Assembly (NCBI GenBank): GCA_027858995.1
Contig: JAQIBP010000061.1
Span: 1 to 64,000 of the forward strand
DNA: 64,000 bases
Source of the DNA: Deltaproteobacteria bacterium
GTDB taxonomy: Bacteria; Desulfobacterota; Desulfobacteria; Desulfobacterales; Desulfobacteraceae
Direction: 5' to 3'
Shown here: in pieces, positions 1 through 64,000 of the stretch
Layout: each line of letters begins with the position of its first letter
Position numbering within the stretch: position 1 is the stretch's first letter
Position numbers and translations under genes: made by a program
The notes under the pieces: model-generated
Databases searched by the model: none
What the model was told of the DNA's origin: nothing
What the model saw: only the letters and a program-made list of their open reading frames with translations

Positions 1-1
1 G

Positions 2-199
2 CCCATGGTAAGCGGCCTTCTTGCACAAGGTATGAGCCCTGCTGCCGGGTTGGCTTTTCTGATTGCCGGTCCTACGACAACCTTACCGGCCATGGCTGCG
101 GTCTGGACATTGGTTAAACCTCGTATTTTTATACTGTATGTATCTTTTTCATTGGTAGGTGCAATGCTTTTAGGATATGCAAACCTTATTTGGGGATAA
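2..199 (+). CDS. Permease C-terminus (YraQ/ArsP-type, UPF0718), 5' truncated
   Basis: Last 66 codons of a membrane permease that enters from the left edge; the frame is open from base 2, so the internal ATG at 5 is not a start. The piece holds a glycine/alanine-rich helix (GMSPAAGLAFLIAGPTTT), a short loop and a final hydrophobic helix ending GYANLIWG. A small-residue helix containing GPxT close to the C-terminus is what I know from the second half of the YraQ/ArsP (predicted permease) family, whose arsenical members export trivalent organoarsenicals. Substrate cannot be told from this fragment, and upstream partners are outside the window. Stop TAA at 197-199. Confidence 0.6.
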   Translation, partial: PMVSGLLAQGMSPAAGLAFLIAGPTTTLPAMAAVWTLVKPRIFILYVSFSLVGAMLLGYANLIWG

Positions 200-372
200 A
201 CAATGATTACTTTTAAAAATATTTTTAAAAATCTATCAAATTAAAATGAATATATTAGTAACTTGAATATAGAAAAATGTATCTGATTAAAATTATCAAG
301 AATTATAGTTGAATTTATATTGAACGCCGCTAACGGGATGCACGACTTTTTGCATCGGCTGAATTTGCATGG
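200..372. other. AT-rich intergenic stretch with attC-like inverted repeat
   Basis: No coding signal. Very AT-rich up to about 315, then a GC-richer patch at 320-358. This starts with a TGAACG motif and a TAAC box and contains a hairpin with GATGCA/TGCATC arms. Read on the minus strand, the patch follows the stop of the 373-873 gene and ends with GTTAGCGGC, reminiscent of the right half of an integron attC site. A related sequence in the opposite orientation lies at 975-1018. The attC reading is tentative because GTTAGCG does not fully fit the GTTRRRY consensus. Confidence 0.3.
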
Positions 373-873
373 CTATACAATTTTTAAATCTCTCATTCTT
401 TTTAGAGCAAAACTTCGTTCTGCTTTCCTTAAGTCACAAATACCCTTCACACAAAAGGTAGCACCGTTGCCATATGAATGCTGATACTCAATAAACCCTA
501 TAGGGAGTTTTATAGTGCGAGATTGATAGGATTTATCTTGTGGCTTCTTGTATAAAAAGACTATTTTATGACCAGTATTAATTGCTGTTTCAATATCTTC
601 TTTTAATTTTGATTTGCTTATATAGTTTTCTGTTTGTTGCTCTTCTTTATAAAAAAAACGATAAACCTTTCTACCCAAGAAGATTCCTGCGATTATCCCA
701 ATAAGAGGGTATTCGCCTTTATAATCTACTCCGCCATGATGCGAACACGCTCCCTGCCTCCCAATAGATGGACTTTTCCAACCATCATTGCAAGTGGCTG
801 TTGGCTTAATGTATATTGAAAATATGAATACTGATAAGCCAACTAAGCAACCTATTATCTCTGCTTTATTCAT
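373..873 (-). CDS. Membrane-anchored protein, DUF3761-like plus WYL-like domain
   Basis: 166 aa. Residues 5-25 form an N-terminal membrane helix or uncleaved signal. Residues 26-50 carry a short Cys/His motif (TCNDG, then GACSHHGGV) that resembles the DUF3761 motif of secreted proteins. A second hydrophobic helix (about 55-70) follows. The C-terminal 80 residues look like a WYL-type fold: an amphipathic start (IETAINTGHKIVFLY), a strand ending in FCVKGICDLRKAERSF and a terminal basic helix. WYL domains usually bind nucleotides or ligands in regulators of defence loci, but here there is no helix-turn-helix. Both assignments rest on motif resemblance only. It sits alone between two attC-like patches, as a gene cassette would. 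Confidence 0.6.
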   Translation of the reverse strand: MNKAEIIGCLVGLSVFIFSIYIKPTATCNDGWKSPSIGRQGACSHHGGVDYKGEYPLIGIIAGIFLGRKVYRFFYKEEQQTENYISKSKLKEDIETAINTGHKIVFLYKKPQDKSYQSRTIKLPIGFIEYQHSYGNGATFCVKGICDLRKAERSFALKRMRDLKIV

Positions 874-974
874 TTATTATTTTTATCGTCTGGATCATAT
901 ATGCACACAATGAAGCACGCTCAAGAGCATTACAACTGATTTAAATACTTTAAACCATACACAGTCAAAAAAGT

Positions 975-1018
975 CACCGATGGTGTGCATTCGAATGCAT
1001 CCACTTGTTATACGTTCA
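975..1018 (-). repeat. attC-like palindromic sequence
   Basis: Directly after the stop codon of the 1016-1345 gene, minus strand. It begins TGAACGTATAACAAG and continues into the perfect 14-base palindrome TGCATTCGAATGCA. The TAACAA box immediately behind a stop codon is how many integron attC sites begin. A matching GTT-type right half is not seen here but is at 320-345 on the same strand, beyond the neighbouring gene. It could equally be a transcription-terminating hairpin. Confidence 0.3.
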
Positions 1019-1345
1019 GTATTGAAACAAGTGTATGTATTGCATATTTGGAGTTTTATCACGAACATCTTTAACTCCAGTCTCTACAACCCTACCATCT
1101 TTGAAAATCACAAAGAAATCGCATTTTTCATGCAAGGTCACATGAGCATTGCAGAATTGATTAGTGTATTGGTATAGGGTGTATGTATTGCCATCTTTTT
1201 CTACAGTTCTGAAGCTATCTCGCCTGCCCATTATATTATCTATGTCAGAATAGCTCATGCCGGGATCAATTTTTCTCATTTTTTGCACACCAGAAGCACA
1301 TCCGGCAATTGCAACAATGATGATGACAATAATAATCAAACGCAT
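1016..1345 (-). CDS. Small BamE/SmpA-like lipoprotein
   Basis: 109 aa. Hydrophobic signal peptide at residues 1-15 ending in a lipobox (AIAGC, Cys at about 16), so probably a membrane-anchored lipoprotein. The segment KIDPGMSYSDIDNIMGRRDS has the pattern of the first helix of SmpA/BamE-type folds (GMxxxxVxxxxGxP), followed by predicted beta strands with YTLYQY and FFVIFKDGRV. BamE itself is part of the outer-membrane protein assembly complex, but many stand-alone relatives have unknown roles and nothing nearby ties this one to Bam. The start ATG is preceded by an AAGGAG-like site. Confidence 0.6.
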   Translation of the reverse strand: MRLIIIVIIIVAIAGCASGVQKMRKIDPGMSYSDIDNIMGRRDSFRTVEKDGNTYTLYQYTNQFCNAHVTLHEKCDFFVIFKDGRVVETGVKDVRDKTPNMQYIHLFQY

Positions 1346-1379
1346 AATGTCTCCTTTCTTAAGTCAAGTTAATTACCGG

Positions 1380-1777
1380 ACTCGCATATCTTGTCAATTT
1401 GAAGAATATCCGACCAGATGAGTTTAAAAATCTGGATTAAAGATTTCGTATCAATATTTCTAATGGTTGTAAAGATATATCGATTAAATAAACTTTAGTA
1501 AAAATATAATTGAGCCAAGGTGAATCTACCAAATTGTTCTTTATTGGAGATTTCGTTGATCAAGAAAACAATTGTGCTGTTAATTATTTATAATTTGAAA
1601 TGGAGGGAATTATAGCCAGGTTATCACCCAAATCTAAAGAGTAATTCGCCGGAAACCGTTTCCAGCGTTGTGAATTTTGATTTATGGAGTATCTTGTGAC
1701 ACACATTTTTCTTTTTCATTGCATAAGATCCAGAAACATGAAAAAATCATCAGGTTAATTATTTTAAAGGAATGATG
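1380..1777. other. Intergenic region with a GGAAAC-C-GTTTCC palindrome
   Basis: About 390 bases without a supported gene. The only structure noticed is the perfect inverted repeat GGAAACCGTTTCC at 1651-1663, which could be an operator or a short hairpin. The last 13 bases contain an AAAGGA ribosome binding site for the small gene that follows. Confidence 0.35.
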
Positions 1778-1945
1778 ATGACAGAAGAGATAAAGAATGA
1801 ATGTTTAGAACCAACTGACAGTTTAACCGTTGAACTGCCATGTCAGATGATTGAAAGAATCGAAAAATATGCCAAAAAAAATGAGAGTAATGTGAGTGGA
1901 GTGCTTCTGGAAGCGCTGGATACTTTTCTACGGAATCATAAGTAA
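1778..1945 (+). CDS. Small ribbon-helix-helix protein
   Basis: 55 aa. Three in-frame ATGs are adjacent at 1772, 1775 and 1778; the third is preferred because it leaves 6-7 bases to the AAAGGA site. After a short acidic leader, SLTVELPCQMIERIEKYAKK followed by a VSGVLLEALDTFL helix reads as one beta strand and two helices of a ribbon-helix-helix (CopG/ParD/Arc-type) DNA-binding fold. Such proteins dimerise and bind operators, often as antitoxins or copy-number regulators. No toxin-like gene is directly attached, so an antitoxin role is not supported. Too short for routine gene callers. Confidence 0.55.
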   Translation: MTEEIKNECLEPTDSLTVELPCQMIERIEKYAKKNESNVSGVLLEALDTFLRNHK

Positions 1946-2055
1946 TCTGACAGGTCATCTGTTTTAATAACAACCTTTCCAAGCCTGAGAATACAACTTG
2001 TTCAATTCAAAATGCCATGATATTTTTTGGTTGAAATTTAACAGGAGTTTTTTTT

Positions 2056-2325
2056 ATGGTTAAGCAAATAAGTTTCAGGATAGTTGTTGGGATTATATTA
2101 ATTTCAATCAGCTATACAAATATTGGTTGTGTTGCAAGTTCCAATAACATCTCAAAGGATAATTCATATATCCTGTGTGAAGAACCTCGACCGGAGCTCT
2201 GTACCCTGGAATATGTTCCTGTTTGTGGTGAATTGATTGATGGTAATCTAAAAACATATAGTAATGGTTGTAGTGCTTGCTCGGATAAAAAAGTTATAGA
2301 ATACAAACCTGGACCATGTCAGTAG
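2056..2325 (+). CDS. Kazal-type protease-inhibitor-like lipoprotein
   Basis: 89 aa with an AGGAG site 8 bases upstream of the ATG. Residues 1-25 form a signal peptide ending in NIGC, a plausible lipobox. The mature part (about 42-89) follows the Kazal pattern: first Cys (CEEPRPELC), then YVPVCGELIDGNLKTYSNGC, then SACSDKK and a final PGPC, giving six cysteines with the diagnostic VCG...TYSNGC core. Kazal domains inhibit serine proteases by presenting a loop before the VCG segment. Bacterial surface versions are uncommon and their targets are mostly unknown. Stand-alone gene. Confidence 0.7.
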   Translation: MVKQISFRIVVGIILISISYTNIGCVASSNNISKDNSYILCEEPRPELCTLEYVPVCGELIDGNLKTYSNGCSACSDKKVIEYKPGPCQ

Positions 2326-2401
2326 TTTTTTAAAAAACCGTTTTTAATTTGAATGACTTTGTGGGTTTTGATCTGCGGTGTCAGTTATTTTTCATTACAC
2401 T

Positions 2402-2419
2402 TGATACATTAACGTATCA
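2402..2419. promoter_or_regulatory. Inverted repeat TGATAC-N6-GTATCA
   Basis: Perfect 6-base arms separated by six bases, in the otherwise featureless AT-rich gap between the Kazal lipoprotein and the next small gene. The layout suits a dimeric regulator, but no promoter could be placed with certainty. Confidence 0.25.
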
Positions 2420-2550
2420 TTATATCATCCTAAATATGTTTCAAGTTTATAAAACTTCTCCACAACAATAGATCCCTTTATTCAAAAATAGACCTGAATA
2501 CATTTGAAAAGAAATTTGCAATTTTTATTGAATTCAATTAAAAATTAAGA

Positions 2551-2718
2551 ATGAAAAATTTTGCCACGAGCAAAAAATATACCTGCAATGAATACAGAGA
2601 AGAGATGATTCTTCTTGGATTGCAAAAACGACTTGCTTCAGGAGATTTAACCTCAAAAGAGAGGGAAAACCTTTTGAGGGAGATTGCAGAGGTTGAAAAG
2701 CAGATGGGAATAGATTAA
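2551..2718 (+). CDS. Small charged helical protein of unknown function
   Basis: 55 aa, ATG to TAA. After a Cys-containing start (KKYTCNEYREEM) the sequence is a highly charged two-helix stretch (GLQKRLASGDLTSKERENLL and IAEVEKQMGID). It looks like a helical hairpin, possibly an adaptor. It lies 111 bases upstream of, and in the same direction as, the large receiver/PEP-binding gene, so the two may be co-transcribed. I do not recognise a named family. Coding is supported by regular codon use and clean start and stop, but the ribosome binding site is weak. Confidence 0.5.
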   Translation: MKNFATSKKYTCNEYREEMILLGLQKRLASGDLTSKERENLLREIAEVEKQMGID

Positions 2719-2829
2719 GGTAATTTTGAATGTTAAATTTTGAACTCCTGATTAAGGATTTTGTACCATAATTCAAAATTAAAAACTAAGATTAACCTGA
2801 AGGTCAAAAATTTATAGGCTGCTATAATA

Positions 2830-5800
2830 ATGGATACTAACAATAACAAATCTTCTTCTCTTAAATTATATCACGAATTAATGGCCAAAAAGGTTGGAGA
2901 AATCCTTCTGGTATCCTGTCCCTATGATGCTTTTATCATGGAGGAAGAGGGTCGTCTCTCCACAAGAATTATTAATGAATATAAGGGGCTTAATCTCTCC
3001 AAACCCCCACGGCTTACGTGGGTGGCCTCTGCCCTGGATGCCTTTCAAAAACTTGAGATAAAAAAATTTGATCTGATCATTGCAATGCCAAGCTTAGATG
3101 GCATGGATGTATATTCCTTTGGGGCGCAGGTAAAAGAAAAATATTCTGATCTGCCATTTTTCATGCTGCTTCATAATACCTGCGATATTGATAATTATAT
3201 TTTCAAAGACAATTCTGCAATTATTGACAGGACATATATATGGGGCGGGAATACAGATCTTCTGCTGGCCATAATAAAAAACCTTGAAGATGAGATGAAT
3301 GTTGATTTTGATACTGAAAATGCCAGTGTCAGGGTGATCATCATGGTAGAGGATTCACCATATCACTACTCCTCTTTTTTGCCGGTGCTGTACAAACAGA
3401 TTGTGCTGCAGACCCAGTCTGTGATTGATGATTCAATTAATGAAGAGCACAGATTGTTAAAAATGCGGGGACGTCCAAAAGTATTGGTTGCCCATAGTTA
3501 TGAAGAGGCCATGGCTCTTTATGAAAAATATAAGCCATATCTTTTGTCAGTCTTTTCAGATATGAGATACCCGAAAAACGGTGTAGAGGATAAGGCAGCC
3601 GGTTTTAAACTTCTTACAAAAATAAAACAAGAGATTCCAGACCTGCCTGTGCTGGTTTTAAGCACAGAAGAGCATAACAGAGAAAAGGTAGTGGATATCC
3701 CAGCTGTCTTTATAAATAAAAATTCAAGTAATTTAAATGGCAGGATAAAAAGTTTTTTTGTCTCATATCTTGGCTTTGGTGCTTTTATTTTCAGGATGCC
3801 TGATGGAGAAGAGATTGCCAGAGTCAATAATTTAAGGAGTCTTGAAAAACTTTTGTCTGAGATTCCCGATGAATCAATTGTCTATCACGCAATGAATAAC
3901 GATTTTTCAAGATGGTTTATGGCAAGAAGTGAAATTGATTTTGCCATCAGCCTTAAACCTTATCAGATAAGTGATTTTCCAGATCCCCAGGATCTTAAAA
4001 AATTTTTAATTGAGAGTATCCATGCCAGAAGAAAAGGATATGGCCAGGGACAGATTATTGATTTTGACTCTAACAAATTTGATTCAGACACAAATTTTGT
4101 AAAAATCGGAAATGGCTCCCTTGGGGGGAAAGCCAGGGGGCTTGCCTTTATGGCATCCCAGATCAAGAAAGATCCTTCTCTGCAGAAAAAATTCCCTGAT
4201 ATTGAGATAAACATTCCCCAGACCTTTGTGATTTCAACACAGGGCTTTAAAACATTTATTGAGAAAAATGGACTCTTCAGGCTCCTTGAAACAGATAAAA
4301 AGCTCGAAGACAATGAGATTGTTGAACAATTTGTTAAAGCCAGTCTTCCTGACTGGCTGAGACAAAGTATGCGGGCTTATTTGCAGCATGTCAGATACCC
4401 CATTGCTGTCCGCTCTTCTTCACTTTTTGAAGATGCCCATTATCAACCCTTTGCAGGGCTCTATAATACTTATATGCTTCCCAATGTACACCCAAACATT
4501 GAAAAACGCCTTGAACAGCTGATTATTGCAATTAAACTGGTTTATGCCTCCACTTATCTCAAAGCGCCACGATCCTATGCAAAATCAACCATGCACAGGA
4601 CAGAAGATGAAGAGATGGCTGTTGTACTTCAACAATTGACCGGCACCATATATAACAACTATTTTTATCCTGCAATTTCAGGGGTGGCACAATCCTATAA
4701 TTTTTATCCCATATCCCATTTAAAGGCTGAGGAAGGCATCACCCATATTGCTCTTGGTCTTGGGAAAATTGTTATGGAGGGTGGTCAGACATTGAGGTTC
4801 TGCCCGAAATATCCCCAGTTTTTGACACAGTTCTCCATGATAGATGATATACTGGAAAATTCACAAAAATATTTTTATGCTTTAAAACTTGATGAATTTC
4901 CAGATGATGATGACCTCACCTCGGGACATATGCAGGATCCCACTGTTGCAAAGCTTGATTTAAGTGATGCAGTTGATCACCCTGCTGTTAAAGCTTTATC
5001 TTCCACATATCATGTCCAGGATAATAAAATTCGAGATTCCTTTTCCAACAAAGGTTTTCCTGTATTAACCTTTGCTGATATCCTTAAATACAACTCTTTT
5101 CCTCTGCCTGGGCTGCTTGAAGAAGTTACCAGAATCGGCAGCAAATGGATGGGCTCTTCTGTTGAGGTTGAATTTGCAGTAAATCTTCCAGACAAGGAGA
5201 ATGAAAAACCACAATTTTCTCTGCTTCAGATAAGGCCCATGGGACGGTATAAACAGAATCTTGGAGTTAAAATAGAAAAGAAAGAGATTGAGCAGGCATT
5301 TTGTTTTTCAACACGTTCACTTGGAAATGGTGAGTATAAAGATATTTATGATATTGTTTATGTTGACCCTGACACCTTTGATGCCGGGAAAACAGTTGAT
5401 GTTGCAGCTCAAATCAATAAAATCAATGCTCTGTTTAATGAGACAGGGCAAAAATATGTTTTAATAGGTCCGGGCAGATGGGGTTCTTCCGACCGGTGGC
5501 TGGGCATTCCTGTGGTATGGAATGACATTTCCAATGTGGGGGTAATGATTGAAACAACCATTGAGAGCATTAAAGCTGATCCTTCCCAGGGGTCTCATTT
5601 TTTTCAGAATATCACCTCACTTGGTATCAGCTATATCACTGTATCTGATAAAGGAGATGATTTTATTGATTATGAATTTTTTAAATGCCAGACCTGTGAG
5701 AATACAACCTCTTATCTGAAACATATCAAATTTGCCGACCCCATCAAAATTCTTGTGGATGGAAAGACGTCACAGGCAGTATTAATGCCATATATGGATG

Positions 5801-5847
5801 AAGAACCAGATGATATCATGAAGGATATTCCAATCATTAAACCTTGA
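2830..5847 (+). CDS. Receiver-like and PEP/pyruvate-binding (PPDK N-terminal) domain protein
   Basis: 1005 aa, probably cytoplasmic. Two receiver-like (CheY-fold) modules come first: about 18-150 (KKFDLIIAMPSLDGMDVYSF) and about 165-315 (VIIMVEDSPYHYS ... LLSVFSDMRYP). The second keeps a plausible phospho-acceptor Asp in FSDMRYP. From about 425 the PEP/pyruvate-binding, ATP-grasp-like domain of PEP synthase/PPDK begins with GNGSLGGKARGLAFM and continues with PIAVRSSSLFEDAHYQPFAG near 522-541. There is no phosphohistidine swivel domain and no PEP-utilising TIM barrel, so this is not a complete PEP synthase. The C-terminal region holds a conserved-looking GPGRWGSSDRWLGIPV. The fusion suggests phosphotransfer or nucleotide binding under two-component control; the substrate is unknown. 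Confidence 0.8.
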   Translation: MDTNNNKSSSLKLYHELMAKKVGEILLVSCPYDAFIMEEEGRLSTRIINEYKGLNLSKPPRLTWVASALDAFQKLEIKKFDLIIAMPSLDGMDVYSFGAQVKEKYSDLPFFMLLHNTCDIDNYIFKDNSAIIDRTYIWGGNTDLLLAIIKNLEDEMNVDFDTENASVRVIIMVEDSPYHYSSFLPVLYKQIVLQTQSVIDDSINEEHRLLKMRGRPKVLVAHSYEEAMALYEKYKPYLLSVFSDMRYPKNGVEDKAAGFKLLTKIKQEIPDLPVLVLSTEEHNREKVVDIPAVFINKNSSNLNGRIKSFFVSYLGFGAFIFRMPDGEEIARVNNLRSLEKLLSEIPDESIVYHAMNNDFSRWFMARSEIDFAISLKPYQISDFPDPQDLKKFLIESIHARRKGYGQGQIIDFDSNKFDSDTNFVKIGNGSLGGKARGLAFMASQIKKDPSLQKKFPDIEINIPQTFVISTQGFKTFIEKNGLFRLLETDKKLEDNEIVEQFVKASLPDWLRQSMRAYLQHVRYPIAVRSSSLFEDAHYQPFAGLYNTYMLPNVHPNIEKRLEQLIIAIKLVYASTYLKAPRSYAKSTMHRTEDEEMAVVLQQLTGTIYNNYFYPAISGVAQSYNFYPISHLKAEEGITHIALGLGKIVMEGGQTLRFCPKYPQFLTQFSMIDDILENSQKYFYALKLDEFPDDDDLTSGHMQDPTVAKLDLSDAVDHPAVKALSSTYHVQDNKIRDSFSNKGFPVLTFADILKYNSFPLPGLLEEVTRIGSKWMGSSVEVEFAVNLPDKENEKPQFSLLQIRPMGRYKQNLGVKIEKKEIEQAFCFSTRSLGNGEYKDIYDIVYVDPDTFDAGKTVDVAAQINKINALFNETGQKYVLIGPGRWGSSDRWLGIPVVWNDISNVGVMIETTIESIKADPSQGSHFFQNITSLGISYITVSDKGDDFIDYEFFKCQTCENTTSYLKHIKFADPIKILVDGKTSQAVLMPYMDEEPDDIMKDIPIIKP

Positions 5848-5866
5848 CAAAGCCTTAAATCTCATA

Positions 5867-6122
5867 CTAAGCTTCATAAGAAGCTGATTCCATGATCATA
5901 CCGCCAAGTTCAAGGCATTCCTTTTCCAGCTTTGCAAGGTTTCCTGAAAAAGAAGTTTCAATTATTTTATTTGTATTGGATGTAAAGCTTGAAAAAATTA
6001 AAAATCAAAGAGTGATCTTTATATTGTCCACCAAGAATATCTGCTCTCTTTGCAAAATCAATCTCTTCCATCTGTGACAGGCACTCATCATATTTTTGGT
6101 CAAATATCTTTGAGTTACCCAT
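5867..6122 (-). pseudogene. Decayed remnant, possibly DUF3786-type
   Basis: The ATG at 6122 opens MGNSKIFDQKYDECLSQMEE and continues through IDFAKRADILGG and LIFNFFK to an early TAA at 5967-5969. About 30 further residues in another frame (NLAKLEKECLELGGMIMES, stop 5867-5869) look like the natural C-terminus of the same protein. The N-terminal pattern resembles the start of DUF3786 proteins, which are about 200 aa; what remains is about 85 codons in two frames. An internal deletion plus frameshift is therefore likely. It is the last member of a three-gene minus-strand operon, 6 bases after the previous stop. Family assignment is weak; the frame break is directly visible. Confidence 0.45.
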
Positions 6123-6128
6123 AATAGA

Positions 6129-6305
6129 TCACATGCCTTTAAGCTTGTTGAGTTTTTTGAGCAGCATATCATATTCATCTTCGTATTCAAGAAGCTCAAA
6201 CATGACAGGTGGTTTTGTAGAGTGAGCAGGAAGACGATCCTTTGTCTCTTTGATCAGAATCTCAAGTTCATTCATCCGCTTTTTTATGTCAGCCAATTCA
6301 GACAT
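6129..6305 (-). CDS. Small coiled-coil-like protein of unknown function
   Basis: 58 aa (ATG 6303-6305, TGA 6129-6131). Starts MSELADIKKRMNELEILIKE, continues RLPAHSTKPPVMFELLEYED and ends in a Lys/Leu-rich helix. Two amphipathic helices joined by a Pro-containing loop are expected. It is one base downstream of the zinc-ribbon gene and six bases upstream of the decayed gene, so the three form one transcription unit. No family name recognised. Confidence 0.6.
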   Translation of the reverse strand: MSELADIKKRMNELEILIKETKDRLPAHSTKPPVMFELLEYEDEYDMLLKKLNKLKGM

Positions 6306-6306
6306 T

Positions 6307-6549
6307 TTAATAGTTTATTCCTGCTGCCTTTACAAACTGTGCACTACTGGAATGACACGGAGTTACTCCATATACCATGCCGCATGAGGAACATGAGGAT
6401 TCCATACTTTCCATCTGGAAAATAGTATCACAATTAGTACATGTTATTTCAAGAGGTGCTTCTAAGGGACTTGAATTAAATCCCATCATCCTGATTTTAT
6501 CCACAATCTGTTTTCCTGATTCATGATCACCTGAACATCCGTTATGCAT
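6307..6549 (-). CDS. Small zinc-ribbon protein
   Basis: 80 aa. The start at 6549 (MHNGCSGDHESGKQ) is chosen over an upstream TTG because GGGGGAG lies 9 bases before it and the upstream residues are not protein-like. Two CxxC knuckles are visible: TCTNCDTIF at about 36-39 and SSCSSCGMVYG at about 51-54, followed by PCHSS. This is the layout of a single treble-clef or zinc-ribbon domain. First gene of a three-gene minus-strand operon. Function unknown. Confidence 0.65.
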   Translation of the reverse strand: MHNGCSGDHESGKQIVDKIRMMGFNSSPLEAPLEITCTNCDTIFQMESMESSCSSCGMVYGVTPCHSSSAQFVKAAGINY

Positions 6550-6597
6550 GGTATTTTCTCCCCCGTATTTTAAATTGCCTGCTAAATATTTTTGTAA

Positions 6598-6744
6598 TCG
6601 ACAGGTTGTTACATAATGCAAATTTGTTCAAGTTCAAGGCGGAAAATAAATTTGACCACAGGCATACATATAGTATTCCGAGGATCAAATTTATTTTTCC
6701 AACGTTGAGATTGGAAAAATTGGTGTTGTGTAACAGCTTGTCGA
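6598..6744. repeat. MITE-like element with imperfect terminal inverted repeats
   Basis: 147 bases bounded by TCGACAGGTTGTTACA and the near-reverse complement TGTAACAGCTTGTCGA (14 of 16 match). The core from 6627 to 6696 (TTCAAGTTCAAGGCGGAAAA onward) recurs nearly identically at 60660-60729 with two substitutions. It encodes nothing convincing. Size, TIRs and dispersal fit a non-autonomous miniature transposable element or a mobile hairpin element; no flanking target duplication is evident. Confidence 0.6.
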
Positions 6745-6848
6745 GTCTAATATTTAACAAAAAAATTAAGTCAAGGAATTGATCTAAATCAAGAAATGAT
6801 AATTTATTTTTTTCTCTGTGAAAATAGCACCAACTCAAACTATCTCAA

Positions 6849-8003
6849 TCATGGCTTTCGCTTATCTTTTAATATCTGGTTGGAAATAACAATTCTCTGG
6901 ATTTCGCTTGTGCCTTCATAAATGGTGAAGACCCTTGCATCGCGGTAGAATCTTTCAACATCATAATCTTTTGTAAAGCCGTATCCGCCGTGCATCTGGA
7001 TAGCTCTTGCCGTTACTTCGTTTACCATTTCCGATGCAAAGAGTTTGGCAATGGAAGCCTCTCTTGTATAGGGTTTTTTTCTGTCTTTTAAAGATGCTGC
7101 TGAAAAAATCAACTGTTTGGCTGCCTCAATTTTTGTTGCCATATCTGCAATCTGGAATCTTATAGCCTGGTGTTTAGAAATGGCAACACCAAACTGTTTT
7201 CTCTTTTTTACATATTTAACAGCAGCATCAAAAGCAGCCATTGCAACACCGTATGATTGGGCGGCAATCCCTATCCTGCCGCTATCCAGGCCTGACATGG
7301 CGATTTTAAAACCATCTCCCTCTTTACCAAGTATATTTGCCACAGGGATTTTACAATTTTCCAATATTAAATCTGTTGTATCAGAAGCTCTCAATCCCAT
7401 CTTATCTTCCAGGTGGCCAACTATAAGACCAGGCGTTCCCTTGGGAATTACAAAACAGCTGATTCCTTTATGACCCTTGCTTTCATCGGTCTTAGCAGTT
7501 ATCAGAGTAACTTTTGAATTTTTACCACTTGTAATAAAACGCTTGGTTCCATTAAGGATATAATGATCTCCATCCCTTACAGCGGTTGTCTCCTGACTTA
7601 CAGGATCAGAACCTGCATCAGGCTCAGTAAGACCAAATGCACCGATTATTTCACCGGAAGCCAAAGGAACAAGAAACTCCTGCTTCTGCTCCTCTGTTCC
7701 GAATTTATAAAAGGTTTCACACACAATTGAATTTTGAACAGACATAACAACAGATGTTGATGCGCAGGAATAGGCTATTTCAGACAATGCCAGCACATAG
7801 GAGATTGCATCTGCCTCTTCTCCTCCATACTCTTCGGGAATCATCATGCCCATCAGGCCGAGTTCTCCCATCTGTCTGAAATTTTCAGCTGGAAATTCCT
7901 TGGTTTTATCCCTTTCCGAAGCAGTGGCAGCAATCACTTTCCTGGAAAACTCCCTGACCATATTTTGAATCATCAATTGTTCGCTAGTAAGTTTAAATAA
8001 CAT
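6849..8003 (-). CDS. Acyl-CoA dehydrogenase (short-chain type)
   Basis: 384 aa, standard length for the four-subunit short-chain family. It oxidises acyl-CoA to 2-enoyl-CoA with FAD, passing electrons to electron-transfer flavoprotein. Visible signatures: FGLTEPDAGSDP (flavin contact region), RFITSGKNS, the helix around FGVAISKHQAIRFQIADMAT, MHGGYGFTKDYDVERFYRDA and the C-terminal IYEGTSEIQR, whose Glu (about 363) is at the catalytic-base position of butyryl-CoA dehydrogenase. AAGGAA precedes the ATG. Third gene of an operon after a branched-chain aminotransferase and an XRE-cupin regulator, so a branched acyl-CoA substrate (isobutyryl, isovaleryl) is possible but not proven. Confidence 0.9.
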   Translation of the reverse strand: MLFKLTSEQLMIQNMVREFSRKVIAATASERDKTKEFPAENFRQMGELGLMGMMIPEEYGGEEADAISYVLALSEIAYSCASTSVVMSVQNSIVCETFYKFGTEEQKQEFLVPLASGEIIGAFGLTEPDAGSDPVSQETTAVRDGDHYILNGTKRFITSGKNSKVTLITAKTDESKGHKGISCFVIPKGTPGLIVGHLEDKMGLRASDTTDLILENCKIPVANILGKEGDGFKIAMSGLDSGRIGIAAQSYGVAMAAFDAAVKYVKKRKQFGVAISKHQAIRFQIADMATKIEAAKQLIFSAASLKDRKKPYTREASIAKLFASEMVNEVTARAIQMHGGYGFTKDYDVERFYRDARVFTIYEGTSEIQRIVISNQILKDKRKP

Positions 8004-8031
8004 ATATTGTTTTCCTTATTACCTTGAAATT

Positions 8032-8577
8032 CTATGGTGCATATACCACAACAACCAGTTCAGCATCAGTCTTACCAGTATTTACCAGGTCATGTTTAAC
8101 TCCGGAATTAAAGTGAAGGGAATCGTTTTTTGTCAATTTATTTACATTATCTCCAACTTTAACTTCAACTCTGCCCTTTAGAACATAGACAAACTCTTCA
8201 CCTTCGTGTTGGAACCCGACGCCGGCATGACTTTTCCCTGTTTCAACAACAATTTTAAAAGCTTTGAGATGCTTGTTTTCAGCATTTGGAGTCAAAGGAG
8301 TATAGGCATAGTTATCAGTTCGTTTGGTATATGCCTTTGATCTTGCTTTAATGGTATCGTCCTGCTCTTTTAGAAGAAAACTTGAATCAATGTGAAGTAT
8401 TTTTGAAATTTGCAGTAGAGTTCCAACAGACGGCCGTTGATCACCGCCTTCGATTTTTTTTATAAACTCCTTTGACATACCTGTTTCATTAGCCATCATG
8501 TCAAGGGTTATTTTTTTATCAAGCCTTGCCCACCTTATTCTCTTGCCAATTGGTATAATTTGCGTTTTTTTTGCCAT
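8032..8577 (-). CDS. XRE-family regulator with C-terminal cupin domain
   Basis: 181 aa. Residues 10-65 are a helix-turn-helix of the lambda-repressor type (ITLDMMANETGMSKEFIKKI ... RPSVGTLLQISKIL). Residues about 105-178 are a cupin barrel (HEGEEFVYVLKGRVEVKVGD, LHFNSGVKHDLVN). The HTH-XRE plus cupin pairing is typical of small-molecule-responsive regulators. GGAG lies 6 bases before the ATG. Located 11 bases after the aminotransferase stop and followed by the acyl-CoA dehydrogenase, so it probably regulates this operon in response to a metabolite; the ligand is unknown. Confidence 0.9.
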   Translation of the reverse strand: MAKKTQIIPIGKRIRWARLDKKITLDMMANETGMSKEFIKKIEGGDQRPSVGTLLQISKILHIDSSFLLKEQDDTIKARSKAYTKRTDNYAYTPLTPNAENKHLKAFKIVVETGKSHAGVGFQHEGEEFVYVLKGRVEVKVGDNVNKLTKNDSLHFNSGVKHDLVNTGKTDAELVVVVYAP

Positions 8578-8588
8578 TTTATCTCCAA

Positions 8589-9653
8589 TTAATTTATCAC
8601 TTCAATCCAGTTCTCACTATCCTTAGTGTTCCCATATTGTATGTCAGTCAGTTTATTATAAAATTTCATTGCTGTCTTACCAGGGGTGCCGTCTCCTATG
8701 GAAATAACTTTATCACCATACCTTATCTCGCCTACCGGAGATATAACTGCAGCAGTTCCTGACCCGAAAACCTCTTTTAATCTCCCTTTATCATGGGCTT
8801 TAAAAATCTCATCAATAGTGATTTTTCTTTCAGATATTTTCATTCCCCACTTTTTTGCAAGGGTGATGACAGAATATCTTGTTATACCAGGCAGGATACT
8901 GCCGGTAAGATTGGGTGTTAAAATTTCATCATCCACAAGAAAAAATATATTCATTGCTCCTACTTCCTCGATATATTTTCTCTCAATGGCATCAAGCCAG
9001 AGAACCTGGGCATATCCATCCTTTTTTGCCTTTTCCGATGCAATAAGGCTTGCAGCATAGTTGCCGGCAGTTTTAAATTCACCCACACCTCCTTTAACAG
9101 CCCTGACATGATCCTTTGAAACCCATATTTTAACTGGATTCAAACCCTCTGCATAGTATGCGCCCACTGAAGATAGTATAATATAAAATTTATAGGTAAA
9201 TGATGCCCGAACACCGATAAAAGGATCTGTTGCAATAATGGTGGGTCTTATATACAAAGAGGTTCCAAGTGTCTCAGGAATCCATTTTTCTTCAATTTTA
9301 ATCAACTGTTTCATGGCATCCATGACAAAATTGATATCAAGTTCCGGGATGCACATTCCCTTTGCAGAACGGTTCATTCTTGCAAAATTGTCCCCGGCCC
9401 TGAAAAGTTGTATTGTATTATCAACTGTTTTATAGGCTTTTAAACCCTCAAAAATGGCCTGACCATAATGAAAAACCATGGCAGCAGGAGAAACAGAGAA
9501 GTCAGCATATGGGACTATCTGCGGATCATGCCACCCTTTATCTTCAGAATAATCCATGACAAACATATGGTCGGTAAACACCTGACCAAACCCTAAATCC
9601 GAATCCTGGGGCCGTGTTCTATCAGTTTGAGCTCGGGTAACTTTAATTTCCAT
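8589..9653 (-). CDS. ilvE: Branched-chain amino acid aminotransferase
   Basis: 354 aa from the ATG at 9653, which has GGAGG 6 bases upstream; an earlier TTG (9671) and ATG (9665) in frame lack such spacing. Class IV PLP aminotransferase interconverting Val/Leu/Ile and their 2-oxo acids with glutamate. Signatures: FHYGQAIFEGLKAYK, the PLP lysine region VGEFKTAGNYAAS at about 195, EEVGAMNIFFLVDD and EVFGSGTAAVISPVG. The last two are characteristic of the long IlvE/BCAT2-like group. First gene of the operon with the regulator and acyl-CoA dehydrogenase, which suggests catabolism of branched-chain amino acids or supply of branched acyl-CoA primers. Confidence 0.92.
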   Translation of the reverse strand: MEIKVTRAQTDRTRPQDSDLGFGQVFTDHMFVMDYSEDKGWHDPQIVPYADFSVSPAAMVFHYGQAIFEGLKAYKTVDNTIQLFRAGDNFARMNRSAKGMCIPELDINFVMDAMKQLIKIEEKWIPETLGTSLYIRPTIIATDPFIGVRASFTYKFYIILSSVGAYYAEGLNPVKIWVSKDHVRAVKGGVGEFKTAGNYAASLIASEKAKKDGYAQVLWLDAIERKYIEEVGAMNIFFLVDDEILTPNLTGSILPGITRYSVITLAKKWGMKISERKITIDEIFKAHDKGRLKEVFGSGTAAVISPVGEIRYGDKVISIGDGTPGKTAMKFYNKLTDIQYGNTKDSENWIEVIN

Positions 9654-9962
9654 TTTTTCCTCCATCTCCAATATTTTTCTAATTCATTAATTTTATTCAA
9701 AGAATATGAGCGTTAAACCACTCTCTTGTCAAGATAATTTTGTCACTTATCTGGATATTTACCGGTTTTTTGATTAGACCTGTTCCAGGCTCATCGCATT
9801 ACTTCCGCTTTATGGACATGGCAATCATCCTTCCACTAATCATTATAGAAATAGTCAAAGTCATCTTTAAATATATTGACTAACACATTTTATTCTCGCT
9901 ATTATAAAGGATTATTCCAGTAAGACAAAGGAAAAAATTCAATTTGACGGGGTTGATATAAA
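9654..9962. other. Divergent intergenic region between ilvE and tdh
   Basis: About 300 AT-rich bases between two divergently transcribed genes; both promoters must lie here. TTGTCAAGATAATTTTGTCA at about 9726-9745 contains a TTGTCA repeat, but no promoter could be assigned confidently. Confidence 0.3.
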
Positions 9963-10997
9963 ATGAAAACAATGAAAGCCATTGTAAAAGCAAAGCCAGA
10001 ACAAGGCATGTGGCTTCAGGATGTTCCAATTCCCGATATCGCTCATAATGATGTTTTAATAAAAATTTTTAAAACAGCCATATGTGGAACTGATGTCCAT
10101 ATCTATAACTGGGATAGATGGTCACAGAAAACTATTCCTGTTCCCATGCATGTTGGCCATGAATTTGTCGGGAGAGTTGAAAAAACAGGATCCCATGTAA
10201 AAGATTTTAAAAAGGGAGATCTTGTTTCAGGCGAAGGTCATATTATATGCGGCCACTGCAGAAACTGTCTTGCCGGGCGCAGGCATTTATGCATGGACAC
10301 AAAAGGGGTTGGTGTCAACAGACCCGGCGCCTTTGCCCAGTACCTTGCAATACCTGTTACCAATGTATGGTATTGCAATAAAAATATTCCTCTTGATATA
10401 CTTGCCTGCTTTGATCCCCTGGGAAATGCAACTCACACAGCACTCTCCTTTGATGTTCTCGGCGAGGATGTCCTTATCACAGGGGCAGGACCCATAGGAT
10501 GCATGGCTGCGGCAATTGCAAAGCATGCAGGCGCAAGATATGTGGTGGTGACAGATGTTAACCCTTACAGGCTTGATCTTGCAAAAAAAGCAGGCGCCAT
10601 ACTGACCATTGATGTTTCAAAACAGAATATTGAGCAGGCAAAAAAAACACTTGGCATGAAAGAGGGTTTTGATGTTGCAATGGAAATGTCAGGCAATCCT
10701 GCTGCCTTAAGATCAATAATTGATAATATGTGCCATGGCGGGAAAATAGCACTTCTTGGTATCATGCCCGACAATAGTGAAATTGACTGGAACAAGGTAG
10801 TGTTTAATATGCTGACCATAAAGGGTATCTATGGCAGGGAAATGTATGAAACCTGGTATAAAATGACAAGTATGATTCAGTCAGGACTTGATATCTCCTC
10901 TTTAATTACCCATAAATTTCATTACACTGATTTTGAAAAGGGATTTCAAGTAATGAGATCCGGGCAATCTGGAAAGGTTATACTTGACTGGAATTAA
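9963..10997 (+). CDS. tdh: L-threonine 3-dehydrogenase
   Basis: 344 aa (family about 341). Zinc-dependent medium-chain dehydrogenase oxidising threonine to 2-amino-3-ketobutyrate with NAD. Catalytic zinc ligands: Cys in [12 protein letters not shown] (about 40), HVGHEFVG and later Glu. Structural zinc cysteines: [15 protein letters not shown] at about 98-112. Rossmann motif [10 protein letters not shown] near 176. The TDVHIYNWD and [16 protein letters not shown] segments distinguish Tdh from other alcohol or sorbitol dehydrogenases. The usual partner kbl is not adjacent. The ribosome binding site is weak (GGGG). Next downstream is a response-regulator gene 55 bases away. Confidence 0.92.
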
Positions 10998-11052
10998 AAA
11001 TTGAGTTCCAATATATAAAAACAGTAATTTAGATTAATTGGGATAAAATAGT

Positions 11053-11541
11053 ATGGAAAGTATTCTTGAAAATAAAAAAGTTCTTGTGGTTGATGATGAA
11101 CCAGATATCTTAGAGACCCTTGAGGAATTGCTTTACACCTGTTCAGTTGACACTGCTTCAAGCTTTGAACAGGCTATTGAATTTTTAAAAAACAGGACAT
11201 ATGATGTTGCTGTCCTTGATATCATGGGAGTTAAAGGTTATGAAATCCTGAAAGCTACAAATAAACTCAACACTCCTGCTTTAATGCTTACAGCCCACGC
11301 TCTGACTCCGGATAATTTAAAGCAGTCCATTGAAAAGGGCGCAGATGCCTATGTACCTAAAGACAAACTTGCTGATATCTCCATGTATGTTGCCGACGTT
11401 TTAACAGCAAGGGAACAAGGCAAAACAAACCATACCCAATGGTTTTCATCTCTCCTGCCGGTATTTGATAAACTGTTTGGCACAAACTGGAGAAAAACCG
11501 ACAAGGATTTCTGGGATGAATTTGATAAAAATAATTTGTGA
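11053..11541 (+). CDS. Response regulator receiver with conserved C-terminal tail
   Basis: 162 aa. A complete receiver domain at residues 8-122: acidic pair in VVDDEPDIL, phospho-acceptor Asp in VAVLDIMGVKGY, Thr/Ala switch in LMLTAHA and Lys in YVPKDK. The last 35 residues (WFSSLLPVFDKLFGTNWR, then FWDEFD) are not a DNA-binding domain. They are repeated with similar sequence at the end of the USP-receiver protein at 23585-24502, so the tail is a conserved module of unknown output. No kinase is transcribed with it; the soluble kinase at 11579-12319 is convergent and only 37 bases away, a plausible partner. Confidence 0.88.
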   Translation: MESILENKKVLVVDDEPDILETLEELLYTCSVDTASSFEQAIEFLKNRTYDVAVLDIMGVKGYEILKATNKLNTPALMLTAHALTPDNLKQSIEKGADAYVPKDKLADISMYVADVLTAREQGKTNHTQWFSSLLPVFDKLFGTNWRKTDKDFWDEFDKNNL

Positions 11542-11578
11542 AAAGCCGTCAGGAAATGAATTTCAAAACCAAAAAAAA

Positions 11579-12319
11579 TTACAACGGAATTGTAACTGTA
11601 AACTCAGCACCCTGCCCATGATCAGATTCCAAAGCAAGGTTTCCTCCCATATCTTTCAGTAATACCATTACACCGGCAAGACCAAGCCCATGGCTTTCTA
11701 TGGCATTTTCAATGGGTGCTCCTGTGGTAAAATAGGTTTCAAATATTTTTTTATGGTCTTCAGGGGGAATGCCTTTGCCATCATCTTTAATTTTTAAAAT
11801 CAGCCTGTTTTCAATGATTTTGCCTGCAATTTCAACCAGGGTGGATTTATGTTTAAAAGCATTGGTAACAAGGTTTCTTAAAATTTGCTTTACTTTGACA
11901 TAATCAAGATGGACTATAGTCATCCAGGTTGTCTTTTCAAATGAAAGTCTGACACTTTTTATTTCAAGAATCTGTAGAAGTTCATGATAGTTTTGAGTTT
12001 TTCGAATTTTTTCAACAACTTCAGGTTCAGAAAGATCAAAATTTTCTATTAAAACTGATCTGACAAGTTCAAAAACAGGGAAATCACTGGTTATCATGAC
12101 CCCTTCTCTGGATCGCCCAAGTTCCAGTACATCATTAACAAGTCTTTGTGTGGCCAGAGTATTTCTTATAATTCTTTTTAAAACTTTGACCTGTTTATCA
12201 GTCAAAGGGCCATAGACCTCCTGGCGATTTAGAAGTGACTTTGCACCAGCATCTATAACTGAAACCGGAACCTTTAAATCATGGACAAGAATTTCTGTTT
12301 TAATGGTATTATCTGACAT
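11579..12319 (-). CDS. Soluble histidine kinase (DHp plus ATPase only)
   Basis: 246 aa with no membrane helix and no recognisable sensor domain. The phospho-accepting box is near the N-terminus (EILVHDLKVPVSVI, His about 13). The ATPase domain follows: N box LRNLVTNAFKHKS, G1 IKDDGKGIPPEDHKKIFE, G2 SHGLGLAGV and a final GAEFTVTIP. All catalytic boxes look intact, so the enzyme should be active. It probably receives signals through a partner or works in trans on the convergently encoded receiver at 11053. The upstream region is shared with the divergent PAS kinase at 12444. Confidence 0.85.
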   Translation of the reverse strand: MSDNTIKTEILVHDLKVPVSVIDAGAKSLLNRQEVYGPLTDKQVKVLKRIIRNTLATQRLVNDVLELGRSREGVMITSDFPVFELVRSVLIENFDLSEPEVVEKIRKTQNYHELLQILEIKSVRLSFEKTTWMTIVHLDYVKVKQILRNLVTNAFKHKSTLVEIAGKIIENRLILKIKDDGKGIPPEDHKKIFETYFTTGAPIENAIESHGLGLAGVMVLLKDMGGNLALESDHGQGAEFTVTIPL

Positions 12320-12443
12320 TTTCTAATTAAACCTCGTAAAATACTTGCAATCACAATCAATGATTTTATATATTGTAATCTTAAATCATAAATTTGTTAT
12401 ACGAGGATCAATCAAAGTTGTAAAGTCTTTATGGAGTTTGTTT

Positions 12444-14780
12444 ATGACCAAAGATGAAAACAGTATAAAAGAACTTGAACAAAAAATAGAAGAACTTGAA
12501 CAAAAAAACAGTGAACTGAACGAAATTATCTGTAATGCTCCTATTCCTATATTTGCCATAGACAGCAACCATAAGATAACCCATTTTAACAAAGCATTAG
12601 AGGCTTTAAGTGGTCTTTCCCGGAATAAAATGATTGGGACTGATCATCAGTGGAAAGCCTTTTATTCAAAGAGACGTCCAATCATGGCAGACTTTATCAT
12701 TGATAAGTCTTCTGAGGAAGAAATTATAAAACAATATGGCAAAGAGCATATTAGACCAACCCATTCCAAAGAGCGATTTGCCGCAACAAATTTTTTTTCA
12801 GACCTTGGAGAAGAAGGTAAATGGCTCTATTTTTGCGCATCAGCAGTTACCAATGCAAAAGGGGAGATCACAAGTGCTGTGGAAATTCTCCAGGATGTCA
12901 CAGATGAAAAGATTGCACAGCAAAAGACCAGGGAGCTTTACAGGATCTATCAAGGGCTTCTTGATTTCATTCCCTACCCCATTGTTGTATATGACGACAA
13001 AGGTCTGGTTTCATATCTGAACCCATCTTTTTCAACAATATTTGGATGGTCTATTGAAGAATTAACAGGAAAACCAGTACCATTTGTACCCCAGGGCCTT
13101 CAAGCTGAAACCAGCAATATGCTCAATAAATTCCAAGAGGAAAAATCTCTTACAAGATACGAAACCCAGCGGTTGACAAAGAGTGGTAAAATGCTTGATG
13201 TTGTGATCTGGGCTGACTCCTACTCAATGGGGAAATCCAATACAAGACAGAATTTTGTTATTTTAAGGGATATTACAGAAGAAAAAAGGCTTGAAGCCAA
13301 TAATAAAACCATCATGAGAATAAGTGCTGTCCTTCCGGAATATCCTGAGCTTGAAGAGCTGATGAATTATATTTCACAAGAGGTTAAAGAACTCTTAAAA
13401 ACTGAAGGAGCCCTGGTACTTTTATATGATGAAATTACAGACGAGCTCTTTTTTACTGGAGGTGCCTATGATGATTTTAATACACAAAAACGGGCAAAAA
13501 CATTCAGATTCCCTGCAGATTCCCTGCTGGCAGGAGAGATCATCAAAACCGGTGAATATGCCCTTATAAATGATACTGATAAATTAAAGAGTGATTATCC
13601 TGAAAGGGATGAAAAACTGGGATATCAGACAAAAAGTATTCTTGAAGTTCCCATTAAAAATGATGACAGAATAATCGGTGTGCTTTGTGCCATCAATAAA
13701 AAACAGAATAAATTTAATTATAATGACATGGAACTCATGACAATGATTGCCGGAACCTGCGGCATTTCCATTGAGAATGCAAGGTTTGCTGAAGCTGTCA
13801 AAGAGGCTTATCTCGATGTGGCATCCATGAACAGAGCAAAGGGCAAAGCCATTAATCACCTTTCCCACGAACTGAAAACTCCGGTGGCCATTCTTATAGG
13901 ATCATTGCAGATTCTGCAGAAAAAACTTGAATCAGTGCCTGATATAAATATTGATGGTACATTGGATAGAATTGAACGAAATTTAAACAGAATCGTTGAT
14001 ATCCAGGATGAAGTTGCTGATATCATGGAAGATAAAACCTATTCTGCCCAGAAAATGTTATTGAAAATGTTTGAAAGCTGCCAGGATGAACTTGAAACTC
14101 TTATCCTTCAAAATCTTTCTGCAGACAGTCTTGAAAATTCCATCAGGCAGTTCATTGATGAAAAATTCGGACCAAGATCAATAATATATAAAAATATTGA
14201 TTTTTCAAAATATTTTAATAAGCTTTACTCAAAGCTGCAGCCTGAGTTTGAATTCAGGGATATTAATATTGAAATTGACATTGATGACAACCTGCCGTCT
14301 ATTCAGCTGCCAGAAGAGATATTAAATAAAATGCTCACCGGACTTATAAGAAATGCCATTGAAAACACTCCTGACAATGGTAAAATAAATCTTGCAGTTG
14401 AATTAAAAAAAAGCGGCATAGAGTTTTGCGTTCATGATTTCGGAGTGGGAATTGTAAAAGATGACCAGAAACGAATTTTTGAAGGTTTTTTTAATACCCA
14501 GGAGACCCTGTTGTATTCAACTAAAACACCTTTTGCCTTTAATGCTGGTGGGAAAGGTGCAGATCTGCTGCGGACTAAAATTTTTTCAGACCGCCTTGGA
14601 TTTACACTGAAAATGGAATCGAAGCGCTGTGTTTTTCTTTTGGATCATAGTGATATTGCATGTCCGGGTGATATTGAAAAATGTGAATTCTGTCATGGTC
14701 AGCAGGATTGTTTAAGTTCCGGAGGCTCTGTTTTTACTATATTTTTCCCTGTAAAAAAGATAATTAGAAAAAGCCTTTGA
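12444..14780 (+). CDS. PAS-PAS-GAF sensor histidine kinase with Cys-rich C-terminal insert
   Basis: 778 aa from the ATG at 12444 (GGAG about 8 bases upstream); an in-frame ATG at 12345 adds 33 implausible residues. Order: coiled coil (1-30), PAS 1 (about 22-140), PAS 2 (about 150-265), GAF (about 285-440), DHp with NHLSHELKTPVAIL (His about 473), long linker, ATPase domain (about 610-778). The N box LIRNAIENTPDNGKI and G1 VHDFGVGIVKDDQKRIFEGF are present, but the G2 region is unusual (FNAGGKGADLLRTKIF). A Cys cluster (IACPGDIEKCEFCHGQQDC) sits just before the last strand. Four cysteines in that spacing could bind metal or sense redox. No membrane segments; cytoplasmic. Confidence 0.85.
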   Translation: MTKDENSIKELEQKIEELEQKNSELNEIICNAPIPIFAIDSNHKITHFNKALEALSGLSRNKMIGTDHQWKAFYSKRRPIMADFIIDKSSEEEIIKQYGKEHIRPTHSKERFAATNFFSDLGEEGKWLYFCASAVTNAKGEITSAVEILQDVTDEKIAQQKTRELYRIYQGLLDFIPYPIVVYDDKGLVSYLNPSFSTIFGWSIEELTGKPVPFVPQGLQAETSNMLNKFQEEKSLTRYETQRLTKSGKMLDVVIWADSYSMGKSNTRQNFVILRDITEEKRLEANNKTIMRISAVLPEYPELEELMNYISQEVKELLKTEGALVLLYDEITDELFFTGGAYDDFNTQKRAKTFRFPADSLLAGEIIKTGEYALINDTDKLKSDYPERDEKLGYQTKSILEVPIKNDDRIIGVLCAINKKQNKFNYNDMELMTMIAGTCGISIENARFAEAVKEAYLDVASMNRAKGKAINHLSHELKTPVAILIGSLQILQKKLESVPDINIDGTLDRIERNLNRIVDIQDEVADIMEDKTYSAQKMLLKMFESCQDELETLILQNLSADSLENSIRQFIDEKFGPRSIIYKNIDFSKYFNKLYSKLQPEFEFRDINIEIDIDDNLPSIQLPEEILNKMLTGLIRNAIENTPDNGKINLAVELKKSGIEFCVHDFGVGIVKDDQKRIFEGFFNTQETLLYSTKTPFAFNAGGKGADLLRTKIFSDRLGFTLKMESKRCVFLLDHSDIACPGDIEKCEFCHGQQDCLSSGGSVFTIFFPVKKIIRKSL

Positions 14781-14824
14781 CAAACCATGGCAAATTAAAT
14801 TATTACTTGTATACATTTGAGACT

Positions 14825-14832
14825 GAGCGCTC
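14825..14832. promoter_or_regulatory. GAGCGCTC palindrome upstream of the acyl-CoA synthetase
   Basis: GACTGAGCGCTCGTTTGG lies 41-24 bases before the start codon at 14866. The 8-base palindrome in a TGAGCGCTCg context is similar in style to operators of TetR-type repressors of fatty-acid degradation genes. A binding role is only inferred. Confidence 0.3.
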
Positions 14833-14865
14833 GTTTGGAATTTTTTAAAAAAGGAGTAATTTTGT

Positions 14866-16368
14866 ATGAATGATTTTCATAATTTGAGTTTTTTTGATAT
14901 TTATGAAAAAAATGCACTTTACAAAGGTTCTTCCAAGGCTATTTCCTTGGGCACCAGGGAGACAACCTATTCTGAGCTTTTTTCACAAACTTCCAGCCTT
15001 GCCAATGGCTTGAAAAATCTTAACCTTGCAAAAGGCACAAGAATTGCTGTTTTATGCAAAAATCATCCTCTCTTTTTTCATCTCTTTGGTGCTGCATCAG
15101 CACTTAACCTTACACTTGTTCTTATCAACAGGCGGCTGAGCATAGATGAAATATCACATATAATAGAAGACACCACACCATCTATTATTTTTTCAGACAA
15201 AGAGATGGCAGACCATGCCAAAATTCTCAAAGCATCTTTTTCCTTTCTTGAACACTCCTATGTAGTTGATGGGGATGACACACAATTTTCAGACCTGTAT
15301 AAGAATTTCCCAATTAAAACGACCGTGCCTTGCAAGCCCAATGACCCCTTTGTGATTATTCATACAGCTGCAATGCAGGGTAAACCAAGGGGAGCTGTCC
15401 TTTCACAGGAAAATATTATTTTATCAAACCAGCAGATCATTAAAGCCTTTGATCTTAATGAAACCAAAGCCTATCTGAATATTTTACCCCTGTTTCACAT
15501 AATGGGAGTAAACCTTGGCCTGGGAATTCTTCAGGCAGGAGGTAAAAATATTATACAAGATAAATTTGATCCGCCCAAAACCCTGGAACTTATCCAGGAG
15601 CAGAAAGTCAATATTTTTGGATCTTTTCCTCCCATACTGTCCAATCTGTTAGATGCTGCAAAAGAGAATAGTTATGACCTGTCAAGCCTTGAAATAGCTG
15701 CAGGAATTGATATGCCTGATACTGTAAAAGAGTGGGAATCCAATACAGATTCAAAATTCTGGACCATGTACGGGCAAACCGAAACATCAGGTTTGATCAC
15801 CTTTACTGAATATTTTGACAAACCTGGATCTGCAGGCATTATATCAACTCTGGCCAATATTAAAATTTCAGATGATTTTGATAATCTTCTGCCGGTTGGT
15901 GAAACAGGAGAAATCCTCATAAGAGGCCCCCTGGTTTTTCAAGGATATTGGAATGCAGAGGAGCTGAACTCCCATACTCTCAGAGGGGGCTGGCATCATA
16001 CCGGTGACTTTGGAATGATTGATTCTGACGGATATCTTTTTTTTAAAGGCAGAAAAGCAGAAAAAGAACTTATCAAACCCGGCGGTGAAAATGTTTTTCC
16101 TGCTGAAGTTGAAAAAGCTATTATCCAGCATGAAGCAATTAAGGATGTCTGTGTATTTGGTGTACCTGATAAAAAATTTGGTGAAGGTATAAAAGCTGTC
16201 TGTTCTTTGAACAAAGGCTTTGAGCTTGCCAAAGATGATCTTATAAAATTTACAGGATCACTGATTGCCGGTTATAAAAAACCAAGGTATGTCGAGTTTA
16301 TCAATGAATTGCCAAAAACAGATGATGGTTCAATAGACCGTGAAAAAATAAAAGAACAATACAAATAA
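14866..16368 (+). CDS. AMP-dependent acyl-CoA synthetase
   Basis: 500 aa; AAGGAG site 10 bases before the ATG. Adenylate-forming enzyme that would activate a carboxylic acid to its CoA thioester. The normally Ser/Thr-rich P-loop reads IIHTAAMQGKPRGAVLSQEN (about 165-184), a degenerate but known variant. Other core motifs are normal: MYGQTETSG (about 303), HTGDFGMIDSDGYLFFKGR (about 380) and the C-terminal lid with LIKPGGENVFPAEVE. The usual catalytic lysine region near the end is KTDDGSIDREKIK. First of a cluster with Liv-type transport genes, so it likely activates the acid imported by that system. Chain length and substrate cannot be predicted. Confidence 0.88.
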   Translation: MNDFHNLSFFDIYEKNALYKGSSKAISLGTRETTYSELFSQTSSLANGLKNLNLAKGTRIAVLCKNHPLFFHLFGAASALNLTLVLINRRLSIDEISHIIEDTTPSIIFSDKEMADHAKILKASFSFLEHSYVVDGDDTQFSDLYKNFPIKTTVPCKPNDPFVIIHTAAMQGKPRGAVLSQENIILSNQQIIKAFDLNETKAYLNILPLFHIMGVNLGLGILQAGGKNIIQDKFDPPKTLELIQEQKVNIFGSFPPILSNLLDAAKENSYDLSSLEIAAGIDMPDTVKEWESNTDSKFWTMYGQTETSGLITFTEYFDKPGSAGIISTLANIKISDDFDNLLPVGETGEILIRGPLVFQGYWNAEELNSHTLRGGWHHTGDFGMIDSDGYLFFKGRKAEKELIKPGGENVFPAEVEKAIIQHEAIKDVCVFGVPDKKFGEGIKAVCSLNKGFELAKDDLIKFTGSLIAGYKKPRYVEFINELPKTDDGSIDREKIKEQYK

Positions 16369-16525
16369 AAATTTTGTTTTTAAAATACTGTTTTATCTTG
16401 ACATGGAAGCAAATAGATAATTGAATAAGCAGGATAATAGGGATAAAAAATTTGGCAGAAGGTTTAGTTTAAATTGTGATTCACTGAGTTTTAGAATAAC
16501 TTGATTTAAAAAATTTGGAAATTAT

Positions 16526-17287
16526 ATGGCACATTTAAATGTTTCAGACGTAACGCTCTCTTTTGGTGGACTTAAAGCTCTCTCCAATGTGGATATGAAA
16601 ATTGAGCCGGGTCTGATCACATCAATTATCGGTCCCAATGGTGCTGGTAAAACAAGTATGCTTAACTGCATATCAGGATTTTACCATCCCACTCAGGGAA
16701 ATATCTTTTATAAGGAAAAAGAACTTACCCATGCTTCTCCCCATGAGGTATCAAATATGGGGATTTCAAGAGCCTTTCAGAACTTAGAGCTTTTTTCCGG
16801 TCTTTCAGTCCTCGACAATCTGCTTCTTGCCCGGCACCAGAACTTGAAATACAGTTTTTTTCATGCTGTCTGGTTTTATGGGAAGGCTTCCAGGGTTGAA
16901 TCTGAAAATCGAGGATACGTGGAAGATGTAATTGATTTTATGGAACTTGAAGCTTACCGCAAAAGTCTTGTTGGCAACCTGAGTTATGGCCTGCAAAAAA
17001 AGGTCGAGGTGGCGCGTGCCTTAACCCTTGCCCCTGACATCCTTCTTCTTGATGAGCCCATGGCAGGCATGAACCAGGAAGAGAAAGAAGATATTGTTCG
17101 ATTTGTAATGGATATTCAAAAAGAACGTCATATTACTGTAGTTCTTGTGGAACATGATCTTGGTGTTGTCATGGATATTTCAGACAGAATTTATGTTCTT
17201 GATTTTGGAGAAGTCATAGGTTCCGGGACTCCTGAGGAAGTTGCCGCAGATCCCAAAGTAATTGAAGCCTATATTGGAGAGGATTGA
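16526..17287 (+). CDS. livG: Liv-type ABC transporter ATP-binding protein LivG
   Basis: 253 aa. Walker A GPNGAGKTS (about 36-44), Q-loop in SRAFQNLELF, signature LSYGLQKKVEVARAL (normally LSGG/LSYG), Walker B ILLLDEPMAGMN and the switch His in VVLVEHDLGVV. Length and the LLARHQN insertion are typical of the LivG subunit of branched-chain amino acid (HAAT family) importers. The upstream gap of 157 bases contains a TTGACA but no convincing -10 element. It is separated from LivH/M by an acyl-CoA synthetase gene, 5 bases downstream. Confidence 0.92.
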   Translation: MAHLNVSDVTLSFGGLKALSNVDMKIEPGLITSIIGPNGAGKTSMLNCISGFYHPTQGNIFYKEKELTHASPHEVSNMGISRAFQNLELFSGLSVLDNLLLARHQNLKYSFFHAVWFYGKASRVESENRGYVEDVIDFMELEAYRKSLVGNLSYGLQKKVEVARALTLAPDILLLDEPMAGMNQEEKEDIVRFVMDIQKERHITVVLVEHDLGVVMDISDRIYVLDFGEVIGSGTPEEVAADPKVIEAYIGED

Positions 17288-17292
17288 TATAA

Positions 17293-19218
17293 ATGAAAAA
17301 AAACGATGAACTACTTGAATACTCTATCCCCCAACTGCTTCGCTGGCGGGTTAAAAACTCACCGAAACGTCCTGCATTAAAAGAGAAAGATTTTGGTATC
17401 TGGAATACCTATACCTGGGAAGATTACTATGATTATGTAAGAAAGACTGCTTTGGGTCTTAAGGCAATCGGTCTTGACAAAGGTGATACCATTGCAATAA
17501 TCTCTGATAATATTCCTGAAGTTCTGTTTGCTGCAATAGGCGGACATTGCCTTGGTGCTATCTCAGCAGGCATATATCAAACCAGTATGCCTGCTGAGAT
17601 AGCCCAGATTCTTGGATACCTTAAGGTCAGTGTAGTATTCTGTGACAATCAGGAACAGGTTGATAAAGTTCTTGATGTCAGAGATGAAATTCCCAATGTA
17701 AAAAAGGTAATTTTTGAAGATCCAAGGGGTATGAGAAATTATATGTCAGATGACTGGTTCATTGATATTGCTGACCTTTATAAACTTGGAGAAGAGGAGC
17801 ATGCAAAAAACTCTGATCTTTTTGAAAGTCTTGTTGATCAGGGCAAGCCCGATGATGTCTGTCATTTATGTCTGACCTCTGGAACCACAGGCTTGCCAAA
17901 AGGTACAAAGCTCACCCATAAAAATTATATCAATATGGGATTGCAGCTTACTGAAGTTGATCCCCTTGAACCCACTGACGAATATGTCTCTTTCCTGCCC
18001 TTTGCCTGGATAGGAGAGCAGATGAATTCATTCGGGGTTGCAATGGCAACAGGAATAACCCTTAATTTTCCTGAATCTGTTGAAACTGCAATGTCCGATC
18101 TAAAGGAGATTGGACCACATTTCATGTTTGGTGCTCCAAGAATATATGAAACCATAAGATCTGAAATCTGGCTTAAAATAGACCAGTCCTACTGGCTGAA
18201 TAAACTTATTTATAACTATTTTATTGATGTTGGGTTAAAAGCTGCAAACTACAGGATGACTGGCAAATCCATGCCCCTCGGGCTTAAATTCAAAGCATGG
18301 CTAGGCAAACAGATGATTTTTCGACCCCTTGTCAACCAGATTGGGTTCCTTCGTTTAAGAAGAGCCTATACAGGTGGTGCTGCCTTGGGACCTGAACTTT
18401 TTACCTTTTACCAGGCAATAGGCGTAAATTTAAAACAGATCTATGGACAGACAGAGATTGTCGGGATTGCCTATATGCACAGAGATGGTGATGTAAGACC
18501 TGATACAGTTGGAAAGCCTCTGCCTGGAACTGAGTGCATGATTGCAGACGATGGCGAAATTCTTTCCAGATCTGATTCTGTTACCCCTGGATATTATGAA
18601 CTTCCGGAAAAATCAGAAGAACTGCTCGAAGGCGGATGGCTTCATTCAGGTGATGCAGGATTTATTGATGAAAACGGCCATCTTGTTGTTATTGATCGTT
18701 TGTCTGACGTTATGCACAGTAAAAAAGGAGAAATGTTTTCTCCCATGTTCCTTGAAAACTCTCTAAAATTCAGCCCTTATATAAAAGAGGCTGTAATTTA
18801 TGGAAACAAGGAAGATTTTGTAGCATGCCTTATCAACATCGATCCTGTTGTTGTGGGCAAATGGGCAGAAGACAGAGGAATTTCATATAGTACCTATATG
18901 GATCTTTCAAGCAAAGATGAAGTATATGAACTTATAATGGAACAGGTATTGGATGTTAATTCCAGGGCAGAAAAGGAACATTTTAAAATTGAACGGTTTG
19001 CCCTGCTTTATAAACTTCTTGATGTGGATGACGGGGAATTGACTAAAACCGGTAAAATCCGTCGCAAATTTGTACAGGAGAGGTATCAAAACCTTTATGA
19101 TTCACTTTTTGATAAAAGTGTTGATGCACAAAAGGTTGAGGCATTATTCACATATCAGGACGGACAGTCAACAAAAGTTAAAACAACTATCAAGTTTTTT
19201 ACAGTGAAAGGAGCCTAA
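17293..19218 (+). CDS. Long-chain-type acyl-CoA synthetase (AMP-binding)
   Basis: 641 aa, in the size range of FadD15/long-chain fatty acyl-CoA synthetases. Motifs: CLTSGTTGLPKGTKLTHKN (P-loop, about 195-213), YGQTEIVGIAYMHRDGDVRP (about 386), HSGDAGFIDENGHLVVIDR (about 454) and the C-terminal lid. Starts 5 bases after livG (GAGAGGA site) and ends 9 bases before livH, so it lies inside the transporter operon. This interleaving of an acyl-CoA synthetase with Liv genes is familiar in Desulfobacterota and Rhizobiales. It implies that the transported solute is an organic acid (aromatic, fatty or dicarboxylic) activated on entry. Confidence 0.9.
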   Translation: MKKNDELLEYSIPQLLRWRVKNSPKRPALKEKDFGIWNTYTWEDYYDYVRKTALGLKAIGLDKGDTIAIISDNIPEVLFAAIGGHCLGAISAGIYQTSMPAEIAQILGYLKVSVVFCDNQEQVDKVLDVRDEIPNVKKVIFEDPRGMRNYMSDDWFIDIADLYKLGEEEHAKNSDLFESLVDQGKPDDVCHLCLTSGTTGLPKGTKLTHKNYINMGLQLTEVDPLEPTDEYVSFLPFAWIGEQMNSFGVAMATGITLNFPESVETAMSDLKEIGPHFMFGAPRIYETIRSEIWLKIDQSYWLNKLIYNYFIDVGLKAANYRMTGKSMPLGLKFKAWLGKQMIFRPLVNQIGFLRLRRAYTGGAALGPELFTFYQAIGVNLKQIYGQTEIVGIAYMHRDGDVRPDTVGKPLPGTECMIADDGEILSRSDSVTPGYYELPEKSEELLEGGWLHSGDAGFIDENGHLVVIDRLSDVMHSKKGEMFSPMFLENSLKFSPYIKEAVIYGNKEDFVACLINIDPVVVGKWAEDRGISYSTYMDLSSKDEVYELIMEQVLDVNSRAEKEHFKIERFALLYKLLDVDDGELTKTGKIRRKFVQERYQNLYDSLFDKSVDAQKVEALFTYQDGQSTKVKTTIKFFTVKGA

Positions 19219-19227
19219 GAAAATCAG

Positions 19228-20121
19228 ATGAGTTATTTTTTTCAAATTGTAGTCAGCGGCATTGTGGTTGGCTCTATTTATGCCCTGGCAGCCCTTGGAA
19301 TGGTTCTTATATATAAATCAAGCAAGGTATTGAATATTGCCCATGGACAGATTATTGCAGCCGGTGCCTTTATCACTTATTTTCTGACAGTCACTGTTGG
19401 AGTTCCTATTTTCTTTTCATTCATTGCCAGCATGATAATAACTTTTTTTCTTGCCATGAGTGTTGAAAGAATCTTTTTAAGACGTCTTATAGGAGAGCCT
19501 ATTATTTCGGTGATCATGGTTACCATAGGATTGGGATCAATCCTTGATGGATTGATATATCTTACTCCCTTTGGAAGTGAAAATTTCTCATTTCCTGTAT
19601 TTCTTCCCCAGGAACCTCTTTCACTTGGTGGTGTTTCCATATCATGGACACAGCTTGTAGGGGTCATAATAACCTTTGTTCTGATAGGAGGTTTCTCCTA
19701 TTTTTTCAAAAAGTCAACCGTTGGAATATCCATGAGGGCAGTTTCCGATGACCAGTTCGGCTCCATGTCTGTTGGTATTTCAGTCCCAAAAGTGTTTGGA
19801 CTTGCCTGGGCAACAGCAGGATTATCAGCAGCAGCTGCAGGCTGTATCATCGGTAATATTACAGGCTTGAATTTTGATACTTTGCATGCATTTGGAATTG
19901 TGGTTTTCCCGGTTATTATTCTTGGCGGTCTTGATTCCATTCTTGGGGCAGTTGTAGCAGGAATCATCATGGGGCTTATCCAGCAATTTGCTGCAGGATA
20001 TCTTGACGGCAACTTCGGCCTTAAAGGTACAGGTGATGTAATGCCCTATGTTATTTTATTAATCATACTTTGGTTTAAGCCACATGGATTATTTGGTATC
20101 CATGAAATAGAGCGGGTGTAA
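19228..20121 (+). CDS. livH: Liv-type ABC transporter permease LivH
   Basis: 297 aa, inner-membrane permease with about eight helices. The N-terminus IVVGSIYALAALGMVLIYKS and the segment LNIAHGQIIAAGAFITYFLT are the LivH hallmarks. An EAA-like loop lies near ATAGLSAAAAGCIIGNITG, and GLDSILGAVVAGIIMGLIQQ precedes the last helices. AAGGAG site before the ATG. It forms the heterodimeric channel with LivM, which begins 3 bases after its stop. Confidence 0.93.
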   Translation: MSYFFQIVVSGIVVGSIYALAALGMVLIYKSSKVLNIAHGQIIAAGAFITYFLTVTVGVPIFFSFIASMIITFFLAMSVERIFLRRLIGEPIISVIMVTIGLGSILDGLIYLTPFGSENFSFPVFLPQEPLSLGGVSISWTQLVGVIITFVLIGGFSYFFKKSTVGISMRAVSDDQFGSMSVGISVPKVFGLAWATAGLSAAAAGCIIGNITGLNFDTLHAFGIVVFPVIILGGLDSILGAVVAGIIMGLIQQFAAGYLDGNFGLKGTGDVMPYVILLIILWFKPHGLFGIHEIERV

Positions 20122-20124
20122 TCT

Positions 20125-21219
20125 ATGTCAGCAAATACATGGTTAGCAACAGGAAATTTTTTCACAACTTATAAACAGGAACAGCGGACATTTCTGACAA
20201 GTCTTGACAGGACATTTTTCACTTTTTTTCTTGTCATCTTGTTTGGATGGCCTCTGATTTTTGAATTAGGCAACAAAAATATGCTGGTCATTGATAATAT
20301 TTTAATTGCCATTGTGGCTGTCATGGGTTTAAATCTTGTTACAGGGTTTGCAGGTCTTATTTCCATTGGTCATGCAGCCTTTGTCGGCATCGGTGCCTAT
20401 ACCCTTGCATCTTTCAGCCGTACCCTTGGTGATTCACATGTGCTTATTACCCATTTCTGGCCAGTAATGATTATTTTAAGCGGGGTTATGGGCGCAGTGT
20501 TTGGAGCAATAGTTGGTCTGCCTGCTTTAAGGCTGAAACATCTCTATCTTGCCATTGCAACACTGTCTTTTCAGATGATTTTTGAGTGGACTATTCAATT
20601 TTTTACCTTTTTCAACCAGGGACAGACCATCTATATTGGAAGAGTTGCCTGGCTGACAGGTCAAGTTGGAAGAAAAGATCATTATCTGTTCTGGTATTTT
20701 ATTATCTTAACTATTGTGGTTCTGCTCGGATTTGGTATAAGGAACATTATGAAGACCAGATATGGGAGATCCCTTGTGGCTGTCAGGGATAATGACAGGG
20801 CAGCAGACGCCATGGGAATGAACCCAGGTCTTACCAAGGTGTATGCATTTGCCCTTGCCGGTTTTTTTGCAGGAGTTGCAGGTGCCTTGCATGCATATGT
20901 TTACAGGGGAGTAGGCTTTGAATCTTTTACTCTCCATGAATCAATCGGATATCTTGCCATGGCAATTGTCGGTGGACTTGGAACATTGAATGGATCTTTC
21001 TGGGGACCTGTTGCCATCAAATTTCTGGACCTTCAGGTTGAAAGCCTTGCTGAAATTTCCGGGCAGTATCTGCCATCGGGCATGAACATTGCAACTGCAC
21101 TTAAACCCCTTACCTTCGGTCTTGTTATTGTCCTCTTTTTGATGTTTGAACCAAGGGGGATTGCAAACTGGTGGAGAATCACTAAATCGTATACCAAGTT
21201 GTGGCCATTCAGATATTAG
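20125..21219 (+). CDS. livM: Liv-type ABC transporter permease LivM
   Basis: 364 aa with an N-terminal cytoplasmic stretch of about 30 residues and then 8-9 helices. Hallmarks: NLVTGFAGLISIGHAAFVGI (about 70-89), LPALRLKHLYLAIATLSFQM, AVRDNDRAADAMGMN (cytoplasmic coupling loop, about 225) and AIVGGLGTLNGSFWGPV. Partner of LivH; together with LivG and LivF it makes the HAAT-type importer. The stop is followed by 69 bases before the binding-protein gene. Confidence 0.93.
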   Translation: MSANTWLATGNFFTTYKQEQRTFLTSLDRTFFTFFLVILFGWPLIFELGNKNMLVIDNILIAIVAVMGLNLVTGFAGLISIGHAAFVGIGAYTLASFSRTLGDSHVLITHFWPVMIILSGVMGAVFGAIVGLPALRLKHLYLAIATLSFQMIFEWTIQFFTFFNQGQTIYIGRVAWLTGQVGRKDHYLFWYFIILTIVVLLGFGIRNIMKTRYGRSLVAVRDNDRAADAMGMNPGLTKVYAFALAGFFAGVAGALHAYVYRGVGFESFTLHESIGYLAMAIVGGLGTLNGSFWGPVAIKFLDLQVESLAEISGQYLPSGMNIATALKPLTFGLVIVLFLMFEPRGIANWWRITKSYTKLWPFRY

Positions 21220-21288
21220 CTTGCCACAGCTTATAATATGTAGTTAGTTGTAGTAATTAACCTAAAACGTAAAAAAAGGAGAAGAGAC

Positions 21289-22518
21289 ATGAGAAGTAAA
21301 AAAAGTTTATTTTTAAATGCACTATTGGTTCTTGTTGTGATGTTTGCATTTACTGCCCAGGCTTATGCTGGCGGCAAGGTTTACAAAATTGGTATGTCCC
21401 TGGCAATTACAGGCCCGACATCTGATGCTGGTAACCCCTATTCAAAAGGAACGGAAGATTATTTTAAATTTGTCAATGATACAAAAATATTGGGTAATGA
21501 TACAATTGACTGTACTATCAGAGATGATCAATATAAAACTGATGTTACCAAAAGAAACTTTGAAGAGTATCTTGAGGATGGTATTGTTATGTATCTCAAC
21601 TACTCAACCGGATCCACTCTGGGATTGAAAAGAGATTTTGACGAAGAAAAGATTGCTGTTCTTCCAGCCTCTTACCATGCAGGCAATCTGGATGGTTCAA
21701 ATTATATTTTCCTTCCAATTGCATCCTATTCTGACCAGCTTGTAATTCTTGCTGAATATGTTGCAAAGAATAATAAAAGTGGAAAAGCAAAAGTTGCTCT
21801 TTTTGTACATCCATCAGCCTTTGGGCGTGGTCCTGTTGCAGACGTAGAAAAAGCTGTTGCTGCAGGTCTTAACATAGAACTTGTTGAAGTTGTTGAACAT
21901 GGTAAAAATCTTGATAATACAGCAATGTTAAAACGCCTTATGAGCAAAGGTGTTCAGTATGTGATCAGCCAAACTATTCAGTCACCTGTTGCAACCATGA
22001 TTAAGGATGCACAGCGGCTTCAACTTTCCGCTTCTTCTTTTGGCGAAGCAGGAAAATTCACCTTCTTGGGCGCTCACTACACAGGCGGTAATGATCTTAT
22101 TGCTCTTGCTGGAAAAGCTGCTGAGAATTATTTCTGGACAACTGGTTTTAATATCACATCAGTGAAGGGTGCTGGAACAGAAGCTCAACTCGCTCTTGCA
22201 AAAAAATATGGCCGTGACCAAAAAGCTGCTGATTCTCATAATTATGCAGCTGGTATCATGGTAGCTCAGGTTGTAACAGAAGTTATTAAACGTGCAAAAG
22301 CTGCTGACCTTGATGTAAACAGAGCAAATCTTTACAAAATGCTTAATCAGATGAATGGTGGTAATGCATATAAACCCTACTCAACAAGTGGACCTGTAAG
22401 CTATTCTAAAACAGACCGCGCCGGTGTTGATCTACTCCAGATTTACAGTGTACAAAATGGTGTATTCAAAAAAGTCGGTGAGCCAATGCAGTCTGAATAC
22501 ATGCAAAAAATTAAATAA
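21289..22518 (+). CDS. ABC transporter substrate-binding protein (Liv family)
   Basis: 409 aa; strong AAAGGAG site. Signal peptide 1-27 (LNALLVLVVMFAFTAQAYAG, cleavage after AYA). Mature start KVYKIGMSLAITGPTSDAG is typical of periplasmic-binding-protein type I (LivK/AmiC/aromatic-acid binding) proteins. It should bind the solute in the periplasm and deliver it to LivH/M. Context with two acyl-CoA synthetases argues against a plain amino acid as the ligand. Followed by a strong stem-loop, suggesting separately stabilised high-level mRNA. Confidence 0.9.
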   Translation: MRSKKSLFLNALLVLVVMFAFTAQAYAGGKVYKIGMSLAITGPTSDAGNPYSKGTEDYFKFVNDTKILGNDTIDCTIRDDQYKTDVTKRNFEEYLEDGIVMYLNYSTGSTLGLKRDFDEEKIAVLPASYHAGNLDGSNYIFLPIASYSDQLVILAEYVAKNNKSGKAKVALFVHPSAFGRGPVADVEKAVAAGLNIELVEVVEHGKNLDNTAMLKRLMSKGVQYVISQTIQSPVATMIKDAQRLQLSASSFGEAGKFTFLGAHYTGGNDLIALAGKAAENYFWTTGFNITSVKGAGTEAQLALAKKYGRDQKAADSHNYAAGIMVAQVVTEVIKRAKAADLDVNRANLYKMLNQMNGGNAYKPYSTSGPVSYSKTDRAGVDLLQIYSVQNGVFKKVGEPMQSEYMQKIK

Positions 22519-22563
22519 ACATTGTAATTAAACGTAGCAATAAGTATTAATTTTTAGGATCAA

Positions 22564-22602
22564 ACCTGCCGGGAATATAAATAAATCAAGTTTCCGGCAG
22601 GT
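22564..22602 (+). terminator. Stem-loop after the binding-protein gene (no U-tract)
   Basis: ACCTGCCGG and CCGGCAGGT are perfect 9-base arms (22564-22572, 22594-22602) with an AT-rich loop; flanking bases extend the pairing. No run of T follows, so it is more likely an mRNA-stabilising or attenuating hairpin between the highly expressed binding-protein gene and livF than a full terminator. Confidence 0.6.
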
Positions 22603-22628
22603 CTAAACAAAAGAAAAAAAGAAAACCT

Positions 22629-23432
22629 ATGGAAAATCTGCTTGAAGTCAATAATATTGAAGTTGTCTATAATGACATTGTTCAGGTATTACGTGGTGTA
22701 AGTCTTAATGTACCCAAGGGAAGTATTGTTGCTTTACTTGGAACAAACGGTGCCGGCAAAACCACAACGTTGAGAGCTATCAGTGGTCTTTTAAAACCGG
22801 AAAATGGTGCAACCAAGGAAGGTTATATTAAATTTAAAGGTACGGATACAACTCAAATGCTTGGAACTGAAATTGTTAAACTTGGAGCTGTCATGGTGCC
22901 TGAAGGAAGAAGAGTATTTAAACACCTGACAGTAAATGAAAATATCCTTGTAGGCTCAATTACCCGTAAGGACGGGGCAAAAAAAATCAAGGAAGATAAT
23001 GACTTGATGTATCAACATTTTCCAAGGCTTTCCAAGGTTACCAACAGGATGGCAGGATTTAGTTCAGGTGGTGAACAGCAGATGATTGCCATTGCAAGAG
23101 CATTGATGGCAACTCCTGAAATGCTCATGCTTGATGAACCATCTTTGGGGCTTGCTCCCCTGCTGGTAAAAGAGATATTTGATAATATTAAAAAAATTAA
23201 TACAGAGCTTAACACAACCATCCTGGTTGTTGAACAGAATGCCAAGGTTGCCCTGGCTGTATCAGATTATGCCTATATAATGGAATCAGGTAAAATTGTT
23301 CTTGAAGGCCCTTCTAAAGAGCTCCAGGATAACCCGGATGTTAAAGAATTTTATATGGGAATCACCAAGGGTGGTGGCAGAAAATCCTTTAAAGATGTAA
23401 AATCTTATAAAAGACGTAAACGATGGATGTAA
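22629..23432 (+). CDS. livF: Liv-type ABC transporter ATP-binding protein LivF
   Basis: 267 aa. Walker A GTNGAGKTT (about 38-46), signature SSGGEQQMIAIARALMATPE (about 142), Walker B MLMLDEPSLGLAP and switch His-equivalent VVEQNAKVAL. The Q in VEQN, rather than a His, is the LivF signature. Basic tail (KSYKRRKRWM) of about 20 residues beyond the usual end. Last gene of the transporter operon, 110 bases after the binding protein and behind the stem-loop. Confidence 0.92.
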   Translation: MENLLEVNNIEVVYNDIVQVLRGVSLNVPKGSIVALLGTNGAGKTTTLRAISGLLKPENGATKEGYIKFKGTDTTQMLGTEIVKLGAVMVPEGRRVFKHLTVNENILVGSITRKDGAKKIKEDNDLMYQHFPRLSKVTNRMAGFSSGGEQQMIAIARALMATPEMLMLDEPSLGLAPLLVKEIFDNIKKINTELNTTILVVEQNAKVALAVSDYAYIMESGKIVLEGPSKELQDNPDVKEFYMGITKGGGRKSFKDVKSYKRRKRWM

Positions 23433-23584
23433 TATAGAAACTATAGACTTGAAAATTGAGATTAGAAGCTATAGATTATAAATAGAGGCATGGGGATAAA
23501 AGCTAAGAGATAGAAACAAAACAAGTTAAAAACAGCTGATCAAGTTTTATATTTTAATGTGCCACCCATGGCACGGAGGTTATA

Positions 23585-24502
23585 ATGAAGATACTCGTTG
23601 GATACAATGGTGGAGAAGATGGAAGGCTTGCCCTGTCCCTTGCAAGGGATTTTGCAGTAAAAAACAGTGCTTTTGTTTATGTTCTCAATTCCATGGAAGG
23701 TGGAGCTTCTGAAAAACAGTCTGATATTTTAAAGGCAGAGCAGGATCTTGATTTTGCAAAAGAGATGATGACAAAAGCAGGTGTTGAATGTGATGCACAG
23801 CAAAGTGTCCGCGGACTTTCCCCTTCCGAAGACCTTGTCAAATTTGCCCGGGAAAAAGATATAGATCAAATTTTTCTTGGGATAAGGAAAAAATCCAGGG
23901 CTCAAAAAGCAATTCTTGGTTCAACCTCAAGAGATGTAATTCTTAAAGCACCTTGCCCTGTTACAACCATTAAATTTGACCCAGATAATATCAAAACCAT
24001 AGATCTTTTAAAGGATCGTAAAATCCTTGTGGTTGATGATGAACCGGATATCCTTGAAACTGTTGAAGAATTACTGGATATGTGCTCCCTTGATACTGCT
24101 GCAAGTTTTGAAGAGGCAAAAAAACTCCTAACCAATAACCAGTATGATTTAGCTATTCTTGATATAATGGGTGTCAGTGGCTATGATGCCTTAGCGATTG
24201 CCAGAAAAAAAGATATCCCTGCCCTTATGCTCACCGCCCATGCCCTTACCCCTGAGAACTTGAAAGAATCCATTCAAAAAGGTGCGGACTCATATATTCC
24301 AAAAGATGAGCTTGCAAACCTCACCGACCATGTTGCCGATGTAATCAAAGCAAGGATATCTGGCAAAAAGGGCTATGGTGCCTGGTTCAAAATCCTGAAA
24401 CCATTCTTTGATAAATCCTTTGGAAAAGAGTGGAGAAATAAAGACAGATCCTTTTGGAACAATTTTGATGAGAAATATGGGGGGTATTTGCCAAGGGTTT
24501 AA
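23585..24502 (+). CDS. Universal stress protein fused to receiver domain and conserved tail
   Basis: 305 aa; GGAGG site before the ATG. Residues 1-130 are a UspA-type domain (KILVGYNGGEDGRLALSLAR; C-terminal GSTSRDVILKAPCPVTTIK with the G-x-S/T ATP-type motif). Residues about 140-262 are a receiver domain (LVVDDEPDILETVEEL, phospho-acceptor Asp in AILDIMGVSGY, Lys in YIPKDEL). A tail follows (WFKILKPFFDKSFG, FWNNFDEKYGG). Receiver and tail closely match the stand-alone regulator at 11053-11541, so the two are paralogues. Cytoplasmic. It follows the Liv cluster after 152 bases and may sense the metabolic or energy state linked to that uptake. Confidence 0.88.
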   Translation: MKILVGYNGGEDGRLALSLARDFAVKNSAFVYVLNSMEGGASEKQSDILKAEQDLDFAKEMMTKAGVECDAQQSVRGLSPSEDLVKFAREKDIDQIFLGIRKKSRAQKAILGSTSRDVILKAPCPVTTIKFDPDNIKTIDLLKDRKILVVDDEPDILETVEELLDMCSLDTAASFEEAKKLLTNNQYDLAILDIMGVSGYDALAIARKKDIPALMLTAHALTPENLKESIQKGADSYIPKDELANLTDHVADVIKARISGKKGYGAWFKILKPFFDKSFGKEWRNKDRSFWNNFDEKYGGYLPRV

Positions 24503-24527
24503 AATTTATGGGTGAGATTCTGACAAA

Positions 24528-26696
24528 TCAATGATATGAAATCAGTTTGTCTTTAAGGCCTGAAAGGCGCAGTGCTGTTTTATTATTATTGAAAGCTGTT
24601 TTAAAGGCATTGGTAGAACCAACAATTATCACAAGATATTTACCACGGGTCAGGGCAGTGTATAAAAGATTTCTCTGAAGCAGAGGGGAATGAGCACTTG
24701 TCAGGGCAATAATGACAGCTGAATATTCGCTGCCCTGGGATTTATGGACAGATATGGCATATGCCAGGGCAAGTTCATCAAGTTCCAGAATATCATATTC
24801 CACAATACGTCCGTCATAATCCACCATAACCTTGCTTTCAGATTGAATAATTTCGTGGACTATACCTATATCCCCGTTAAATACATCTTTTTCATAATTA
24901 TTCTTAAGGTGCATGACCTTATCTTTGGGTTTAAACAGGAAGTCTCTGGTTTTTATGCCTGTTCTGGATTGATTTAATACTTTTTGGAGTTGCTGGTTTA
25001 AGTTTATAGTCCCTGCGGCTCCTCTGTGCATGGGAGTTAAAACCTGTATTTCATTTATATGTGGAAATGCTTTTGGAATTCGTTTTGAACAGAGTTCCAG
25101 AATGGTATCCACAACTTTATCAGGATTGCGGTTTTCAATAAAATAGAATTCAGATAGTTCACCTGCCTCTGTTTTTTCAAAATCAGGCATTCTGCTATTT
25201 CTAATTTCGTGAGAATGCATGATAATGGGGCTTTTTTGAGCCTGCCTGAATATTTTTGTCAAAGAGAAAACTTTTATGCTGTCAGATTCAATAATATCAG
25301 ATAATACATTGCCAGGTCCAACAGAGGGAAGTTGAAATGTATCTCCCACAAGAATCAGGCCTGCTGTGGCCGGCATGGCTTCAAGAGTGTGGTACATAAG
25401 CATTGTATCAACCATTGAGGCTTCGTCCACAATCAACATATCCAGATCAAGGGGATTGACATAATTTTTTTCAAAAGAGTGGTTTTTATGATCAAATCCC
25501 AGAAGTTTGTGCAAAGTAGAGGCTTTTTGCCCTGTTACCTCGGACAGCCTCCTTGCAGCTCGTCCTGTGGGTGCACTTAATATGGTCTTTTTATCCTGCA
25601 TTTTAAATACTTCACACAATGCCCGTATTAATGTTGTTTTACCTGTTCCAGGCCCTCCTGTAATCACCACAATTTTTTCATCCAATACATTTGTGACAGT
25701 ATCTAACTGTTTTGAAGATAATTTTACGGCAAGTTTTGTAAGTATCTCTTCAAGAATTTTATTTTTAGTGATTTTATTGTGTATGACAGGCATTGATAAA
25801 ATGGCTTGTATTCTTGATGCAATACCTGATTCTGCTATGTAAAGCCTTGAAAGATAAATTTTTATATCAGCTGTTTTTTTGCCATCTGGAACGTGTTCCA
25901 TATTGATTTCACCTGAATCAATCAATGCCTCCAAAGCCGGTTCAAACTTATCAGGCTCTACTCCGGATATTCTTGAACCTGATTTAAGAACTTGAGTTTT
26001 CAATCCATAAACATGGCCATCCTGCTCTAAGGATAAAAGTGTATATATAAGGCAGGCCTGAAGCCTGTTTTCATCATCTTTTCTCACTCCTGCTTTTAAG
26101 GCAATTATATCTGCTGTCTTAAACCCAATTTCGGGGATATCTTTGGCAATAATATAGGGATCATTCTGCAGAACATCCATGGCATGGGAACCATAGGTTT
26201 GAAGAATTGCAGCAACATGGTAAACGCCTGCTCCGTTTTCCTGTAAGAATTGCATGACTCTTCTGACTGCATGATGTTTGTTCCATGCCTGCTCAATACG
26301 ATCTTGCTTTGCTCTGCCTATTCCATGAATACTCTTTAATTTGTCAGGCTGGTTTTCTATTATCTCAAGAGTGTTTTCCTGAAAATGATTTACTATCTTG
26401 TCAGCAAGGGATTTGCCAATTCCTTTGATCATGCCGGAACCAAGATATTTCTTTATGCCTGAAACCGTGGCAGGCAGGATAACTTTATAAATTTCTATCT
26501 TAAACTGATCCCCATATTTTGGATGGCTGACCCACTGTCCTGAAACTTCAAGGGTTTCACCTTCAAAGACCTCTGCAAGATATCCAACAACAGTGACAGA
26601 ATCACTGATCCTGTCAATACGAAGTTTTGCAACGGTATAATGATTGTCTGGATTTTGATAGGTGAGGCGTTTTAAGATTCCCTTGATGGTGATCAT
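24528..26696 (-). CDS. recD2: RecD2-type ATP-dependent DNA helicase
   Basis: 722 aa, right for RecD2/TraA-like superfamily 1B helicases that act without RecBC. N-terminal OB-like region (ITIKGILKRLTYQNPDNHYT), helix-hairpin-helix segments (SIHGIGRAKQDRIEQAW), Walker A ITGGPGTGKTTLIRAL (about 345-360), DEASMVD Walker B/motif II (about 424), GDTFQLPSVGPGNVL motif III, and motif VI AYAISVHKSQGSEY with LYTALTRGK. All motifs intact. Role: 5'-3' unwinding in repair or replication restart. Convergent with the USP-receiver gene (25 bases apart). Transcribed 7 bases after gmhB, and probably with rlpA as well. Confidence 0.93.
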   Translation of the reverse strand: MITIKGILKRLTYQNPDNHYTVAKLRIDRISDSVTVVGYLAEVFEGETLEVSGQWVSHPKYGDQFKIEIYKVILPATVSGIKKYLGSGMIKGIGKSLADKIVNHFQENTLEIIENQPDKLKSIHGIGRAKQDRIEQAWNKHHAVRRVMQFLQENGAGVYHVAAILQTYGSHAMDVLQNDPYIIAKDIPEIGFKTADIIALKAGVRKDDENRLQACLIYTLLSLEQDGHVYGLKTQVLKSGSRISGVEPDKFEPALEALIDSGEINMEHVPDGKKTADIKIYLSRLYIAESGIASRIQAILSMPVIHNKITKNKILEEILTKLAVKLSSKQLDTVTNVLDEKIVVITGGPGTGKTTLIRALCEVFKMQDKKTILSAPTGRAARRLSEVTGQKASTLHKLLGFDHKNHSFEKNYVNPLDLDMLIVDEASMVDTMLMYHTLEAMPATAGLILVGDTFQLPSVGPGNVLSDIIESDSIKVFSLTKIFRQAQKSPIIMHSHEIRNSRMPDFEKTEAGELSEFYFIENRNPDKVVDTILELCSKRIPKAFPHINEIQVLTPMHRGAAGTINLNQQLQKVLNQSRTGIKTRDFLFKPKDKVMHLKNNYEKDVFNGDIGIVHEIIQSESKVMVDYDGRIVEYDILELDELALAYAISVHKSQGSEYSAVIIALTSAHSPLLQRNLLYTALTRGKYLVIIVGSTNAFKTAFNNNKTALRLSGLKDKLISYH

Positions 26697-26703
26697 ATAA
26701 AAA

Positions 26704-27249
26704 TTAACTTATTAACCATTGGGCAGCATCATAGAGATCAGAGGCAATATAATCAGGTATGATTTGTTTTTGTAAAAGCTGCTGCTGCGCCTTTATTCCA
26801 TTACCGGTTTGAACCAGAATAGTTTTTTTACATCCGGCATTTAAAGCACATTCAATATCTTTTACACTGTCTCCCACCATGCAGGAGTGTTCAAGGTCAA
26901 GACTGTATTTTTTACAGGCTTTAAAAATAAGTCCGGGTTCTGGTTTTCTGCAGGTACAATTATCTTCAGGGGTATGGGGACAAAAGAAAACACCTTTAAT
27001 CCTGCCGCCTGTTTTTTGAACACCATTTTGCATTTTTTTGAAAATTGCATCAAGAACTTTCCGGCTGATCATATTTCGCCCAATCATGGACTGATTGGTG
27101 ATAACTATTACATTATATCCATGTTTAGTTAAAAGTGCTATTGCTTCAGGACTTCCCGGGATAAATTCAAATTCTGATTCTTTTTTAATATATTGGGGAG
27201 AGTCAATATTGATTACCCCGTCTCGATCCAGAAAAATTGTTTTGTCCAT
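26704..27249 (-). CDS. gmhB: D-glycero-D-manno-heptose 1,7-bisphosphate 7-phosphatase
   Basis: 181 aa from the ATG at 27249 (MDKTIFLDRDGVINIDSPQY); the open frame runs 27 codons further but overlaps the previous gene. HAD-superfamily phosphatase: motif I FLDRDGVIN (nucleophile and acid Asp), motif II VIVITNQSMIGR, zinc loop CPHTPEDNCTCRKP (three Cys plus His), motif III/IV with CRKPEPGLI and MVGDSVKDIECALNAG. The Cys-rich loop is diagnostic for GmhB/HisB-N types. Makes the ADP-heptose precursor for LPS inner core, so the cell should carry heptose-containing LPS. The ribosome binding site is poor; translation may be coupled to rlpA, 13 bases upstream. Confidence 0.88.
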   Translation of the reverse strand: MDKTIFLDRDGVINIDSPQYIKKESEFEFIPGSPEAIALLTKHGYNVIVITNQSMIGRNMISRKVLDAIFKKMQNGVQKTGGRIKGVFFCPHTPEDNCTCRKPEPGLIFKACKKYSLDLEHSCMVGDSVKDIECALNAGCKKTILVQTGNGIKAQQQLLQKQIIPDYIASDLYDAAQWLIS

Positions 27250-27262
27250 AATTTTTATACTT

Positions 27263-28069
27263 TTATTCTGCAACTGCAATAGCTTTATCAAAGCCCTTGG
27301 CAAGAATTTTTTCACTGAATCTTGAAGCATCTTTTAAATTTGTGAATTTACCAATTCTTACCCTGTAGAAAATTCCCCTATAATCGTTGAATGTAACAAT
27401 ATGGGAGTTTTGATATGTTTTTGATAATTTAGATTTATATTTTAAAGCATTGGCTTTAACCTTGAATGCTCCTACCTGAACTGTAAAATTACCTTTCCAG
27501 TAATCAACAGGTTTAAATGAAACAGGGTTTTTTGTTTTTTTGGAATATGATGTGGCTTGCCCCAAAGCAGTGATTCTTACCTTTGCTGTTCCAGAATCCA
27601 CAATACCGATACGTTTTGCTCCTGTATAGGAGAGATCAATTATTCTTCCACGGACAAAAGGGCCGCGGTCATTGATCCTGACAACAATTTTCCGGTTGTT
27701 TTTAAGATTGTGAACACTTACCCAGGTATTAACGGGCAGAGTTTTATGGGCAGCTGTCATGGCGTACATATTGTAGGTTTCACCATTGGAAGTTTTTCTG
27801 CCATGGAATTTACTGCCATACCATGATGCAATCCCTGTTTGTGCAAATCCACTTGCACTTGCAATTGGAGTATATTTAACCCCTTTTATTTTATAGGGTT
27901 TCTGCGTCCCGGTTTTATTTCCTGAAGATGGGGAAGGAGTTTTATAAGTCGGTGTTTTTGAAGGAGGAATATGACTTGAACCATATTCATATTGTTTGTC
28001 AAGTGCGCTGGAACATCCAAAAAAACTCAGGATTAGCAATATCAGAATTTGATAAATTATAGTTTTCAA
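27263..28069 (-). CDS. rlpA: RlpA-family septal-ring lytic transglycosylase lipoprotein with SPOR domain
   Basis: 268 aa when started at the TTG (28067-28069), which has CAGGA 8 bases upstream and gives a clean lipoprotein signal (MKTIIYQILILLILSFFGC). The longer ATG frame (28159) would bury the signal behind 30 residues. The double-psi beta-barrel RlpA domain spans about 70-165: GIASWYGSKFHGRKTSNGE, AMTAAHKTLPVNTWV and RINDRGPFVRGRIIDLS, with the catalytic Asp in NDRGPF. A C-terminal SPOR domain (FTVQVGAFKVKANALKYKSK) binds denuded septal glycans. Probably an outer-membrane lipoprotein. Confidence 0.88.
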   Translation of the reverse strand: MKTIIYQILILLILSFFGCSSALDKQYEYGSSHIPPSKTPTYKTPSPSSGNKTGTQKPYKIKGVKYTPIASASGFAQTGIASWYGSKFHGRKTSNGETYNMYAMTAAHKTLPVNTWVSVHNLKNNRKIVVRINDRGPFVRGRIIDLSYTGAKRIGIVDSGTAKVRITALGQATSYSKKTKNPVSFKPVDYWKGNFTVQVGAFKVKANALKYKSKLSKTYQNSHIVTFNDYRGIFYRVRIGKFTNLKDASRFSEKILAKGFDKAIAVAE

Positions 28070-28173
28070 AAAAATTTCCTGTATATAACAATCATGCCCT
28101 GTCAAGTAAACATAATGAAAGCTATTAATTTTGAGATTAACAACCTCACAACTCACCACTCAAATCTCAAATC

Positions 28174-30525
28174 TCACTCAAGTGCAAACTCCAAAACATT
28201 TTTCATCTTATCTATAAAGTGAAATTCAATGGAATCTTTTATATAATCCGGTATATCTTCCATATCTTTTTTATTCCATAACGGCAGAATAATTTCTCTG
28301 ATTCCCGTTCTGTGTGCTGCAATAACTTTGTCTTTAATTCCTCCCACAGGAAGGACCTCTCCTCTAAGTGTAATCTCACCTGACATGGCCAGACGTTTTT
28401 TCACACGTCTCCCTGTCATAAGGGAAACAAGACATGTCAACATTGCCACACCGGCTGAAGGACCATCTTTGGGAATGGATCCTTCAGGTACATGGATATG
28501 AAGAGTATGGTCACTGAAAAAAGATTCATCAATGTGATTTTTTTTTGCATTAGCTCGGATAAAACTTAGGGCAGTGGTAGCAGATTCTTTCATGACATCT
28601 CCAAGCTGCCCTGTCAAGGTAAGCCCCTGCCTGCCTTTCATTGCTACAGCCTCTATAAACAGGATCTCTCCTCCATAGGGTGTCCAGGCAAGTCCTATAA
28701 CGACTCCGGGGCTCTTAATTTTCAAGGCCATATCCGGCATGTTGGAAGCCGGACCTAAAATTGGATGCAGGTCTTTTTGTCTTATATCAAGATAGTCTGC
28801 TTCTCCTTCGGCGATTTTACTTGCAACCCCCCGGCACACTGCTCCAATCTTCCTTTCAAGATTTCGCAAGCCTGATTCTCTTGTATATCCTGTAATAATC
28901 TTTTTAATGGCCCCGGGTGTAAACTTTATCTGGCTTGATTTAAGACCGTTGGCCTCTCTTTGTCTTGGAATAAGATACCGGGTGGCAATTTTTAATTTAT
29001 CAACTTCAGTGTAGCCATTTAATTCAAGAACTTCCATTCTATCCCGCAGGGGTGCTGGAATAGTGTGAAGTACATTTGCAGTGGTTAAAAATATTACATC
29101 GGAAAGATCAAAGGCAACATCAAGATAATTATCTGAAAAAGAAAAATTTTGTTCCGGATCAAGGACTTCAAGAAGAGCAGAAGAGGGATCTCCATGGTAT
29201 GATGAACTTACCTTGTCAATTTCATCAAGCATAAATACAGGATTATTTGTACCTGCTTTTCTTAAATGCTGAATAATTCTTCCAGGGAGTGCACCCACAT
29301 AGGTTCTTCTGTGGCCTCTTATTTCTGCTTCATCACGAACTCCACCAAGGGCAATCCTGACAAATTCTCTGCCAAGAGCTCTCGCAATGGACATGCCAAG
29401 TGATGTTTTTCCGGTTCCAGGCGGGCCTGCAAAACAGAGTATGGGACCTTTGGAATCATTTTTTAACTTTCGCACAGCAAGATACTCAAGGATTCTTTTT
29501 TTGGGTTTCTCAAGACCATAATGGTCATTATTCAGTATTTTTCTTGCCTCTTTAATATCAAGCCTGTCTTTCGAGCTTTCATTCCATGGTAAAGAGGTCA
29601 GCCAGTCAAGATAGCTTGAGGCAACTACATATTCAGAAGAGGAAGGATGCATCCTTGCCAGGCGCTGCAATTCACGTTCAGCTTCTTTGAGTGCCTCTTC
29701 CGGTAAACCCTTTTCTTCAATTTTTGCCCGGTATTCTTTTATTTCAACACTCTCTTCTTCAGTTTCCCCCAACTCTTCTTTGATAGCTTTAAGCTGCTGG
29801 CGAAGATAATATTCTCTTTGGCGTTTATCCATATCTTCTTTTACCTGGGTCTGGATTTTTGAACCCATTTCAAGAATTTCCAATTGATCATTGGCAAGAC
29901 GAGTCACTTTTTTCAAACGTTTATTGGCATCAATAAGCTCCAGCACTTTTTGCTTCTCTATTACCGGGGCATTTATAGTGGATGCCACCATATCAGCAAG
30001 AACACTGGGTTCTTGTATGGTGCTGACCATGTGACCCATTTCTACAGGAAGCCCTGGGGATAACACTATTATCTTTTTATACTGCTCAATTATATTAGAC
30101 ATCAAAGCCCTGTTTTCTTTGTTCCTGTCAGCATTTTTACTCTCCAGGACATTGATTTCAGCCTGCATATACTGTCTGTTGTTTAAGAATTTTTTGACCT
30201 TGAAACGGTTCATGCCCTGGATTAATATCTGAGCTTTATCATCTTCCATTTTGGACATTTTTAAAATAGTTGCTACGGTACCTATACGGTGAAGGTCATC
30301 TGAGGTATGCCTTGAGTTCATGTCAGATCTTTTGGATAAAAGCAAACCCAGCATTCTGTTCCCAGCCATTGCTTTATCAATCAGTCCTATCATTTCCTGT
30401 TGAATCAAAACCAGGGGCAGCACCATTTTGGGGAACAGGTTGGTATCAACAATGGGCAGGATGGGAAGAATATCCGGAATGTTATCTAATGATATATTGG
30501 GTGAGGGATGTTTGAGGTCATCCAT
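28174..30525 (-). CDS. lon: ATP-dependent protease Lon
   Basis: 783 aa from the ATG at 30525; a TTG three codons earlier (30534) is closer to AAGGA and is an alternative. N-terminal substrate-binding domain with LPILPIVDTNLFPKMVLPLV, coiled middle region (RQREYYLRQQLKAIKEELGE), AAA+ module with GPPGTGKTS (about 355), Walker B VFMLDEIDKV, and the Lon peptidase domain with catalytic Ser in PKDGPSAGVAM and Lys in GGIKDKVIAAHR (Ser-Lys dyad). Complete and full length. Follows the hsp20 gene by 32 bases, so chaperone and protease are probably induced together. Confidence 0.95.
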   Translation of the reverse strand: MDDLKHPSPNISLDNIPDILPILPIVDTNLFPKMVLPLVLIQQEMIGLIDKAMAGNRMLGLLLSKRSDMNSRHTSDDLHRIGTVATILKMSKMEDDKAQILIQGMNRFKVKKFLNNRQYMQAEINVLESKNADRNKENRALMSNIIEQYKKIIVLSPGLPVEMGHMVSTIQEPSVLADMVASTINAPVIEKQKVLELIDANKRLKKVTRLANDQLEILEMGSKIQTQVKEDMDKRQREYYLRQQLKAIKEELGETEEESVEIKEYRAKIEEKGLPEEALKEAERELQRLARMHPSSSEYVVASSYLDWLTSLPWNESSKDRLDIKEARKILNNDHYGLEKPKKRILEYLAVRKLKNDSKGPILCFAGPPGTGKTSLGMSIARALGREFVRIALGGVRDEAEIRGHRRTYVGALPGRIIQHLRKAGTNNPVFMLDEIDKVSSSYHGDPSSALLEVLDPEQNFSFSDNYLDVAFDLSDVIFLTTANVLHTIPAPLRDRMEVLELNGYTEVDKLKIATRYLIPRQREANGLKSSQIKFTPGAIKKIITGYTRESGLRNLERKIGAVCRGVASKIAEGEADYLDIRQKDLHPILGPASNMPDMALKIKSPGVVIGLAWTPYGGEILFIEAVAMKGRQGLTLTGQLGDVMKESATTALSFIRANAKKNHIDESFFSDHTLHIHVPEGSIPKDGPSAGVAMLTCLVSLMTGRRVKKRLAMSGEITLRGEVLPVGGIKDKVIAAHRTGIREIILPLWNKKDMEDIPDYIKDSIEFHFIDKMKNVLEFALE

Positions 30526-30557
30526 TATTTTCAAGGTTCCTTTTTGGAATCTATGAC

Positions 30558-31010
30558 TTAAATAAAATCTATGGAAATATTTTTTTTGCTCGTGATATTC
30601 TTTTTTAACAGTTTTCCTAAGGAAAGCTCAAGAAATCCATTGGAAAATACAGCTGATACTTTTGCAACATCAATCACACTCGGCAGGTATAAAACCCGCT
30701 CAAACTGTCCGAATTGAATTTCTGCAAGTCTGTAAGTGGCAGTTCTGTCAGGGTGATGACTGTTTCTGCTGCCTGTTATCTTGACAGCTTTATTGCTTAC
30801 TTCAACAATAATATCTTCTTTGTTTACACCTGATATCTCTGCATGGATAATAATTTCTGTTCTTGTTTCAAATATGTCCATCTGGGGCTTCCAGATTTGT
30901 TTTGAAAAACAAAACATGGGATTGACAGTCTGAAACATCTCTTCAAAAGATTTTTCTGTTGTCTTCTGTGCTTCTATGTGATCTCCAAACCGAATTTTTA
31001 TATGCTTCAT
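30558..31010 (-). CDS. Small heat-shock protein, Hsp20/alpha-crystallin family
   Basis: 150 aa. The alpha-crystallin domain covers about 45-140: IIIHAEISGVNKEDIIVEVS, VKITGSR, then FERVLYLPSVIDVAKVSAVF and NGFLELSLGK; the closing GxLxL is present as GFLELSL. The N-terminal arm contains FSKQIWKPQMDIFETRTE. ATP-independent holdase forming oligomers in the cytoplasm. First gene of the hsp20-lon pair on the minus strand. No CIRCE or other heat-shock operator was recognised upstream. Confidence 0.93.
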   Translation of the reverse strand: MKHIKIRFGDHIEAQKTTEKSFEEMFQTVNPMFCFSKQIWKPQMDIFETRTEIIIHAEISGVNKEDIIVEVSNKAVKITGSRNSHHPDRTATYRLAEIQFGQFERVLYLPSVIDVAKVSAVFSNGFLELSLGKLLKKNITSKKNISIDFI

Positions 31011-31094
31011 ATATGACTCCTGATAATACCATCAAACCAGATCATCTGATGATCTATTAAGAATACCATTTGACTTGGAATTTGTAAAGTTTAT

Positions 31095-32693
31095 TCAGAT
31101 TTTATCCAAAATTTTTCTAAGGGCATGAGAAAATTCATTCAGGGAAAAGGGTTTTCGAATAAACCCCTGGCATCCCTGATTTAGCAAGTCTTCTATTTCA
31201 CCATCCACTGTATATCCCGTGGATATCAATATCTTAGAATTTTTATGAATCTTTTTAATTTCTGCAAAGGCTTGTCTACCATTCATTCCAGGCATGATCA
31301 GATCCAGAACAACCAAAGAGATTTTATCTTTATGGATTTTAAATATTTCAACAGCCTCTAAACCATCTCTTGCCACAAGGGGCTTATACCCTAATTTCTC
31401 TAAAAAACTTTTCCCGATATTTACAACTTCTTCCTCATCATCAACCAGTAATATAGTTTCCGATCCTTCCTGCATTTGTGTAATGTCATGGGACTCCTCA
31501 ACGGTTTTTTGTACCTCAGTATTATCAGATTTTGGCAGCCACACATGAAAACTTGCGCCTTCTCCTATATTGCTGTCAACAAGAATAAAACCACCATGGT
31601 TTTTTACAATACCATAAACAGTTGACAAACCAAGCCCCCGGCCTTTTTTATCATCAGTGCCTTTTGTAGAGAAAAACGGGTCAAAAACTCTTGTCTGAGT
31701 TTCCTGATCCATACCAATACCAGTGTCTTTTATGGTCACCTTAATATATGGACCTGGATGAACCTTAAAAGGGTATTCATGATTTTCGTCAATAACTTTG
31801 TTTTGAGTTTTAATAAAAATATCACCCTGCTCCGGCATTGCCTGGGAAGCATTGATTAAAAGATTCACAAAGACCTGCTCAAGCTGGGTGTTATCTGCAT
31901 CAACAAGATGCAGGTATTCATCATAGCATTCATGCACCACAATATCTTTTCTAGTGGGAGCAAATATTTTTAAAGCAAGAGGGATCAATTCATTAATGTT
32001 GAGTGCAGAAATCTTATATTTCCCCCCCCGTGCAAAACCAAGCAGGTGCTTTGTAAGATCTGCAGCTGTTTTCACAAGTCGTCCTATATGTTTTGTATGG
32101 GATTTAACTTTTTCGACAGCTTTAATATCAATCTGCATTAAAGAGAGATGTCCCTGTATCCCCATTAAAATATTATTGAAATCATGGGATATTCCTCCTG
32201 CCAGCACCCCGATTGCTTCCATTTTCTGGGCTTGCTGAAGCTGAATCTGGAGTATTTTAAGTTCTGAAATATCAGTGATAACGAAAATAAATCCCTTTGA
32301 AGGATCTTGTTTATCAAGTCTTGAAACCCTGATCCTGCAGTGTAAAAAGGTGCCGTCCTTTTTTACAAGTTTTGTTTCAACAAGCCCTTTGTCATGTATA
32401 TCTAATTTGGAATAGAGATCTATTCCGACTCTCTCATACTCTTGCTGGTCGGCATAAAAATTTCTTGTATTTTTACCTATTAAACAATTTGACTCATGAC
32501 CAAGCATTGAACATAAATTATCATTGGTCCAGTAAAGAACCCTGTTTCTAATTATTCCAATGCCTGCAGGTGTGAAATCAAACACTGCCTGTATTTCCCC
32601 GGGACTTAAAAACCGGCCGTTTTCATTGGACAACGACCATAACTCTGACTGATCTCTGGATTTTTTCTCAAAACTGTTAGAATCTACTTCCAA
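31095..32693 (-). CDS. PAS hybrid histidine kinase with C-terminal receiver
   Basis: 532 aa, no membrane helices. PAS domain about 30-150 (FDFTPAGIGIIRNRVLYWTN, closing GFIFVITDISELK). DHp with LAGGISHDFNNILMGIQGHL (His about 170), the type in which Asp-Phe follows the His. ATPase domain: N box QVFVNLLINASQAMPEQGDI, G1 TIKDTGIGMDQETQTRVFDP, G2 KKGRGLGLSTVYG. Receiver at about 410-530: ILLVDDEEEVVNIG, Asp in VVLDLIMPGMNG, Lys in FIRKPFS. Complete hybrid kinase for a multistep relay; its histidine phosphotransferase partner is not nearby. Not obviously in an operon with hsp20, which is 84 bases away. Confidence 0.92.
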   Translation of the reverse strand: MEVDSNSFEKKSRDQSELWSLSNENGRFLSPGEIQAVFDFTPAGIGIIRNRVLYWTNDNLCSMLGHESNCLIGKNTRNFYADQQEYERVGIDLYSKLDIHDKGLVETKLVKKDGTFLHCRIRVSRLDKQDPSKGFIFVITDISELKILQIQLQQAQKMEAIGVLAGGISHDFNNILMGIQGHLSLMQIDIKAVEKVKSHTKHIGRLVKTAADLTKHLLGFARGGKYKISALNINELIPLALKIFAPTRKDIVVHECYDEYLHLVDADNTQLEQVFVNLLINASQAMPEQGDIFIKTQNKVIDENHEYPFKVHPGPYIKVTIKDTGIGMDQETQTRVFDPFFSTKGTDDKKGRGLGLSTVYGIVKNHGGFILVDSNIGEGASFHVWLPKSDNTEVQKTVEESHDITQMQEGSETILLVDDEEEVVNIGKSFLEKLGYKPLVARDGLEAVEIFKIHKDKISLVVLDLIMPGMNGRQAFAEIKKIHKNSKILISTGYTVDGEIEDLLNQGCQGFIRKPFSLNEFSHALRKILDKI

Positions 32694-32799
32694 TAGAAAT
32701 CACCTTTGGCGGTTTCATGATTTGACTGATTGTTGACTATCTGTTAAGTAAAGCAAATTTTTTAAAAAAAAACAAGAGAATAGTGAAAGAGAATAGTGA

Positions 32800-34383
32800 A
32801 TGATTGTTAAAAAAAATATCCAATTTCTGCTTAAATACTATCCTGCCTTGATAAGCGGTCTTTTATTAACCTTATCTTTTCCTGATAGCAATATTGCCTG
32901 GCTTGCTTTTTTTGCCCTGGTTCCCCTTCTTGTGTCTATACAATCCATGACACATAAAGAATCATTTTATGCTGGTTTTATTACAGGAATTTTCTTTTTT
33001 TTGACCCTTATTTACTGGATTGTTCCAACTATTCATGTCTATGGAGGGCTTCACCTGATTCTTGCCTTTGGTGTACTTACACTTTTATGTCTGTACCTTG
33101 CTTTATATCCTGCAGTTTTTGCTTTTACCCTGAAAAAATTGCGGTACGGGTCATATACGCCTTTATTGGCAGCATGCATCTGGACAGGACTTGAATATAT
33201 CAGAACATATGTGTTTACAGGTTTTTCATGGGGAACTTTAGGCTACAGCCAGTATGAGAACCTGGCATTAATCCAGATTGCCGATTTTACAGGTGTTTAT
33301 GGAGTCTCCTTTCTTATAATCCTTGTAAATAGTTCTCTGGCGGTTCTCTATATGAATTTTAAAAAAAAAATAGCAGGACAATATATTATTCCGGTTATTT
33401 ATACTACTGTTCTGGTTATTGGTGTTTATATATACGGCAGTCAAAAAATTAATAATATTGATTCTCAAATTAAAAAAGCTAAAAAAATAACAATAAGTAT
33501 TATTCAAGGGAATATCAAACAAGATTTAAAATGGAGTGATGAATTTAAGATCCATACCATTGAAAAATATATTCAGCTTTCAAAAAGCCAGATTAAGAAA
33601 AACCCTGATCTTGTTATATGGCCGGAAACAGCCCTGCCATTTTATTACGGGTTTGACAGAGTATTATCAAACCATGTGAATCAATGTGTTAAATCATCAA
33701 AAACAAATTTTCTTATTGGAAGCCCGGCATTTGAACTTGATAAAGAGGATACAAAGTTTTATAACAGGGCATATATGCTTGATAGGTTTGCTGATATTAC
33801 AGGGACTTACGACAAGAACCATCTTGTGCCCTTTGGAGAATATGTGCCTTTTGGAGACTACCTGACTTTTCTTGGAAAAATCACTGCCCAGGCAGGAAAT
33901 TTTTCTGCTGGAGATCGGGCCTTTTTACCCCTTCAATTCAACAATCATAACCTGAAGGTCAAACGTAACCTGGATGTCATACATAAAACCGGAGTTCTCA
34001 TCTGTTTTGAAATTTTGTTTCCTTCCATTTCCTCAAAGTTTGTAAAAAATGGAGCTGATATGCTTACCACAATAACAAATGATGCCTGGTTTGGACAGAG
34101 TTCTGCTGCCATGCAGCATTTTTCCATTGCAGTATTCAGGGCTGTTGAAAATCGCAGAACACTGGCAAGAGCAGCAAACACAGGGATTTCAGGATTTATT
34201 GACCCTAAAGGAAAAATTATTAAAACAACATCTTTATTCAAAGAGACAGCAGTTACCCGACAGGTTCCTGTTTTAAATAGTCTCAGTTTTTATACAACAC
34301 ATGGTGATGTCTTTGCCATAGGCTCAATTCTTGTCACTCTTGCCTTCCTTGCCTGGATATTTATCTTAAGAAAATTCACATAA
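32800..34383 (+). CDS. lnt: Apolipoprotein N-acyltransferase
   Basis: 527 aa with six to seven N-terminal membrane helices (about 10-210), a periplasmic nitrilase domain (about 225-485) and a final helix. It adds the third acyl chain to lipoproteins. Catalytic triad visible as Glu in VIWPETALPF, Lys in YDKNHLVPFGEYVPFGDYL and Cys in GVLICFEILFPS; the usual ICYE is ICFE here. Also NDAWFGQSSAAMQH and FRAVENRRTLARAANTGISG, both Lnt hallmarks. Its presence agrees with the several lipoproteins predicted in the window. Divergent from the hybrid kinase; the promoter region of about 100 bases is shared. Confidence 0.94.
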   Translation: MIVKKNIQFLLKYYPALISGLLLTLSFPDSNIAWLAFFALVPLLVSIQSMTHKESFYAGFITGIFFFLTLIYWIVPTIHVYGGLHLILAFGVLTLLCLYLALYPAVFAFTLKKLRYGSYTPLLAACIWTGLEYIRTYVFTGFSWGTLGYSQYENLALIQIADFTGVYGVSFLIILVNSSLAVLYMNFKKKIAGQYIIPVIYTTVLVIGVYIYGSQKINNIDSQIKKAKKITISIIQGNIKQDLKWSDEFKIHTIEKYIQLSKSQIKKNPDLVIWPETALPFYYGFDRVLSNHVNQCVKSSKTNFLIGSPAFELDKEDTKFYNRAYMLDRFADITGTYDKNHLVPFGEYVPFGDYLTFLGKITAQAGNFSAGDRAFLPLQFNNHNLKVKRNLDVIHKTGVLICFEILFPSISSKFVKNGADMLTTITNDAWFGQSSAAMQHFSIAVFRAVENRRTLARAANTGISGFIDPKGKIIKTTSLFKETAVTRQVPVLNSLSFYTTHGDVFAIGSILVTLAFLAWIFILRKFT

Positions 34384-34566
34384 CCGTTCCACGAATCAGG
34401 CTCTGTAAGCAAAACCCAAATGCGCCCGCAAGGTGAACTGACCTCCACTGGAAATTGTAGTAAATATTCAGCTTCTTGCAAAAAATATGATTTTCATGTT
34501 AAAAAGATTCATAACTTTTGATGATTCAGGATTAAAGCCAGTTTGATGACTAACAGGAGAAATAAA

Positions 34567-35656
34567 ATGAGCATAGAATTAAAACAGGATATCCAGACCA
34601 TATATTCCACTGCAGATAAACTCAAGGAGTATCTTTGACCTGCCTGTAAAACAAAATCGTCTTCGCGAGCTTGAACATATACTTTCCCAGAAAGATTTCT
34701 GGAATGATTCAGATAAGGCTGCTGCTCTTTTAAAAGAGAGAACATATATTGCCAATCTTATTGAAGAGTGGGAAAATATTTATAAAGATATTGAAGATGC
34801 TGATATACTTCTTGATCTTGCTCTTGAGGAATCAGATAAAGAGAGTGAGAATGAAGTTGCAGCTCTCTTATCCGGACTTGAGAAAAAAATAAAAAAATTT
34901 TCAATCCAGATTACCCTTGACGATGAAGATGATACAAAAGATGCTCTTGTTTCCATTAATGCAGGTGCGGGTGGAACAGACTCCCAGGACTGGGCGGAAA
35001 TGCTTTTTCGCATGTACACAAGATGGATTGATAAAAAAGGTTATAAATTAAAAATTATTGATTACCAACCCGGAGATGAAGCCGGCATTAAAAGTGCCAC
35101 ACTTAGTGTTTCAGGGAATAACTGTTATGGGTTTATGAAGGTTGAATCAGGGGTTCACCGTCTTGTAAGAATATCTCCCTATAATGCAAGCGGCAAACGA
35201 CACACTTCTTTTGCATCTGTATTTGTATATCCTGAAATAAAGGATGAAATTAAAATTGATATTGATGAATCAGACCTGAGAATAGATGTTTACAGAGCAA
35301 GCGGGGCAGGCGGCCAGCATGTAAACAAAACCAGTTCTGCCGTCAGAATAACCCATCTTCCCACAGGCGTAGTTGCACAAAGCCAGCAGGAGTCTTCCCA
35401 GCACCGCAATAAAGATATAGCCCTTAAAGTATTAAAATCAAGACTTTACCAGATTGAAAAGAAGAAACAAGATCAAAAAATGCAAAATCTTCATGATGGC
35501 AAAGATGATATTGCCTGGGGCTCTCAGATAAGATCATATGTTCTGCATCCCTATCAAATGGTTAAAGATCATAGAATAGATCTTGAAATAGGTGATGTGG
35601 ACAGAGTCCTCAACGGAGACCTTGATCAGTTTATTGAAGGAGTTTTACTCTCTTAA
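34567..35656 (+). CDS. prfB: Peptide chain release factor 2 with programmed +1 frameshift
   Basis: Starts ATG 34567 (AGGAG upstream), reads 23 codons to an in-frame TGA at 34636-34638 and continues in the +1 frame to TAA at 35654-35656, about 362 aa in total. The full protein is RF2: GGTDSQDWAEMLFRMYTRW, the GGQ loop GAGGQHVNKTSSAVRITH, and the SPF-equivalent region between RISPYNASGKRHTS. RF2 recognises UGA and UAA. Only the part from 35000 is open from an ATG, so automatic annotation may truncate it. The next gene starts 6 bases after the stop. Confidence 0.95.
34624..34639 (+). promoter_or_regulatory. prfB autoregulatory frameshift site
   Basis: AAGGAG-TAT-CTT-TGA-C: an internal Shine-Dalgarno-like element three bases before the slippery CTT, then the UGA stop and a C. 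This is the same order and spacing as the known bacterial prfB site. When RF2 is scarce, ribosomes slip +1 at CUU and make full-length RF2. Confidence 0.95.
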
Positions 35657-35662
35657 GAAAAT

Positions 35663-37231
35663 ATGGGAACTGACAATAAACACGAAATTCTTACCAGCAT
35701 ACATGAATGTATTCCGGTTCTTGAAGAAATTGTAAACAATTCTGAATTTCTGGCATATTTGCCCGAATCAGAACGGATTGCTCTTATTACTGCTGCGGGG
35801 AAAATATCCCGCCCTGATAAAGCAGAGATAAAAAAACGCAACAAGGATAAAAGAGAGCAAAAACGCAAAGCCATTGTAAAAAAAGAACGCAGAATAAGAG
35901 CTGCCACAGGAATTCGCAAGGCTCGGAAAACAGAAGTTTTTACAGCACCGCAGCAGATTACATTTAATAGTTCAGAATCTTATAAAACAGACAATACATC
36001 ATATTTGGAGACACCCCGCAATTGTTATGTATGCAAAGCTGAATTCAGGCAACTCCACCATTTTTATGATACCATGTGCCCCAAATGCGCAAAGTTTAAT
36101 TATAAAAAGCGTTTCCAGACAGCTTCTTTAAAAGGCCAGGTAGTATTGATAACTGGGTCGCGACTAAAAATCGGATACCAGGCCACTTTGATGATGCTCA
36201 AAGCTGGGGCAAAGGTAATTGCCACCACAAGATTTCCAAAGGATTCAGCTTTGCGGTTTTCCAAAGAACCGGATTTCTCTGACTGGTCTCACAGACTCCA
36301 GATTTTTGGGCTGGATCTGCGCCATACTCCAAGTGTGGAGCTTTTTACAGATTATATAAGACAAACCTATAAACGTCTCGATATCCTCATAAATAATGCA
36401 GCACAGACCGTGCGCCGCCCCCCGGGATTTTATGCCCATCTTATGGAAAATGAGAAAAAACAGATTGAACAATTGCCGATTGATGCTCAAAGCCTTCTTG
36501 GAAAATACCAGACCTGTATTGCACAATTAGAATATGGTCAAGGTCACAATTATAGCCAAAATCAGAATATAGGCAAAGAAAAAGCCCTGCCTGTAACATG
36601 GAATGGCACAGCTCCAGGCGTAGGCCTGCGCATGTCAGCAAAATTGTCACAGATTCCTTACTCCTATGATAATTCCCTTGATGTACCGGAAGTTTTCCCA
36701 GCTCAAAAACTTGATGCAGACCTGCAACAGATGGATCTTAGAAAAACCAATTCATGGCGGTTGCGACTTGGTGAAATCCAGACCTCGGAGATGCTGGAGA
36801 TTCAACTTGTAAACTCGGTGGCTCCCTTTGTCCTGTGTAACAGACTGGCAAAACTAATGAAAGAGAATCAGACAGGGCAAAAACATATTGTCAATGTTTC
36901 AGCCATGGAAGGAAAATTCCTGCGTTTTAAAAAGGGCAGCCGACACCCCCATACCAATATGGCCAAAGCCTCCTTGAACATGTTAACCCATACAGCAGCC
37001 AGTGACCTTGCCAAATACGGCATTTTCATGAACAGCGTTGATACAGGGTGGGTAACAGATGAAGATCCGGCAATTCTTGCAAAACACAAACAGGACTGCC
37101 ACGACTTTCAGCCGCCTTTGGATATTGTTGATGGGGCAGCAAGAATCTGTGATCCTTTTTTCCATGGTATCTTAACAGGAAAGCATTGGTGCGGCAAATT
37201 TTTAAAAGATTATTTCCCCATTGACTGGTAA
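35663..37231 (+). CDS. Atypical SDR oxidoreductase with zinc-ribbon N-terminal region
   Basis: 522 aa, about twice a classical short-chain dehydrogenase. Residues 1-110 are charged and helical ([17 protein letters not shown]). A four-Cys knuckle pair (CYVCKAEF ... MCPKCAKF) lies at about 122-142. The Rossmann fold starts near 164 ([20 protein letters not shown]) with [11 protein letters not shown] as the SDR NNAG-like motif and VNVSAMEG carrying the Ser. At the active-site YxxxK position the sequence is [13 protein letters not shown], so the Tyr is replaced by Thr while Lys is kept. A 70-residue insertion precedes the catalytic part. I recall HPHTNMAKA-type SDRs in plants and protists; function unknown. 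Apparently translated after prfB (6-base gap). Confidence 0.75.
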
Positions 37232-37236
37232 TTTTT

Positions 37237-38631
37237 TTATCGAAAAGGCTCAGGGTCAATGGAAAAACGTTTCATAACCTGCTGCAGGGCCTGGCGGTCC
37301 ATATTGCACTGCCTGGCAGCCTGGGTAATATTTCCATTGGCTGCGCTAAGCTTGGCACCAATATAATCATGGTTAAATTCATGGAGCAATTTTTCTTTTG
37401 CCTCTTTATATGGCAGTGAGGCAATAGTGTTGTTATAAGGTCTTTTATGGCTCTCTTTCTCCATTTTTATATCCTTTAAAGGAATATCAGAAAGAGTAAT
37501 ATTGTCTCCTTTTGAATACAAAATTCCTTGAACAATAATATTCTCAAGTTCCCTTACATTCCCTGGCCATGGCTGTTTCATCAAAAGAACCATGACTTCT
37601 TCAGAGATTATTTTTGCCTCTTTATTTAATCTTTTGCACTGCTTTGCAACAAGGTGTTTGGCAAGAATAGGTATATCAGTTATTCTATCTCTTAAAGGAG
37701 GCAGTTCAATTGGAAGAACATTAAGCCTGTAAAAAAAATCCTGCCTGAATTCATGATCTGCAATTTTCTGCTCAAGATCTGAGTTGGTAGACGCAATAAT
37801 CCGCACATCGACTTTTTTAACTTTAGTATCCCCAAGGGGTTTAAACTCCTTCTCCTGGAGGACCCGCAACAGTTTAGTCTGGATGGAAGAACCAATATCC
37901 CCGATTTCATCGAGAAAAATAGTTCCCTTGTCTGCTTCCTGGAACAATCCTATTTTATTGTGGGATGCATTGGTAAAAGCCCCCTTTTTATATCCAAACA
38001 GTTCACTTTCCAAAATTTGTTCTGGAATAGTCGGACAATTAATCGGAATAAAGGATTTGTTTTTCCTCGGGCTTAAAGCATGTATGGATCTTGCTGTCAG
38101 ATCTTTTCCTGTTCCTGATTCCCCTGTTATCAATACAGTGATATCACTTGAAGCCACCATATTGATTTGCTCAAAAACTTTTTGCATGGGTTCACTTTTA
38201 CCAATCAAATCAATGGGAGCAGATTTATTGCTCCTTAAAAGGCGCCTGTTTTCCTTTAACAGCAGGCTTCTTTCAAGGGCCTTCTGGATTTTAAAAATAA
38301 TTTCATCCTGCTCAAATGGTTTTGCAATAAAATCATAGGCACCTTTTTTAATTGCTTTTACAGCTGATTCAATATTTCCGAATGCTGTCAACATCACCAC
38401 GGTCAAATCAGGATAATTAGACTGCATGTATTCAAGCAGCTCAAAGCCATCCATACCCGGCATTCTTACATCACAAATTACAAGATCAAACTCTTCCTGC
38501 GCAAGAATGGATATTGCCATCTTTGCTGAAAAGGCTGAAGAGACCCTGCAATCTATTTCAGGTTCCAGGGTTCTCTGTAAAAGCCTTGTCATATCTTTTT
38601 CATCATCAACTGCAAGTATTCTGGCTTTCAT
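37237..38631 (-). CDS. Sigma-54-dependent NtrC-type response regulator
   Basis: 464 aa from the ATG at 38631, whose ATGA overlaps the stop of the upstream kinase. Receiver 1-120 (ILAVDDEKDMTRLLQR, Asp in LVICDVRMPGMDGFELL, Lys in FIAKPFE). AAA+ domain about 140-375: GESGTGKDLTARSIH Walker A, the sigma-54 contact loop as GAFTNA (consensus GAFTGA), GTIFLDEIGDI Walker B. C-terminal Fis-type helix-turn-helix (NGNITQAARQCNMDRQALQQ). The Gly-to-Asn change in the loop is unusual, though the key Phe-Thr pair is kept. Partner kinase: 38628-40151. Target sigma-54 promoters were not located. Confidence 0.93.
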   Translation of the reverse strand: MKARILAVDDEKDMTRLLQRTLEPEIDCRVSSAFSAKMAISILAQEEFDLVICDVRMPGMDGFELLEYMQSNYPDLTVVMLTAFGNIESAVKAIKKGAYDFIAKPFEQDEIIFKIQKALERSLLLKENRRLLRSNKSAPIDLIGKSEPMQKVFEQINMVASSDITVLITGESGTGKDLTARSIHALSPRKNKSFIPINCPTIPEQILESELFGYKKGAFTNASHNKIGLFQEADKGTIFLDEIGDIGSSIQTKLLRVLQEKEFKPLGDTKVKKVDVRIIASTNSDLEQKIADHEFRQDFFYRLNVLPIELPPLRDRITDIPILAKHLVAKQCKRLNKEAKIISEEVMVLLMKQPWPGNVRELENIIVQGILYSKGDNITLSDIPLKDIKMEKESHKRPYNNTIASLPYKEAKEKLLHEFNHDYIGAKLSAANGNITQAARQCNMDRQALQQVMKRFSIDPEPFR

Positions 38632-40151
38632 TTTTCTTCCCCAATCTGACTCTTTTCTGACTCTTGTACAGCACAAGGCAGACTTATTGTAAAAATTGTA
38701 CCTTTGCCTTTTGTGCTTTCAACACTGATATTTCCATGGTGACGTTTTATAATACCATACCCCACAGAAAGACCAAGCCCTGTTCCCTGTCCAACAGGTT
38801 TTGTTGTAAAAAAAGGGTCAAAAATTTTAGATAAATTCTTTTGTTCAATGCCTTTTCCATCATCTTTGACCAAAATCTGAATATTGCTCGATCCTGTTTT
38901 TTTTGTGGAAATGGTAATATTTCCTTTTCCATCAACTGCATGGCTGGCATTAATCAAAAGATTTATCATTACCTGGGCAATTTCCTGTTCATTACCGAGA
39001 ATATTAAGATTCTCTTTTGAATATGGGTTGAAAATTAATTGAACATTGCGAAAATCGGAATTATTGGATAAAAATTTGATCACACCATCCACCACCTTAT
39101 TTACGTCACTTATAGACATCTTAGACGACCCTTTTCGTGAGAAGGCGAGAAGATCTGATACAACTACTTTACAATTTTTAACATGTTTTTCTATTATTTT
39201 TAAATCATCCTGGGAATCGGGTGCTTCCTTGAGCAATAACTGTGTATAACCGAGAATAATCCCGAGGGGATTATTGATTTCATGTGCAACACCTGCTGAA
39301 AGTTCTCCTATGGCTGCAAGTTTGTCTGCCTGGGCAATCTGTCTTTCCATCTGCCTTTTTTCATTTATATTTTTGATAATAAAATGAAAGGATTTGGTAC
39401 ATCCAAACGCCCCGTAATCAACACCACCTGTCATAAGGACAAGCAGAGATGTATTGTCAGGTCTTGAAAATTCAGCTTCCTCGTTTAAAATATATTCCCT
39501 CTCATCAATTTTATCACGAATTTTTTCCCACTCAACAAAATCAACAAAAAAATCACCAACCATAAGGTCATCCATTGTCATTTCATCATGATTATATCCT
39601 GTAAGTTCAATGCCCGCCTGATTGGTCTCAAGGATTTTAAATTCACTGTCAGTAACAATAATTGTATCCAGAGACTGCTCAAATATCCTGCGGCATTTAT
39701 GTTCACTGCTTGTCAGCATTTCTGTTCTTTCAATGACCTTGTTCTCCAGAGTCTGATTAAGATCAACAAGTTTAATGTGTGTATCTTCAAGTTTTTTGCG
39801 ACCTGAAAGAATCTTTTCATTGATCTTCCAGTTCTGGTTAAAAAAAAGAGTTATAAGCCCGACAAGCATAAATGATGCTGTATTAATACTGCCGGTATAA
39901 GAACTTATGCTGTACCACATATCAGAATTATTGCTGAGCATGAAAAACTGTTTTAAAATATGGCCAAATGATCGTGATACAGCAAAGATTGCAAATCCGC
40001 CGCTGATCCATAACAGATAAAGGAAAACAGCATTGTCAGGATCTAACCCCCTTAATATTTTTGCCTTGTAAAGGCATAGCGGGGCAATAATTACCATGGC
40101 TATGGAACCTATAATATCTACTGTTAGAATGGGAATGGAAGAAGCAATCAT
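38628..40151 (-). CDS. Membrane histidine kinase with PAS domain
   Basis: 507 aa. Three to four N-terminal membrane helices (about 8-115) with His-containing FAVSRSFGHILKQFF, then a coiled coil (SGRKKLEDTHIKLVDLNQTL). PAS domain about 160-275, DHp with GVAHEINNPLGIILGYTQLL (His about 295), and ATPase domain with VMINLLINASHAVDGKGNI, VKDDGKGIEQKNLSKIFDPF and GQGTGLGLSVGYG. Intact NtrB/AtoS-like kinase. It overlaps both its upstream membrane partner (ATGA at 40148-40151) and the downstream NtrC-type regulator, so the three are translationally coupled. Confidence 0.92.
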   Translation of the reverse strand: MIASSIPILTVDIIGSIAMVIIAPLCLYKAKILRGLDPDNAVFLYLLWISGGFAIFAVSRSFGHILKQFFMLSNNSDMWYSISSYTGSINTASFMLVGLITLFFNQNWKINEKILSGRKKLEDTHIKLVDLNQTLENKVIERTEMLTSSEHKCRRIFEQSLDTIIVTDSEFKILETNQAGIELTGYNHDEMTMDDLMVGDFFVDFVEWEKIRDKIDEREYILNEEAEFSRPDNTSLLVLMTGGVDYGAFGCTKSFHFIIKNINEKRQMERQIAQADKLAAIGELSAGVAHEINNPLGIILGYTQLLLKEAPDSQDDLKIIEKHVKNCKVVVSDLLAFSRKGSSKMSISDVNKVVDGVIKFLSNNSDFRNVQLIFNPYSKENLNILGNEQEIAQVMINLLINASHAVDGKGNITISTKKTGSSNIQILVKDDGKGIEQKNLSKIFDPFFTTKPVGQGTGLGLSVGYGIIKRHHGNISVESTKGKGTIFTISLPCAVQESEKSQIGEEK

Positions 40152-40651
40152 TTGCTGTTCACTGATATCTGTTTTTTGTGATCATTAACAAGATTTGAAA
40201 TTCCTTTATAAAGAAACAGCATGGCAGGCACACATAGTAAATGATCAAGCTTTAAAATATAGTATGCAAATCCCAAAAGTTGTGAATCGTTGTAAGTAAC
40301 GATATCCAGTGTCCAGAGGGAAATATTTTCGATTCTGACAGCATGGATCTGGTTATCTAGAAAATGAGCAGTAAAAGCATCTAAGTTCCACAGAACAAAA
40401 AAGAATGCTGAATATTGAATTAAACGCCACCCCTTTTGACTGCCAAGATTTTTTCCTGAAATAGTTAAAATCAAAGCCACCATGGAGAAAAGAAAAAAAA
40501 GATGACCTGCCTGATGGGTAATAATTCCTTCTGAGCTTGCATGAAGCTGCGTGGCATAACACTCAGGGGGAAGCATAGTGACCACTGCAATTGTCAGTGC
40601 CGGGATAATTCTAAAAAGCAGCAATATGTTAAATACTCTCTTTATTGACAT
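40148..40651 (-). CDS. Membrane protein with signal peptide, coupled to kinase
   Basis: 167 aa. N-terminal signal-like helix (residues 10-30, ending near CYATQ), then EGIITHQAGHLFFLFSMVAL and at least three more helices. Histidines are placed at or near helix ends (THQAGH, FTAHFLDNQ, LKLDHLLCVPAM), a pattern that could coordinate heme or metal. No family recognised. It overlaps the kinase start by 4 bases and the preceding DUF106-like gene by 23 bases, so it is probably an accessory sensor component of this two-component system. Confidence 0.7.
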   Translation of the reverse strand: MSIKRVFNILLLFRIIPALTIAVVTMLPPECYATQLHASSEGIITHQAGHLFFLFSMVALILTISGKNLGSQKGWRLIQYSAFFFVLWNLDAFTAHFLDNQIHAVRIENISLWTLDIVTYNDSQLLGFAYYILKLDHLLCVPAMLFLYKGISNLVNDHKKQISVNSK

Positions 40652-41216
40652 ATAGTTTTTTAAAAATTAGTTTTAATATAATAAAAAGGATAAATGATAA
40701 AATAATACAAATAACAAACCAGAATAGAGAACTTATATCCATATGAAAAGATTCTCCAATGGAAAAAGAGAATACCCATTCATCACCAAAGCGTTTTAAG
40801 AGAGTTGCTGGAGTATATACAGTTGTCACATAGGTAGCCATGAACAGTATGGGAATGACATTGGTGATAAAATTTTTCAGCAGACCTTCAAAGAAATAAT
40901 CATAGTAAACCTTGTTCAATTCAGCCTTATCAATATTTCTTGCAAGTCTTTTACCTTTTTCATGGTCAGGATGCTTCATGGCCTCTTCCCGGATGCCCTG
41001 CCAGTGCTCAAACTCTTTCTTTAAGGTGATATATCTTTTTGTCACATAAAATCGTGATATGATTCTTGTTATGCAGACAATTAAAAATGCCATAAGGAAT
41101 ATTACAACTCCTGGACCTAAGAACTCAAGAGGAGAAAAGATAGTATCAATAAATACTACGCTTTTGTTTAAAAAATTTAAAATAACTTCCCAAATTCTAT
41201 CCAGAAAACTATCCAT
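40629..41216 (-). CDS. Membrane protein resembling DUF106/EMC3 (YidC-like) fold
   Basis: 195 aa. One membrane helix (about 34-52), then a long charged amphipathic hairpin (YITLKKEFEHWQGIREEAMK ... HEKGKRLARNIDKAEL), then two helices near 113-132 and 165-185. This helix/coiled-hairpin/helix order with KNFITNVIPILFMATY is what I know from the DUF106/EMC3/TMCO1 branch of the Oxa1-YidC superfamily, here in a bacterium. Resemblance only. Gene order (this, membrane protein, kinase, NtrC regulator) with overlaps suggests it stabilises or inserts the sensor complex. Canonical YidC would be longer and is housekeeping. Confidence 0.6.
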   Translation of the reverse strand: MDSFLDRIWEVILNFLNKSVVFIDTIFSPLEFLGPGVVIFLMAFLIVCITRIISRFYVTKRYITLKKEFEHWQGIREEAMKHPDHEKGKRLARNIDKAELNKVYYDYFFEGLLKNFITNVIPILFMATYVTTVYTPATLLKRFGDEWVFSFSIGESFHMDISSLFWFVICIILSFILFIILKLIFKKLYVNKESI

Positions 41217-41296
41217 TAATTTAATCCTTACGACCTGTGCATGCCGTTACAAAATAGTAATTCATCCAAACCCGCATTTATCAATCAGTATATGCA

Positions 41297-41318
41297 TTTT
41301 TATTGATCAATTCAAGGT
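41297..41318 (+). repeat. Direct repeat copy 1 flanking the accessory island
   Basis: 22 bases, TTTTTATTGATCAATTCAAG plus GT, identical to 47773-47794 and in the same orientation. It contains the palindrome ATTGATCAAT. The two copies bracket the IS110 element and the GGDEF-ATPase-HEAT gene. Confidence 0.5.
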
Positions 41319-41408
41319 GTCTTTTAAAGAGCCAACCTTTATATTTCTTTTTATCATCTCTTTAATTAATTTTACATTCAAATAGATATTATGGTTGACA
41401 CATAGAAA

Positions 41409-41490
41409 ATGACCTGCCTTTTTTGCAAACATGGATTAAAATGCAACAAGGCTGCAATTCAGAGCCATAACCAAAAGGGAGGCAGGTCAT
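41409..41490 (+). promoter_or_regulatory. Hairpin masking the transposase start codon
   Basis: ATGACCTGCC (41409-41418) is the exact reverse complement of GGCAGGTCAT (41481-41490), which includes the first two bases of the transposase ATG and sits against the AAAAGGGAGG ribosome binding site. Read-through transcripts from outside would fold and hide the start. A transcript initiated inside the left arm would escape. A regulatory role is inferred from the pairing. Confidence 0.6.
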
Positions 41491-42598
41491 GAGAAAAACA
41501 ATAAAGTATATTGGGTTGGATGTCCACAAAAATTCTATAGCTATTGCAATTGCAGAAGATGGACAAAAAAGGGAAGTTAACTTTTACGGTGTAATCAAAA
41601 ACGATATGGATCAATTACACAAATTTTTACGAAAACAAATTTCACAGGGAGTAGAACCAAGGTGCGTATACGAAGCGGGTCCTTGCGGGTATACTATCTA
41701 CCGTAGCCTGAAAGATAAAGGCATCGATTGTGTCGTGATCGCTCCTTCTCTAATCCCAAAGAAAATTGGTGACAGAATCAAAACTGATCGAAGAGATGCA
41801 GAAAGTCTTGCAAAACTGCACAGAGCGGAAGAGTTAACAGCAGTTTATGTACCCTCCATGGAAGATGAAGCACTCCGGGATCTGGTCCGTGCTCGTGAAG
41901 ATTCTGTTAATACACTCAAAAGAGCCAAACAACAATTGGGTGCTTTCTTATTGAGACATCATATTTGTTACTCTGGGAAGTCGAAATGGAGTAAGGCATA
42001 TTTCAATTGGCTTGCTGATATATCAATGCCACACCCAGCGCAGCAAATAACGTTACAAGAATATATTGATATGGTCCAGGACGGTAAGAAACGTGTGGAA
42101 CGTATTTCAGAACAAATCAGGCAATTATCAGGACAAACTCAGTTGAAGACTCTTAATATGTCACTGCAATCATTACGCGGGGTATCACAGATCGTTTCCG
42201 CTGTTGTAGTATCAGAATTAGGAGACCTTACCCGTTTTGACTCTCCTTCAAAATTAATGGCATATTTGGGTCTTGTACCCTCCCAACATAATAGTGGAGA
42301 CAAAAAAAGACCGGGGAAAATTACTAAAACTGGGAATGGGCACGTACGTCGTGCACTTATTGAGGCATCTCAAGCTTATAGGCTGCCTGCCAGGAAAAGC
42401 CGAGCCATTGTAAAACGAAATGAAGGACTACCCCAGGAAATTTGTAAAATTGCCTGGCAAGCCCAGGTAAGACTATGTGGCCGATATAAACGGCTGGTAT
42501 TTAGGGGTAAAAATTCAAATCTTGTAAAGACAGCTATTGCCAGAGAATTGGCAGGCTTTATGTGGGCAATTGCTCATGCAATCCCTAAAACCACATAA
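41489..42598 (+). CDS. IS110/IS1111-family transposase (DEDD recombinase)
   Basis: 369 aa, full length for IS1111 types. N-terminal RuvC-like DEDD domain: Asp in YIGLDVHKNSIAIAIA, Glu in CVYEAGPCGYTIYRSL, Asp pair in RIKTDRRDAESLAKLH. C-terminal Tnp_IS116/IS110/IS902 domain: LRGVSQIVSAVVVSELGDLT, then LGLVPSQHNSGDKKRPGKIT with the conserved catalytic Ser, then GNGHVRRALIEASQAY. No frame breaks, so probably active. It inserts and excises through a circular intermediate guided by a structured non-coding RNA. Strong AAAAGGGAGG site, partly hidden by a hairpin. Confidence 0.95.
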   Translation: MRKTIKYIGLDVHKNSIAIAIAEDGQKREVNFYGVIKNDMDQLHKFLRKQISQGVEPRCVYEAGPCGYTIYRSLKDKGIDCVVIAPSLIPKKIGDRIKTDRRDAESLAKLHRAEELTAVYVPSMEDEALRDLVRAREDSVNTLKRAKQQLGAFLLRHHICYSGKSKWSKAYFNWLADISMPHPAQQITLQEYIDMVQDGKKRVERISEQIRQLSGQTQLKTLNMSLQSLRGVSQIVSAVVVSELGDLTRFDSPSKLMAYLGLVPSQHNSGDKKRPGKITKTGNGHVRRALIEASQAYRLPARKSRAIVKRNEGLPQEICKIAWQAQVRLCGRYKRLVFRGKNSNLVKTAIARELAGFMWAIAHAIPKTT

Positions 42599-43118
42599 AA
42601 CAAAGGAATCGCTTCGCTCTTCCATTTTGGGTTTTATAAGGCATGAGCAGGAAAGCTTAAATAATACCCAGAGAAGCCGACAATTACACCAGCTTCTCCT
42701 TGAGCATTATTTAATGCCACCTGCATCCGATTATCCCTTGGCAGGTTGCTCCCCAGCAGAGCCTGCCTCCGTTATATCGGATACTTTTTATTAGCATTAA
42801 ATCACATTGGAACCAAAAGGAAATTAACGGAAAAACAACCACATAATTTTTGATTTTATTGCAGGGGGCGCTGTCACGGTTGGAGAACCCCAGTTGAAAC
42901 TATGGGAATAGGTATTTATCACTGAAACTCCCGCCAATAGATAAGGGCAGCTCCACGACGAAACCAATTCATGCGGTAACCAACCCGCGTATATCAGAGT
43001 GATCAACCGTCGTTAATTGATGACACCGTCCCTGGCAATAAAATATAAAAAGGAGTAAGATCTTCTTGAATTTGACAGTTAAAAAAAAGAGGCAGGGGAT
43101 ATTATTTTCTCTTGACAA
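42599..43118 (+). ncRNA. Structured right end of the IS1111 element: candidate seekRNA/bridge RNA
   Basis: Non-coding 520 bases between the transposase stop and the right inverted repeat. Visible structure: a nested stem with TTAAATAAT/ATTATTTAA (42657-42665, 42706-42714) outside GAGAAGC/GCTTCTC (42671-42677, 42692-42698). IS1111-group elements are known to carry their targeting RNA downstream of the transposase, so this is the expected place. The exact RNA ends and the target- and donor-recognition loops cannot be set by eye. Confidence 0.5.
43112..43117 (+). promoter_or_regulatory. -35 half of the predicted circle-junction promoter
   Basis: TTGACA near the right end. If 43134 joins 41386 in the excised circle, 18 bases separate it from TATTAT at 41387-41392, forming a near-consensus sigma-70 promoter facing the transposase. 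Junction promoters of this kind are known for IS110-family circles. Confidence 0.65.
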
Positions 43119-43134
43119 GTGTCAACCATATCAG

Positions 43135-43192
43135 GTTTTACATTCAAACAGGTTTTACATTCAAATAGGTTTTACATTCAAACAGGTTTTAC
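43135..43192 (+). repeat. 17-bp tandem repeat at the IS insertion site
   Basis: Three full units of GTTTTACATTCAAACAG (the second has ATAG) and a partial fourth GTTTTAC. A further near copy lies on the other side of the IS (41369-41385). The IS is therefore inserted within or against this array, which may itself be the element's preferred target. Confidence 0.8.
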
Positions 43193-43278
43193 TTGACAAA
43201 AAACAAGCTTTTATCCTACACTCTAAAAAAATTTTTTATGGTTAATTAATAATAAATTAGGATATATGCGTAAGCACC

Positions 43279-46200
43279 ATGCAACAAAAAGAACTCACTA
43301 ATCTTTTAAAATACACTGGGAAAGATCCATCCCGGTTGATATTTGAAGATGAACTCACCGATATTTATAATCGGCGGTTTTTATCTCATTTTTTCGAATT
43401 CAAAGTTTTGTGGAATGATCTGGACAGTAGCCCGCTGTCATTGATCATGGTGGACGTTGACAATTTTAAACTGGTCAACGATGAGTACGGGCATCAGATC
43501 GGAGATCAGGTGCTGGTTTGGATCGCTAATCTGCTGCGCAAAGTCGGAGATGATCAGGGTATGGCAATTCGCTATGCCGGTGACGAGTTCATGTTACTTT
43601 TGCCGCATTGCAGTAAAAAATGTGGCATCAAGGTCGCAAACCGTTTGCACAAGCAAATTCATCAGGAGTCGTTCCAAAGCCAGGGAAATAAAAATTTTCC
43701 ACTGATTACCCTCAGTATTGGAATCGCAACAGCCTCTGAAGACGCGTTAACCGGCAAGAATTTGATTCAAAAAGCAGATATCGCCCTTTACTCTGCGAAA
43801 AAGACCGGGCGAGATTGTGTGGTAAACGCCTCTGGAGTTAACCAGGAAGAAGTATTCGCAAAGACTGCCATCAACCAGCTGACAGATGTAAAATTGGTCG
43901 GTCGCGGTCAGCAATTTTCCTTGGTAAGCGAAGCCCTTACCAGATTTAGCAAGAAGCAAAACCAATTTTTTATAGCAGAAGGCGCTGCCGGAATCGGGAA
44001 AACCGAATTTATGGAAACAATCCGACAAAATTTGGCCCGCATCAATATTTTTCAAGCAAGAGCCAAAGGGGATCCCCATGAAATGCTCCGTCCCTATTAC
44101 CTGATTAGTAAAATACTGACTGATATTCTCAATCAGCAAAAGGACAAGGGGACAGCGATCATTCAAAACTTCAGAGCGCAACAAATCGGTTATATCAGTG
44201 AAATTCTGCCTCAGCTTGATACAGGCGTAACGCTGCCTAAAGACATCAATGAAACCACCCTGCGCAAGGGCATTTTTGACGCCTTCTTTCACCTGCTTAA
44301 TACCATGGTCGGTAAGCGATCGATCATCTTTTTAATTGACGATTTTCATTTTGCTGATGAGGCAAGCCTTCTGGTGTTACGCCATTTAGTGCTTCAGAAA
44401 GAATTTCCAGTCTTTATCTGCGGTTCCGCTTCCATTCATCAAAAGAATAAGGATAATGAGTCCCAGGATACGTTTAGAAATTTTTGCACCCAATACCAAC
44501 AGCAGTTAGATATTCAAAAAATAAGTTTGAGCCCGCTTAGCGAGGCCGAAATCGGCAAGCATATTCTGGGAATTTTCCCCAAGGCGCGGCTGCCAAAGAG
44601 TGTCGTCAAAGAGATCACTGCAGTAAGTCAGGGAAATCCGTTGTTTCTCAGTGAAATTTTGCGCAAAATGGTTTTAGACCAGAAAATCACCCTCATCCGT
44701 CAGCAATGGACTGTTAAACCTATCGAAGCAGGCTATCTTCCCAAATCGTTGGAGGAGTTCGTTGCTCAGAAAATTGCGGCGCTGGATGAAGAAGATCGGC
44801 AAATTCTTGATCAGGTGTCAGCGATGGGTGAGAATGTCTCATTAAGCATGCTCACCGGAAGTTGTGAAAAAAATGAAGCCCGAGTTTTGGAATTTATTGA
44901 TCAGGCCGTTGAGCAGGGGCTGCTCAGCACGAATTTTGAACTTAATGATGACATGGTTCGATTTGGCGGCAAACAGATTCAGGCAGTCACTTACAACAGC
45001 ATTACGCAAGGTCGCAAGCAGATATTACACGAGCGTATCGGCAACTATCAGGAAAGCCTTTTTCAGCAAAAAATCCTGCCTTCGGCGGCTCCTTTGGCAT
45101 ACCACTTCAACCGTTCAACAGATCATGAAAAGGCCGATCACTACGAAAAACTCCAGACCTCCGCCAACGATCGGAGCTTTAATCCCTCAGAGGCAGCATC
45201 TTATTCGGTAGACAAATCCGGTGAAGGACTTAGCGCCTATACCCCGCTGGACCCGGATGATTTCCAGAAAATTCCTGATGTTATGCGCGATCTCATAGTC
45301 ACTGCGCGTAACATTGAACTTTATCCTGCTGGCAGCAAGTCCATTGTAAATATCAAACAACGACTCAAATCCTCCATTGATCAAATTCTGAGTAACAATA
45401 AATGCATGAGTATTGATCTGGTCAAGCAATCCATTCTGATCAATGGTCAGAGAATCGATATAGCCGACATTAAACTGGTAGCTGAATCATTTGTGAAGTC
45501 ATTGAAACATTTAGATTTAAAAGGAATTGCAATCCATCAGGGTGTAGATGAGCGCGAGTTGGAATTGATGCTACAGGTATTTGCAAAAGGCACCCAGAAA
45601 ATATTCGATAAACATCATTGGGAGCAGTTTTCTTCTGAAAACCGGCTTGTGAATATAGAATTGAAGCAAGTACACTATGCCATGAAGGTGGAGACGCAAA
45701 GCGACTCTATGATGGCCGAAGCTGCCGCCGACGAAAGAGGCTCACCCCAGGGTGCAGGAGCAGGCGGGGCGACTGAATCGGAAGGGACATTGAGTCTCCA
45801 GGCAACCAGTCTTATTCGTGATTTTCTGCGAAGTTTAAACGCAGTGGTAAGAGCAGGTAAATTGTATCCTTTAAAAAGCAAAACCGTCTCCAATATCCTT
45901 CATAAACTGCTGCAAACCCTGGAACTTTTTTTCAACGATCAAAATGTGCTGTCTTTGACCCGGACCAGTGATACCCTGCTGGTCAATGGCCAACGGCTTG
46001 ACATATCAGAGTTTCCTGATTTTAAAGGGCTTGCCACTAATTTTTTGAAATTTCTTGATGAAATCGGATTGACCAGCCTTACATTTCAGAAAAACATATC
46101 CCACAGCCAGCTTGAAACGTTTATGGAAGCCTTACTGGATGTTCCCGACGCAGGCGTGGACAGCAATTACTTGAAAGAGTTTGCTAAAGCGCATGGATTG

Positions 46201-47550
46201 TCGGATATCCTTTTTGACCAGAACCTTTACGAGGCGCGTGTGGGCCAGCGCACGGAGGTAAAAGCCGATGGATTGATAGTCTTAGAGCAATCGTCCGGAG
46301 TTCAAAAACAACAACCGGAAAAACCGATTCCAGAGGAGTTGTATGATAATTTTCTTGCCAGGTTGCCGGAACAGCTTGACGAGTTCTTCTTTGAGGGCGA
46401 AACAGCAAAAATTGAAAGACTCATCACTCTGCTTTTTTTAGGATATCAAGACCGTGAGCTCACCGTCCGAAATAATGTCATCCAAGTCTGTCAGGACCTC
46501 TTGACCAAGTTGGCTGTTGCCTACCAACATGACTTAGTAAAAGTTTTGGCCAGCCCCCTTTTGGCCGAATGGGTCAAAGAGAAGGAAGCTGAAACAATTG
46601 CTATCATGGCATCTTTGCTCAACAGCTTGGTAGAGGTCTTGATTCAGTATGTTGAATATCCACTGGCCTCAAAGATACTCACTGATCTTCAAAACCAATA
46701 TCACAAACTAAAAAAGATCAAGGACTCCCATGCCCAAATACTGGTCCAAAATTTGGATTTGCAGCTTAAACCCAACACCCAAAAGCTTCTCGTGGAAGAT
46801 CTCACATCAAGTGAGCCGGCTCGTCAGCAAAATGCCGCCCTGTTGCTCCAAAGCCTTGGCCCAAAGGTGTCGACACTGTTGATCAATATTATTACAAAAG
46901 AGCAGGATTATCGTGCCAGACAGATGGCTGCAAATTTGCTTCAGAAACAAGGTCTCCCTGCCGTCAAACGTCTCAAGGGATTGCTGGTTCTGGAAATCAG
47001 CGCGGAAGAGCGAATACGAATATTGGACATCATTGACACCCTGACCACAGATTGTAAAAACGAGCTCTTTTTTGCTCTGGGTGACGAAGCCACCAATGTC
47101 CGCGAGGCAGCCTATCGACTGGCCGAGAGATTAAACGATGATCAGATCGTTGAATGGTTGCTTGAATTCGCCAGAAGTAAGCAGTCTATCTTAGCGATTG
47201 GGGCCATAAAATGTCTGGCTAAGATAAGTCCATCGCAGGTGGTGGTGGAGGAATTCATAACGCTGTTGAATTCGAGCAAAGATGAGTCAGTGCTTGTGGC
47301 TTGCTGCAGGGCTCTGGGGCAGATTGCCCGGCCCACCAGCATTGAAGCGCTCGCAAAGGCCCTGGAGACCAAAAGGTTTTTATTTTTTCACAGAGGCAAC
47401 AGTGCCCAAGTTCGGACCACTGCCGCATTTGCTTTGGCACAAATTCCCCATTCAAAAGCGACCCATCACCTTGCCCAATTAGTGAATGACCGTGATCCAC
47501 GAATTCGCCAGATTGCTCAGAACTCCGTGCAATCTGTCCAATCGAGTTGA
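43279..47550 (+). CDS. GGDEF - STAND-type ATPase - duplicated domain - HEAT repeat protein
   Basis: 1423 aa. GGDEF domain about 17-180 (DELTDIYNRRF; RYAGDEFMLLLP, i.e. AGDEF at about 99-103; no RxxD inhibitory site before it). AAA_16/STAND-like ATPase about 205-560: Walker A GAAGIGKTEF (about 235), Walker B IIFLIDDFHFADEAS (about 350), GNPLFLSEILRKM sensor region. Then two homologous modules, about 655-805 (ELYPAGSKSIVNIKQRL, SILINGQRIDI) and about 840-985 (KLYPLKSKTVSNIL, TLLVNGQRLDI), joined by a Gly/Ala linker. C-terminal HEAT-like repeats about 1170-1420 (ARQMAANLLQKQGLPAVKRL, VREAAYRLAERL). No membrane helices. Likely a signalling hub coupling NTP-driven assembly to c-di-GMP. More GC-rich and differently coded than neighbours, suggesting transfer. 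Confidence 0.85.
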   Translation: MQQKELTNLLKYTGKDPSRLIFEDELTDIYNRRFLSHFFEFKVLWNDLDSSPLSLIMVDVDNFKLVNDEYGHQIGDQVLVWIANLLRKVGDDQGMAIRYAGDEFMLLLPHCSKKCGIKVANRLHKQIHQESFQSQGNKNFPLITLSIGIATASEDALTGKNLIQKADIALYSAKKTGRDCVVNASGVNQEEVFAKTAINQLTDVKLVGRGQQFSLVSEALTRFSKKQNQFFIAEGAAGIGKTEFMETIRQNLARINIFQARAKGDPHEMLRPYYLISKILTDILNQQKDKGTAIIQNFRAQQIGYISEILPQLDTGVTLPKDINETTLRKGIFDAFFHLLNTMVGKRSIIFLIDDFHFADEASLLVLRHLVLQKEFPVFICGSASIHQKNKDNESQDTFRNFCTQYQQQLDIQKISLSPLSEAEIGKHILGIFPKARLPKSVVKEITAVSQGNPLFLSEILRKMVLDQKITLIRQQWTVKPIEAGYLPKSLEEFVAQKIAALDEEDRQILDQVSAMGENVSLSMLTGSCEKNEARVLEFIDQAVEQGLLSTNFELNDDMVRFGGKQIQAVTYNSITQGRKQILHERIGNYQESLFQQKILPSAAPLAYHFNRSTDHEKADHYEKLQTSANDRSFNPSEAASYSVDKSGEGLSAYTPLDPDDFQKIPDVMRDLIVTARNIELYPAGSKSIVNIKQRLKSSIDQILSNNKCMSIDLVKQSILINGQRIDIADIKLVAESFVKSLKHLDLKGIAIHQGVDERELELMLQVFAKGTQKIFDKHHWEQFSSENRLVNIELKQVHYAMKVETQSDSMMAEAAADERGSPQGAGAGGATESEGTLSLQATSLIRDFLRSLNAVVRAGKLYPLKSKTVSNILHKLLQTLELFFNDQNVLSLTRTSDTLLVNGQRLDISEFPDFKGLATNFLKFLDEIGLTSLTFQKNISHSQLETFMEALLDVPDAGVDSNYLKEFAKAHGLSDILFDQNLYEARVGQRTEVKADGLIVLEQSSGVQKQQPEKPIPEELYDNFLARLPEQLDEFFFEGETAKIERLITLLFLGYQDRELTVRNNVIQVCQDLLTKLAVAYQHDLVKVLASPLLAEWVKEKEAETIAIMASLLNSLVEVLIQYVEYPLASKILTDLQNQYHKLKKIKDSHAQILVQNLDLQLKPNTQKLLVEDLTSSEPARQQNAALLLQSLGPKVSTLLINIITKEQDYRARQMAANLLQKQGLPAVKRLKGLLVLEISAEERIRILDIIDTLTTDCKNELFFALGDEATNVREAAYRLAERLNDDQIVEWLLEFARSKQSILAIGAIKCLAKISPSQVVVEEFITLLNSSKDESVLVACCRALGQIARPTSIEALAKALETKRFLFFHRGNSAQVRTTAAFALAQIPHSKATHHLAQLVNDRDPRIRQIAQNSVQSVQSS

Positions 47551-47633
47551 CCGACACGCAGCTTGTACTGCCTGAATTTTTAATGCAGCACACCCTCTTC
47601 TGCTTTAACATTTTATGATTGATTACTAATTGG

Positions 47634-47867
47634 CTATCCCCTTGGCACTGACCATTTGACAGTGGATTTCATTAAAGCCATTTCACGTCTTTTATCAGAA
47701 ACCTTGTCATTGCCACTAAAACAATCAGGACAGATATAATCAACATATTCAATGCCTTTTGGAATAGATACCTTTTTATTGATCAATTCAAGGTATAGTT
47801 TTGAAACAAATAGTTTGCCGCAATAGGTGCAATAAAAAAGATGCGGTGCAATTTTTTTATTGCACAA
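47634..47867 (-). CDS. Small two-knuckle zinc-binding protein, tentative
   Basis: 77 aa starting at a TTG with GAGGTG about 12 bases upstream. CTYCGKLFVS near residue 13 and YICPDCFSGND near 45 give two CxxC knuckles as in a zinc ribbon or rubredoxin-like fold. The tail is basic. The 22-bp repeat shared with 41297-41318 lies inside this frame (47773-47794), which raises the possibility that the gene is a fusion or remnant at an insertion boundary. Coding status uncertain. Confidence 0.45.
   Translation of the reverse strand: MCNKKIAPHLFYCTYCGKLFVSKLYLELINKKVSIPKGIEYVDYICPDCFSGNDKVSDKRREMALMKSTVKWSVPRG
47773..47794 (+). repeat. Direct repeat copy 2 flanking the accessory island
   Basis: Exact 22-base match to 41297-41318, same orientation, 6476 bases away. 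Confidence 0.5.
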
Positions 47868-48164
47868 AATTTTTATTACACCTCAAGGCATTACAGGCCA
47901 ATAGGCCTTTATTTTAAGATGATTATCAAATAAATATGGTTTGTTTAATGTAAAGTTGAATTTATTATATTTTCAGGTCAAAAAAGTATTTTTATCATAA
48001 TTTTGATAATTTAAAATAGTTATATTTCAATTAATTTCAGGTAGTTATATTTTTAGTATATTGAATATTAATCTGTGACAAACCCATTGGCATGCTTATG
48101 GCTATATAAAATTTAGGTTGTTCAATAATTTTTATGTTAATTATTATAAAGGAGGCGTTATAGC
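47868..48164. other. AT-rich intergenic region before the molybdoenzyme gene
   Basis: About 300 bases, very AT-rich from 47930 on. Contains GGCCAATAGGCC at about 47898, a short interrupted palindrome. The promoter of the downstream gene must be here. A strong AAAGGAGG site lies at 48149-48156. No gene seen. Confidence 0.4.
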
Positions 48165-50957
48165 ATGGAGAAGATTTATATGGAATCAAGGGCAAAAAGA
48201 TACCATTTTCTTTCCACCTTGTACCGAGATGAAATTTCACTAGAATTAATTAAAAACATGCAAAAAGAACAATTTCTTACTGGTTTACTTGAATCTGTGA
48301 AAGGCTGTGGATTCATGGATCTCAAAAGTGGTGCAGAGGTCATGGCTTCCTGTCTGAGAAAAGAAGATCCACAAAAATTGTATAAAGAATTAAGCTATGA
48401 TTATGCAGATATTTTTCTCAATGCCGGAGCAAATCCCGTATTCCCCTATGAATCGGCCCATACAGGCAAGAAACCTGTGCTTATGCAAAAACCTGTTGTC
48501 ACCCTCAGAGAGTATTTTAGAAAGTCAGGGGTACACAAAAATCCTGATTTTAAAGATCTTGATGATCACATTGCTGTTGAAATGGAATTTTTAAGATACC
48601 TTCTTGAAAAGCAGGATACAGATATGTATATCAAATTTTTTAAAAATACATATTTAAAATGGGTCAATTCCTTTTGTGATCAACTGTCTACTTCAGCAAG
48701 CTCAGAATTCTATCAGGCACTTGCCCATTTCACACGAGGAGCGTTAATGTGTGAAAATATGCGAATTGATGGTTTCACCAGAGGTGAAGAGACCACCCAG
48801 AAGATGATGGAAGCCTGTGCTATCCTGGATCTTGATTCAGCATATTTCACACTGCAAGAAGGAGTGGTTGAAAAAGAGCCTACAAAGGAAATACCTAGCC
48901 ATTGTTACACCTGCGGTGCCTTGTGCGGTATGACAGCAAAAGTAAAAGACGGTATATTAACAGGTGTTTCAGGACTTCCCGGTGACCCTAAAGGCGGTGG
49001 AAGGATGTGCCCTAAAGGCGCTGCATCTCCAAGTCACCTCTATTCACCGTACAGGCTTAAAGCACCCCTTATTAAAGAGAACGGCCGTTTCCGTAAGGCA
49101 AGCTGGGAAGAAGCCCTTGATGCTGTTGCAAAAGGTATAAAAAGTATAGAACCTGCAAAATTAGGATTCTTCAGAGGCAATGATTTTGTAAACTGGATAC
49201 ATGAAGGACTTTTTGATCATCTGGGATGTCCCAAAATGACCCACAGGCCCATGTGTGACAATGCCAACCGTATGGCAAATGAACATAACCTCAATGACAA
49301 GAGACCGTGGATTAATTATGAGGAATCTGATTATATTATCCATTTTGGTATGAACGAACTTGCCACTTCCTATGGTCAGCGAAAAACTACCCATTTGAAA
49401 GCAGCCCTCAAAAGAGGGGCAAAATTAGTAGTTTTTGATCCCAGAAGATCAGATACAGCTGCTGCTGCTACAGAGTGGATTCCTGTAAAACCTGCAACAG
49501 ATGGTGCTGTTGCGCTTGCCATGTGCTATGTTATTATCAAAAATGAACTCTATGACAAAGAATTTGTCAAAAACTGGACCCACGGTTTTGATGAACTTAA
49601 GAACAGGGTACTTGGCAATGAAGATAAAATTGCCAGAACCCCTGAATGGGCGTCTGAAATCAGTGGTGTTCCTGCAGATACCATAGAACGGATTGCCGTG
49701 GAATTTGCCATGGCTGAAAAGAAAGGTGTTATGTCCTGGACCGGAGTGGCACAAGTTCCCAATGGAATGTATGGGACTGCTGCATTACAGGCTTTGAATG
49801 GACTATGCGGTACATTTGATGCCCCTGGAGGACCATCTCTTCCTTTTAAAAGAAAATTGAAATCTCCATGGGGAGAAGGGCAGGAGAAACCCCCCAAGGG
49901 ATCTGCACCCAAACTCCACAAATATACCATGTGGTCTGGTTGGGGCCCAGCCAATACACTGTCTGCTGTAGAAGCAGGCAAACTCAAAGGAATGATTCTC
50001 TATTTTGGTGATCCAGTCCTTTCCTGTGGTAACCAAGAAGATTCTATAAAAGCCATAGAAAAAATGGAATTTAAGGCTGCCATTGAAGCATATATGTGTA
50101 ATAGCGCCCTGTTGTGTGATGTTATCCTTCCTGATACCACATGGCTGGAACAAAGTCAGATTAAACCTGACTGGCTTTACGAAGCTTTTATTGCCTACTA
50201 TGCAGAAATAGTCGAGCCCATGTATGACACAATGCCTGTGTGGAAAATAACAAAAGAGCTGGCTAACAGGCTTGACCTGGGCAAATATTTTCCATGGGAC
50301 AATATTGAAGATGCATTCCGTAACCAGATGGAGGGCACTCCCTGGTCTTTTGATGAGCTTAAGGCAAAAGGATTTATTATTACAGATAAGGCAGAATATT
50401 TTAAATATAAAAAATGGGGAAGTATTAACCCACCGGAAGGATATGGCAGCTCAGGAAAGAGTAAAACAGGAAAATATAACTTTGTTAACCCTGTTGCTCA
50501 GGAAAAGGGGATAGATCCTTTACCAGACTATAAAGAACCTGACAAAGAGTTACAGGCTGACAAAGAATATCCATTTATTTTTGGTAATTTCCGGCTGTTT
50601 GGTCATGAGCATTCTTCAACTTTTAATAACTTTCAGCTCATGAAAACAAATCAAACAAATTTTTTGTGGATAAATAAAATCGATGCTAGAGAACTTGCCA
50701 TAGCTGAAGGTGACAAGGTCAGACTGCAATCCCCATGGGGCAGTGTGGAAACAGTTGCAAGTCCCACATGGTCAATTATGAAGGGAGTTCTTGGCAGCCC
50801 GGGAGGTTTTGGACATATTCGTGGGATTGAAGGCGATCCTAAGTTTCAAATCTTAGGCGGGATCAACACTCCTAGTATCATGAAATCAGATGCTTCTGAA
50901 AAAGATGGAGGAACCACGATACTAAAATATATAAAAACCAAAGTAGAGAAAATATAA
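48165..50957 (+). CDS. TorD-type chaperone fused to molybdopterin oxidoreductase
   Basis: 930 aa with AAAGGAGG 9 bases before the ATG. Residues 1-215 are a TorD/DmsD-like helical domain (YADIFLNAGANPVFPYESAH, then DDHIAVEMEFLRYLLEKQ). From about 245 a complete DMSO-reductase-family subunit follows: [4Fe-4S] cysteines CYTCGALCG and RMCPKGAAS, then VVFDPRRSDTAAAATEWIPV and GVAQVPNGMYGTAALQALNG. The dinucleotide-binding C-terminal domain starts at about 800 (FIFGNFRLFGHEHSSTFNNF). The Mo ligand may be the Cys in RPMCDNANR (about 363), as in polysulfide/thiosulfate reductases. No Tat signal can exist in front of TorD, so the enzyme is probably cytoplasmic. No FeS or membrane subunit is adjacent. 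Confidence 0.88.
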   Translation: MEKIYMESRAKRYHFLSTLYRDEISLELIKNMQKEQFLTGLLESVKGCGFMDLKSGAEVMASCLRKEDPQKLYKELSYDYADIFLNAGANPVFPYESAHTGKKPVLMQKPVVTLREYFRKSGVHKNPDFKDLDDHIAVEMEFLRYLLEKQDTDMYIKFFKNTYLKWVNSFCDQLSTSASSEFYQALAHFTRGALMCENMRIDGFTRGEETTQKMMEACAILDLDSAYFTLQEGVVEKEPTKEIPSHCYTCGALCGMTAKVKDGILTGVSGLPGDPKGGGRMCPKGAASPSHLYSPYRLKAPLIKENGRFRKASWEEALDAVAKGIKSIEPAKLGFFRGNDFVNWIHEGLFDHLGCPKMTHRPMCDNANRMANEHNLNDKRPWINYEESDYIIHFGMNELATSYGQRKTTHLKAALKRGAKLVVFDPRRSDTAAAATEWIPVKPATDGAVALAMCYVIIKNELYDKEFVKNWTHGFDELKNRVLGNEDKIARTPEWASEISGVPADTIERIAVEFAMAEKKGVMSWTGVAQVPNGMYGTAALQALNGLCGTFDAPGGPSLPFKRKLKSPWGEGQEKPPKGSAPKLHKYTMWSGWGPANTLSAVEAGKLKGMILYFGDPVLSCGNQEDSIKAIEKMEFKAAIEAYMCNSALLCDVILPDTTWLEQSQIKPDWLYEAFIAYYAEIVEPMYDTMPVWKITKELANRLDLGKYFPWDNIEDAFRNQMEGTPWSFDELKAKGFIITDKAEYFKYKKWGSINPPEGYGSSGKSKTGKYNFVNPVAQEKGIDPLPDYKEPDKELQADKEYPFIFGNFRLFGHEHSSTFNNFQLMKTNQTNFLWINKIDARELAIAEGDKVRLQSPWGSVETVASPTWSIMKGVLGSPGGFGHIRGIEGDPKFQILGGINTPSIMKSDASEKDGGTTILKYIKTKVEKI

Positions 50958-50959
50958 AA

Positions 50960-51331
50960 ATGACTATAGCAGCCGTAAAATCAATTTTCATTGGTGTCGG
51001 TGGATCCTTGATCCTTGCTGTTTTTTGCTCAACCTTTATTGCAATGGATAAAATTTTACTTATCATGCCCCTGTTTATCGCCTTTAATGGCGCAATGACC
51101 GGTTACAGACTGGTGGAAGTTCTGAAAAATCAGATTAAAAATATTCCTGTTTTTTCTCTGGTGCTTGGAATTGGCTGCGGAGCATTAACCTTTGTTGCTG
51201 TAAATTTTGCAGGATCATTTATCCAAGGTGTATTATTGCTTCATATTTATGATTTGCTGATTTACATGGCAGTATCAGGATTTACAAGTTATCTGGGGGC
51301 AAAACTTGCTGTCAGATATTTTAATTTATAA
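50960..51331 (+). CDS. Small four-helix membrane protein
   Basis: 123 aa, beginning 2 bases after the molybdoenzyme stop and thus co-transcribed. Four hydrophobic segments (about 8-26, 32-47, 62-85, 92-115) with few charges (RLVEVLKNQIKN loop). No heme-ligand His pair or Cys cluster as in NrfD/PsrC-like quinol-oxidising subunits; it is far too small for those. Role unknown, perhaps an accessory to the permease downstream. Confidence 0.7.
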   Translation: MTIAAVKSIFIGVGGSLILAVFCSTFIAMDKILLIMPLFIAFNGAMTGYRLVEVLKNQIKNIPVFSLVLGIGCGALTFVAVNFAGSFIQGVLLLHIYDLLIYMAVSGFTSYLGAKLAVRYFNL

Positions 51332-51340
51332 AAGGCACGG

Positions 51341-51406
51341 CCTGTCCTGAATAGGACAGGTCACAAAATAATATGAAAGAGTTGAAATTTAAATTCACTC
51401 TTTCAT
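51341..51406 (+). promoter_or_regulatory. Two consecutive hairpins between membrane protein and permease genes
   Basis: CCTGTCC-TGAATA-GGACAGG (51341-51360) followed by ATGAAAGAGT/ACTCTTTCAT (51373-51382, 51397-51406), both perfect. Neither is followed by a T-run, so they are more likely mRNA processing or stability structures than terminators. The second overlaps a spurious upstream ATG of the next gene. Confidence 0.55.
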
Positions 51407-51444
51407 ACAAAATTTATAATATTTTTTTAAAAAAGGAGAACCAA

Positions 51445-53136
51445 ATGAAGAAAACGTGTATCTATTTTATTATGATGACGCTTGTTTTATTATTGACTGC
51501 GTCGGGATCTTTTGCCCAGGGAATATCATCATCTTCCTATAAAGCAGGAGATATGGTTGAGGTTACAGGTAAAATTGCTCCGGGCCAGGATTTATATGTT
51601 GCCATTGCCCAAACTGACATGTTTGCACCAAAAGACACTGATGGCGCATTTGAAATTAAAAGATTTGAAAAGGATAGTAAAAAGGCAGGATTTGCCTTAG
51701 ATACAAAGATTCCACCCCTTTATTACATGATTACCAATGTACCGGAAAAATTCGGTAAGGTAGACAAGAAAAGATTTGGCGGTCCTTCGGTTCTTCTCAA
51801 AAAAGGACAGGGGATTTACAGCACCACCATGTTCTATCTGAAAAAGAAATTAGGTGATGTGGATGCAACGGCCCGCGGTATGCTCGGACCAATCAAATCA
51901 GATGATCAGTGGAATTTTTTCAGGTATGCCAATGAGGGTTCATATGGTATCAATACCATTGTTAAAGAAGGTAACAGAAAAGGTAAAGTTGTTATTTTTT
52001 CACGATCCATCATTGGTGACGAATCAAACGGTAATTACTGGGACAAGGGCACATCCATAAAATTGGATAAAGCAACCGGCGAGTTTACAGCCTCTTTTAA
52101 ATCTTTCAGACATACTCCTCCTGACACCAAATTTGATGTTTATGTGAATGGTGCAAAAATCGGCGACTATAATGTAGAGAAAAATGGATTCTGGCTCTCC
52201 AAGGCTTATAGGTATATGAATCCTTTATGGATTGTTATCGGTGCTATTCTCGTGGGAACCTATTTCTCCATGATCGGTGCAGCCGGTGGTATGCTCATGG
52301 CAGCTTTCCAGGTGCTGGTAGTTAACACCATGGGCCCTGTGGGTATAAATGCAGCCAATGTATTAAAACCTTCCAATATTGCACTGACACTGTTTTCTCC
52401 TCTTGGATCATTCTACCGGTATGCAGTGGTTGAAAAACGTGTTGCATGGCCAGTCGGACTCTCCTTTGGTGTGGGTATTTTTATTGGCTCCATCTGGCTT
52501 GGTAAATATGTATCAGCAATTCTTCCCATGAAAGCTTACAAAGAATGGCTGGCTATCCTGGTGGTTATCATGGGAATTAAGACCCTTATGGAAATGACTC
52601 CAAAGGCCATGAATAAAAGAAAAAATATCAAGGCCATGACCCAGAAATTTAATAAAGAAGTTGCCGCAGCCAAAGCTGAGGGACGTTCAGCACAAATGGG
52701 CAGTATTGAACCCGTAAAAACAGGTTTGACCGATTACAGGTTTAAATTCTGGGGTGAAGAATTCACGATCAACCCATTGCTTTTTGCATTCCTTGGTATT
52801 TTTATTGGTATCGTATCCAGATCCTTTGGTATTGGCGGCGGCTTCCTTCTCGTTCCTGCCATGACCACTCTGGCTGCTCTTCCCATGTATGTGGCAGTTC
52901 CTATATCCTTGATCGGTACCTGTTTTTCTAGTATCGGCTCCTTTATCGGATATCTCATGGCAGGATACCTGCCTGACATGACACTTGCCATTGCCATTAT
53001 TATCGGCGGGTTTGCAGGTGGTATGCTTGGCAGCCGTGCACAGAAAATGTTCTCTGAAATGACCTTAAAGGTTGTTCTTGCAGTTACACTGTTTTTCTTA
53101 TTCTTCAGGTTCTTTAAGATTGAAATCTGGATTTAA
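51445..53136 (+). CDS. TauE/SafE-type permease with large extracytoplasmic N-terminal domain
   Basis: 563 aa from the ATG at 51445 (AAGGAG 7-8 bases upstream); the frame is open from 51373 but the extra 24 residues would precede the signal peptide. Signal peptide about 1-24 (LVLLLTASGSFAQG). Extracytoplasmic beta-rich domain about 25-250 (VEVTGKIAPGQDLYVAIAQT). Then two blocks of helices typical of TauE/SafE anion permeases: WIVIGAILVGTYFSMIGAAG and GIVSRSFGIGGGFLLVPAMT, separated by a charged cytoplasmic loop (KAMNKRKNIKAMTQK). Family members move sulfite, sulfoacetate, taurine or similar. Downstream of the molybdoenzyme, so sulfur-oxyanion handling is the natural guess. Ends at a good terminator. 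Confidence 0.85.
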   Translation: MKKTCIYFIMMTLVLLLTASGSFAQGISSSSYKAGDMVEVTGKIAPGQDLYVAIAQTDMFAPKDTDGAFEIKRFEKDSKKAGFALDTKIPPLYYMITNVPEKFGKVDKKRFGGPSVLLKKGQGIYSTTMFYLKKKLGDVDATARGMLGPIKSDDQWNFFRYANEGSYGINTIVKEGNRKGKVVIFSRSIIGDESNGNYWDKGTSIKLDKATGEFTASFKSFRHTPPDTKFDVYVNGAKIGDYNVEKNGFWLSKAYRYMNPLWIVIGAILVGTYFSMIGAAGGMLMAAFQVLVVNTMGPVGINAANVLKPSNIALTLFSPLGSFYRYAVVEKRVAWPVGLSFGVGIFIGSIWLGKYVSAILPMKAYKEWLAILVVIMGIKTLMEMTPKAMNKRKNIKAMTQKFNKEVAAAKAEGRSAQMGSIEPVKTGLTDYRFKFWGEEFTINPLLFAFLGIFIGIVSRSFGIGGGFLLVPAMTTLAALPMYVAVPISLIGTCFSSIGSFIGYLMAGYLPDMTLAIAIIIGGFAGGMLGSRAQKMFSEMTLKVVLAVTLFFLFFRFFKIEIWI

Positions 53137-53160
53137 CCCTTAAGGGATAAATGAACCTTG

Positions 53161-53217
53161 AAACCCGTGTGCTGAATCTTTATAATAGCTGAATCAGCCA
53201 CGGGTTTTATTTTTTTA
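53161..53217 (+). terminator. Rho-independent terminator after the permease gene
   Basis: AACCCGTGTGCTGA pairs with TCAGCCACGGGTT (one bulge) around a loop of about 20 bases and is followed by TTATTTTTTTA. Confidence 0.8.
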
Positions 53218-53324
53218 TTGCACTTACTAATATAAAATCTTTCTTTGTGTTCCTGGATTTTCAATGCTACGCTAAAAAAAGTATTCATAAAATATAATCA
53301 AAAAATCATAGCTGGTTATAAATC

Positions 53325-55976
53325 ATGCAGATAAAAAATTTATTCAGATACTGGACTTTTCAAATGTTTTCCCCTGGAACTGTTTTAAGGGAAAAATATG
53401 AAGCTTTTAAAAAGCTATTGGAATATGATAAAAAAGCCCATGAATTCATGGCTGAACTCGAAGATATATTTTACAATCAAAAAAAAAATGATTTCCAGAC
53501 TGTTGTAAAAACCTATGACCAGTTTGCTGCTTCAGCTTACGGTATGGTTGAAGAGCTTTTAAAAATGTGCCCCTCCAACTATTGGAGTTTGAAGGACTAT
53601 TTTAAAAAATTTGATTTTTATATAAGGTTCATGCTTGCTCCGCCAGACTTTGATTTTTCACCGCCATTTACAATTGAGTTTAATAAAATATCATCATTTG
53701 ATGAAGCAATAGCAGGCAAAAAAGCTTTTTGCCTCTCTCATCTGAACAGAGAACTTCATCTGCCCACACCCAATGGCTTTGTCATTACAACCAATGCTTT
53801 TCATTATTTTTTACAAGCCAATGATTTACAGGATGCCATTAATGAAAAATTGACCAAATTGGACATAAGCGATGTCTCATCATGTGAGCAGATAAGTATA
53901 GAAATCAGAACAATGATACTAAATGCAGATGTCCCAGATGATATTGTCATAGCCTGCGACAATGCCATGAAAAGTTTTGAAGCCAGAGGCAATATCAATT
54001 GCAGGTTCGCGCTTCGAAGCAGTGCTGTAAAAGAAGATGGAGAAATTTCTTTTGCCGGCCAGTATAAAACCATGTTAAATATGGGCAAAAATGATATTTT
54101 CAATGGGTATAAACAGGTCATTGCAAGCAAATACTCTTCCCAGGCACTTTTTTACAGAATCAGCCATGGAGTTCCTGACCATGATACTCCCATGGCGGTA
54201 TTGGTCATTGAAATGATTGATTCAAAATCATCTGGAGTAATATATTCCAAAGATATTGAAAACCCCCTTTCAGACAATTTGTTAATTCATTCTATCTGGG
54301 GACAGGGAGAGCTTCTTGTGGAAGGAGAAGCTGCCTGCGATCTTATTGCAATCTCAAAGAAAGAACCAGACAAGATTGACAGCATTAAAATTGCTGCAAA
54401 AGAGAAACAGATGGTGCTGTCCCAAAATCATTCAGCTAAAGAGAGTCAAATCAAAAATGATCAAATAGAGGAAAATCAAACAAGAATAATTGATACAAAA
54501 AAAAATCTAACCTATGATCTCTCCTTAGATGAATTTTCTGCATTAACCCTTGCAAGATGGGCAGTAAGCCTTGAGAACCATTTTAATCAACCCCAGGATA
54601 TTGAATGGTGTCAGGATCAATCCGGCAAACTTTTTATTCTCCAGTCAAGGCCCCTGAATATACATCGGGATATACATTTAGATAAAATCCAAAATACAGC
54701 AAAACAAAACAAAGTTCTTAAAATTATAAATGGCATTAAAATTGATAATAAAATTATCTGCTCCAAAGCCCAAACCGTATGCCGTGGAGTCGGATCAGGC
54801 TCAGTTTACAGGCTTGAACAGATATCACAAATCACACAAATTCCCAACGGATCAGTGCTTGTGGTTAAACATGCTCTGCCACAATTTGTCATCGCCATAA
54901 ACAAAGTAAATGCTATTATTATAGAGTCAGGAAGCTTTGCAAACCATTTTGCATCCATTGCAAGAGAATTTAAAATTCCAGCAATTGTAAATATACGCAA
55001 TGGATTTAATAATCTTGTACAGAGAAATTGTGTGACCGTGGATGCAGACAGAGGCATAGTGTACGATGGGATTGCAACCCCTTTAATGGGAAATATCAAA
55101 CCCAGAGAAGACAATTTTAAAAACAGCTCTTTTATGATCAAACTGCGGTATGTAATTAATTTTGCAGCTCAACTAAAACTCACAGAGCCTGAATCTGATT
55201 CTTTTGCACCCGAGGCATGCAGATCTCTGCATGATATCATCAGGTTTGTCCATGAAACAGCTGTCAGAGAAATGTTTTCAATCGGCAAGAGAAAAGGAGG
55301 GCGAAAAAAAGGAGCTAAAAAACTTATATTAAATATACCCATGCTCTTTTATGTCCTTGATGTAGGTTCTGGCATAAACAATAATCAAAAAAACGCAAAG
55401 ATATTAAAATCTGATGATATTGCAAGTATTCCCATGCAGGCAGTATTAAAAGGACTTTTACATCCTGGAATCTGCTGGTCGGAAACAACTCATTTTGACT
55501 GGGAAGAGTATGACAGGATTGTCATGGCAGGTGGTATTATCAGTGCAGATTCATCCATGTTTGGAAGCTATGCAGTGTTGTCAAAGGAATATTTGAATGT
55601 AAACTTCAGGTTTGGATATCATTTTGTTATTTTAGATACTATATGCTCTTCTTCCAAAGAAGATAATTATATACTTTTCAGATTTTCTGGCGGCGGGGGC
55701 ACTCCGGAAGGGAGAACCATCAGAGCTAAGTTTATTAAAGGCATTTTAACAAGACTTGGATTTATGGTTCAAATCAAATCTGATCTTATTGATGCTGAAT
55801 TTAAGAATGGGTCATTAAAAATCATGGAAAAAACTCTTGATATGACAGGACGACTGCTCGGAACTACAAAACTTATGGATATGTACCTTAAAAAAGACTT
55901 GGATATAGAATTTCTAATTGACGATTTTATGAATGGGCGATATGATTTCCGCTCAACAGTGAATGATAAGCCATAA
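53325..55976 (+). CDS. PEP/pyruvate-binding and phosphohistidine-swivel protein (PPDK/PEP-synthase-like)
   Basis: 883 aa, cytoplasmic. After a helical N-terminus (1-115), the PPDK N-terminal nucleotide domain runs from about 120 to 450 (AIAGKKAFCLSHLNREL, CRFALRSSAVKEDGEISFAG, DIEWCQDQSGKLFILQSRPL). The swivel domain (about 495-580) has ESGSFANHFASIAREFKIPA, aligning with the GGxTSHAAIxARE phosphohistidine motif. His (about 540) is kept, but the first Gly and the Ser before His are changed. There is no PEP TIM barrel; residues 580-883 are an unfamiliar domain (FRFSGGGGTPEGRTIRAKFI). This resembles rifampin-phosphotransferase-like or phosphotransfer proteins with unknown acceptor. First gene of an operon with a DSP-YkgJ fusion and a GAF protein. 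Confidence 0.82.
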   Translation: MQIKNLFRYWTFQMFSPGTVLREKYEAFKKLLEYDKKAHEFMAELEDIFYNQKKNDFQTVVKTYDQFAASAYGMVEELLKMCPSNYWSLKDYFKKFDFYIRFMLAPPDFDFSPPFTIEFNKISSFDEAIAGKKAFCLSHLNRELHLPTPNGFVITTNAFHYFLQANDLQDAINEKLTKLDISDVSSCEQISIEIRTMILNADVPDDIVIACDNAMKSFEARGNINCRFALRSSAVKEDGEISFAGQYKTMLNMGKNDIFNGYKQVIASKYSSQALFYRISHGVPDHDTPMAVLVIEMIDSKSSGVIYSKDIENPLSDNLLIHSIWGQGELLVEGEAACDLIAISKKEPDKIDSIKIAAKEKQMVLSQNHSAKESQIKNDQIEENQTRIIDTKKNLTYDLSLDEFSALTLARWAVSLENHFNQPQDIEWCQDQSGKLFILQSRPLNIHRDIHLDKIQNTAKQNKVLKIINGIKIDNKIICSKAQTVCRGVGSGSVYRLEQISQITQIPNGSVLVVKHALPQFVIAINKVNAIIIESGSFANHFASIAREFKIPAIVNIRNGFNNLVQRNCVTVDADRGIVYDGIATPLMGNIKPREDNFKNSSFMIKLRYVINFAAQLKLTEPESDSFAPEACRSLHDIIRFVHETAVREMFSIGKRKGGRKKGAKKLILNIPMLFYVLDVGSGINNNQKNAKILKSDDIASIPMQAVLKGLLHPGICWSETTHFDWEEYDRIVMAGGIISADSSMFGSYAVLSKEYLNVNFRFGYHFVILDTICSSSKEDNYILFRFSGGGGTPEGRTIRAKFIKGILTRLGFMVQIKSDLIDAEFKNGSLKIMEKTLDMTGRLLGTTKLMDMYLKKDLDIEFLIDDFMNGRYDFRSTVNDKP

Positions 55977-55994
55977 TATTTAAAGGAGGCCTGA

Positions 55995-57032
55995 ATGTCA
56001 CCATACAGTGTCACCTGGATAACAAACAGCCTATCTGTAGGGCGTGCACCAATGTCTTATGCCGAGTTTGAATCCATAAAAGCACAGGGAATTGATGCCA
56101 TTGTAAACCTTTGTGCCGAATTCAGCGACCTTCATGAGCTTGAAGAGTCTTCAGGCTTTGAAGTCTATTATCTTCCCATATGGGATGAAGATATTCCCAA
56201 AATAGAAGCCATGGAAGATGCACTTGCCTGGCTTGATGAGGCAATTTATCTTGGGAAAAAAGTACTTGTTCACTGCAGGCACGGAATTGGAAGGACAGGT
56301 ACCTTTGTTACCTCATATATGATTAGAAGAGGGCATACTCTAAAAGCTGCGGAAAAAAAATTAAAATCATCAAAGGCAAACCCTTCCAATTACGGGCAGT
56401 GGAAACTGTTAAGAAAATATGGGAAAAAATCAGGAGTTCTGAAAATAAGAGAACCCTCCTTAGAAATTAAAAACAGAGTTGATCTCAATCCTTTTTTTTC
56501 TGATTATGAATCACTTATAAAAAAAATTGATCAGGAAGTAAAAAATCAACCAGAACAAGATGGTATCAGCTGTGGCAGAGATGATTCGACCTGCTGCTCT
56601 GCACCCTTTACTATTCAGTTGATAGAGGTTATTTATCTGCATTCCAAAATAAACAGACACTTTACCTCTGCACAGAGAGAGACACTGATTTTAAGAGCAG
56701 TTAAAACCTATAAAAAAGAGAGTATTTTATTATGCCCGTTCAATAAGAATTCATGCTGTGAAGCATACGAGATAAGACCTGCAAGATGTCGAATTTATGG
56801 AGCACATAAATTTTCTAAAGACAAACAGGAAATTCAAGACCTGTTGCTTGAACTCTCTCAAACCCTGTTTCTTGCCTTTTCAGGAAAATTTCAACCGGAT
56901 ATGAATTTTACATTTACCACAGCAGACACTATTTCAGGAAAATTTGTTCAAAAATGTTTTCACTATATGTCTGATATTGAAAGAGAGAAAAAAGCATTGG
57001 GAAAAATGATCACACAAGAGATGACAAAATGA
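55995..57032 (+). CDS. Dual-specificity phosphatase fused to YkgJ-type Cys cluster domain
   Basis: 345 aa; AAGGAGG site. Residues 1-150 are a DSP/PTP-type phosphatase: LVHCRHGIGRTGTFV is the CX5R loop (Cys about 94, Arg about 100), with the general-acid Asp likely in LPIWDEDIPK. Residues about 190-330 form a YkgJ/UPF0153-like domain: CGRDDSTCCSAPF, LCPFNKNSCCEAYEIRPARC and RIYGAHKF hold the Cys set that would bind Zn or an Fe-S cluster. Fusion of the two is unusual. It sits 18 bases after the PPDK-like gene and overlaps the next gene by ATGA. Possibly a phosphatase opposing the phosphotransfer protein, with a redox- or metal-sensing module. Confidence 0.85.
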   Translation: MSPYSVTWITNSLSVGRAPMSYAEFESIKAQGIDAIVNLCAEFSDLHELEESSGFEVYYLPIWDEDIPKIEAMEDALAWLDEAIYLGKKVLVHCRHGIGRTGTFVTSYMIRRGHTLKAAEKKLKSSKANPSNYGQWKLLRKYGKKSGVLKIREPSLEIKNRVDLNPFFSDYESLIKKIDQEVKNQPEQDGISCGRDDSTCCSAPFTIQLIEVIYLHSKINRHFTSAQRETLILRAVKTYKKESILLCPFNKNSCCEAYEIRPARCRIYGAHKFSKDKQEIQDLLLELSQTLFLAFSGKFQPDMNFTFTTADTISGKFVQKCFHYMSDIEREKKALGKMITQEMTK

Positions 57033-58708
57033 TACAGGATAAAACAATGAATTTTTTTCACCTCTTTTTGAAGGTGACCCGTATGATTACCTCAACACTT
57101 GACCCTGAAAAAGTATTGGATGTGATTGTACAAAATGTACCTGAAGTTATAGGAGTTGATGCTGCCACCATAAGACTTATTGATCCGGCAGGTAAAAATC
57201 TTCTGCTTGTTGCTTCCTTTGGGCTAAGCCAGGAATATTTAAACCGCGGCTGCATAGATGCTGAACTAAGTGTTACCAAAGCTTTGTCGGGTACGCCCGT
57301 GGCTATCCATGATGCGCTTTCATATCCCAATATTCAATATCCCGAAGCTATAAAAAAAGAGGGTATAAAAAGTCTTTTAATTGCCCCTGTTATAGTGAAA
57401 AACAAGGTTACCGGAGTTTTGAGGCTGCTCACAAAAAAACCGCGGATATTTAAAACCAGTGAAATTGAATTTATTGAAGCTTTGGCAGAGCAGTGTGGTA
57501 TTGCCATTGAAAATGCCAGGGTTTATGAAGAGCAGAATCGCCAGATACGATATCTTAAGAGCCTTAAAGAGATCGGCAGGGTTATAAACTCCACCTTTGA
57601 ACTGAAAGAGGTGCTTGATTTTATTGTTACCAAAATTCCAGAGGTTATGGATCTGAAAGGATGTACTATCAGGCTTCTTGATCCTGTGAAAGGCCATTTA
57701 GACCTGGTGGCAGCTTCTGGTTTGAGTGAAGAGTATCTCGGCAGAGGAAGCATTGATGACGAGCTTAGCACTCACCAGGCATTGAAAGGTGAGCCCGTGA
57801 TCATCCATGATGCTGCCAGTGATCCAAGGATAGCCTATCAGGAAAATGCAGAAAAAGAGGGTGTGGCAAGTATTCTCGCTGTTGCCATTGTAGTAAAAAA
57901 AAGAGTTCTCGGGGTCTTAAGACTTCTGACCTCTGAAAAACGCAATTTTTCAGATGCCCAGATCAATTTTGCCACTGCCATTGCAGAGCAGGGAGGCATT
58001 GCCATCCAGAATGCAAAAAGTTACAGCAAAATCACAAAACTCATAACAGAACTGGAACAGCATGAGGATTTTCTCCAGATGGTTATTGACAGCCTCCAGG
58101 CCGAGCTGCTCGTAATAGACATTGATCATCATATTATAATGGTCAACCATGCTTTTCTCAAAAACAATGATTTAAAAGAAGATGACATTGTGGGTAGAAC
58201 CTACAACGAGATTCTTGCTGTTTGCAACTTAGATGACTGTCCCTTAAAACATATTGAAAATGGAGAACAAACATCTGTCTGTCTGAGACAGATTAAGGAT
58301 GGTGATAAAGAAAGATACCTTGAAGAGATGGCCACTCCTGTTTCAGCCTTTGGCAAAGAAAAAGGAACGGGATTTAATATTATAACCATAAGGGATGTGA
58401 CAGATCATATTCAGCTTAAAGAAGAGCACAAAACAAAGGAACGGCTCCAGGGAGTGCTGGAAATGGCAGGAGCAGCAGCTCATGAATTGAATACACCAAT
58501 ATTTTCAGCACTGGGAACAGCACAATTAGTACTTGATGATCTAAACGATCAACAATTGCAGGATGATCTTAAGACCATCATAAAAAATCTTAATACCGTG
58601 TCAGAGCTCACAAAAAAAATGACCCAAATTACCAAATACGAAGCAAAAGAATATGTAGGTGATACAAAGATTGTTGATATTCAAAAAGCTGCTGAAACAG
58701 ATCATTAA
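57029..58708 (+). CDS. GAF-GAF-PAS protein with DHp domain but no ATPase domain
   Basis: 559 aa. Two tandem GAF domains of nearly the same sequence type (about 15-165 and 185-335; compare TIRLIDPAGKNLLLVASFGL and TIRLLDPVKGHLDLVAASGL), then a PAS domain (about 350-460, VIDIDHHIIMVNHAFLKNND) and a DHp helix pair with GAAAHELNTPIFSALGTAQL (His about 485). The protein ends about 70 residues later (ITKYEAKEYVGDTKI) with no N, G1 or G2 box, and no ATPase fragment follows in any frame, so this seems to be a natural end. It may serve as a phospho-acceptor or dimerising sensor for a kinase in trans. Confidence 0.88.
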   Translation: MIQDKTMNFFHLFLKVTRMITSTLDPEKVLDVIVQNVPEVIGVDAATIRLIDPAGKNLLLVASFGLSQEYLNRGCIDAELSVTKALSGTPVAIHDALSYPNIQYPEAIKKEGIKSLLIAPVIVKNKVTGVLRLLTKKPRIFKTSEIEFIEALAEQCGIAIENARVYEEQNRQIRYLKSLKEIGRVINSTFELKEVLDFIVTKIPEVMDLKGCTIRLLDPVKGHLDLVAASGLSEEYLGRGSIDDELSTHQALKGEPVIIHDAASDPRIAYQENAEKEGVASILAVAIVVKKRVLGVLRLLTSEKRNFSDAQINFATAIAEQGGIAIQNAKSYSKITKLITELEQHEDFLQMVIDSLQAELLVIDIDHHIIMVNHAFLKNNDLKEDDIVGRTYNEILAVCNLDDCPLKHIENGEQTSVCLRQIKDGDKERYLEEMATPVSAFGKEKGTGFNIITIRDVTDHIQLKEEHKTKERLQGVLEMAGAAAHELNTPIFSALGTAQLVLDDLNDQQLQDDLKTIIKNLNTVSELTKKMTQITKYEAKEYVGDTKIVDIQKAAETDH

Positions 58709-58795
58709 AAAAGTTCAAATTGTAATGGTGTAACAGTTCTATAAATATTAATTATTGCTGAGAGTCACCACACTAAATTTATAAAAAGGGTAAGC

Positions 58796-59194
58796 ATGAA
58801 AAAAGTCTTTTATTTTGTCGTCATACTCTTATTTGCTGCAGCAAATGTTTGTGCAGAAAAACTACCTGATAGAATAAAATTGGTCCAAGCCACCATGTGT
58901 GAATCCATTGAAAATTTTAAACCAGTAAACCCCGGGGTGGTCTTTTCAATATCTTTAGGAGAAGTCTTCTGTTTTTCTAATTTTGATCCGGTCTTGGAGA
59001 AGACCCATGTTTTTCACCAATGGTATAAAAAGGACAAACTGATTTTCACCATGCGCCTGATCCTCTCCCCGCCAAAATGGTCATCTTTCAGCAGGATTCA
59101 GATAAGGGATGCTGATAAGGGTCCCTGGCGTGTTGAAATACACAATGCCGATGGCACCATTTTACAAACCTTAAGATTCAGTATGGCAGACTGA
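58796..59194 (+). CDS. Secreted DUF2914 protein
   Basis: 132 aa. Signal peptide 1-19 (FYFVVILLFAAANVCAEK, cleavage after CA). The mature part fits DUF2914: AMCESIENFKPVN-type start (ATMCESI), FSISLGEVFCFSNFD, THVFHQWYKKDKLIFTMRLI, WSSFSRIQIRDADKGPWRVE and the closing strand. This is a periplasmic beta-sandwich of unknown role, often found near envelope genes. Seven bases upstream of the CdaA-CdaR fusion and therefore likely in its operon. Confidence 0.85.
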   Translation: MKKVFYFVVILLFAAANVCAEKLPDRIKLVQATMCESIENFKPVNPGVVFSISLGEVFCFSNFDPVLEKTHVFHQWYKKDKLIFTMRLILSPPKWSSFSRIQIRDADKGPWRVEIHNADGTILQTLRFSMAD

Positions 59195-59200
59195 TTTATA

Positions 59201-60631
59201 ATGGAAGCTCTTCTCTATTTCTTCTCTGGATTTCGCTGGCAGGATGTATTGGATATCCTGTTAAACAGCTATATTTTATTCCGGCTTTATATTCTTTTCC
59301 GGGGAACCAATATTATAAGGGTGCTGCTGGTCTTATGTGTCCTGTGGGCAGTCAGTCAGGCTGCTGTCCCTCTGGGTCTGGTAATAACGAACTGGGCAAG
59401 GCAGGGTGTTATTACCGTGGCAGCTTTAATTATAATCATTGTCTTTAGAAATGAAATTTCCACTGTTCTGAGGACTAAGGATCTGAAATCATTTTTATGG
59501 GGAATACCTCGGTTTCAATCTCACACACCTCTGAATATCATTGTGGACAGTGTTTATGCGCTTGCTGAAAAGAAAATCGGAGCTTTAATCGTGCTGCCCC
59601 TGAAGCAGGATCTGGAGAGTGTTATTCAAGGAGGTATTCCCATAAAGGGCAAATTGTCTCAGGAGATGCTTGTGAGTATTTTCTGGCCAGACAACCCGCT
59701 GCATGACGGTGCAGCTGTCATACAGGAAGACAGAATCATTAATGCAGGTGTGATACTCCCATTGTCCAAAAGAGGAGATCTGCCCTCTTTTTTCGGAACC
59801 CGGCACAGGGCAGCTTCAGGATTAACAGAACTTACAGATGCTTTGGTTATTGTTATTTCAGAGGAGAGCGGCAAGGTCTCCTTGTTTAAAGAAAACCTGA
59901 CCTATAATATTAAATATCGTTCAGTCCTTGAAACATTACTAAAGGAACATGCAGGAGATGATTCTGCAAAAAAGAGATTCAAACACCAGACCATAGAGCT
60001 TGCTGCTGCTGCATTGATCAGTCTTTTCTGTGTTACAGGGATATGGTTCAATTTTTCAAAAGGGATGGAAACCCTTGCCACTCATGAGGTTCCAGTGGAA
60101 TTCATGAATCCGGATCAAAGAATGGAGATCATATCCTCTTCTGCTTCCAGCGTTAAGCTTTTAATCAGCGGTGCAAAGCCGTTAATCAATTCCATCAAGC
60201 CTGAACAGATCAATATCAAACTTAACCTCTCCCAGGCAGCAATCGGCGTTAATAAGCTCTCCATCATAAAGGAAAACATATTACTTCCGCCGGGAATCCG
60301 GCTAAAAAAAATAGAACCCTCAGAACTTGAGATCACTTTGGATACCCTCATAGAAAAACAACTTCCCATCCAGCCCAACTGGACAGGAAAACTGCCTAAA
60401 GGGTTGATCCTGAAAGAGGCAAAGGCATTACCCGAAACAATTCAGGTAACCGGAGGGGGTATGGCACTCAAAGATATTTCAACAATTTTTACTGAGCAGA
60501 TACTCCTGGACAAGCTCACTGAATCCGGCACGGTTACCATTGGCCTTATTCTGACCCCTCCATCACTCAGGTTGAAAAACAACACAAAAGTTAATATTAA
60601 GTACCTGATCTCAAAAAAATCAATTTTATAA
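59201..60631 (+). CDS. cdaA: Diadenylate cyclase CdaA fused to CdaR-like YbbR region
   Basis: 476 aa. Three N-terminal membrane helices (about 18-85), then the DAC/DisA_N catalytic domain (about 105-250): NPLHDGAAVIQEDRIINAGV with the DGA motif (about 168) and GTRHRAASGLTELTDALVIV with RHR (about 201), both intact. A further membrane helix (TIELAAAALISLFCVTGIWF, about 267-285) takes the chain across the membrane to a C-terminal region (about 290-470) with YbbR-like repeats (LEITLDTLIEKQLPIQPNWT). Makes c-di-AMP from two ATP. In Firmicutes the YbbR regulator CdaR is a separate protein; here both are in one chain. Confidence 0.9.
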   Translation: MEALLYFFSGFRWQDVLDILLNSYILFRLYILFRGTNIIRVLLVLCVLWAVSQAAVPLGLVITNWARQGVITVAALIIIIVFRNEISTVLRTKDLKSFLWGIPRFQSHTPLNIIVDSVYALAEKKIGALIVLPLKQDLESVIQGGIPIKGKLSQEMLVSIFWPDNPLHDGAAVIQEDRIINAGVILPLSKRGDLPSFFGTRHRAASGLTELTDALVIVISEESGKVSLFKENLTYNIKYRSVLETLLKEHAGDDSAKKRFKHQTIELAAAALISLFCVTGIWFNFSKGMETLATHEVPVEFMNPDQRMEIISSSASSVKLLISGAKPLINSIKPEQINIKLNLSQAAIGVNKLSIIKENILLPPGIRLKKIEPSELEITLDTLIEKQLPIQPNWTGKLPKGLILKEAKALPETIQVTGGGMALKDISTIFTEQILLDKLTESGTVTIGLILTPPSLRLKNNTKVNIKYLISKKSIL

Positions 60632-60659
60632 TAGATTCGCTGTTACGGGATGAAATTTT

Positions 60660-60729
60660 TTCAAGTTCAAGGCGGAAAATAAATTTGACCACAGGTATAC
60701 ATACAGTATTCCGAGGATCAAATTTATTT
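60660..60729 (+). repeat. Second copy of the MITE-like core repeat
   Basis: Starts TTCAAGTTCAAGGCGGAAAA and matches 6627-6696 with two substitutions. Left of it, CTGTTACGGGATGAAATTTT keeps part of the terminal repeat. The right side diverges, with an inserted segment before ATTGGAAAAAT returns. A degenerate copy in the convergent gap between the cdaA fusion and the response regulator. Confidence 0.65.
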
Positions 60730-60773
60730 ACTAACGCTGGTTCGAAGAAGAGCTATGCTCACAATTGGAAAAA

Positions 60774-61130
60774 TCAGCCAAGAACCTGCTCAACCTTCTC
60801 TTCAAGTTCATCCTTATCAATAGGCTTGACACAGTATTCAGCAGCACCAAGACTTAAACACTCCCTTGCTGTTTCAATGGTGGGGTAACCTGTAAGCATG
60901 ATAACCTTAATTAAAGGGGAAATTTTCTTTAATTCCTCCAAAACTTCAACACCGCTCATCTTTTTTAATTTTATATCTAAGATAGCAAGATCAATCCCAT
61001 TAGACTTTACAAATTCTATGGCATCTTCCTCTTCTGAAAATGCAAAAACCTTGTGCCCTTTTCTTTCAAGAATACGTTTAATTAGATTGGCTGCATCTGA
61101 TACATCATCCAATGCGAGAATATTAGCCAT
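60774..61130 (-). CDS. Stand-alone response regulator receiver
   Basis: 118 aa, a single CheY-like domain. Acidic pocket DD in ILALDDVSDAANLI, phospho-acceptor Asp in LAILDIKLKKMSG, Thr in VIMLTGYP and Lys in YCVKPIDK. No output domain, so it acts by protein contact or as a relay. Located 43 bases after the Cys-rich membrane kinase and transcribed with it, so it is probably its direct target. Confidence 0.9.
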   Translation of the reverse strand: MANILALDDVSDAANLIKRILERKGHKVFAFSEEEDAIEFVKSNGIDLAILDIKLKKMSGVEVLEELKKISPLIKVIMLTGYPTIETARECLSLGAAEYCVKPIDKDELEEKVEQVLG

Positions 61131-61173
61131 TTATCATTCCTCGTTTTTTTTATGGTAAATCTGCCGGCTGTTT

Positions 61174-63192
61174 TCAGGTATAGTTTAAATCACAGGGCAA
61201 AGCAATAATAAATTGTGTTCCCTTACCTTTGTTCTTTCCCGATGTTGATGGAGAAAAAGCTTTAATGGTTCCATTATGTTCTTTTATAATACCAAAAGTG
61301 ACTGATAAGCCTAGTCCTGTTCCTTTATCAGGGGCCTTTGTGGTATAAAAGGGTTCAAATATCTTGTTAATATTGTCCCTGTCAATCCCTTTCCCTGTAT
61401 CAGATATGGATATCTCTATTCCATTTTGAGTTTTTTCCGATATGGCTTTAACTGATTTTGTTTCAACCACTATGTTTCCATTTTCCTTAACAGCATCCAA
61501 GGCATTGTTCAATAAATTGATAAAAACCTGCTTTATTTTTTCTTTATTTCCTTTCATGACCAGATCAATCTCTTTATCATATTCATGCTGCACAACAACC
61601 TGATTCAAGCTGAATGTATGCCCTATCATGCCAAGTACCTCTTTAACAGCTTCATTAATATCAAATTTAGAGGTAGCACTTTTACCGGAACGTGAAAAAT
61701 TCAAAAGATCTTTTACAATTTTGGAACAATTTTTTGTCTGGCGCTCAATGGTTTGTACATCTTTATATGCCAGTTCCTGATCTTTAATATCTTCCAGTAA
61801 AAGCTGGGCATGCCCGAGGATGATTCCAAGGGGTGTATTGATCTCATGGGCAACTCCTGCTGCAAGCCGTCCCACAGATTCCATCTTCTGGGCATGTGTA
61901 AGCTGATCCTGAACACTTTTCAGCTGTGTAATATCCCGGCCGCTGCATACAAGGCTCTTACCCATGGTTTTTGTTTCAGGAACTAAAATTTTAACCACAT
62001 GGAGCCATTTTACACCTTTGGCTACTACTATTTTGTTCTCCTTAACAAGAGCAATTCCAGTTTCAAAAAGAGTTTTATCTTCTCTATTATATATTTGAGC
62101 AAATTGTTCAGGAAACAAATCATCATTTGTTTTTCCAAGAATCTGTTCATTATCTCTATCCAACATTTCACAAAATGCTTTGTTAACAGAGATAAACCGT
62201 CCTTCATGATCCTGAAGCGATATAAAATCCGGAACAGCATCCAGAATTGTCTGGAGAAGAGCTTTTTGTTCATTTACAATACTCTCGGCACTTTTAAGGT
62301 CATAGAAGTTGTCTTTCAAGGAGATGGTCATTGCATCAAAGCTTTCAGCAAGGCTTTGAATTTCATCTCCGGAACACTTTTTATAGACTTGGCACTGTTG
62401 ACAAGAATCTATTGTTTTTGCATATTCGCCGTGAATACAGTCTGGACAGAGAGTCCCTGCCATATACCAGCACCTGTGATGAAAATTTTCATATGCAGGG
62501 CACTCTTTTTGATTGCACTGCATAATATCCCAGCAATTGCGTTTTAAACTTGGAGCAGTTCTTACATCAAGATCTCCCCGCAATGCTTTTTCTGTTGATG
62601 CATGAAGTTTTTTAATACTTTTTGTCACAGGATTGAGTAATAAGGTTCCAACAACACTTGCCATCAGTATTGTCAAAAGAATGGTTACAATTGCAGAAAC
62701 AGTAATTTTATTTGTTGCCTTTTCAGCTCTGGTCTGCAAAAGTCCCAGTCTCAATGTTCCCAGGCGATAATTATTGACAAACACAGGAACTGCATAATCA
62801 TAAATCAAATAATCCCCGGTATCAAGAAGCTGCATGGAGCCTTTTTGCTTATCTGAAACTGAGTTTACATCCTTTAATTCAACAGGAAATCCATTTTTAA
62901 ATGTGTGAATAAGAGGTCTCTCCTTTGTATCCAGCACAAAGGTATAAAAGATATCATCATCAAGCTGAACAGTCTGATCCATCAATACCTTCATTCTTAA
63001 AAAATCCATGGCAAGCATGGGCTCTACCATGCGGGCAGAAAGACTGATACCTATTGAATGTCCATGGCTTTTTATCTCCTCTAACAAAGATTCTTTCATT
63101 ACCTGGCTGACCCAGAAAAACATTACAATACCCTGGATCAAAAGCAGGGCAAAAAAACCCAGGAATATTTTCCTCCGAAAACCGAGTTTCAT
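61174..63192 (-). CDS. Membrane histidine kinase with Cys-rich HAMP-linked region and PAS domain
   Basis: 672 aa. Membrane helices at about 9-29 and 163-186 enclose a periplasmic sensor domain of about 130 residues (DDIFYTFVLDTKERPLIHTF). HAMP-like NPVTKSIKKLHASTEKALRG follows. Residues about 222-275 contain nine cysteines (NCWDIMQCNQKECPAYENF, RCWYMAGTLCPDC, SCQQCQVYKKC) before QSLAESFDAMTISL. PAS about 305-420, DHp AAGVAHEINTPLGIILGHAQ, ATPase domain with FINLLNNALDAVKENGNI, ISDTGKGIDRDNINKIFEPF and KGTGLGLSVTFG. All kinase boxes intact. The ATGA at its start overlaps the stop of the PhnD-like protein, which probably presents the ligand. Confidence 0.92.
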   Translation of the reverse strand: MKLGFRRKIFLGFFALLLIQGIVMFFWVSQVMKESLLEEIKSHGHSIGISLSARMVEPMLAMDFLRMKVLMDQTVQLDDDIFYTFVLDTKERPLIHTFKNGFPVELKDVNSVSDKQKGSMQLLDTGDYLIYDYAVPVFVNNYRLGTLRLGLLQTRAEKATNKITVSAIVTILLTILMASVVGTLLLNPVTKSIKKLHASTEKALRGDLDVRTAPSLKRNCWDIMQCNQKECPAYENFHHRCWYMAGTLCPDCIHGEYAKTIDSCQQCQVYKKCSGDEIQSLAESFDAMTISLKDNFYDLKSAESIVNEQKALLQTILDAVPDFISLQDHEGRFISVNKAFCEMLDRDNEQILGKTNDDLFPEQFAQIYNREDKTLFETGIALVKENKIVVAKGVKWLHVVKILVPETKTMGKSLVCSGRDITQLKSVQDQLTHAQKMESVGRLAAGVAHEINTPLGIILGHAQLLLEDIKDQELAYKDVQTIERQTKNCSKIVKDLLNFSRSGKSATSKFDINEAVKEVLGMIGHTFSLNQVVVQHEYDKEIDLVMKGNKEKIKQVFINLLNNALDAVKENGNIVVETKSVKAISEKTQNGIEISISDTGKGIDRDNINKIFEPFYTTKAPDKGTGLGLSVTFGIIKEHNGTIKAFSPSTSGKNKGKGTQFIIALPCDLNYT

Positions 63193-64000
63193 CTATGTAT
63201 CTCTCCATGTTCCTCAGAGCTTAAACCTGCTTTGTAAGCTAATTGACGTACAGAATCAAAATCAGAATCCTCAGATGGAATCACCTTGATAAAATTGGCA
63301 GCTTCCAATATTGCACCATCTGTTTTATTATTCAAATCAAGTTTTTCCAGAGCCTGCTTGATTTTTTTCACTTTTTCTTTATCTAAACCTTCCCGTGCAG
63401 AATATACCCATCCGGGATATGAATCTGTCATGGAAACAACTCTAATTTTATTGATATCAATTTTCTCTGACATTACTTCAAGGGAGCCTTCTCTGATGGT
63501 TCCGATATCATATTTACCTGTATAAACTGATAGAATAACTTTTTCTTGTTTCCCTCCAGGTCCAGGAGCAAAGGCAATCTCTTTAAAATCTTTTCTCGTA
63601 ATGCCGTTATCAATAAAATGACCCAGGGGGTATAGATATCCACCTGCCGAGGTTGAATCCACAGCAATCCACCTTTTATTACGGCAGTCTGATATATTCT
63701 GGATCAATGAATTATCAGCCCTGCAGATAATCTGTCCTCTAAATTTATCTTCCCCCTTCACCTCCACAATACGTGCAAATGCTCTTGCATTGTATTGATG
63801 GGCAATATTCACATAAATAAATGGATTGGAAAACGAGATATCAATTTTTTTCTGGCCCACCATTTTCATATGCTGATTAAATGTATCTGGAAATATCTGT
63901 TTTATGTTCAATCCTGTTTCTTTGCGTAAATATTGTATAATAGCATGATGGCGTGTATAGGATATGGTATGGGAATACTGGGGAAGATAGGCATAATTAA
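63189..64000 (-). CDS. PhnD-like periplasmic substrate-binding protein, 5' truncated by window edge
   Basis: The minus-strand frame is open to the right edge: residues before the apparent TTG at 63911 read YLPQYSHTISYTRHHAIIQY and LRKETGLNIKQ, typical of the family's N-terminus. The rest shows KIDISFSNPFIYV, WIAVDSTSAGGYLYPLGHFI and AFAPGPGGKQEKVILSVYTG, the hallmarks of phosphate/phosphite/phosphonate binding proteins (PhnD/PtxB-like). At least 270 aa. There is no ABC permease here; it overlaps a membrane kinase by 4 bases, so it probably works as the kinase's ligand receptor rather than in transport. Ligand unknown. Confidence 0.85.
   Translation of the reverse strand, partial: NYAYLPQYSHTISYTRHHAIIQYLRKETGLNIKQIFPDTFNQHMKMVGQKKIDISFSNPFIYVNIAHQYNARAFARIVEVKGEDKFRGQIICRADNSLIQNISDCRNKRWIAVDSTSAGGYLYPLGHFIDNGITRKDFKEIAFAPGPGGKQEKVILSVYTGKYDIGTIREGSLEVMSEKIDINKIRVVSMTDSYPGWVYSAREGLDKEKVKKIKQALEKLDLNNKTDGAILEAANFIKVIPSEDSDFDSVRQLAYKAGLSSEEHGEIHR

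What the first reader, a model, noticed from the sequence alone, without database searches (positions are those of the whole stretch)
48165..50957. TorD chaperone and molybdopterin oxidoreductase in one polypeptide
TorD-family chaperones normally act in trans and guard Tat signals of separate catalytic subunits. Here the chaperone domain replaces the signal position, so cofactor loading occurs in cis and the enzyme likely stays in the cytoplasm. A possible Cys Mo ligand suggests a sulfur- or arsenic-type substrate.
Basis: partly seen in the sequence, partly recalled or inferred. Interest (0 to 1): 0.65.

Follow-up and report, generated by a model that had tools for sequence, protein, structure and literature searches.

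The report
Molybdenum enzyme fused to its chaperone
In a family of sulfate-reducing bacteria and Archaeoglobus, a molybdenum (or tungsten) enzyme carries its own assembly chaperone as a permanent front domain where related exported enzymes have an export signal, so it probably matures itself and stays inside the cell; what it acts on is unknown.

Summary
One 930-residue gene (48165-50957, +) encodes a TorD/DmsD-type chaperone (about residues 1-220), a short linker and a complete DMSO-reductase-superfamily catalytic chain (about 240-930). It is not an artefact. I recovered 55 distinct full-length fused relatives from Desulfobacterota (including cultured Desulfosarcina widdelii, Dethiosulfatarculus sandiegensis and Desulforhopalus vacuolatus) and Archaeoglobus. 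No unfused member was found, and the clade has one origin (SH-aLRT 100). Among TorD hits listed from 297 Desulfobacterota genomes, only this family had TorD inside a long open frame. The TorD fold was confirmed by an independent model (Z 18.6 to YcdY, 17.6 to DmsD). The predicted Mo/W ligand Cys364 is present in 55/55, as are all four [4Fe-4S] cysteines. None of the 55 has a twin-arginine signal.

The cytoplasmic, self-chaperoned reading is well supported but inferential. The sulfur/arsenic substrate reading is weak: Cys ligands also occur in nitrate reductase and acetylene hydratase, PsrA's Arg332 and His145 and acetylene hydratase's Asp13 are not conserved, and no curated catalytic family reaches its cut-off. 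The gene is linked to a TauE/SafE protein, two-component regulators and a sigma-54-like promoter. New variant of a known kind; substrate and electron partner unknown.

The parts
48165..50957 (+). Fusion gene: TorD-type chaperone domain + Mo/W-bisPGD oxidoreductase, 930 aa
   Evidence: open frame; Pfam; 55 full-length relatives; AF2 model pLDDT 87.4, pTM 0.89
48165..48824 (+). TorD/DmsD-type domain, residues 1-220 (motifs YAD-FLN, NP--PYES, DDH)
   Evidence: separate model Z 18.6 to YcdY, 17.6 to DmsD
48825..48896 (+). linker, residues 221-244; Gly233 invariant
   Evidence: alignment of 55 members
48885..49046 (+). [4Fe-4S] domain, residues 241-294; Cys247, 250, 254, 282 and Lys284 invariant in 55/55
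   Evidence: Pfam PF04879
49053..50270 (+). molybdopterin oxidoreductase domain, residues 297-702
   Evidence: Pfam PF00384
49254..49256 (+). codon of Cys364, predicted Mo/W ligand
   Evidence: aligned with metal-ligand Cys of 2vpw and 2e7z; Cys in 55/55
50583..50816 (+). molydopterin dinucleotide-binding domain, residues 807-884
   Evidence: Pfam PF01568
48088..48103 (+). sigma-54-like -24/-12 promoter TGGCATGCTTATGGCT
   Evidence: 21 of 52 upstream regions have a site at p<=0.05 against shuffles, about 2.6 expected; none in the two archaeal members scanned
48148..48155 (+). ribosome binding site AAAGGAGG
   Evidence: sequence
50960..51331 (+). small hydrophobic, probably membrane protein, 123 aa; family found in 7 loci
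   Evidence: no Pfam match; conserved neighbour
51373..53136 (+). TauE/SafE-family membrane protein with a large N-terminal domain, 587 aa; single copy in this genome
   Evidence: Pfam PF01925; single copy; TauE-family gene in 27 of 53 sampled neighbourhoods
53325..55976 (+). PPDK_N/PEP-utilizer protein, 883 aa, conserved neighbour
55995..57032 (+). dual-specificity phosphatase-like protein, conserved neighbour
57029..58708 (+). GAF/PAS histidine-kinase-like protein, conserved neighbour
60774..61130 (-). single-domain receiver; relatives sit directly upstream of the fusion gene in about 17 other loci
40629..41216 (-). probable membrane protein, conserved neighbour (cluster c7)
   Evidence: no Pfam match
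40148..40651 (-). probable membrane protein, conserved neighbour (cluster c3)
   Evidence: no Pfam match
38628..40151 (-). PAS histidine kinase, conserved neighbour
37237..38676 (-). NtrC-type sigma-54-dependent response regulator, conserved neighbour

Best explanation
This is a member of a discrete family of cytoplasmic Mo- or W-bisPGD enzymes whose TorD-type maturation chaperone is a permanent N-terminal domain. SHOWN by sequence and models: one continuous chain; TorD fold; complete catalytic chain with a [4Fe-4S] site and an invariant Cys at the metal-ligand position; no Tat signal; one origin; the two halves have diverged together; linkage to a TauE/SafE membrane protein and to sigma-54/two-component regulators. 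INFERRED: the TorD domain holds the nascent catalytic domain open or protected during insertion of the cofactor, then stays docked on it; with no Tat leader the enzyme remains in the cytoplasm; the two-component genes switch it on through a sigma-54 promoter when its substrate or a related signal appears; the TauE-type protein moves a related anion (sulfite, sulfonate or another small oxyanion) across the membrane; electrons come from a soluble donor encoded elsewhere, because no conserved iron-sulfur or quinol-reacting subunit accompanies the gene. The most likely reaction is reduction of a small sulfur oxyanion or organosulfur compound, but the evidence does not determine the substrate (confidence in that last step about 0.3).
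For: TorD fold. Catalytic fold nearest to ArrA (Z 36.5) and PsrA (35.3). 55 of 55 full-length relatives fused, with four cluster Cys, Lys284 and Cys364 all invariant and no RR motif. Gap between fused members (catalytic profile 1192 bits or more) and the best unfused homologue outside the family (382 bits). Single clade, SH-aLRT 100. TorD and catalytic distances correlate, r = 0.83, 0 of 2000 permutations as high. Only this family has TorD in a long frame among the hits listed from 297 genomes. pTM 0.89 over 930 residues suggests a defined placement of the TorD domain on the catalytic body (inference). TauE neighbour and regulators. Sigma-54-like sites. No conserved CxxCxxCxxxC neighbour: 8 of 67 loci have any such ORF. 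dsrA above cut-off in 11 of 15 fusion genomes, split in G024, fragmentary in G038; aprA in the window's genome.
Against: No experiment shows cis maturation, location, metal or substrate. The TorD domain evolves about 1.5 times faster than the catalytic part, which fits a supporting role but also a decaying one. Only 13 of 27 complete neighbourhoods contain TauE, so the transporter link is not universal. The window's own genome (97% complete) shows no dsrA above cut-off.
Confidence: 0.6

Rival explanations
1. The TorD domain no longer works as a chaperone. It is a fixed structural or docking domain, for example for an electron donor or a regulator, on an enzyme that matures without help.
For: The domain diverges about 1.5 times faster than the catalytic part; the full-length model suggests it is packed onto the enzyme (pTM 0.89).
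Against: The TorD signature residues Y80, A81, F84-N86, P91, P94, Y95, S97 and W166 are invariant in 55/55 and H135 is kept in 52, more than a spacer would need.
Confidence: 0.2
2. The TorD domain also acts in trans on other Tat-exported molybdoenzymes; the fusion carries two separate jobs.
For: The PYES and DDH motif regions typical of TorD proteins are kept although this chain has no leader.
Against: The genome has a separate TorD gene beside its Tat-signalled molybdoenzyme; in the neighbourhoods mapped the fusion gene is not accompanied by a conserved exported catalytic subunit.
Confidence: 0.08
3. The catalytic part performs a non-redox reaction, as acetylene hydratase does (a soluble cytoplasmic enzyme with one [4Fe-4S] cluster and no redox partner).
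For: No conserved redox partner gene; acetylene hydratase is among the closest solved structures (2.8e-45; Z 33.4) and shares the Cys ligand.
Against: The catalytic Asp13 of acetylene hydratase aligns with Gly251, which is Gly, Leu or Asn in members; the tree places acetylene hydratase elsewhere.
Confidence: 0.1
4. It is an ordinary thiosulfate/polysulfide reductase (PhsA/PsrA type) that happens to be fused and cytoplasmic.
For: Best sequence match in the PDB is PsrA and in NCBIfam is PhsA.
Against: 280 bits against a PhsA cut-off of 694; PsrA Arg332 and His145 are replaced by Gly in 55/55; lies outside the PhsA/PsrA clade; no PsrB/PsrC-type partner.
Confidence: 0.1

Closest known systems
Polysulfide/thiosulfate reductase catalytic subunit (PsrA/PhsA)
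   Same: Fold, domain order, [4Fe-4S] motif, Cys at the Mo-ligand position; best sequence match
   Different: PsrA/PhsA are exported and work with FeS and membrane subunits; here a TorD domain is in front, no such partners, PsrA Arg332/His145 absent, PhsA cut-off not reached
TorD/DmsD/YcdY redox enzyme maturation proteins
   Same: All-helical fold, conserved motifs, association with bisPGD enzymes
   Different: Those are separate proteins acting in trans; this one is covalently part of the enzyme
MOLY cluster (MolyA, MolyB, MolyC) of sulfur disproportionators (PMC12998232)
   Same: bisPGD enzyme and TorD/DmsD chaperone encoded together in Desulfobacterota
   Different: MolyC is a separate gene; MolyAB are predicted extracellular and MolyB is a second enzyme subunit; the fusion has none of these
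Acetylene hydratase
   Same: Fold, single [4Fe-4S] cluster, Cys ligand
   Different: Catalytic Asp13 not conserved, no TorD domain, different place in the tree
Arsenate respiratory reductase ArrA
   Same: Best structural match by Z (36.5, close to tied with PsrA)
   Different: Far below the ArrA family cut-off (131 against 1600 bits); no ArrB-type partner

Membership tests
TorD/DmsD (NarJ-type) chaperone family | family fold and profile match | tested here: met
   PF02613 8.6e-21 above gathering score; Z 18.6 to YcdY and 17.6 to DmsD
TorD/DmsD (NarJ-type) chaperone family | separate protein acting in trans on a Tat-signalled partner | tested here: not met
   covalently fused in 55 of 55 members; no Tat motif in the chain
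TorD/DmsD (NarJ-type) chaperone family | assists cofactor insertion | not testable with these tools
   needs biochemistry
DMSO reductase (Mo/W-bisPGD) superfamily | Fe4S4, molybdopterin and dinucleotide-binding domains in order, with superfamily fold | tested here: met
PhsA/PsrA thiosulfate/polysulfide reductase | curated family score | tested here: not met
   280 of 694 bits
PhsA/PsrA thiosulfate/polysulfide reductase | PsrA active-site residues Arg332 and His145 (roles recalled from memory) | tested here: not met
   aligned positions Gly527 and Gly338 are Gly in 55 of 55
PhsA/PsrA thiosulfate/polysulfide reductase | position in the PhsA/PsrA clade | tested here: not met
   outside a starred (98) set that holds PhsA and PsrA, in a quick tree with long branches
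Acetylene hydratase | catalytic Asp next to a cluster Cys (Asp13) | tested here: not met
   Gly251 here; Gly, Leu or Asn in members
Arsenate respiratory reductase ArrA | curated family score | tested here: not met
   130.8 of 1600 bits
MOLY cluster | separate MolyA, MolyB and MolyC genes in synteny | tested here: not met
   fused gene without an FeS-subunit neighbour

The most novel reading that the evidence does not exclude
A lineage of sulfate-reducing bacteria and Archaeoglobus uses a self-chaperoned, cytoplasmic Mo/W enzyme with a new substrate (sulfur oxyanion, sulfonate or a non-redox reaction), in which the TorD domain is both assembly factor and permanent part of the working enzyme. 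As far as the searched literature shows, it would be the first natural case in which a TorD-type chaperone acts wholly in cis.
Probability: 0.3. Interest if true: 0.7.

Novelty: new variant of a known kind. Interest (0 to 1): 0.52.

Why it matters
TorD-type chaperones have been studied as separate proteins that read Tat leaders, so it has been hard to separate leader protection from cofactor insertion. A natural single-chain version without a leader would let the insertion role be tested by itself: remove or mutate one domain and measure the cofactor in the other. It also marks a conserved, regulated and uncharacterised enzyme in sulfate reducers, including Archaeoglobus, a candidate for an undescribed step in sulfur metabolism.

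Tried and rejected
Artefact of assembly: rejected, 55 independent fused relatives. Two proteins made by internal re-initiation: an in-frame start with a ribosome site before the Fe4S4 domain occurs in only 3 of 50 genes and at differing places, so it is not a conserved feature. E. coli plasmid hit CP027641 seemed to be a second fusion (one tblastn piece over 86% of the query); it is two adjacent genes, torD then a Tat-signalled catalytic subunit. G211:C57, a match over 67-891 with a stop inside, looks like the same situation (not examined further). Substrate from neighbours: no metabolic gene is conserved across loci; a sulfate-adenylyltransferase-like gene, CoA-transferases and a multihaem cytochrome appear only in single lineages. 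Whole-chain structure search did not list TorD chaperones because the catalytic domain filled the list; the domain was therefore modelled and searched alone. A first sigma-54 scan used a wrong spacing and was discarded, then repeated. Literature: eight searches for the fusion, its cluster or its Pfam pair found no paper describing it; the library lacks most subscription journals, so absence is not proof. Pereira et al. 2011 on sulfate reducers is not held. Placement of the catalytic clade beside the genome's own Tat-signalled paralogue has support 94 with long branches and is not relied on.

Full report
OBSERVATION. The gene at 48165-50957 (+) is one open frame of 930 codons, with AAAGGAGG 9 bases before its ATG. 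Pfam places PF02613 (TorD/NarJ-type) at 69-171, the Fe4S4 domain at 241-294, the molybdopterin domain at 297-702 and the dinucleotide-binding domain at 807-884, all above gathering scores. The NCBIfam TorD profile covers 3-194.

THE FUSION IS REAL AND CONSERVED. Full-length fused relatives were found in the window's genus and order (92, 74, 69 and 56% identity), in 67 loci of a species-level genome collection, nearly all of this family, and in a sample of 395 Desulfobacterota genomes. They come from Desulfobacterales- and Desulfobulbales-type bacteria, including the cultured Desulfosarcina widdelii PP31, Dethiosulfatarculus sandiegensis SPR and Desulforhopalus vacuolatus DSM 9700, and from Archaeoglobus-assigned assemblies. 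Fifty-five distinct full-length members carry both domains. The high-scoring one-domain hits lie on contigs cut at an end, and L101 is broken into several frames. A profile of the catalytic part scores 1192 bits or more on intact fused members and at most 382 on the unfused homologues outside the family. In a quick maximum-likelihood tree the fused catalytic parts are one side of a branch with support 100. The two halves have diverged together (distance correlation 0.83, 0 of 2000 permutations as high), the TorD half about 1.5 times faster. When 297 Desulfobacterota genomes were searched with the TorD profile, the six family members sat in frames of 933-988 codons, and every other listed TorD match, about a hundred, sat in a frame under 450 codons. 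So the fusion is exceptional in this phylum and arose once among the sequences seen.

TorD FOLD. Residues 1-232 modelled alone give pLDDT 91 and pTM 0.90. The best solved matches are all redox enzyme maturation proteins or their relatives: YcdY Z 18.6, DmsD 17.6, an A. fulgidus maturation protein 14.6, NarJ 12.8, TtrD 11.8. The best unrelated chain scores 5.8. Invariant or nearly invariant residues include Y80-A81-D82-x-F84-L85-N86, P91, P94-Y95-x-S97, W166 and H135 (52 of 55).

CATALYTIC PART. The full-length model has pLDDT 87.4 and pTM 0.89. With the TorD domain making up a quarter of the chain, a pTM this high suggests a defined placement of that domain on the enzyme; this is inference, because pairwise errors were not available. 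Nearest structures are ArrA (Z 36.5, 667 residues aligned, rmsd 3.6) and PsrA (35.3, 656 residues, rmsd 2.5), which are close to tied, with acetylene hydratase at 33.4. Cys247, 250, 254 and 282, Lys284 and Cys364 are invariant in 55 of 55. Cys364 aligns with the metal-ligand Cys of PsrA and acetylene hydratase. The Arg332 and His145 positions of PsrA (roles recalled from memory) are Gly527 and Gly338 in 55 of 55, and the Asp13 position of acetylene hydratase is Gly251 (Gly, Leu or Asn in members). No curated NCBIfam catalytic family reaches its cut-off; the best match, PhsA, reaches 280 of 694 bits. The enzyme class is clear and the substrate is not.

LOCATION. No member has a twin-arginine motif in its first 80 residues, and internal initiation that could free the catalytic half is not conserved. 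The same genome offers a control: contig C102 holds a Tat-signalled catalytic subunit (MTKDFNRRDFF...) beside a separate TorD gene, FeS proteins, an NrfD-like membrane protein and multihaem cytochromes. The fused gene has none of these beside it. Only 8 of 67 loci have any nearby ORF with a CxxCxxCxxxC motif, and none is conserved.

NEIGHBOURHOOD AND CONTROL. Conserved neighbours are a TauE/SafE protein, mostly of about 560-590 residues with a large N-terminal domain (27 of 53 sampled neighbourhoods, 13 of 27 complete ones; single copy in the window's genome), an NtrC-type regulator, PAS and GAF histidine kinases, a single-domain receiver directly upstream of the fusion gene in about 17 loci, a PPDK/PEP-utilizer protein, a phosphatase and small probable membrane proteins. 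In the window these lie on both sides, at 37237-41216 (-) and 50960-61130, with an IS110-family transposase and a GGDEF/HEAT-repeat protein between. A sigma-54-like -24/-12 site, TGGCATGCTTATGGCT, lies at 48088-48103; 21 of 52 upstream regions have such a site at p <= 0.05 against shuffles where about 2.6 are expected, and the two archaeal members scanned have none. The regions are related to each other, so these counts are not independent. Of 15 fusion genomes, 11 have dsrA above cut-off; it is split in G024, fragmentary in G038 and not found above cut-off in the window's genome, which does have aprA. The carriers are thus mostly sulfate-reducing or sulfur-disproportionating lineages.

INTERPRETATION. 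The most economical reading is a cytoplasmic Mo/W enzyme that carries its own maturation chaperone, under sigma-54/two-component control and linked to transport of a small anion. Shown: architecture, fold, conservation, origin, absence of a Tat signal, linkage. Inferred: cis maturation, cytoplasmic location, permanent docking, soluble electron donor. Guess: sulfur oxyanion or organosulfur substrate.

KNOWN WORK. The closest described arrangement is the MOLY cluster, with separate MolyA, MolyB and MolyC and predicted extracellular location (PMC12998232). A survey of NarJ-subfamily chaperones (PMC4464133) contains no occurrence of 'fused' or 'fusion' in its main text. Eight further searches found no description of the fusion, within an open-access library only.

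Noticed in passing
window 41489-47550: An IS110-family transposase (41489-42598) and a 1423-aa GGDEF/AAA/HEAT-repeat protein (43279-47550) lie between the two parts of the conserved neighbourhood that are contiguous in relatives such as L039 and L049.
   Followed up: partly
L062, L063, L064, L065, L105, L084 (ORF just upstream of the fusion gene): Single-domain receivers directly upstream of the fusion gene have lost the usual phospho-acceptor Asp motif in one subgroup (VDIALLSNAEG), while others keep it (VDLAILDIKL): possible pseudo-receivers.
   Followed up: no
L015, L016, L018, L021 and similar: A separate group of about 694-aa molybdopterin proteins in the same genus begins directly at the Fe4S4 motif with no Tat signal; L015 scores 619 bits against the PhsA model (cut-off 694): an apparently cytoplasmic PhsA-like group without a TorD domain.
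   Followed up: no
L043 (G000 contig C102) 2236-13149: Cluster of a Tat-signalled molybdoenzyme, two FeS proteins, TorD, an NrfD-like protein and multihaem cytochromes, with FdhE/MoeA-like genes nearby; resembles a MOLY/CISM operon.
   Followed up: partly
G000 (whole genome): No dsrA above cut-off in a 97%-complete assembly that does hold aprA; most likely an assembly gap.
   Followed up: partly
L112 4869-7715: E. coli plasmid CP027641 carries torD directly upstream of a Tat-signalled molybdoenzyme, with FeS and membrane subunits after it; the record is nearly unannotated.
   Followed up: partly
L101 6388-9145: The fusion gene is broken into four frames in this assembly (pseudogene or sequencing errors).
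   Followed up: no
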